Source: a virus. From it: 25,901 nt of DNA. The notes beneath the pieces are model-generated. The model was not told where the DNA came from. It saw only the letters and a program-made list of their open reading frames with translations, and made no database searches. The position numbers and the translations under genes were made by a program. Within the stretch, counting starts at the first letter, position 1. The number at the start of each line of letters is the position of its first letter. The stretch lies in the IMG/VR virus record IMGVR_UViG_3300006128_000052, positions 1 to 25,901 of that record; one strand, written 5' to 3'. Below, piece after piece: positions 1 to 25,901 of this stretch.

Positions 1-877
1 GCTCTTCTGCAACAAAGTGTGCTAAGCCAGTTAAAGCTGGGCTAACCAATGGAGCAACTTTGCCTACTACTGGAATCTTTTTAACAGCACCGGGTACAGC
101 AGCGCTAGCCGCAGCCAAGGCGTTTAAGCCAGCTGCAATCTTATTTCGTAAACCGGGTTCTTGAATACGATTAAGAACATCAACCACGTTAGCACCAACT
201 AACGCACCACGTGCGATTGGGCTGCCAGTAATTTTTTCAGCACGCTCGGTAATGGGTTTTGGTTTAACTTCTGCAGCAGCACGTTCTGCTTCTTTTTGTG
301 CAAGGTATTCTTTGGCGCGATGTTCTGCCTCCATACGAATACGTTCTTCTTCAAATGCTTTAGCTTGTTCTTTTTCTCTTGCAGCTTTTTCTGCAGGATT
401 AATCGGTGTAAATATGCGGCGATTACCTTCCACCTCAAAACCTGCAGGTGGTGGCTCTTCCATCAATTGATTGGCTTGACGTTGCTGAACGTTAAATTCA
501 GCGTTGGTAGTAGCACCCGGATGGAACCCATATTCAGATGCAACGGTTTGACCTACGCCCACAATAGGGCCCTGTTGTGCAGGTGGTGGTGTAAATGTGC
601 CCGGCTGTGTTGCGTTTGGATTCATGCCAAACTTTTGTTTAGCATAATTAATTCCAACATTTGCAAGCGCTGGAGCTGCACCCTTAGCTTGAATGGCTGC
701 ACCAACCGCACCACCAAGCACGGCACCGGCACGTGGATCAGCTTGATCTTGTGCAGGAGCTGCAACTACTTCGTTTTCAGTATCACCCGCATGCACACCA
801 CCAAATTTAGAAACTGGGGTCGGTGTTGCGTCATCTTCGGTTACAGCTACTCCACCAAATTTACTTTCTTGACCCAT
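1..877 (-). CDS. Putative internal/ejection virion protein, C-terminus cut by the window edge
   Basis: An open frame runs from an ATG at 877 to the left edge without a stop, giving about 292 residues. It begins MGQESKFGGVAVTEDD and repeats the SKFGGV motif about 20 residues later (SKFGGVHAG). An Ala/Gly-rich stretch follows (LGGAVGAAIQ), then a Pro-rich part, then a long charged helix rich in Glu, Lys, Arg and Ala (about residues 160-205) that looks like a coiled coil, then a hydrophobic Ala/Val-rich helical segment. The start overlaps the stop of the upstream gene as TAATG, with AGGAAG just before it. I cannot assign a family. Its place at the end of a run of large, low-complexity virion proteins and its helical, alanine-rich make-up suggest an internal protein ejected with DNA. 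That role is inference; the reading frame is clear. Confidence 0.8.
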   Translation of the reverse strand, partial: MGQESKFGGVAVTEDDATPTPVSKFGGVHAGDTENEVVAAPAQDQADPRAGAVLGGAVGAAIQAKGAAPALANVGINYAKQKFGMNPNATQPGTFTPPPAQQGPIVGVGQTVASEYGFHPGATTNAEFNVQQRQANQLMEEPPPAGFEVEGNRRIFTPINPAEKAAREKEQAKAFEEERIRMEAEHRAKEYLAQKEAERAAAEVKPKPITERAEKITGSPIARGALVGANVVDVLNRIQEPGLRNKIAAGLNALAAASAAVPGAVKKIPVVGKVAPLVSPALTGLAHFVAEE

Positions 878-2901
878 TATGGCTTCCTAAATTTATGACC
901 GTCTTCCATATAATATGACCCACTTGGCAGTGCATCATATTGTTGTTTGGTTGTTACCGTTGGTAGTTGTGTTTTAGTTGGTGCTTCAACCTTTTTAGCA
1001 TCAACGCGGTGGTCATCTTCTACCTTAAAGATCTCTGGATACTTTTTAGCCAATGTGGCGCGGGTATCATCTTCCAACTTACGATAGGCTGGCTCATCTT
1101 CAAACGCTGCAAAGCTGGCATTTTCTCCACCGTGAGTTGCTTTATATTTAATCCACAACTCATTACGTGCCTTATTAAACAATGCGCCCTGTTTAATAAT
1201 TTCGGCGTTCATTCTGTTTGTTTCTGGTAAAAACTCTGTACCAACACCTTTAGTCTTCATCGCCATGTTTTCCAAGCCGATACCCATACGAGCACCGTGG
1301 AAAATTTGAGCGGCGTAGTCAACACCCAAGGCAGATGATGCACGTTCTAATTCGTCACGCATGGCGCGCTCATGTTCATTGAGCACTAATTTAGATGCGG
1401 CGTTATCAGCTTCTTTTTCACCTACGTGACCCAAGCTGGCAACGTATCCGATGCCGTGTGCAATGTTAGACACAGCGCCGGGTAATGATGTCAATGAACG
1501 TTTAGATAAACCAGAGATATCTTTTAATTTAGGATCAGAAGAAATGTTAATAATGGCGTCGGCATTAGTAATCATGTTGTCCGCCTTTTCGGCGTTGTCC
1601 TTCATTGCAGCCTGACGCTCACCAGCTTTTTCTGCTGATTTCTTTTGCTCTGTGCCCTTAACTTCTAAATTTTGTGCCTGTTGTTTTTCCCAATTTTTGA
1701 TGTTGGCATCGTCAACTAAACGGTTGCCAGTAGGTGCTGGTGGTTTATTAGCATCACCAGTATCTTTCCATGGATTAGTCGATTTAACTTCGGCAGAAAG
1801 ATTTTGTAAACGTTCTTTCCATGCAGGATTATGCGTGCCCTTAGAATAATCGGCAGCACGTCGTTCTAACATGGCCTGTGGGTTATCACCCACCTCAGCA
1901 ATTAAACGTTTAGCATATGCGGGGCCCTGATTAACTGCCGCGTCAAATGCAATCTTAGCAGCAGCTGGAGATAATGCGTCGGCATTAATCTCGTCCCAGT
2001 ATTCTTTCTTATAGATACTTAAGGCCTGATCACGTGACAAGTTTTTAACGTCAACGCCCGGATGGAACTTAGCATTAATTCCCATATTAACTGGGGCGTT
2101 AGTATTGCCATCAGTATCTTTGTAGCCACCTTCACGGCGATCAATTAAATTGTTAGCCGCTTCGTTAAACAATGAGCTGCCCTGATTGGTGGTAGTATTT
2201 GGACCACCATAATTTGCGCTAGTTTGCGCAGAAGTTGCTGCAGGGTGTGCGCTACTTGTTGGGGAGTTAACAGTTGGCAGCTGTGTCTTATAGCGTTGTG
2301 GATTATTTTTAACATCAATGACGGGCACCTTAGTTAGTGCGCCACCATTTTGCATGTCATATACATTAACTTCTTGGCTATAACTTTCTGCACGATTTTC
2401 AAACTCAAGGTTTTTATTGCCCTGCTCTTTGTAATAGGCCTGTAAAACTGCCTTCTTACCAGCAACTGTTGGCTCTAAGTCAATAGAGTTACGTACACTG
2501 GCAGGCAATCCACCAGATGGTTGTGCACCTGCACCACCGGCGCTAGGCTGTCCACCACCGAGTTGAGTATTAATTGCGGTGCGTTCTGCATCTTGTTGAG
2601 CTTGTGCTGCCTTGTATGCAGCCATCTCTTGTTTCATCTTAAACAAATCTTGCGCCTCTGCAAGTTTTTGTTTATCACGCTCATTCATGGCCTGAGTTGC
2701 AGCACCTTCCAAATTAGGAACGGCTGCAGCACGCGCATCTTTTAAACCGCTTAACAATTGATTTAACGGGCCCTGACGCTCGTCAATCATTTGCTGCATA
2801 TTCTTTAACAGATCTGTGGTTTGTGTAGCATCTAGCTCCAAGTTAGCCTTTGGAGATAATGTGCCCTGACCGGTAATTGTTGCGTCTAATCCTGCTGGCA
2901 T
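877..2901 (-). CDS. Ejection-type virion protein with embedded GH108 muramidase domain
   Basis: A 674-aa protein. Residues 1-115 are helical and Gln/Ala/Lys-rich, followed by a Gly/Pro/Ser-rich linker. At about 246-370 lies a muramidase of the glycoside hydrolase 108 type: REGGY with the likely catalytic Glu at 257, MGINAKFHPGVDVKNL, an IYKKEYWD box, and FDAAVNQG, which resembles the peptidoglycan-binding part of that family. The C-terminal half is charged and helical and ends in QYDALPSGSYYMEDGHKFRKP-like sequence. Large virion proteins carrying a lysozyme domain are known to open the cell wall locally during DNA entry, and I infer that role here. The start at 2901 has AAGGAAAA upstream; the stop overlaps the next ATG as TAATG. 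The domain call is strong; the role of the rest is inferred. Confidence 0.85.
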   Translation of the reverse strand: MPAGLDATITGQGTLSPKANLELDATQTTDLLKNMQQMIDERQGPLNQLLSGLKDARAAAVPNLEGAATQAMNERDKQKLAEAQDLFKMKQEMAAYKAAQAQQDAERTAINTQLGGGQPSAGGAGAQPSGGLPASVRNSIDLEPTVAGKKAVLQAYYKEQGNKNLEFENRAESYSQEVNVYDMQNGGALTKVPVIDVKNNPQRYKTQLPTVNSPTSSAHPAATSAQTSANYGGPNTTTNQGSSLFNEAANNLIDRREGGYKDTDGNTNAPVNMGINAKFHPGVDVKNLSRDQALSIYKKEYWDEINADALSPAAAKIAFDAAVNQGPAYAKRLIAEVGDNPQAMLERRAADYSKGTHNPAWKERLQNLSAEVKSTNPWKDTGDANKPPAPTGNRLVDDANIKNWEKQQAQNLEVKGTEQKKSAEKAGERQAAMKDNAEKADNMITNADAIINISSDPKLKDISGLSKRSLTSLPGAVSNIAHGIGYVASLGHVGEKEADNAASKLVLNEHERAMRDELERASSALGVDYAAQIFHGARMGIGLENMAMKTKGVGTEFLPETNRMNAEIIKQGALFNKARNELWIKYKATHGGENASFAAFEDEPAYRKLEDDTRATLAKKYPEIFKVEDDHRVDAKKVEAPTKTQLPTVTTKQQYDALPSGSYYMEDGHKFRKP

Positions 2902-2910
2902 AATTTTTCC

Positions 2911-4071
2911 TTAAGCAAATAATCCGCCAACCGGTGGTGTGGCAATAATTCCGGGATCTATTTGATTTGATAAATCTTGTATACCAACCGGATTTGAAAC
3001 TTGTGCTATATTGCCACCATCTGGCGTTGGGCCATATAATGGTGTATCCGTGCCGGTAGATAAGTTGCCACCATCTTGGGTAGGACCCTGAGCAACTGTT
3101 TGATTTGACGCACCAAATGTACTATCTGTGGCCTGACCTTGAGAATTAAAATACTGTGTAGGCTGACCGGGATTAGAAATAGTTTGGTTACCATTTGCAT
3201 CTACGGTAATGCTTCCACCGTTAGCTAATGGGAATGTTCCGGGGGTTACTGCACCGCTGGCAGTTTGACTCATGCCACTACCAGAGCTACCAGTTAAACC
3301 ACCCAACAAGCTGGCAATAGTTGTTCCGGGGCTGATGGTGTTCAACAATGAATTAACTGCATTTGTGCCACCACCCAACGCACTACCCAACGAAGTAATT
3401 TGACTAAGTGGTGATAGTTGTGCAGATTTTGTAACAGTTGTGGGAACATCCAATGCACCATAAATTTTAGATAGATTAGCTGCGGTTGATAATGGAGCAG
3501 TTTGTTGTAAGTTAGCCAAACCAGTTGCAGTGGTGCCATATTGATTGGCAACGTTGCCCTGTGCGTTAGCAGCTTGCACGCCGGTCTGTTGATTATTAAC
3601 AGCTGCCTGCATCTGAGCGGCAGCTAAATTAGCTTGTGCAGTAGTTAGCGCAGTATCGGCGGCAGTTTCATTACGTAAGCTACCAAATTGACCAGAACCA
3701 ATTGCCGAGGCGTCTGGCTGTGCTACGGTTTGTGGAATTAATGTTTGAAGCTGTTGATTTTGTGCTGCAAATAAACCACCCAATGCTGTGTTAGTATTAG
3801 GGGTTACCTGACCAGTGGTTGGGTTAGTAATCCATGGATTAGCGGCACCAGATGCAATGGTACCAAGTGTGCTCTGCGCTGAGGTAAATGGATTAGATGG
3901 TGCACCTAATTGATTAATTGCACCCTGCGCCACAGTATTTTGTAATGTAGGAACAGCAGCCGCACCAAATGATGCCTGATTGACAACGTTTTGTTGTGCC
4001 TGATCCATCCATGACGGTAGCGTCGTGGCTTGGGTTGTTGTATCCGAAATTAAATTATTTAAGCCGGCCAT
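2911..4071 (-). CDS. Low-complexity virion protein, probable DNA-ejection protein
   Basis: A 386-aa protein dominated by Ala, Gln, Thr, Asn, Ser and Gly. The middle part (about residues 120-190) has GSGQFGSLRNETA followed by a long Ala/Gln-rich helix, a pattern seen in podovirus internal or DNA-transfer proteins. The C-terminal third is Gly/Pro/Asn-rich with a near-repeat (TQDGGNLSTGTDTPLYG and then TPDGGNIAQ) and ends in a hydrophobic VGGLFA. There are no membrane segments or catalytic motifs. The ATG overlaps the stop of the upstream gene as TAATG. Assignment as an ejection or internal virion protein rests on composition, the FGSLR helix pattern and its place beside the muramidase protein, so the function is inferred. 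Confidence 0.75.
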   Translation of the reverse strand: MAGLNNLISDTTTQATTLPSWMDQAQQNVVNQASFGAAAVPTLQNTVAQGAINQLGAPSNPFTSAQSTLGTIASGAANPWITNPTTGQVTPNTNTALGGLFAAQNQQLQTLIPQTVAQPDASAIGSGQFGSLRNETAADTALTTAQANLAAAQMQAAVNNQQTGVQAANAQGNVANQYGTTATGLANLQQTAPLSTAANLSKIYGALDVPTTVTKSAQLSPLSQITSLGSALGGGTNAVNSLLNTISPGTTIASLLGGLTGSSGSGMSQTASGAVTPGTFPLANGGSITVDANGNQTISNPGQPTQYFNSQGQATDSTFGASNQTVAQGPTQDGGNLSTGTDTPLYGPTPDGGNIAQVSNPVGIQDLSNQIDPGIIATPPVGGLFA

Positions 4072-5330
4072 TATTTTCTAACCTTTTTGTGAGCCTCTAA
4101 CAAATACGCCAACGGGCCTTTACTGTCCGGCGGCAAGTGTTTTGCATCGTGTTTTTGTTTATGTGATCTAATGGTTTCTAAGAAACTATCTAGCACCTTA
4201 GAGCCGCTGTCGTTACTGCCATTACCTAATGAAGATACAACGTCTGCAGGAATTACAAATTCACCGTTGGCTAACATTGCAGGAACATCATCTGATGTGC
4301 CGTCGCCATCACCTGTAACATAGCGGTGTTTTAATCCACCTTCACTATAAAATTCTGGAACATGTTCATCAACGCTGTGTTCATGTTTAATACTACCGCC
4401 AGCACGTAACGCTGGTGTAGCTGATAATCCCGGTGTAGTTAACGCAGGATTTGTTGGAACATTGTACAAATCTGGAGTTGGTGCTGGTCCGCTTGTATCA
4501 CTTAAGCTAAAGTTTGTATTACCTTTAGAAAAGGTAGGAGTTAAAAATCCAGAGTTAGCGGATGAATTAGCTTGGGATGTTTGTGTAGATGTTTGTGGTG
4601 TGCTGCCAGATATTGGCGTACCTGCCGCTGCGCCAGTTAATTTTTGACCGGTGGCAACTGCCTTAGCTGCCGGTGCTAACAATGTACTTAATGCTTTTTG
4701 AGCAACGGTACTGGCAATTTTTGTTCCAGCGGTGTTAGCTAATTGACCCAAACCGCTAGAAGATGCTGCGGCATCTGTAGCAGGTGTGGAGCTGATTACA
4801 TTACCAGACGCGTCTGTAGTTAACGTAGATCCATCGTCAAATGTTTGTGTAATATTGCCAGAACTGTCCGCAACTTCATTAGTTAACTGACTAGCTTGAA
4901 CGCCCTCATTAGTTAAGCTACCAACCGTGTTACCAGAGGCGTTAATAATGTCGCCCGTTACGGTATTTAATAAAGAACCGTCACCTAATTGGGTCATGGT
5001 ATTACCAGCTGCATTAAGCAATGTACCATCTGCAGCTTGGAACACGCCTGAACTAATTTCTGGTAATGCTTGACCGGTTGCGTCAACTAATGCGCCAGTA
5101 GAGGCATTTAAAAATGTACCACTACCAACTTCGGTAAGGGCTTGCCCCGTGGTTGCGTCAAGCAGTGCACCGGTACCGTCCATTACCATACCGCCGCCAA
5201 TGTCGGTTAATGCACCACTTGCAATACCATCGGCAATAGTAGTACCTGCAGCAATACCATCGGCCACAACTGCTCCTGTTGCGGCTCCTGCTTCTGCGGC
5301 TGTTGCGGCTGCTGCTGCGTCAAATCCCAT
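4071..5330 (-). CDS. Repeat-containing virion protein with conserved phage C-terminal domain
   Basis: A 419-aa protein. After an Ala-rich start and a small doublet (ADGIAAGTT/ADGIASGAL), four tandem repeats of 23-24 residues occupy about 42-136, each with the shape T-x-[IVL]-G-x-G ... L-x-[ND]-A-[ST]-G-x-x. This looks like a short beta-solenoid or shaft. A Ser/Thr/Pro-rich linker follows. The C-terminal part (about 338-390) has GDGDGTSDDVPAML, ANGEFVIPADVVSSLGNGS and a final helix, a block I recognise from other phage virion proteins. Two RAGGS/SEGGLKH motifs resemble the K-x-G-G motifs of the basic proteins at 11.2-12.6 kb. It sits three bases after the acetyltransferase gene and is coupled to the next by TAATG. 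The specific role is unknown; internal or ejection protein is inferred. Confidence 0.75.
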   Translation of the reverse strand: MGFDAAAAATAAEAGAATGAVVADGIAAGTTIADGIASGALTDIGGGMVMDGTGALLDATTGQALTEVGSGTFLNASTGALVDATGQALPEISSGVFQAADGTLLNAAGNTMTQLGDGSLLNTVTGDIINASGNTVGSLTNEGVQASQLTNEVADSSGNITQTFDDGSTLTTDASGNVISSTPATDAAASSSGLGQLANTAGTKIASTVAQKALSTLLAPAAKAVATGQKLTGAAAGTPISGSTPQTSTQTSQANSSANSGFLTPTFSKGNTNFSLSDTSGPAPTPDLYNVPTNPALTTPGLSATPALRAGGSIKHEHSVDEHVPEFYSEGGLKHRYVTGDGDGTSDDVPAMLANGEFVIPADVVSSLGNGSNDSGSKVLDSFLETIRSHKQKHDAKHLPPDSKGPLAYLLEAHKKVRK

Positions 5331-5332
5331 AA

Positions 5333-5785
5333 TTAGTCCGTTACTATTGTATAAACTTTTTCAAAAAAATTTGCCCCAAGTCGCTCTATTAAATGCCCAT
5401 AATCTAAAAACGGCTTTACATGAAATGCGATTCTTTGTGGCTTACGTTTTTTAATTTCTTCAGTAGTCCATTTTATAAATTTGTAGCCCAGCATACCTTT
5501 GCGATAATTCGGACTAATGTATAAAACGTCTGATGATGCTGTTAAACTTTTTTTATAGTGTATATGATTTATAACAAACCAAATACTATAACCAACCAAT
5601 TTACCGTCATCTCTGGCGGTGTGGATTTCCAGTGTATTGTTTTTGTACATACTGGTGTACAACTCAATGTTAGGATCCAACTCAATTACATCTGTGCGTT
5701 CAGCGATCTCATCGTAGTGATCTTTGAACAATTGCATGGCTTCATCGGCAAAAGGCATGGGCGCCTCTTTCTGAAACGTGATCAT
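5333..5785 (-). CDS. GNAT-like N-acetyltransferase
   Basis: A 150-aa protein of GNAT-like layout. The N-terminal helices (FADEAMQLFKDHYDEIAERTD) lead to strands with AR-DDGKLVGYSIWFV, then VLYISPNYRKGMLGYKFIKWTTEEI, which corresponds to the acetyl-CoA-binding strand and helix, and finally a LIERLGANFFEKVYTIV end that is typical of the fold. The pyrophosphate loop is degenerate (RKGMLG rather than R-G-x-G-x-G). I chose the ATG at 5785 because AGGAATAGGGGGA sits just before it; an in-frame GTG at 5809 would add eight residues from the leader. It lies between the nozzle-like gene and the ejection proteins. Substrate unknown. Modifying a virion or host protein is possible but unproven. Confidence 0.75.
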   Translation of the reverse strand: MITFQKEAPMPFADEAMQLFKDHYDEIAERTDVIELDPNIELYTSMYKNNTLEIHTARDDGKLVGYSIWFVINHIHYKKSLTASSDVLYISPNYRKGMLGYKFIKWTTEEIKKRKPQRIAFHVKPFLDYGHLIERLGANFFEKVYTIVTD

Positions 5786-5807
5786 AATTCCCCCTATTCC
5801 TACATAC

Positions 5808-5839
5808 ACTAATGCAAAAATAAGGGTATTTACGCCCTA
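5808..5839 (-). terminator. Hairpin plus T-run with GCATTAGT core, copy 1
   Basis: On the minus strand the TAG stop of the 86-aa gene begins AGGG-CGTAAATA-CCCT, then TTATTTTTGCATTAGT. This nearly repeats the element at 12622-12653, including the stop codon inside the stem. It separates the tail-nozzle genes from the acetyltransferase and ejection genes. Probably a weak terminator or processing site. Confidence 0.55.
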
Positions 5840-6097
5840 TCTACGAAGCGGTCCGTTAACTAAATTTGCAAACTCATGCGCCCAATCTTGCCAGCTATCA
5901 TACGTCTGGGGGTCGGGTGTCCCATAGGGCTGGAACGCTGCAGATTGTGCTATTTCTCTGGCGGTAACGTCCCAGTTAGCCTCATCATTAAATGAGATAT
6001 TATTTTGGCTGTAGTACATTACCAGATTTCCATTAAATTCTTCCCAGCTAGAATAGCCCGGTAAAAATGGAAAAAAGGTTTTATTATGGACGCTCAT
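5837..6097 (-). CDS. Small virion-cluster protein of unknown function
   Basis: An 86-aa protein beginning MSVHNKTFFPFLPGYSSWEEF, rich in aromatic residues (Trp, Tyr, Phe) and Asn. It has no membrane segment or catalytic motif. The aromatic content and the DSWQDWAHEFANLV helix suggest a small folded structural or scaffold-like protein. The ATG at 6097 lies 14 bases inside the end of the upstream 721-aa gene; a TTG at 6103 would add two residues and is less likely. The stop codon TAG is part of a small hairpin (see 5808-5839). I do not recognise the family. Being placed between the nozzle-like protein and the acetyltransferase hints at a tail or head-completion role. Confidence 0.7.
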   Translation of the reverse strand: MSVHNKTFFPFLPGYSSWEEFNGNLVMYYSQNNISFNDEANWDVTAREIAQSAAFQPYGTPDPQTYDSWQDWAHEFANLVNGPLRR

Positions 6098-8249
6098 CGC
6101 CAAGCTCTTGGGTAATTAGCAATCTACCCATCTCATAATTACCACCAACTTCATTAGATTCAAACTTTAATCCAACCTCACGATATTCCACACGCAGGTC
6201 AATCTTTTCGGTGGTAGGGTCAAATGGATATGGTCCAGAATCTTCTTCGGTAGATGATGCAAATTTACGACCCATAATGGTCAAATTCATGGTGCCAGAT
6301 TGTAAAAAGTTTGGCTCAATACGACGGATGTGCATACGACGATTTGCGCCCACCTGACTTAATCCAGCGCCGGTGTTGGTAGTACCACCTACCCAGCTAA
6401 TGTCACTGGTGGTGAAGCTAGAATAGATAGCACTTTGCCCAATAAACGAGGTCTCATCGGTACCGGTTTCATGTTGCCAAATTGAATATCCACCTTGGAT
6501 GTAATACACCGATTCACCGATTGTTAAACTAGGTGAAAATTGTGTAGTACATGTCACCAATGTGACGCCAGTTACACCAATCACGGAGTTAGAATAAAAC
6601 TGGCTGCTGGCAATTTGATATACACTATCTTGTGGATAATTAGAAAATGACAAATAGTCGCCGGGGCTAAATGTTGGCGTCTGATCGCCGGCTAAATAAA
6701 ACTGATAATTATTTGGTGCAGGTAAACTTGCAGGATGTGCGATGGTAAAGAATGGTTTACCATAGATTGCCTGATAGTTCCAATCTGCCCATAATGGTGT
6801 TGGGAAGATCTCGGTGGTGTATCCACAAGAACGTTGTGCACCGATTGCCTGACCAGCGTCGTACCAGATCTTATCTTTTACGTTATAGATAATTGCGTCA
6901 GTACATTCTACCGCATTACCACGTGGATAAAAGAACCAGATCTCATTGTATCGTGGCACCTTCGTTGCCCATACCTTTTGGCGCTGTTGTAAGTTAATGT
7001 TGTCAAATAGCCAGTTTACGTTTTTATCATTTGGCACAACAGTAACACGACCGTCATATACATAGAATCGGTCAACGCCCATCCAGTAATACAAGCCGTC
7101 CATCTCAACTGCTGCCTGAGATGACATGATAGAGATTTGGCTAGAAACGATGTCATACGTCCAATAGTTTGGAGATGTTCCATTAAATAGTACACGAATT
7201 AAACTATCTGTAGCCCAGAATAATCCAGCTGGGGAATAAGAGCCGCCACGAATTGGCAGTCCCAGTACCACCTTACCGGTGGCAACGTTTACTTGGTTAG
7301 ATAGTAAACCATTCCAATCTGTTAACGATTGATTTGCGTATATAGAGCTAACGTTATTGTTGGCAATAAATCCGTTGCTACCGTACACAAAAATAAACGG
7401 ATGCAGTACGCATACACCACCACTAACTACAATCGGTTTATAGGTAGGGGCAGTGCCACCAGTATCTGCCAAATTATAAAACTGCCACTGCTCCGAAGAA
7501 TTTGGAATAATCGATCCAATGTATACCGGAGATGGTATAGAGTTATCAATGTTTGTTAAATTTAATCCCGGGTGGGTAACTAAATTTAATGCACCGCCCT
7601 GTGGATTGTATTGATAATCAAACTGCCACAAGTAGTTGTCATTAGGCTGGAAGCTATAGTTATAGATCCATACGTTTGTAATTGCACCGCTATGAGACGC
7701 AGTAAAATTAACTACAGTGTTTGGTGTGGTAAATGTAGAACTGGTTACCGTATATACGGTAGGTGTACCACTTTGTGAGAAGATGATCTTAGTACCGGCA
7801 GGAAACACGCTGGTGTAATCTACCGGAGTGGCGCTGGTACTATTGATGGTAAATGATGTGGTGGTGTATGCACTGATCGTAGTATTTGCTACAGGGAATT
7901 GTGAATACCCCGGCACAAACACCGCACGATATGGTCCAGCACCCACACCAAGAGATTGACCTGATGTAAATATATTTAAGCTGGTTGACGTGCCGGCAAA
8001 GATGTAGTTAACACCATTGTAGCCGTTCATGGTCATGCCACGTAAGACGCCATCAAACGTGCTAAACAGTTCGGTATATCCGCCCATCTTTTTTGGGCGC
8101 ATACGTTGAAAGCGGCACCATACGCCGTCAATACATTCATTGGCGTCAAACTGTGTGCCATCGCGTTTAATACCGGCGGCAATATTTAGCGTATAGATCT
8201 GGCTATACTGCTGTTGAACTGGCGCTTGTTGAGCAGGCGCTACAGCCAT
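6084..8249 (-). CDS. Large beta-rich tail protein, nozzle / gp10-like (DNA stabilisation) candidate
   Basis: A 721-aa protein made mostly of short beta strands with many aromatic residues. Near the N-terminus it has GIKRDGTQFDANECIDGVW followed by CRFQRMRPKKMGGY, then FDGVLRGMTMNGYNG and YIFAGTSTSLNIF. This pattern of 'constructed field, then per-blade readout' is what I associate with beta-propeller tail proteins such as P22 gp10 (packaged-DNA stabilisation) and podovirus nozzle proteins. The C-terminus is charged (FESNEVGGNYEMGRLL). It lies downstream of the adaptor genes and one fibre gene, which fits a tail-nozzle job. The start is coupled to the upstream stop as TAATG. Family-level assignment is moderate; a structural tail role is likely. 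Confidence 0.75.
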   Translation of the reverse strand: MAVAPAQQAPVQQQYSQIYTLNIAAGIKRDGTQFDANECIDGVWCRFQRMRPKKMGGYTELFSTFDGVLRGMTMNGYNGVNYIFAGTSTSLNIFTSGQSLGVGAGPYRAVFVPGYSQFPVANTTISAYTTTSFTINSTSATPVDYTSVFPAGTKIIFSQSGTPTVYTVTSSTFTTPNTVVNFTASHSGAITNVWIYNYSFQPNDNYLWQFDYQYNPQGGALNLVTHPGLNLTNIDNSIPSPVYIGSIIPNSSEQWQFYNLADTGGTAPTYKPIVVSGGVCVLHPFIFVYGSNGFIANNNVSSIYANQSLTDWNGLLSNQVNVATGKVVLGLPIRGGSYSPAGLFWATDSLIRVLFNGTSPNYWTYDIVSSQISIMSSQAAVEMDGLYYWMGVDRFYVYDGRVTVVPNDKNVNWLFDNINLQQRQKVWATKVPRYNEIWFFYPRGNAVECTDAIIYNVKDKIWYDAGQAIGAQRSCGYTTEIFPTPLWADWNYQAIYGKPFFTIAHPASLPAPNNYQFYLAGDQTPTFSPGDYLSFSNYPQDSVYQIASSQFYSNSVIGVTGVTLVTCTTQFSPSLTIGESVYYIQGGYSIWQHETGTDETSFIGQSAIYSSFTTSDISWVGGTTNTGAGLSQVGANRRMHIRRIEPNFLQSGTMNLTIMGRKFASSTEEDSGPYPFDPTTEKIDLRVEYREVGLKFESNEVGGNYEMGRLLITQELGDERP

Positions 8250-9520
8250 TAAAATGTTCCGCCGTTAATCAATCCCGCAATAAATTGCGCTGGTGTGTTA
8301 ATAACTGGTGCCGATACGTTGGTATTATTAATGTCTAACAGCTCTATGCCTGCGGCAGATAGGCCCAACACGCTGGTACCCTTTAAATACATGCCGGTAG
8401 TTTTATCAGACAAGAATGAGAATGTAGGTGCACCAGCTGTACCATTGCCGCCCCAAAATACGTTGGTGGTAGACTGTGTCAACACAAACAAGCTGCCACC
8501 ATCACTCAATACGGTAGCCACCTGACCGGGTGTTAACACCACCGGTGAACCACTGCTACCAGATACGTTAAACGATAGGCTATATGTGCTCATCGATGGA
8601 GTATCGTTTACCAAAATGTACAGCTGGGTAATGTTTGGCAGCGTAATGTTTAAGGTAGTAGTTCTGGTGCCAGATAGCGCCACATAGGTCTGAATAATTG
8701 GGGCGTATGACACCAAGCTAAATGATGTGCCTACAATACTATCTACGTCATATGTGCCAGATGAGAACGTTACATTTGACGGTGCGGTCCATCCTACGGT
8801 AAAGAAGTTACCGGTAGATGCCTCATAGTAAATAAATCCAGAGTCGCCCGGATTGAGGTTAATGCTTGACAGTCCATTAATCAGTGATGGATTGGTGGTA
8901 TAAATTGTTAGTGTACCGCTGCCATTATTTCTAAAGCCAACCCACCAGCCGTTAGATAACAGAGCTGACGATGGAATGGTGTAATATCCAACACCGCCGG
9001 TCCATACATAGGTATATGCACGGCTGGCGTCATTAAATGTAACGTTGGCAGATACTTCAGTAACCTGACTGCTAACGGCTAACTGACCGGCAACGACCGT
9101 CAATCCTGCACCAGCTAATGATGCGGCATCTGCAGATGATGTGCCTGTACCTAATGTAATTACACCCCAGCTGCCATTTACGTTTGCGGTGTTATTTGTT
9201 AAATAAAAATAAATAACTACGCCAGTGTTTACCGTCACACCATACTGACCATTAACGTCGGTCACAGTAAATGGTGAGGCACCTTTGTTACGAATAAAAA
9301 TGTCAGAACCTAATGATCCCTGTGTGGCGTCTGGTAACTGAATTGACAGGCCAGTGGTAGACGGTGTGCAGTCCATAATGCGGGACGCTGGCACCTGTGT
9401 GCCATTAGCTACCTGCGGCCAATACAGTTGAGTATTACTGGAGAACGATAGGGCGTAGTATGATACGTCCGTTGGTTCAATGACGGTACCAGTAAATGGC
9501 GATACAAATGATTGTGACAT
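8249..9520 (-). CDS. Tail fibre / appendage protein with GGTF C-terminus
   Basis: A 423-aa protein rich in Ser, Thr, Asn, Gly and Val, with successive beta-strand segments. About residues 155-250 include a GWWVGFRNNGSGTLTIY block, and the C-terminal 65 residues hold GTAGAPTFSFLSDKTTGMY, a motif common at the distal end of phage fibre proteins, followed by LGLSAAGIELLDIN. It ends LINGGTF; two other fibre genes in this window also end in GG-x-F (21789 and 23157). It sits between the adaptor and the nozzle-like gene, so it may be a fibre attached at the adaptor/nozzle ring. An AGGAACC site lies about ten bases before the ATG. Structural role confident, receptor unknown. Confidence 0.8.
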   Translation of the reverse strand: MSQSFVSPFTGTVIEPTDVSYYALSFSSNTQLYWPQVANGTQVPASRIMDCTPSTTGLSIQLPDATQGSLGSDIFIRNKGASPFTVTDVNGQYGVTVNTGVVIYFYLTNNTANVNGSWGVITLGTGTSSADAASLAGAGLTVVAGQLAVSSQVTEVSANVTFNDASRAYTYVWTGGVGYYTIPSSALLSNGWWVGFRNNGSGTLTIYTTNPSLINGLSSINLNPGDSGFIYYEASTGNFFTVGWTAPSNVTFSSGTYDVDSIVGTSFSLVSYAPIIQTYVALSGTRTTTLNITLPNITQLYILVNDTPSMSTYSLSFNVSGSSGSPVVLTPGQVATVLSDGGSLFVLTQSTTNVFWGGNGTAGAPTFSFLSDKTTGMYLKGTSVLGLSAAGIELLDINNTNVSAPVINTPAQFIAGLINGGTF

Positions 9521-9523
9521 ATA

Positions 9524-10144
9524 TTAAGGTTCCTGTACCGTAACGTTTCTATCGATGCGGCGTGAATTGTCTTCTTTCTTCAATGCAGCCAATGAATCTT
9601 CGTAGTACTGTTTCCAGATCGGTAACTTGTCCATGGCCTTTAAATAGCCCTGTGCTTGTAACAACGAACCAAACAACATGGCCTGTGGGCATTCACGTGT
9701 AAATAGATTCTGTTGGTTCTGTGAATCTAACGGCTGAATTTCACTGTAGTACGTGATTTCAATTGGATAGCTGGCGTTTGGCTTTGGTGCAATCGCCCAG
9801 TTGTTATAGTCATAGTCTGCGTAATACAACGGCTGTCCTGATGATGACTCTGACTGATATTGTGCAATATAGTCCTGACTGCGCAACAAGATAGGTTGAC
9901 CGTTGGTCTTCATGGAGATAGTTTTTCTCCAACGCGCTGGCTTGTTTAGTACAACCTGATTTGTTGCTAATGTTGTCTCTACTACGGTAAGCTGCAGATA
10001 TGTTTTTAATTCTGCTGCGATGGCTGACTCAGCCAATCCAATTAACGTTGGGATCTTGGCCACAAAGCCGGGGTCATCGCGCTCCATATAATCTTGTATG
10101 TTTTGTACAAGATTATCATACGTCATTATATATGCGTTGGTCAT
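9524..10144 (-). CDS. Head-tail adaptor protein, SU10 / P22 gp4-like
   Basis: A 206-aa protein that starts with the helical pattern YDNLVQNIQDYMERDDPGFVAKIPTLIGLAESAIAAELK, a form I recognise from the podovirus adaptor family (phage SU10 adaptor, related in role to P22 gp4). The middle is a beta part (WRKTISMKTNG, LLRSQDYI, YYADYDYNNWAIAPKPNASYPIEITYY), and it ends in a long helix with PIWKQYYEDSLAALKKEDNSRR. Such proteins form a ring under the portal and receive the nozzle and fibres. The start overlaps the upstream stop as ATGA (10141-10144), which supports this ATG over the later one at residue 7. Confidence is good for family and role. Confidence 0.85.
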   Translation of the reverse strand: MTNAYIMTYDNLVQNIQDYMERDDPGFVAKIPTLIGLAESAIAAELKTYLQLTVVETTLATNQVVLNKPARWRKTISMKTNGQPILLRSQDYIAQYQSESSSGQPLYYADYDYNNWAIAPKPNASYPIEITYYSEIQPLDSQNQQNLFTRECPQAMLFGSLLQAQGYLKAMDKLPIWKQYYEDSLAALKKEDNSRRIDRNVTVQEP

Positions 10145-11214
10145 CGTGTGTAGTAGCTATAGTTAGGTTGGAAGTAGATCGGCGACTTATCACGATCTTC
10201 TTCTTCGGCTTGTGTTCTAGCATCTAGTGCCAACTTTTCCAAGTAACCGATGCGTGTCATATCAACGCCGGGTAGCTGCATTGCCAACTCATGAGACAGC
10301 GCCGCTTGAATGTATGGCACCCAACGGTTTGGTAAATACAGCTGGTTGGTCAGTGAACCCACGTCCATCATCTGACGCTCGATAATTAATTGGAATACTT
10401 GAAAGTCATTAGACGGTACCGGCCAGATATACATCTCTGGATCAATGACGCGGTTAAACCAGTACTGTAATGAACGTACCGATGGGAACTGTTTGTTTGG
10501 TAGGTTCCAGTAGTCGTCACGATTTAATCGTGCCAGTGGGATAACCTGTTGTGATTGTGCAAACACAATTTGACGGCATGAGAATGGCGCCGTGCTGGTA
10601 GAGCGAATACGGTGAAAGTAGTACGGGATGGTAATGCTTACCGGGATGTATGACCACGTACGATCTTGCAATGTTAGTGGCGTATCAAATGCCTGCTGCT
10701 GTTCCCAGTTAATACCATCGTTACTGGTCTCATATACTAAATTGTTATATGTAACGCTACCAAAATTTGGTGCGTATGCGTTAATACCAATGTAGTATAC
10801 GCTGGTCTGTGTGCTGTACTGTGCACCGAACCAGTTTTCACTCATCGTTGTGGTGCCAAAGTTTGTCAGGTTATTGTCAAATACCGTTGGCGATGTTGGG
10901 TTATCTGCAGGTAGCGCGGTCTCAATCGATGGATTGATGATGTATACCCAGTTAGCCTCACGTACGTCAATGGTGCCCGGTGGCATCGTTAACGTCTGCT
11001 GATTGCTCTGTGCACCCAATATAATATTTTCTAACAACCATAGATTAACGCCGCGGTTAGACGTGTTCTGCAAGATGTAGAACAGCGCCTGCTTAGCGGC
11101 GGTAACGTACTCGGGTGTAATTTCTTCAGATTGTTTTCCTGCCGCACGAAATGCGTAGGAAATCATCTGGTCAACGTTGACCGTTGTCTGGTTGTATGTA
11201 TTTGAATAAGCCAC
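10141..11214 (-). CDS. Head-tail connector protein with a beta-rich insertion
   Basis: A 357-aa protein. The N-terminal helical part (QMISYAFRAAGKQSEEITPEYVTAAKQALFYILQ, then GVNLWLLE) matches the general design of gp4/gp11-like adaptor proteins. About residues 120-220 form a beta-rich insertion with VYETSNDGINWEQQQ and WSYIPVSITIPYYFHRIR, which looks like a galactose-binding-type jelly roll. The C-terminal part has ARLNRDDYWNLPNKQFP and YIWPVPSNDFQVFQLIIER, common to phage structural proteins that contact the nozzle. The likely start is GTG at 11214 (AAGAAG upstream); the next ATG is at residue 17, which would remove the first part of the helix. It overlaps the next gene as ATGA. Probably a second adaptor-ring or tail-tube protein. 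Confidence 0.75.
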   Translation of the reverse strand: MAYSNTYNQTTVNVDQMISYAFRAAGKQSEEITPEYVTAAKQALFYILQNTSNRGVNLWLLENIILGAQSNQQTLTMPPGTIDVREANWVYIINPSIETALPADNPTSPTVFDNNLTNFGTTTMSENWFGAQYSTQTSVYYIGINAYAPNFGSVTYNNLVYETSNDGINWEQQQAFDTPLTLQDRTWSYIPVSITIPYYFHRIRSTSTAPFSCRQIVFAQSQQVIPLARLNRDDYWNLPNKQFPSVRSLQYWFNRVIDPEMYIWPVPSNDFQVFQLIIERQMMDVGSLTNQLYLPNRWVPYIQAALSHELAMQLPGVDMTRIGYLEKLALDARTQAEEEDRDKSPIYFQPNYSYYTR

Positions 11215-11217
11215 GGC

Positions 11218-11634
11218 TTACTTCTTTCTTCTTACAGATCCGCCACGTTTTTTAGTTACCGGTGCTGATTTAGTATCTGCTTCTTTATCTTTAGCGGCTT
11301 CTTCAGCTGCTTGTTTAGCAGCTTCTGCTCTATCTTTAGATTTAAGGTCACTATAAACAGCCATAGCCGCCGGAGGTCCAAACATGGCAGCTGGAATTAA
11401 TTGTGAGGCAGCACCTTTACTGGCAGCTTTTATGATTGATCCACCAAGGCCATATTTTTTAACACCACCACCTGTTTTTAATTTAGACAGGTCGGTGTGT
11501 TTTTTCTCATGCAATTGATCGTCGTGCATCTTAAATGCTTTTTTGATCATCTGCTTATCTTGCTTAACGTCGCCACCTTTTTTATAGTGACCACCTTCGC
11601 ACATCATTTTGGTATTTTGTTTAAAGTCTTTCAT
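11218..11634 (-). CDS. Basic K-x-G-G repeat protein of unknown function
   Basis: A 138-aa, strongly basic protein. It carries repeated Gly-Gly motifs in a charged setting: CEGGHYKKGGDVK near the start, TGGGVKKYGLGGS in the middle, and KKRGGSVRRKK at the very end. Between them are a His/Lys-rich helix, a hydrophobic Ala/Pro segment (SQLIPAAMFGPPAAMAVY) that could enter or contact a membrane, and an Ala/Glu/Lys helix. The motif is shared with the 256-aa protein two genes upstream. Start and upstream stop overlap as TAATG. Nucleic-acid or virion-DNA binding is possible from the charge but not shown. No known family recognised. Confidence 0.7.
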   Translation of the reverse strand: MKDFKQNTKMMCEGGHYKKGGDVKQDKQMIKKAFKMHDDQLHEKKHTDLSKLKTGGGVKKYGLGGSIIKAASKGAASQLIPAAMFGPPAAMAVYSDLKSKDRAEAAKQAAEEAAKDKEADTKSAPVTKKRGGSVRRKK

Positions 11635-11801
11635 TAGCGTCCTCGTCCGGCGGCCTTCTTCATTACTTTTTGTGGCAGGTTTGGTTTGGCTTTACCGGCC
11701 TTTACAAACTCTTTGCCAACTTTTTTAGGGATGCCCAGTGTGGATTTACCAGCGGCGGCCGCATACATCGCGGCTTGCTGGTCTTTAGATTTGATTGGCA
11801 T
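11634..11801 (-). CDS. Small basic protein, DUF3008-like
   Basis: A 55-aa protein read from ATG at 11801 to TAA at 11634: it opens [20 protein letters not shown] and continues [11 protein letters not shown], then a Lys/Ala/Gly/Pro-rich tail ending KKAAGRGR. The combination of SK-x-QQ-AMYAAA-GKS and [10 protein letters not shown] is the pattern of the DUF3008 family of short phage and bacterial proteins with no assigned function. It is coupled to both neighbours by TAATG overlaps (11801 and 11634), so it is translated together with the two K-x-G-G proteins. Very basic, no membrane segment. Gene call confident because of the conserved pattern and double coupling. Confidence 0.8.
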
Positions 11802-12571
11802 TATTTACCCATCGTTCCCATGTTGGTGGGCTGTGTGTTCATGCCACCAGCGATCTGGTTTAATGAATTGTTGCCACCAATTTGTTGTTGCTGTTGCAAT
11901 AGTTGTAACTGCATGGCGGGCGGTAACTTACGCATCTGTTCCATCAACGCTAACTGATGCTCACGCTCCATAGATCCGGGGCCAGTTGCAAGTGGTTTGG
12001 CTGGTGCTGTTACAGGGGCTGTAAGGCTACCAGCTTGCATCTTTTTTACGCCACCACCTGTTCTGTACTTGTTTGGCATCTCTTTTGCGCCAGACTTAGC
12101 AGTTGCAGCTTTAGCGTTGTCGCTCACCTTTTTGGCCTTTAATGTGCCAGCGGGTTTGCTCTTTTCTTTTTCTACATCAGATGCGCGAAACGTTGGCTTG
12201 ACGGCTGCCTTAGATGGAGCAGCTGCTTTAGCTGGCTTTGTGTCTTTAGCTTTTTGAATGCTGTCTAGGTCGCCAGATTTTTTCTTTGCGCCGTATACGC
12301 CTACCACGCCGCCGTCTTTGTACTTACGTACGGTACCGGCAGCTTTCTTAGTGCGTCCACCTTTTTTCATGGTGGTAGTGGTTGCATCTTCAACGTCTGG
12401 GGTTGTGCCCTTAAGGCCGGCGGCCATTGCGCGCTTAGGACCTTCTTCTTTTTTGTTAATTGCTGGCACGCCTTTTTTCTCTTTAGCTGCGCCGCCTTTT
12501 TTCATAACGTTTTGAACTGCGCCGCCTTCTTTAAAGCATTGCATCTTCGGTAATTGTTTAAAGCCGTCCAT
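11801..12571 (-). CDS. Basic K-x-G-G repeat protein with Gln-rich C-terminus
   Basis: A 256-aa protein, Lys/Ala/Gly-rich. Gly-Gly motifs occur throughout: [34 protein letters not shown] and RTGGGVKKM. An Ala/Lys/Pro-rich region (about 105-165) looks disordered. The C-terminal 70 residues differ: they include [20 protein letters not shown] and then a Gln run ([12 protein letters not shown]) and Asn/Met-rich end. It resembles the 138-aa protein (11218-11634) in motif and charge; the two flank the DUF3008-like gene. GAGGAA lies upstream of the ATG after a 79-base spacer. Its function is unknown. Placement right before the head-tail connector genes suggests a virion or packaging-linked role, by inference only. 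Confidence 0.75.
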
Positions 12572-12621
12572 GTGGATTCCTCGAGGTTAATTGGATTACA
12601 GGATGATCAGTCCTTATATTT
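12572..12621 (-). other. Spacer before the basic protein genes
   Basis: Between the hairpin element and the ATG at 12571 lies about 50 bases with AAATATAAGGACTGATCATC and, near the gene, GAGGAATCC, the ribosome site. I see no convincing sigma-70 promoter, although this is the longest non-coding stretch in the window and a phage-specific promoter could lie here. Confidence 0.4.
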
Positions 12622-12653
12622 ACTAATGCACAAAAACAGGGTCTAACGCCCTA
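12622..12653 (-). terminator. Hairpin plus T-run with GCATTAGTA core, copy 2
   Basis: On the minus strand the lysozyme stop TAG is the start of a small hairpin (AGGG, seven-base loop, CCCT) followed by GTTTTTG and then GCATTAGTA. The stem is only four pairs, so termination would be partial. It closes the lysis region. The same arrangement stands at 5808-5839. Confidence 0.55.
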
Positions 12654-13184
12654 AATACTACGTAGAAACAGTGCCCGTTCATACTGCCGACGCTTTCTAA
12701 GGTCTGGTGGATTTGACCAGTTTAAGAACGCGTTGGCCGCCTTGTGTGGGTAGCCACGGTTAAGCTGCTGCACCACCTCAGAGCGGACCATATTGTCCGG
12801 CCCAATGTTATGGCACAGGCTCTGCATGGCGTCACGCTGCTGTGGTGTAATAGGCACCCGTATAGCCGTTTTAAGGGCCATAGAGCACTTTTCTAGGTCT
12901 TGGTGTAGGATACCCCTTACCTCGTCCTTAGAAAGCTCCCTATTGAGCATATAGGCCTCTTCTGAACGTATTAAATGCCCGATGCCAATCGTCCAGTTGC
13001 CGTTTGAGTCCTGATAGGCCCGCGTACGCACGCCTTCAAAGTGTTCAATCAGCTCGATGGTGGAATCGGCGGCCCACTCAAATTCGGTCTTGTAATGTGC
13101 CAGCCAATTTGCCATCGGGTCATAATTGGCGGCGCTAAATGTCAATCCCAGCGCGCAGGCGCAGGATACAATCATCCTAAGCAT
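12651..13184 (-). CDS. GH24 lysozyme (endolysin) with N-terminal hydrophobic signal
   Basis: A 177-aa protein. The first 18 residues (LRMIVSCACALGLTFSA) are a short hydrophobic segment that could be a Sec signal or signal-anchor-release region. The catalytic part has the T4-lysozyme spacing E-x8-D-x5-T: Glu50 in EHFEG, Asp59 in AYQD and Thr65 in WTIGIGH. It continues with DLEKC, a Gln-Gln-Arg-Asp-Ala helix (LCHNIG) and ends RKRRQYERALF, all typical of GH24 muramidases. It hydrolyses peptidoglycan between MurNAc and GlcNAc. AGGAGG sits four bases before the ATG, the strongest ribosome site in the window. A second, different GH24 gene lies just upstream (13218-13667). Confidence 0.9.
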   Translation of the reverse strand: MLRMIVSCACALGLTFSAANYDPMANWLAHYKTEFEWAADSTIELIEHFEGVRTRAYQDSNGNWTIGIGHLIRSEEAYMLNRELSKDEVRGILHQDLEKCSMALKTAIRVPITPQQRDAMQSLCHNIGPDNMVRSEVVQQLNRGYPHKAANAFLNWSNPPDLRKRRQYERALFLRSI

Positions 13185-13195
13185 AGTACCTCCTA

Positions 13196-13216
13196 GTTTG
13201 TACTACTAATGCAAAC
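13196..13216 (-). repeat. Intergenic element with GCATTAGTA core, copy 3
   Basis: GTTTG and CAAAC arms enclose the core GCATTAGTA in the 33-base gap between the two lysozyme genes, just upstream of the AGGAGG site. The core is the same as in the gaps at 12622-12653 and 5808-5839. Role unknown; an RNA hairpin controlling the second lysozyme is possible. Confidence 0.5.
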
Positions 13217-13217
13217 T

Positions 13218-13667
13218 TTAGGCGGCTTTGCCAGATAAAAATAATGTTGCCTCGGCGTGGCGGCGTTTTAATAGGCCAGCCATCACGTGTCCGCCAGCTT
13301 TGTCCCACTTGAGGAACTCTTCTGCGGCGCCATCTAAATCACCCTCGTTGACCTTTTTGAGTAAAGTAGAATGGTTAAGGTTGCCACAGCCACAGTTAAA
13401 CGCGAAGTCAACCAGCGCATCAAACTCTTCCTGAGTGATGTCGGTGGTAACGTGCGCATTTACATCGGCGGCGGCTTTTTGTACGTCTTGTGCAAGCAGC
13501 GCTTCTGCCTGCTCTTTGGTGATCTCTAGCCCCTGATAGACGTCAGGACCAGTGTGGCCATAGCCAATAGTCCAAGGATCTGCACCAGTGCCGGGATCAG
13601 GATAGGCCTGCAAACGGCAGCCTTCAAATTGTTCAGTAAGGTGTAAACCATCTTTTGAGTATTCCAT
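13218..13667 (-). CDS. GH24 lysozyme (endolysin), lambdoid-type
   Basis: A 149-aa protein with no signal peptide. The catalytic set is Glu15 in EQFEG, Asp24 in AYPDPGTGADPW and Thr33 in WTIGYGHTG, with the extended loop characteristic of the phage 21/P22-type GH24 endolysins. Further family features: LAQDVQKAAADV, FDALVDFAFNCGCGNL and LKRRHAEATLFLSG. It cleaves peptidoglycan and would reach it through a holin if soluble. The start is coupled to the Rz-like gene by TAATG. It is clearly not a copy of the next lysozyme, since loop lengths and N-termini differ, so two muramidases operate in the same lysis region. Confidence 0.93.
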   Translation of the reverse strand: MEYSKDGLHLTEQFEGCRLQAYPDPGTGADPWTIGYGHTGPDVYQGLEITKEQAEALLAQDVQKAAADVNAHVTTDITQEEFDALVDFAFNCGCGNLNHSTLLKKVNEGDLDGAAEEFLKWDKAGGHVMAGLLKRRHAEATLFLSGKAA

Positions 13668-14104
13668 TATTTAGTCCTTAGTGCGTTATATTTTTGTATA
13701 ACATCGTTACGTTCTATTTCTGAGACGGAGCATTGCTTTGCAAGCTCGACAAGAACTTCGACATCTGGTTCAAGTAGTCGGAGTCCTTGACTTGGTATGG
13801 CAGCGGCGGTATTTCCGTCTGCTGATACACCGGAGTGGTGCACCCCGCGATACATATCGACAAGAGTATCGTAGCGATTTTGTAGTTCATCTTTGTCTTT
13901 CTGGGTTTGTTGGGATATGGTGCCCTGTGCCTCAATCACACTATTTTCATGCTCAATTGCTTGGGTGTTGACCTTAGCAATCTTAGCCTCGTAATAGTCA
14001 GAGGTGGCAAACCAGCCACCATAGCCGCCAAGGAGCAACGCTCCGGCTACTAGGTAGGCGGTGGTTGAGCCGCCGGTAAAGAGGGACAGGATGTTGCCGA
14101 ACAT
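13667..14104 (-). CDS. Rz: Inner-membrane spanin (Rz-like)
   Basis: A 145-aa protein with one hydrophobic helix near the N-terminus (about 14-33, TAYLVAGALLLGGYGGWFA) followed by a long periplasmic helix rich in Gln, Lys, Glu and Asp (about 40-90), the layout of i-spanins. These proteins pair with an outer-membrane lipoprotein and fuse the membranes at lysis. The partner is encoded inside this gene in another frame (13714-13890). It stands between the small membrane proteins and the lysozymes and overlaps both as TAATG. The family is highly variable in sequence; I base the call on topology, context and the nested lipoprotein. Confidence 0.8.
   Translation of the reverse strand: MFGNILSLFTGGSTTAYLVAGALLLGGYGGWFATSDYYEAKIAKVNTQAIEHENSVIEAQGTISQQTQKDKDELQNRYDTLVDMYRGVHHSGVSADGNTAAAIPSQGLRLLEPDVEVLVELAKQCSVSEIERNDVIQKYNALRTK
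13714..13890 (-). CDS. Rz1: Outer-membrane spanin lipoprotein (Rz1-like), nested in Rz
   Basis: A 58-aa protein in a different frame, wholly within the Rz-like gene. It starts MNYKIATILLSICIAGC: a short signal peptide and a lipobox (I-A-G then Cys17) for lipid attachment, followed by a Pro-rich segment (TTPVYQQTEIPPLPYQ) and a polar tail. This is the standard form of o-spanins. An in-frame ATG at 13935 would put 15 charged residues before the signal, so I chose the one at 13890, where AGAAAG lies upstream. Nested o-spanins of this kind are known from lambda and relatives. The lipobox plus Pro-rich tail makes the call strong. Confidence 0.88.
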   Translation of the reverse strand: MNYKIATILLSICIAGCTTPVYQQTEIPPLPYQVKDSDYLNQMSKFLSSLQSNAPSQK

Positions 14105-14355
14105 TATACCTTAGGTGGTGTGGTGGGTGGGGTTTGTTGTGTGGCCGCTTTGCCAGCGATCACCGCACCACCGCCCGTTAGTGTGGCAGCTAGGCCGATG
14201 CCCAACTGGTTAAGGTCTAGCGTTGGGTTATTATAGACGTGGATAATGGCGCAGATGGCAAACGTTAAGAGTGCCAAGAACGCCATCACTCTGGCGATGC
14301 AAAACATTTCGCCACAGTCTTCTGTAAAGATGTCTTTAAAAAATTTACTTACCAT
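14104..14355 (-). CDS. Small two-helix membrane protein, holin candidate
   Basis: An 83-aa protein with two likely membrane helices: about 20-42 (ARVMAFLALLTFAICAIIHVY) and 50-68 (LGIGLAATLTGGGAVIAGKA), joined by a short loop, with a polar Thr/Pro tail. The size and topology fit a class II-type holin or a holin accessory protein. It overlaps the spanin gene start as TAATG and the upstream gene by seven bases, so it is in the lysis operon. A second candidate lies at 14806-15024. I cannot say which one is the true holin. Confidence 0.75.
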   Translation of the reverse strand: MVSKFFKDIFTEDCGEMFCIARVMAFLALLTFAICAIIHVYNNPTLDLNQLGIGLAATLTGGGAVIAGKAATQQTPPTTPPKV

Positions 14356-14801
14356 TTATATCCCCACGTTGCATACCACGCAATAATTGCCGCCACAATA
14401 AAACAATATAGCTGCACCTTGCGCACTTCTTTTAAATCATGCTGGAACGCTTCATTTTCTTTGCGTTCCATGTTTTCAATCTCTAGCTTAATTCGCAATA
14501 CCGCGTCCCACTCCTTGGCGCCATACTTTTTTATAAAGTCTATCTTTAGTTTGGCCTCCTCGTCGGAGATCTGCTTCTTGTGCTTCCAATCCTCCAACGC
14601 CTTGATGATTGCTGTGGCTTTTCTATGTTCAGCTTCACGTCTGGCACGGATGCGTTCTTGAGCTTTTTGTTGTGCTACAGCCAAGCCATCTTGCTGTAGG
14701 TGTTCGATGTTTTTACCTAGCTGTTTACCAGCTTCTCTGGATGCGTTTAATGTTCCGCTAAGGGTCTTAGCGCCCTCTGTAATTCCAAATGGATCGGCCA
14801 T
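14349..14801 (-). CDS. Coiled-coil protein with C-terminal membrane anchor
   Basis: A 150-aa protein. Residues 15-130 form long charged helices (for example AQQKAQERIRARREAEHRKA and KNENAF-like EMERKENEAFQ segments) with a KKYGAKEWDAVLRIKLEIE block in the middle; I read this as coiled coil. The last 20 residues (LYCFIVAAIIAWYATWGYKW) are one membrane helix, so it is probably tail-anchored with its bulk in the cytoplasm. Family not recognised. The neighbours are holin-like and spanin genes, so a regulatory or structural role in lysis is possible. No motif shows it. Confidence 0.7.
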   Translation of the reverse strand: MADPFGITEGAKTLSGTLNASREAGKQLGKNIEHLQQDGLAVAQQKAQERIRARREAEHRKATAIIKALEDWKHKKQISDEEAKLKIDFIKKYGAKEWDAVLRIKLEIENMERKENEAFQHDLKEVRKVQLYCFIVAAIIAWYATWGYKW

Positions 14802-14805
14802 ATAT

Positions 14806-15024
14806 TCATGGCTTGGCGATAAAGTAGTGGCTCAAGAACCCAATGAAGGAACTGAACGCAGACACAACCATCATGCCCGCCCACATGCCACCCTTGGATT
14901 TATTGGCGAGCTCACATAGGAGCTCTACCGATTGTTCAAGTTTGTCGATCTTCTTTTCAAGTGCGTCAACCGTTGCAACTAGCTGTCCGTACTTAAACAT
15001 GTCGACGTGATTTTCGTCAGACAT
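14806..15024 (-). CDS. XhlA-like small membrane protein (holin accessory candidate)
   Basis: A 72-aa protein. Residues 10-42 form a coiled coil (LVATVDALEKKIDKLEQSVELLCEL) and about 47-68 one membrane helix (MWAGMMVVSAFSSFIGFLSHYF). This is the design of the haemolysin XhlA family, small phage proteins that work with holins in lysis. The start is coupled to the upstream stop as TAATG. With the two preceding membrane genes it makes three consecutive small membrane proteins in this lysis region. Confidence 0.72.
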   Translation of the reverse strand: MSDENHVDMFKYGQLVATVDALEKKIDKLEQSVELLCELANKSKGGMWAGMMVVSAFSSFIGFLSHYFIAKP

Positions 15025-15293
15025 TAGTTACTCGCTGGTGTAGATGCGTCAGGTGTTGTCTCTGGCTCTGGCTCTGGTGCTGGCTCAGGCTCAGGTGCAG
15101 GTTCTGGGGTTGGCTCTGGGTCTGTGCCTACCACATTCTGTGCGTGTGCATGACGCGCGGCAGCTTGGTCGATCGCCATCTGGATGATTGGGTTGACGTG
15201 TGCCTTTACTTCCTCAACTACCACAGCAACTTCTTGCTCTACCACCTCTACAGCTTCGATAGCTTGGTCTTTAATTTTGTCAAATAGTTTCAT
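15024..15293 (-). CDS. Pro-Glu repeat protein of unknown function
   Basis: An 89-aa protein. The first 50 residues are an amphipathic Glu/Val-rich helix (VEVVEQEVAVVVEEVKAHV). The tail (about 57-85) is a run of Pro-Glu and Pro-Ala-Pro-Glu repeats, coded by a direct repeat built on GGCTCTGG/GGCTCAGG-type units on the plus strand (about 15059-15120). The tail is expected to be stiff and disordered, like spacer regions that cross an envelope. The function is not known; its place between the small membrane proteins and the fibre module hints at an envelope- or virion-linked role. Confidence 0.65.
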   Translation of the reverse strand: MKLFDKIKDQAIEAVEVVEQEVAVVVEEVKAHVNPIIQMAIDQAAARHAHAQNVVGTDPEPTPEPAPEPEPAPEPEPETTPDASTPASN

Positions 15294-15299
15294 GTTATA

Positions 15300-15557
15300 T
15301 TATCCTAGTAGTGCGTTAATTTCATCTTGAGTTAAACCGATTGCAGACAGTTTAGCCACTGCAGATTCTTTGTGAGCTGCGGCGGCTTGCTGTGCAGCAA
15401 GTTTGTCAGATTCATCTTGAGCAACTTTAGCGTTTACGGCATCGATGTCATAAACTATTTCATTGCCTTGTGCATCGTAAGCGATATCGCCTACTGTGGT
15501 GGCAACATTAGGATAAAGTTTAATAAGTGCTTGAATTAAATTTGAATTTAAATTCAT
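15300..15557 (-). CDS. Small fibre-module protein, copy B (QGNEI / LSAIGL family)
   Basis: An 85-aa protein with AYDAQGNEIVYD near residue 30, an Ala/Lys/Gln helix, and the end AVAKLSAIGLTQDEINALLG. The 83-aa protein at 18456-18707 has the same plan (FDEQGNEISY, an Ala/Gln helix, AISKLSALGLTDAEIKALTG), so the two are paralogues. Each starts by an ATGA overlap with an LMEIAA-ended protein. Small proteins with such a helix and a GL-x-x-x-EI end often accompany phage fibre genes and may act as assembly chaperones; here that is inference. Last gene of the appendage cassette. Confidence 0.75.
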   Translation of the reverse strand: MNLNSNLIQALIKLYPNVATTVGDIAYDAQGNEIVYDIDAVNAKVAQDESDKLAAQQAAAAHKESAVAKLSAIGLTQDEINALLG

Positions 15558-16060
15558 GCTGCTATCTCCATTAAAGTAATGGTTGAATAATTGTTTGCCA
15601 CAGTATCGTTTTCTTGAACTACAAGAGTAGTATTGCTATCGTATCTTCTTCCTTGTGTTTTATATGTAGTAGAAGATGTTGTTGCTGGACTATCTAAATA
15701 ACAAAGACTAAATACTGCTCGCATATTTGGATTGTTAGTTGTTGTAGAACTAAAATTAAGTGCATAAGGTCCAGTTGAATCTGAAGCGGGAATATAAATA
15801 GCTGTGCTATTTCTTAAAAGCTGTATGCCTGCTGCTACCGTATTAGTAGATGCAGCAGCGGGTATTCTATACGGTTGTGTAATTAAAATTAAAATTTTGC
15901 TATTTGAAAATTGAGGGGTAATACTTGCGGTTAAAGTGGTATCTGTATAAGTATTTGTGTTAATTGCAACTTGAGTAGAAGTTGTAGCATTAACTACTTG
16001 AATCACACTTCCAGACTGGGCTGGTGATACCATTGAGCCCGGTACTTTAGTTAATGACAT
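15554..16060 (-). CDS. Appendage/receptor-binding-type protein ending LMEIAA, copy B
   Basis: A 168-aa, Thr/Ser/Asn-rich beta protein. Its key segments are SGSVIQVVNATTSTQVAI, LTASITPQFSNSKILILI, CYLDSPATTSSTTYKTQ and the end STITLMEIAA. The same segments occur in order in the protein at 18704-19207, so they are paralogues. I recognise this layout from many marine and freshwater phage tail proteins, where it probably forms a small beta-sandwich. It overlaps its neighbours as TAATG and ATGA. The gene is AT-rich compared with the structural genes. Receptor or shaft role is inferred. Confidence 0.8.
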   Translation of the reverse strand: MSLTKVPGSMVSPAQSGSVIQVVNATTSTQVAINTNTYTDTTLTASITPQFSNSKILILITQPYRIPAAASTNTVAAGIQLLRNSTAIYIPASDSTGPYALNFSSTTTNNPNMRAVFSLCYLDSPATTSSTTYKTQGRRYDSNTTLVVQENDTVANNYSTITLMEIAA

Positions 16061-16218
16061 TATGCTGCTCCTTCATCTGCGGGTAGTGGTGTGTTGCCTT
16101 CCTCGACCCATTTGAGGTATTGTTGGTAGTCTGTATTAGCTGGGTCGAATGGGATATAAGTTTTTCCTAAAAATACTCCAATAGCTTGACCTTCAGGATT
16201 ATTGTGTAATTTATACAT
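16060..16218 (-). CDS. Small fibre-associated protein, copy B (YLKW / GNTPLPA family)
   Basis: A 52-aa protein from ATG at 16218 to TAA at 16060. It begins MYKLHNNPEGQAIGVF and contains TYIPFDPANTDYQQYLKWV followed by EEGNTPLPADE. The gene at 19207-19362 has the same plan ([34 protein letters not shown]), which confirms both as real paralogous genes in the same relative position. It starts two bases after the stop of the fibre gene 16221-17300 and overlaps the next gene as TAATG. Short proteins with a P-x-D-x-x-N-x-D-Y-x-x-Y-L-x-W core accompany fibre genes in many phages; a fibre-assembly function is likely but not shown. Confidence 0.85.
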   Translation of the reverse strand: MYKLHNNPEGQAIGVFLGKTYIPFDPANTDYQQYLKWVEEGNTPLPADEGAA

Positions 16219-16220
16219 AA

Positions 16221-17300
16221 TTAAAGTTCCGCACTAAATGTAAAACCTGTTGCATTTGATGGTCCAAATAAATTTGCCGCTACACCAGCAGTTCCACCTG
16301 ATGACCAAGTTGCTGACATATTGATGTTATTTGTAGCAGTTTGTCCGTTTTGCATGGCAAGCCCTGTAACAGTATAGTTACTGCCATTTGATAAATCTTG
16401 TGCAGTGAATGAATTTAAAGTAATACTAGGAGTTGAACGCATGGTAACTTTAAATGGATAACTAAATTGTGCAGCACCGCCAGTTCTGATTCCACCAATA
16501 ATACATTCAGATTGACTTGTTATTCCATTTTGGAAATAGCGTTGGCAAAGAGCCAATTCAGTACCATAGGAACGGAAGTCGAAGTTTGTTGCCGTGGTGC
16601 CTACCTCGAATTGAAGTCCTGTAAGATACCATGTAGAACCTGTTACGGAGTTTAAAGCAACACTTCCAGTAACCCCGTAAAGACCTGAGCCAGCCCATGC
16701 TCCAGCGGTTCCTAAATATGTTGAACCACTTCCGTTATTAAAACAAACAGCAATTCCGCGACCATTGGTCGTTAACCATGTTCCTGATGTGTCACCGGGA
16801 ATAGTTACGCTAACTTGTGTCCAAGTGTTTGCAGAGGAAATTGTATAACTAAATGGATATGAGCGGTTAAATGCGGAATTAAACAATGCCCCACTATGAG
16901 TTCCAGTTATTGAAGATTGAACCCAAAATGAAATAGTTACAGTTTTAGCGTTTGCAGTTCCCCACGCCAAATCAGTACAATTTAGACCTTCAATAAATTG
17001 AATGATATAGCCTTGACCCGAAGCTCCTACAGATATTCCAGTGCCGTTTGTTATTACAAATGAGTTAATAAAACCAGCGGGTGCGGAAGAAGATTGTTGT
17101 CCAGTCGCAGTAGCACCAGTTGCTCTAGAGCAGTAATATCTATCCACTGGGTACGCACCGCTTGCTGCACCGTCTGGTAATGAAACACTAGCACCAGCAT
17201 TACGCTGATCAATAACCATTGCACCATTAATAATGCGGTTCTTGAAGCCTGTCGTGGTGCCGGGGGAGCCTGATGCGGCTAATATTGCTGCAGTGGTCAT
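16221..17300 (-). CDS. Tail fibre receptor-binding-type protein without the usual N-terminal anchor
   Basis: A 359-aa protein. After only 18 residues it enters the [10 protein letters not shown][11 protein letters not shown] block, followed by [34 protein letters not shown] and [15 protein letters not shown], then the family end [27 protein letters not shown] and a distal beta domain finishing FSAEL. This block sequence is a widespread phage fibre domain resembling a carbohydrate-binding jelly roll. The fibre at 19359-20711 has the same blocks but preceded by an MSYIG anchor domain, absent here. The start overlaps the XkdW-like gene as ATGA. Confidence 0.88.
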   Translation of the reverse strand: MTTAAILAASGSPGTTTGFKNRIINGAMVIDQRNAGASVSLPDGAASGAYPVDRYYCSRATGATATGQQSSSAPAGFINSFVITNGTGISVGASGQGYIIQFIEGLNCTDLAWGTANAKTVTISFWVQSSITGTHSGALFNSAFNRSYPFSYTISSANTWTQVSVTIPGDTSGTWLTTNGRGIAVCFNNGSGSTYLGTAGAWAGSGLYGVTGSVALNSVTGSTWYLTGLQFEVGTTATNFDFRSYGTELALCQRYFQNGITSQSECIIGGIRTGGAAQFSYPFKVTMRSTPSITLNSFTAQDLSNGSNYTVTGLAMQNGQTATNNINMSATWSSGGTAGVAANLFGPSNATGFTFSAEL

Positions 17301-17464
17301 TTGAGTTGATCCTCAGTTGGTTTGGCAAGAGTTGGGTGTTCCCACTTGGCAATGTAAGATCCCTTACCGTCGCTGTCATCTTGAACACGAATTGATCCAC
17401 GAACAGGGATAAAATCCTCTTCAGTCAATTGTGGATAAATAGTTTTAATTTTTTCTTGTAACAT
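17297..17464 (-). CDS. Small XkdW-like fibre-associated protein
   Basis: A 55-aa protein from ATG at 17464 to TGA at 17297. It starts MLQEKIKTIYPQLTEEDF, continues VRGSIRVQDDSDGKG and ends YIAKWEHPTLAKPTEDQL. The V-Q-DD-x-DG ... I-x-x-W-x-x-P ... P-T-x-x-x-L plan matches the XkdW group of short phage tail proteins, which sit next to fibre genes. It overlaps the upstream fibre stop as TAATG and the downstream fibre start as ATGA, so it is translated between two fibre proteins. A fibre-assembly or chaperone role is inferred from context. Confidence 0.82.
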   Translation of the reverse strand: MLQEKIKTIYPQLTEEDFIPVRGSIRVQDDSDGKGSYIAKWEHPTLAKPTEDQLK

Positions 17465-18453
17465 TACGCACTCCTAATTAACGCACCTGAAAATATTGAA
17501 GCGTTGCTTCCGCTTTGAATTGTTGTTGATGCGGCAACATATTGATAACATTCAACATAATCAGTTGTGCCGTTCATATAAATGACACCGCTTGCACTTG
17601 TTCCATAGCTTATATTTCCTGATACTTGTGTGCCTTGAATATTTACAAAAGTTCCTGAATTACCGTTTTTCCATACTTGTGTAGCCGCCCCAGTCATTGT
17701 TCCTGTTGATAAAACAGTAACATTAAACTGATAATAACCAGCAACAGTTGGTGTAAAACGATAAGTAGAAGTATTAAAACAAGATGCAGTATCAAATGCT
17801 TTAGTATCAAACGCTATTTTTGTATTTCCACCACTTAATGATTGATTAGTGGACATATAAGCACCAAACGCTGGGCCAGTACCAGCCACACCCGTAGCTA
17901 TATTAGTCTGCTGTACTGCGCCAGTTGCCAAGTAGGTGTTGTTAACAGCGCCCGCTGTTGCTGGGATGGCGTTGATCACTGAGCTAACTTGGAACGATAC
18001 TGTGGTGACAATATCTCCCGCAGTTGCTGCAGAGGTTAGGGTGACTGTGGTGCCGTTGGTGGCGGTGAAGTCGGCTGCTGCCAGCTTTACACCGTTGCGG
18101 TACACATCCAGAAAGCCAGCCACGTAAGATGGTGGTGTAAAGGTTGTCTGACCAGCTGTAGCTGTGAACTCGGTAACTGTACGATAAGCTGTGGTGGTTA
18201 CACCAGACGCTGGGATGCCTAAGTAGCGAGCTGAGATGTTGCCAGTACCGCTTGGAGGTGCAGCGCTAAATGTCAGTGTTGTTCCGCTTACAGAGTATGT
18301 AGATGGATCTTGCAAAACACCTGAGATCGCAACAAGGACGGATGCAGTATTTGCTGGAGCCACCGACATGGTGAACGCAGTCGTTGAACCGTTGCCAGAA
18401 AACTGGTCGGTTACAAACGCCTGATAGACGGGTTGATTACCAATATAGCTCAT
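17464..18453 (-). CDS. Tail fibre with MSYIG anchor and C1q-like tip
   Basis: A 329-aa protein with three parts. Residues 1-84 are an anchor domain (MSYIGNQPVYQAFVTDQFSG, then a TAFTMS strand and LTFSAAPPSGTGNISARYLG) shared with 19359-20711. Residues 85-160 are a second beta domain (FTATAGQTTF, LDVYRNGVKLAAADFTATNG). Residues 192-329 begin GPAFGAYMS and contain TKIAFDTKAFDT and YRFTPTVAGYYQFNV, the pattern of a C1q/TNF-like globular domain often found at fibre tips. GC content falls sharply between part two and the C1q-like part (33 of 60 bases at 18001-18060 against 16 of 60 at 17761-17820), which suggests a swapped tip. It overlaps the next gene as TAATG. Confidence 0.87.
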   Translation of the reverse strand: MSYIGNQPVYQAFVTDQFSGNGSTTAFTMSVAPANTASVLVAISGVLQDPSTYSVSGTTLTFSAAPPSGTGNISARYLGIPASGVTTTAYRTVTEFTATAGQTTFTPPSYVAGFLDVYRNGVKLAAADFTATNGTTVTLTSAATAGDIVTTVSFQVSSVINAIPATAGAVNNTYLATGAVQQTNIATGVAGTGPAFGAYMSTNQSLSGGNTKIAFDTKAFDTASCFNTSTYRFTPTVAGYYQFNVTVLSTGTMTGAATQVWKNGNSGTFVNIQGTQVSGNISYGTSASGVIYMNGTTDYVECYQYVAASTTIQSGSNASIFSGALIRSA

Positions 18454-18455
18454 TG

Positions 18456-18707
18456 TTAGTTTCCTGTTAAGGCTTTAATTTCAGCGTCAGTCAAGCCAAG
18501 TGCTGATAGCTTAGATATAGCTGATTGTTTAGCTGTTGCTTCGGCTTCTTGTTTAGCAGTTTCAGCGGATTGTAATTCTGCTAGTTTAGCTTGTGCGGCA
18601 TTTTTATTGTATGAAATTTCATTACCTTGTTCATCAAAAGCGTCTTCTCCACGAATAACTTTTATAGATGAATTAAGAGCAAATATAGCATCATGTAGAG
18701 TAATCAT
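18456..18707 (-). CDS. Small fibre-module protein, copy A (QGNEI / LSALGL family)
   Basis: An 83-aa protein with AFDEQGNEISYN, an Ala/Gln/Glu-rich helix (SAETAKQEAEATAKQ) and the end AISKLSALGLTDAEIKALTG. It is the paralogue of 15300-15557. The start overlaps the LMEIAA gene as ATGA, the same junction as in the other copy, which supports duplication of the entire unit. Two bases separate its stop from the start of the C1q-like fibre. Possible assembly factor; no catalytic motif. Confidence 0.75.
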   Translation of the reverse strand: MITLHDAIFALNSSIKVIRGEDAFDEQGNEISYNKNAAQAKLAELQSAETAKQEAEATAKQSAISKLSALGLTDAEIKALTGN

Positions 18708-19207
18708 GCTGCAATCTCCATAAGAGTAAGGGTGGAAACAGTATCTCCATTAGAATTTTGATAGTTATTTATAAAAACTGAAGCATTATTTGCTCCACTT
18801 GCAAATTGTAAATAATAAGTAACCGTTGAAGTAGTTGCTGGTGAATCTAACCAATTCATTGCTAAACTTGCTTCTATTTGGGTTGTGTTTTGACTAAAAC
18901 CATAACTTTGGTCAATATTTGTAATAACAGTTGATGAACCATTTACAATTCTAAATTTTCCATAAGTATTATTAGTGGTTTTTCCTGTGCCATTTGCAGT
19001 AACCATTACAAGAATTTTGCTTGTAGAAAATTTAGGAGTAATACTTGCAGATAATCCTGTATTATAAAAAGTAGAAGAAGAAATTGATGCTTGTGTGTTA
19101 AATGATGATTGCACTACTTGAATAACACCGCCTGATTGTGGACTACCAGTAGTTAATATAGTTCCAGAGCTTCCTGCTCCTACGCCTGCGATTGTACTAA
19201 TAGCCAT
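18704..19207 (-). CDS. Appendage/receptor-binding-type protein ending LMEIAA, copy A
   Basis: A 167-aa protein beginning [15 protein letters not shown]. It shares SGGVIQVVQSSFNTQASI, LSASITPKFSTSKILVMV, NWLDSPATTSTVTYYLQ and STLTLMEIAA with 15554-16060, in the same order. A longer frame exists upstream but would overlap the small YLKW-family gene; the ATG at 19207 is coupled to that gene's stop as TAATG, so I use it. The gene is very AT-rich (17 G/C of 60 at 18721-18780). Probably a small beta-sandwich appendage protein. Confidence 0.8.
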   Translation of the reverse strand: MAISTIAGVGAGSSGTILTTGSPQSGGVIQVVQSSFNTQASISSSTFYNTGLSASITPKFSTSKILVMVTANGTGKTTNNTYGKFRIVNGSSTVITNIDQSYGFSQNTTQIEASLAMNWLDSPATTSTVTYYLQFASGANNASVFINNYQNSNGDTVSTLTLMEIAA

Positions 19208-19362
19208 TATGCGTTCTCCGCTGGTAGGGGGGTGTTGCCAACAGCGAGCCACTTAAGGTAGACTTGGTAGTCGGTGTTGTTTGGATCTTTTGGAATTGAA
19301 GCGTTATCCGATAAACGAATAATAAATTCAACACTATCAAATTTTGCTAATTTATACATCAT
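19207..19362 (-). CDS. Small fibre-associated protein, copy A (YLKW / GNTPLPA family)
   Basis: A 51-aa protein with [17 protein letters not shown], then [17 protein letters not shown] and [10 protein letters not shown]. It matches 16060-16218 in plan and position. Its ATG overlaps the fibre stop as ATGA (19359-19362) and its stop overlaps the next ATG as TAATG at 19207. The first of two consecutive ATGs is used because of that overlap; starting at the second would lose one residue. It probably helps fold or assemble the fibre encoded just upstream. Confidence 0.84.
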
Positions 19363-20711
19363 AACTCCGCAGAATATTTAATTAAACCGCCACGCAAAAT
19401 TCCACCATAACCAATAACAACAGTTCCAGCGAGAGTTACTGCTATCATTGCTGAAGATGGACCAGTAGTTGAAGTTAAATTTGTTGGGGCTTGCGAACCT
19501 GCACCATCACGCCAATCAAAGTTACCAAATGGACCTGAAGTAAAAGTTGGGTTGGCACGCATTGTTACTGGAAATTGAGTGTAAGTAACTGCGGTCGTTG
19601 AATTAATAACTCCACCGGCGGATAATCCAACAGAAATACTACCGTCGGTTGAAGCAGTATTTTGATAATAATAGCGTTGGCACAAAGCTAATTCGGTTCC
19701 AATGGAGCGGTAATCGAAAGTCGTTGCCTGTGTGCCTACCTCGAGCTGGACTCCAGTGATGTACCATGTAGCACCAGATGTGCCTACTACGGATGTTGCT
19801 CCTGTTGCCGAGCCATAATTAGCTGCAGCCCATGTACCAGCGGTTCCACTATAAGTTGTTCCTACACCTACAGCAAGATAAATAACAATACCAAGTCCGT
19901 TTGTTGTAAGCCATGTGCCAGCTGTATCGCCGGGAATAGTTACACTAATTTGTTGCCAAGTATTTGCAGAAGAAATTGTATAGGTAAAAGGGTAGCTTCT
20001 GTTTCCGCCAGAGTTTGAAAAAGAACCACCAAAAGTTCCAGTTAATGAACTACGCACCCAAAAAGATAAAGTTACAGTTTTAGCATTTGCTGAACCCCAA
20101 TTAAGATCAGCAATGTTATAACCTTCAATTGGTTGTTGAATAATATAATAATCGCCAGCGCCAAGACTTGTTGCTGCTAATGAAGTTACGCCAAGATAGT
20201 TTGAAAATCCAACTGGCGGAGTTACAGAGCCAGCGTTTTGTTGAATGCTAATTTTACTTGCTTGACTAATATTTGCATTCCATCTATCTAATGTATAAGT
20301 ATTTACAGTAGGAGTAACACTAGCACCAGCATTACGCTGGTCAATTGCCATCGCACCATTAATAATACGGTTCTTAAAACTAATACCCAGCTTAGACTGG
20401 TTGTCGCTGTTCAGTGTGCTGTACGAGACAGTGTTCTGGCTCGGTGTGATTGACTGAGTGGTCGTGGACAAATAGCGAACGTAGATGTTGCTAGAGCCAG
20501 CTGACGGAGCAGAGGTGAACGTAATTGTGTTACCACTGATGTTGTACGCAGTGTTGGGCTGTTGCTCAACGTTATTGATGACTGCCTCAACGTCGTTTAC
20601 GGAGTTGACTCTGCGTGATAAGGTAAACGCAGTAGTTGTTCCGTCGCCGTTGAAGTAGTCAGTACCAGAGATAAACGTCTGGGTTTGGGGGTTTGCACCT
20701 ATATAGGACAT
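19359..20711 (-). CDS. Tail fibre with MSYIG anchor and carbohydrate-binding-like domain
   Basis: A 450-aa protein. Residues 1-85 are the anchor domain ([20 protein letters not shown], a TAFTLS strand, [19 protein letters not shown]), like that of 17464-18453. A polar linker follows, and from residue 112 come the [10 protein letters not shown][11 protein letters not shown] blocks, [45 protein letters not shown] and [16 protein letters not shown], then a distal beta part ending IKYSAEL. GC content is about 52% in the anchor (20401-20460) and about 37-43% in samples from the binding part, again a break at a domain border. It heads the first copy of the four-gene module. Confidence 0.88.
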
Positions 20712-20719
20712 GTTAATCC

Positions 20720-21049
20720 TTAGCTAATTTGTAGGCAAGATAAAATTGCGTCTGCAGAGGTAGCTGCAGAAGATACCACGGTGAATGCGTCACCGGTGTT
20801 CAAAACAATCTTACCGTCTGCACCAAACAGGGCTAACGAGCCACCGACAGGAACTGTAGCGTTGTTAACAACGTAGTAGTTAGTTGCGGAGGCTGTGATG
20901 TATGCGCTCACAGTGATCGGGCTAGATGTTGTGTTAGCCAGTGTCAAACCGATAACGGTTGTCTGTGTTGCAGAAGCAGCAGTAACGAGAACTACTGGTG
21001 TAGTGCCGACGTTCTTTGCTACGTATCGTGTAAATGTATTAGTTGCCAT
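20720..21049 (-). CDS. Small beta-rich virion protein
   Basis: A 109-aa protein rich in Thr, Ala, Val and Ser, starting MATNTFTRYVAKNVGTTPVV. Regular short strands (VIGLTLANTTSSPITVSAYI, VPVGGSLALFGADGKIVLNTGDAFTV) suggest one beta-sandwich domain. Similar short proteins occur in phage fibre clusters, where they may be connectors or decoration subunits. AAGGAA precedes the ATG. The gene sits between the HNH endonuclease and the first MSYIG fibre. No specific function can be read. Confidence 0.75.
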   Translation of the reverse strand: MATNTFTRYVAKNVGTTPVVLVTAASATQTTVIGLTLANTTSSPITVSAYITASATNYYVVNNATVPVGGSLALFGADGKIVLNTGDAFTVVSSAATSADAILSCLQIS

Positions 21050-21063
21050 TTGGGTTCCTTATC

Positions 21064-21489
21064 CTACTTGCAATTTTCTAAATATTGGATTGCTCTTTTT
21101 AATAATCCAATATCATCTCGGAGATTACCAATGCCGGAATTGCAATTGCCGCATAGTAATCCTCTAACTTCACCTGTTTCATGGTCATGATCAACATGAA
21201 ACGCTTTTCTTTTTCCTGTTTCGGTTGTGCCACAAATTGCGCATTGACCGTTTTGAGCTTCTAACATTGTTTGGTATTCTTTGTATCCAATACCGTAAGC
21301 TCGTTTTAATTTTCTATCTTTATCTACTTCATAATCATAAGGGTGTTTATGTTTATGTTCGTGATAACTTTCTCTTTCGTACTCTTTCCTGCATGGAATA
21401 CAATTTGGCCTAACACCATCTTTGTATCCTTTTCCTTTAGGAAATTGATCTAATTCTTTTTCAATATTGCAAGTTTTACAAACCTTCAT
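21064..21489 (-). CDS. HNH endonuclease, recombination endonuclease VII type
   Basis: A 141-aa protein. The N-terminus has a zinc-ribbon-like set C4-x2-C7 and C30-x2-C33. The nuclease domain has C83-x2-C86, FHVDHDHETG (His98, Asp100, His101) and C113-x2-C116-N, preceded by AYGIGYKEYQTMLEAQNGQC. This is the endonuclease VII fold of the HNH/ beta-beta-alpha-metal class, which cuts branched or double-stranded DNA. Here the gene lies alone inside a fibre cassette and is lower in GC than its neighbours, which fits a free-standing homing endonuclease more than a resolvase. Three bases separate it from the upstream stop; its ribosome site (TTAGG) is weak. Confidence 0.9.
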   Translation of the reverse strand: MKVCKTCNIEKELDQFPKGKGYKDGVRPNCIPCRKEYERESYHEHKHKHPYDYEVDKDRKLKRAYGIGYKEYQTMLEAQNGQCAICGTTETGKRKAFHVDHDHETGEVRGLLCGNCNSGIGNLRDDIGLLKRAIQYLENCK

Positions 21490-21492
21490 TAA

Positions 21493-21789
21493 TCAGCCTA
21501 ATGCGATGGACATGGCTGTTGCCGTACCTGCAGGGTCAACTTGTAAATTTGTCTGTGCGCCACTAACTGTAGTAGCTCCTGTACCACCTTGTGCAATTGT
21601 TACTGGCAGTGAGATTACTGAAGATTTTGATGCAATAACCTGAACAGTGCCAGTGTTGTCTTTGTAGTAGAGTTTACCGTCGGTAATGTTGATCGCCAAC
21701 TCACCGTTGACTAAGTTACCAGCAGTTGGAGCATTGGTGGCTGTTGTGCTGTAATACAGCGAGATTGGGGTATATCCTGAAGCTGCCAT
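21493..21789 (-). CDS. Short stub paralogue of the long fibre protein
   Basis: A 98-aa protein that starts MAASGYTPISLYYSTTATNAP and has ELAINITDGKLYYKDNTG, nearly the same as the first 60 residues of the next upstream fibre (21789-23147: MAQSGYTPILIYSSTTASNAP and ELAINVTDGKLYYKDNT). It then has LPVTIAQGGTGATTVSGAQT and stops soon after at AMSIALG. It is a virion-anchor domain with no tip. It could be a genuine short connector or the remnant of a fibre cut by rearrangement near the HNH gene. The ATG overlaps the upstream stop as TAATG. Confidence 0.8.
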   Translation of the reverse strand: MAASGYTPISLYYSTTATNAPTAGNLVNGELAINITDGKLYYKDNTGTVQVIASKSSVISLPVTIAQGGTGATTVSGAQTNLQVDPAGTATAMSIALG

Positions 21790-23147
21790 TAGAATGTTCC
21801 TCCAGCAATGCCGCCGGTGATTGCGTTAGTAGATGAGTTGTAAGTCAAGTTGCTATTTGTCAATACAGGCAAGTTACCGGTGGTTGCTGTTACAAAGGTT
21901 AAGTAGTTAGTTGTTGCCGCACCAGTTGTAATTGCTACGTTACTTGCGTTAGTCGCTGTCGTGGCAGTTGCTGCGTTACCACCAATTGACAAGCCAGCTG
22001 CTGTACCGGTGATGTTAGTACCAACCAACACACTTGGTGTGCCTAAGTTAGGAGTTACTAACGTTGGGCTGGTTGCCAGTACTACGTTACCAGAACCGGT
22101 AGTAGATGTGCTTGAGGCTGCAGTTAACTGACCCTGAGCGTTAACTGTAAAGTTGCCCAGTGTATAGCTACCAGCGGTAACCGCTGTATTGGTGATGCTA
22201 AATGTGTTACCAGATAATGTTAAACCTGTGCCGGCTGTGTATGTACCTGCACCAGAGAACTGTACAAAAGTAACGGCTGTAACACCGAGTGTACCACCCG
22301 GATCTGATGTACATACCCAACCAGTATCTGCCTGAGTATTACCTTCTTCCACAAACACAAACGCTGAAACCAAAGAGTTCCAAGTGTTTGCGTCAGAAGC
22401 ACGGCTCCATGCGCCAGAAGATGATACGTAAATACCGTTATTGGCTTGAGTGGTTTGGTTCTTAACCAAGACACGGCTAGATGATGTAGTAATACCATCA
22501 ATCGTCTGCTCACCAGATAGTGTAATGTTTGCTGTAGTTGCAACCAATACTGGGGCTTTAGGAGACAGGCCAGTTGCTACAGAGTCAACGTACTGTTTGG
22601 TTGCTAACTGTAATGCGCTGGTTGGGTCTTGTGTTACGGTAACGCTGGTCAAGCCAGCTAATGTAAGTGATGTGCTACCCAACGAGATACCAGTGGTACC
22701 AATGGTGATTGAGCTGTTTGCCAACTGGCCGTTACTAATCGTGCCACTCAAAGCACTCGTAGGAATTGTTGTAGAGGCCGTAGCGGCGCCTGCACCGTTG
22801 CCGTATAGGTAACCAGTCAGACCACCAACAGAAAGGCTGTTAAGGGTCGCTAAACCGCTTGAAGATAGTGTAGTAAACGCACCAGCTGCTGGAGTTGATC
22901 CACCGATTGCTGTGCCGTTAATTGTACCGCCAGTAATTGTTACCGAGCTAAATGTACCCGCTGCAGCGCTTTTAGAGGCAATAACTTGAACAGCGTTGGT
23001 ATTGTCTTTGTAATACAGCTTACCGTCAGTAACGTTAATCGCCAGCTCGGAACCGGAGGAGCTATTGGTAAGGTTAGCCGCAGACGGCGCATTAGACGCT
23101 GTCGTGGAACTGTATATTAGTATGGGGGTATAGCCTGACTGTGCCAT
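21789..23147 (-). CDS. Long tail fibre protein
   Basis: A 452-aa protein. Residues 1-58 are an anchor (SGYTPILIYSSTTASNAP, ELAINVTDGKLYYKD). Then come a TITGGTINGTAIGGSTPAAGAF motif and, in the middle, ATKQYVDSVATGLSPKAPV, TIDGITTSSSRVLVKNQTT, NNGIYVSSSGAWSRASDANT and EEGNTQADTGWVC, a domain common to phage fibres. A final Gly/Thr/Asn-rich shaft has GTGLTLSGNTFSI and TLGNFTVNAQGQLTAASS and ends GGIAGGTF. The C-terminal GG-x-F is shared with 8249-9520 and 23157-23720. Probably a trimeric fibre shaft; receptor unknown. Confidence 0.87.
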   Translation of the reverse strand: MAQSGYTPILIYSSTTASNAPSAANLTNSSSGSELAINVTDGKLYYKDNTNAVQVIASKSAAAGTFSSVTITGGTINGTAIGGSTPAAGAFTTLSSSGLATLNSLSVGGLTGYLYGNGAGAATASTTIPTSALSGTISNGQLANSSITIGTTGISLGSTSLTLAGLTSVTVTQDPTSALQLATKQYVDSVATGLSPKAPVLVATTANITLSGEQTIDGITTSSSRVLVKNQTTQANNGIYVSSSGAWSRASDANTWNSLVSAFVFVEEGNTQADTGWVCTSDPGGTLGVTAVTFVQFSGAGTYTAGTGLTLSGNTFSITNTAVTAGSYTLGNFTVNAQGQLTAASSTSTTGSGNVVLATSPTLVTPNLGTPSVLVGTNITGTAAGLSIGGNAATATTATNASNVAITTGAATTNYLTFVTATTGNLPVLTNSNLTYNSSTNAITGGIAGGTF

Positions 23148-23156
23148 GTATTTACC

Positions 23157-23720
23157 TTAAAATATTCCGCCGCCGATACCGGTGGTGGCTGTAACGATTG
23201 GAGTTGTTAGCGTACCAGCTCCGGGATTAAACTGTAATTGGGTTGATGCTACGTACTCTGTTGTGGGTGTGCCACTGGTTAAATCTGTAAACAACGGAAA
23301 ACGAGTAGCATTGGTGCTATTGTCGTTTGTAATTGTCAAACTGGTGCCCGCTGGCCCGGGTGGGCCTACGGGACCTTGCGGACCTGTTGGGCCCTGTGGA
23401 CCCTGCGGACCAATAACGTTACCACAATCGGTAGTAGCACCCGTGGTGCTGGTTAAAATTAAATGACCGGCACCGTTAATTGTTGCAGACACATAGCCGG
23501 GTATTGGTCCGACGGTAGAGGTTGTGCCATCGCTGTAATAAAATACTAAATCATTTGCGTAATTTAATATTACGTTGGTAATTAACTTACCGGGCGATAT
23601 AGCATTAGCAATCTGTGATACAGATGTCTGCTTGGTAACTCCATTTTGTACAACTACCGTCTGCTCTGCACCGGTGATGGTGGTTGCTACGGGTAGTTGG
23701 GTTATCGACTGATCTGCCAT
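23157..23720 (-). CDS. Fibre protein with collagen-like repeat
   Basis: A 187-aa protein. The N-terminal region begins MADQSITQLPVATTITGAEQ, a form typical of phage fibre and collagen-type proteins. Seven G-x-y triplets follow at 104-125 (GPQ, GPQ, GPT, GPQ, GPV, GPP, GPA), which would form a short collagen-like triple helix. The C-terminal 50 residues include a TLTTPIVTATTGIGGGIF end that shares the GG-x-F terminus with two other fibre genes. It stands one gene upstream of the long fibre; a trimeric fibre or connector is likely. Confidence 0.85.
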   Translation of the reverse strand: MADQSITQLPVATTITGAEQTVVVQNGVTKQTSVSQIANAISPGKLITNVILNYANDLVFYYSDGTTSTVGPIPGYVSATINGAGHLILTSTTGATTDCGNVIGPQGPQGPTGPQGPVGPPGPAGTSLTITNDNSTNATRFPLFTDLTSGTPTTEYVASTQLQFNPGAGTLTTPIVTATTGIGGGIF

Positions 23721-23723
23721 GTT

Positions 23724-24341
23724 TTATGTATATGTAAATGCACCATGAGCGGTGGCAGTTCCAAATGGAGATACTACAGTCAGGTCAACAATACCGGTAA
23801 CCGCATACGCTGGAGTTACTGCAGTAATTTGTGTGGAATTAACCAATGTAAATGTTGTGATAACTCCGCCAATTTTTACCGTATTAACGTCTGTAAAGTT
23901 TTCACCATTAATAACGATCGGTGTACCGCCAGCTTGTGGTCCAGTATTCGGTGTGATGGTTCCAACGTATGGGAACAATGTCATCGGTGAATATGGTTGG
24001 TTACTCATGGTATTCAAGTCGCCCTGAGTATTGCCCGCTGGTACGCCAGTAATAAATACTGAGTTTTGATTTTGGAAACCATTCTCAGTTAAAATCTCAT
24101 TGCCACCAATTGGCCCCGTTGCCACAGAGGTATCTGGGCGTGGGAATCTTAGTGCAATATTTTCGGTCTGTAGTGCAGGTAAACGCCATGGATCAAAGTT
24201 ATCCAAGTCGTCCTTACATACGCGCATGCCCGGAAAGTTTGGATCGGGCATTAAATCTACATACGCGAATTTCCTACTGCAGCGATCACAGATCGCCACA
24301 GATAGGACAGAATTACCTCGCGTATCAAGATATACCGGCAT
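23724..24341 (-). CDS. Virion protein with Cys motif and IPT/TIG domain
   Basis: A 205-aa protein of two parts. Residues 15-60 have ICDRCSRKFAYVDL, then FPGMRVCKDDLDNFDPWRLPA, a pattern I know from phage structural proteins that carry a zinc-binding CxxC...CxxC; here only three Cys remain (18, 21, 42) and the fourth position is Asp45. A Pro/Asn-rich linker follows. Residues 124-205 form an IPT/TIG immunoglobulin-like domain (GTITPNTGPQAGGTPIVING, FTDVNTVKIGG, VTPAYAVTG, VDLTVVSPFGTA), common in adhesion and tail proteins. Likely a head or tail decoration protein that may bind surface sugars or the cell. Confidence 0.85.
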   Translation of the reverse strand: MPVYLDTRGNSVLSVAICDRCSRKFAYVDLMPDPNFPGMRVCKDDLDNFDPWRLPALQTENIALRFPRPDTSVATGPIGGNEILTENGFQNQNSVFITGVPAGNTQGDLNTMSNQPYSPMTLFPYVGTITPNTGPQAGGTPIVINGENFTDVNTVKIGGVITTFTLVNSTQITAVTPAYAVTGIVDLTVVSPFGTATAHGAFTYT

Positions 24342-24350
24342 GTAACTGCC

Positions 24351-25187
24351 TTACGCTGACTGACCGTCGTTCTTGATTAAGTATCCACCAGCAAACAAAC
24401 CGGCGCTAAATGGTGAACCAGTGTTTGCTTTAACTTGAAACTGAATATCTGTTCCGCCGGTGTGAGCTAATGGAATAATGTACGGAATATTTAATGTTTG
24501 AACAAACGGTGATTGGCTTAATAGTGTGCTATTACCACCGTAGTTGATAATGTATCCGTTTTGATTATCGCCAGTGACTGAATTGTTAAACTTGTTATAT
24601 TCAGAGAAGATCATGTAGTTGCTTGAAGTAAAGCCAATACTAGAATCTGCTTGAACATAAGTTAAATAGAATGTGTAACCGTTTGGAACGGTGTACAAAG
24701 ACATTTGAGTTTGACCAATACCAGCGTTGATCTGAGCATACAAGTTAGTACTGTTTTTGCAAGTGATTGTACCTGCGTTAATGCCGTTGGTGATGTACAA
24801 ACCATTAATACGAAAGTATGAGTTTACAGTTGTTACACCAGTTGTGCCGGTTAATACAACATACTCAGATAACAAATTATAATTGGCGTCTAAGCCTTGT
24901 ACCTGAACAGTTTGTGTATCTGCGTTGTTGGTAGATACTAAGGTCATCTGCAATGCAGAGCCCGGATAAACATAGTTGCCACCAGAAGAAGTCAAACCTT
25001 CCCAAAGTGGGCCAAGTGCTGTAGAACCAACCGCTGCGCTGTAACCAAAGATTTGAACGTTAGTATGGCCTGCAATTTGTGTGCGACCAACTTGGAGATC
25101 AAACGGCTCATATGCGCCCTGTACTGTAACAGAAGGCATTACAGCTGGTTGCTGTATTACTAAGTTTGTTTTTAAATTCGATGCCAT
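24351..25187 (-). CDS. Beta-rich virion structural protein
   Basis: A 278-aa protein beginning MASNLKTNLVIQQPAVMPSVTV. It is rich in Asn, Thr, Gly, Val and Tyr with regular strands (QALDANYN-type QVQGLDANYNLLSEYVV, FYLTYVQADSSIGFTSSNY) and an end IQFQVKANTGSPF...GYLI. No enzyme motif is visible. I set the start at the ATG with AAGGAAA upstream; an in-frame TTG farther up would cross the hairpin at 25211-25230. It follows a hairpin-terminated gene, so it may be less expressed than its neighbour. Capsid-associated or tail role unclear. Confidence 0.8.
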   Translation of the reverse strand: MASNLKTNLVIQQPAVMPSVTVQGAYEPFDLQVGRTQIAGHTNVQIFGYSAAVGSTALGPLWEGLTSSGGNYVYPGSALQMTLVSTNNADTQTVQVQGLDANYNLLSEYVVLTGTTGVTTVNSYFRINGLYITNGINAGTITCKNSTNLYAQINAGIGQTQMSLYTVPNGYTFYLTYVQADSSIGFTSSNYMIFSEYNKFNNSVTGDNQNGYIINYGGNSTLLSQSPFVQTLNIPYIIPLAHTGGTDIQFQVKANTGSPFSAGLFAGGYLIKNDGQSA

Positions 25188-25210
25188 AATTAATTTCCTT
25201 AAAGTTAAAG

Positions 25211-25230
25211 TAGGGGACCGAAGCCCCCTA
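25211..25230 (-). terminator. UUCG-loop hairpin after the 188-aa virion gene
   Basis: On the minus strand TAGGGGGC-TTCG-GTCCCCTA folds into an eight-pair stem (one G-U pair) closed by a UUCG tetraloop, nine bases past the TAA at 25240. The downstream bases are CTTTAACTTT, a weak T-rich tract. It can act as a leaky terminator or as an RNA-stabilising 3' end that lets the following genes be read at a lower level. Confidence 0.7.
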
Positions 25231-25239
25231 GGCAATTAA

Positions 25240-25806
25240 TTATTGATTTGTTAAACCAGCACCGTATGGAGTCAATGAACCGTCAACGTTACGTGCTACG
25301 TAGTCAACCTTCAAAGAACCTGCCAAGTTGCCGGTGATTGTTGCACCAGAAGCAAATGCGTAGGTAATAGAAGCGTCTAATGTGCCAACGTTGTTGAGCA
25401 ATGCTGCAACAGCTGCAGTATTAGTAAACGCGATCTGGATCTGACCACCAGTTGTAGTTGGGGTGATTGTACCAATTGCTGTGGTAGTAACCGCACCAGT
25501 TGTTGGGTTAGTTACGTTGATGTATGCAGTGATTACGCCGTTGGTAAGTGCTGAAGGAGCTGTGTACTCGTACAATGTAATATTGTCGATGATAGAACCA
25601 GCTGGAACTACGCAGTTAGATGCGGTAGTAGAGCCAACGTTGTACACAGTAACTGCAGTTGTAGAAGCTACAGTACCAGTGATGTTGTTGAAGTATTGGA
25701 TTTGGCTAACTTGTGCTGCGCCAGTGTTGTCTGGAGCGATTACGCCGTTGTTTGTTGGGTTGTTACGCTTAAAAATGCGTAATGGGCCTGTGAATGTACT
25801 AGACAT
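25240..25806 (-). CDS. Thr/Ala-rich virion protein, capsid-decoration candidate
   Basis: A 188-aa protein, MSSTFTGPLRIFKRNNPTNNG at the start, with Thr, Ala, Val and Asn making up most of it and short strands all along (TAVTVYNVGSTTASNC, DNITLYEYTAP, GVITAYINVTNPTTGAV). There are no membrane segments or catalytic motifs. It is bordered by a hairpin before the ribosome site (25821-25849) and a UUCG hairpin after its stop (25211-25230), as expected for a highly expressed structural gene. Decoration or minor capsid protein is inferred. AAGGAA sits before the ATG. Confidence 0.8.
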   Translation of the reverse strand: MSSTFTGPLRIFKRNNPTNNGVIAPDNTGAAQVSQIQYFNNITGTVASTTAVTVYNVGSTTASNCVVPAGSIIDNITLYEYTAPSALTNGVITAYINVTNPTTGAVTTTAIGTITPTTTGGQIQIAFTNTAAVAALLNNVGTLDASITYAFASGATITGNLAGSLKVDYVARNVDGSLTPYGAGLTNQ

Positions 25807-25820
25807 GTGTATTCCTTAAT

Positions 25821-25849
25821 CTCAGTGGGTATCCCAAGCTGTCTCTGAG
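25821..25849 (-). promoter_or_regulatory. Inverted repeat in the leader of the 188-aa virion gene
   Basis: The minus strand carries CTCAG ... CTGAG as outer arms with an inner TGGG-ATA-CCCA hairpin, just before AAGGAA and the ATG at 25806. It may end transcription of the upstream gene in part, or protect the 5' end of the message. No T-run follows, so a true terminator is doubtful. Confidence 0.5.
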
Positions 25850-25852
25850 TCG

Positions 25853-25901
25853 TCACTGCCGGGAAGGATCGGCGGTCAGAATGGGACAAATCTTCCTATA
25901 C
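25853..25901 (-). CDS. Possible 3' end of an upstream gene
   Basis: In one frame the right edge reads YRKICPILTADPSRQ and then TGA at 25853-25855. The other two frames stop sooner, within 8 codons. Only 15 residues are visible, so the gene cannot be identified; the open frame may be chance. Confidence 0.3.
   Translation of the reverse strand, partial: YRKICPILTADPSRQ

Follow-up and report, generated by a model that had tools for sequence, protein, structure and literature searches.

A probable array of five adhesin–partner gene cassettes, with chaperone-like partners and exchangeable tips, in an aquatic tailed phage

Introduction

In the tail fiber/Tfa pairs of phages, such as Stf-Tfa of lambda, S-U of Mu and gp24-gp25 of Pam3, a small assembly gene lies directly after the gene for the fiber. 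In Pam3 the assembly protein combines a variable N-terminal part with a conserved C-terminal part: the variable N-domain of gp25 binds the fiber, the conserved C-domain trimerizes, and the fiber, gp24, carries a TNF-like domain (PMC9608196). For Alteromonas phage V22/A5, a fiber and its cognate chaperone are exchanged as a pair between unrelated phages, with one pair per phage and with transfer of whole genes rather than boundaries inside the chaperone (PMC10579305). Among the variable genes of marine metaviromic islands are C1q, carbohydrate-binding and lectin-like adhesins, XkdW and fiber assembly genes; in the available portions of that report, XkdW is called “unknown” and no adhesin-partner pairing is described (PMC3909814). 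The role of the XkdW family (PF09636) is undefined in the literature, and mutants of Bacillus phage Sam46 change plaque type (PMC8190038). Fiber/chaperone pairs, their mosaic exchange and the hypervariable host-recognition islands of aquatic phages are already known (PMC10579305, PMC9608196, PMC3909814).

Here we analyze a stretch of viral DNA of 25,901 nucleotides (the window; positions 1 to 25,901 of IMG/VR record IMGVR_UViG_3300006128_000052), in which a four-gene fiber module had been described as present twice, with an extra fiber inserted between the copies. We find that the window very probably carries five adhesin-plus-partner cassettes of three types, on an aquatic tailed phage. As in the Tfa pairs, the small gene follows its adhesin and the partner has a variable N-part and a conserved C-part. 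Unlike the Tfa pairs, three unrelated partner families, of 51–85 aa and without an APC domain, occur in one phage, and the cassettes stand five in series, as against one or two.

Pairing of adhesins and partners

We built profiles for three adhesins (FIB, LME, and C1q), for the anchor and for three partners (SMA, QGN, and XkdW), and ran them on 291 sequences comprising the window, loci from four independent queries and a few isolates. The gene directly upstream of SMA is FIB in 124 of 126 cases, that upstream of QGN is LME in 92/101, and that upstream of XkdW is C1q in 55/58. Every one of the 273 partners with a recognized upstream adhesin has an adhesin of its own type there, against a permutation mean of 100. 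The proposal that each fiber has its own small partner is borne out by this count, nor were the small genes found away from fiber genes, the outcome named beforehand as contrary to it. FIB followed by SMA is present at all 15 loci that SMA fetched from records of bacterial genomes spanning several phyla. At locus L301 the SMA frame as called starts early and is too long; its SMA part directly follows a FIB ORF.

The pairs occur in isolates as well: Methylophilales phages MEP402 and MEP301, Pelagibacter phage Hodr, Limnohabitans phage DC33 (LME-QGN), and Synechococcus phage RN05-S, whose QGN homologue carries the annotation “tail assembly chaperone protein”. In some marine phages (Lederberg, L085) LME genes stand in tandem with no QGN, which means that an adhesin can sometimes do without its partner. 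Each cassette has two genes, an adhesin and its own partner (FIB + SMA, LME + QGN, C1q + XkdW), and it is from this pairing in about 290 related contigs that the window is read as five cassettes of three types.

Layout of the array

The array of the window reads anchor-FIB, SMA; LME, QGN; anchor-C1q, XkdW; FIB, SMA; LME, QGN (Table 1). Within a cassette, the start and stop codons of adhesin and partner usually overlap. The gene positions of the original prediction are all correct minus-strand ORFs, and the junctions that it reported, TAATG (SMA/LME) and ATGA (LME/QGN), are present both in copy A (cassettes 1 and 2) and in copy B (cassettes 4 and 5). Its gene list holds for the genes named but misses the XkdW gene, the partner of the extra fiber. 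The extra fiber does lie between the copies; it is half of a C1q + XkdW cassette and not a lone insert.

Table 1. Features of the array and its edge in window coordinates. The FIB fold of cassette 1 and the LME fold of cassette 2 are assigned via the copy-B models; island identities are to the sibling phage L003.
Feature	Position	Strand	Description
HNH gene	21064..21489	-	Endonuclease VII/HNH gene at the left array edge; absent at that place in L003
Cassette 1 adhesin	19359..20711	-	450 aa; anchor (residues 1 to ~95), FIB (putatively CBM4-like), variable tip
Cassette 1 partner	19207..19362	-	SMA_A, 51 aa
Cassette 2 adhesin	18704..19207	-	LME_A, 167 aa; TNF-like lectin type
Cassette 2 partner	18456..18707	-	QGN_A, 83 aa
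Cassette 3 adhesin	17464..18453	-	The “extra fiber”; anchor and C1q domain (PF00386)
Cassette 3 partner	17297..17464	-	XkdW family (PF09636), 55 aa
Cassette 4 adhesin	16221..17300	-	FIB_B, 359 aa; lacks the anchor, putative CBM4-like domain and tip
Conserved island	17181..17300	-	FIB_B start; 95%
Conserved island	16529..16624	-	The ELALCQRY island, with a 24-residue stretch, between FIB core and tip; 86.5%
Cassette 4 partner	16060..16218	-	SMA_B, 52 aa
Conserved island	15999..16137	-	SMA_B C-half and LME_B N-terminus, flanking cores replaced; 97.1%
Cassette 5 adhesin	15554..16060	-	LME_B, 168 aa; modeled as TNF-like jelly roll
Cassette 5 partner	15300..15557	-	QGN_B, 85 aa

Folds of the adhesins

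The AlphaFold2 model of LME (copy B, pLDDT 85.6) presents a jelly roll that is nearest to bacterial TNF-like lectins, with a TM score of 0.75 by target length against the N-domain of BC2L-C and an E value of 3e-6 against Photorhabdus PLTL; the fold is comparable to the TNF-like domain of Pam3 gp24. The LME profile also matches the C-terminal tip of the solved phage fiber 9efk (18 chains), for which a literature search found no direct description. The FIB core has no Pfam match, and its model (copy B) resembles single domains of CBM4/CBM11 (E 5e-6 to 2e-5, TM 0.55–0.60 by target length). The C1q domain of cassette 3 scores 30.5 bits against PF00386, whose gathering score is 23.7. Judged from their folds, LME, FIB, and C1q represent three types of putative carbohydrate- or protein-binding tip.

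The small partners

The partner in cassette 3 matches PF09636 at 30.6 bits (gathering score 24.6), and the XkdW profile also matches 2hg7, XkdW of B. subtilis. SMA and QGN of the window, in both copies, have no Pfam or NCBIfam match and so no Caudo_TAP or Phage_tail_APC domain; their link to chaperones is made through fused homologues elsewhere. Resembling the Tfa pairs in this respect, some SMA homologues are fused to Caudo_TAP (PF02413, E 4e-7) or Phage_tail_APC (PF16778, 1e-10), and some QGN homologues to Phage_tail_APC (1e-16), all above the Pfam cut-off. Matches of QGN homologues to PA28_C and AIG2_2 fall below the cut-off and were judged chance. Homology comparison of SMA with QGN and with XkdW found nothing; between QGN and XkdW it found no more than an N-terminal similarity over 17 columns, at 24% probability.

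The two halves of SMA differ. In SMA_A the N-half is AT-rich and variable, whereas the C-half is GC-richer and conserved (NTDYQxYLKW..GNTPLPA). Across the family, GC at third codon positions is 0.24 for the N-half against 0.45 for the C-half, where 0.49 is expected for both, and the step has the same direction in 100 of 107 sequences (p 3e-18). Third positions of the tips are AT-rich like the SMA N-half, and the C-half differs. Similarity of FIB tips tracks that of the SMA N-half (r 0.10, p 0.002) but not that of the C-half (r -0.006, p 0.57); likewise, C1q similarity tracks the N-part of XkdW (r 0.21, p 0.008) but not its C-part (r 0.02). Saturation of most pairs keeps these correlations small. 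LME similarity correlates with all parts of QGN. A composition step, sought family-wide in XkdW, is absent there.

A Tfa-like layout is thus seen, with the gene right after the fiber, a variable N-part matched to the tip and a conserved C-part, most clearly for SMA. The longer SMA and QGN homologues with Caudo_TAP or Phage_tail_APC make short Tfa-like chaperones the most likely identity of the partners, and the fusions, the place of the gene after its adhesin and a variable-N/conserved-C layout that matches Pam3 gp25 point to chaperones with specificity in the N-half. We consider this assignment, drawn from sequence comparison, probable.

The partners could alternatively be structural, that is, distal tip or cap proteins of the gp38-adhesin kind that stay on the fiber and aid host binding without being chaperones. 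Tracking of the tip by the variable N-half would suit a cap too, TfaMu remains on its fiber, and chaperones can serve as caps (PMC10579305). Pam3 gp25, however, is undetected in virions (PMC9608196), and the small size, the conserved C-half and the Caudo_TAP/PF16778 fusions fit assembly factors, which leaves the cap an unlikely, though not negligible, role.

Copies A and B and the order of cassettes

The four protein pairs of the two copies are homologous, as had been proposed, with 40–52% identity and z scores of 21–60; in no pair did any of 1000 shuffles reach the score. The fibers share 157 of 299 residues (52%, z 60), SMA_A and SMA_B 25/48 (52%, z 23), LME_A and LME_B 57/143 (40%, z 21), and QGN_A and QGN_B 36/79 (46%, z 23). 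The similarity of the fibers is confined to the FIB domain, at which fiber B begins. The N-terminal anchor of fiber A (MSYIG..., phrog_18673) is common to the extra fiber and absent from fiber B. In four gene trees the copies fall in the same families, as anticipated, and are never each other's nearest relatives; tree support is low, as the alignments are short, so we take the trees only as lack of evidence for block duplication.

The claim that did not survive is that of a four-gene module copied as a unit, an old tandem duplication of an adsorption block with a fiber inserted later. Both copies do have the same four-gene order and the same last two junctions, and locus L195 has a similar double arrangement. 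Yet FIB-SMA and LME-QGN also occur separately, and no fixed order joins them: the gene after SMA is LME in only 22 of 121 cases (otherwise FIB in 8, C1q in 6, anchor genes in 5 and something else in 80), and the gene before LME is SMA in only 19/130. A relative of LME_A with 97% identity occurs with part of QGN_A in the phage L190, where no FIB-SMA precedes it, and at position A the sibling L003 has a non-FIB fiber ahead of LME-QGN and no SMA. On gene order, trees and the comparisons with L190, L087, and L003 we reject a four-gene duplication, to which we assign very little probability.

Cassette order varies freely between relatives. The arrays seen include LME-QGN-C1q-XkdW-FIB-SMA, FIB-SMA-FIB-SMA, LME-QGN-LME-QGN-FIB-SMA and C1q-XkdW-C1q-XkdW-FIB-SMA, a pattern that points to gain, loss and reordering of cassettes. 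For adhesins without the anchor, 142 of 268 N-terminal segments match a segment preceding another adhesin type, mostly LME with C1q. The recurrence suggests a common docking or shaft piece that can be exchanged in its own right.

Exchange boundaries

Comparison with three phages locates the boundaries of exchange. L003 is a sibling phage, with DNA identity of 94.8% over 21497–25901 and 94.9% over 20461–21066, and within the array only islands remain similar (codon-level identities). Kept are the SMA_B C-half (100% nt), the start of LME_B (95%), the anchor of the C1q fiber (87%) and the final 15 XkdW codons (100%); the first 40 codons of XkdW have diverged (N-part 68%). Replaced are the core and tip of FIB_B (50% and 47%), the SMA_B N-half (53%), the LME domain (55%) and the C1q domain (55%). 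Of the island at the FIB_B start, 63 nt are repeated at 20316–20378 (90%).

L087 shows the converse. It shares the FIB_B tip (96% aa, 91% nt) and the SMA_B N-half (92% aa, 88.5% nt), but not the FIB core (59%), the SMA C-half (71% nt) or LME. L190 shares the LME_A domain (97% aa, 94% nt) and residues 1–48 of QGN_A (90% aa), but not the QGN_A C-part (58%) or the LME N-linker (41%). All 15 phage pairs in which the SMA C-half is at least 93% identical in nucleotides have tips less than 40% identical. These comparisons of sequence place the exchange boundaries inside the partner gene, the tip moving with the partner N-half while the C-half stays. For LME-QGN the N/C split is drawn mainly from L190, because all parts of QGN correlate with LME.

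Discussion

We regard an array of five cassettes with chaperone-like partners and with tip exchange bounded by islands as highly probable. The variable N-half of the partner would recognize the trimeric tip of the preceding adhesin, as in Tfa and Pam3 gp25, and the conserved C-half would do a generic job such as trimerization or release. Tips would swap by recombination between the conserved islands, which lie, on one side, at ELALCQRY or where the adhesin domain begins and, on the other, in the interior of the partner gene. Recombination between such islands would bring a new tip together with the matching half of its chaperone, and this joint swap would explain how adhesion changes without broken assembly. 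From these comparisons we infer that the partners act as chaperones, that their N-half contacts the tip, that the proteins are on the virion and that host range is affected; two host ranges for this phage are plausible.

HNH genes, defined by two clustered families and motif patterns with representatives confirmed by Pfam, stand at cassette joints, after a partner and before the next adhesin: 37 distinct genes do so in the loci examined, and none lies between an adhesin and its own partner. We hypothesize that HNH endonucleases drive cassette exchange. It is a tentative idea, and rather doubtful as yet, that the chaperone genes double as recombination joints in a widespread, non-inverting array. 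In it, the DNA of the partner's conserved C-half and of the next adhesin's start would be a landing site for any tip with a matching chaperone half, and the HNH homing endonucleases at the joints may drive exchange. A programmed host-range switch, by an invertible segment or a diversity-generating retroelement acting on two fiber options, is extremely improbable even though one genome holds two versions of two cassettes, since the genes share one strand, the repeats that link the copies run in direct orientation, no pair of inverted repeats that could support inversion was seen, and there is no recombinase or reverse transcriptase among the ORFs scanned, a part of those in the window, itself a fragment.

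A literature search on tandem fiber/chaperone cassettes gave no direct description, and neither the strict pairing rule for the three types, nor the grammar of the array, nor the boundary within the chaperone was found in the literature searched, which lay mostly outside subscription journals. The pairing offers a simple way to read the region that varies most in many aquatic phage genomes. With it, one can match “hypothetical” genes of 50–90 aa to an adhesin, define the extent of tip domains and predict where swaps have their boundaries. The host-recognition genes of uncultured phages become testable in this way, through recombinant co-expression of short two-gene cassettes.

HNH and endonuclease VII genes at the cassette boundaries

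The HNH genes (37 in all, two of them tabulated; a motif was used for part of their detection) are located at the joints between cassettes, and none of them separates an adhesin from the partner that belongs to it. In the window, a recombination endonuclease VII family gene adjoins the fibre array at its upstream edge and is missing from the matching site of the sibling phage L003; this difference is a recent mobile insertion or loss.

Features of the window and of comparison loci (L-numbers)
Feature	Position	Match
GNAT acetyltransferase-like gene	window 5333-5809	slightly below Pfam cut-off
Phage lysozyme gene	window 12651-13184	PF00959
Phage lysozyme gene	window 13218-13667	PF00959
Recombination endonuclease VII family gene	window 21064-21489	PF02945, E 5e-30
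HNH gene	L003:8976-9473	
HNH gene	L008:12336-13007	
Candidate partner family	L190:4343-5146	
Candidate partner family	L117:1729-1986	
Candidate partner family	L058:18503-18862	
Candidate partner family	L004:20622-20828	

Structural and lysis-type genes

Because window 6084-8249 is related to a 'phage stabilization protein' and to Caulobacter phage structural proteins, a podovirus-type tail is hinted at by these sequence relatives. The GNAT-like gene is surrounded by structural genes. The two lysozyme genes are adjacent; by inspection only, a lipoprotein-like small ORF (13714-13935), nested in another frame within 13667-14104, resembles with it an Rz/Rz1 spanin pair.

Possible additional partner families

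Pelagibacter phage Lederberg (L085:2-2062) carries four LME adhesin genes in tandem without QGN partners. At the four tabulated loci, other fibres or LME genes are followed by additional candidate partners, whose families measure 85, 119 and about 118 aa, and the cassette grammar, by which each adhesin type is followed by its own partner, probably includes more than three partner types.
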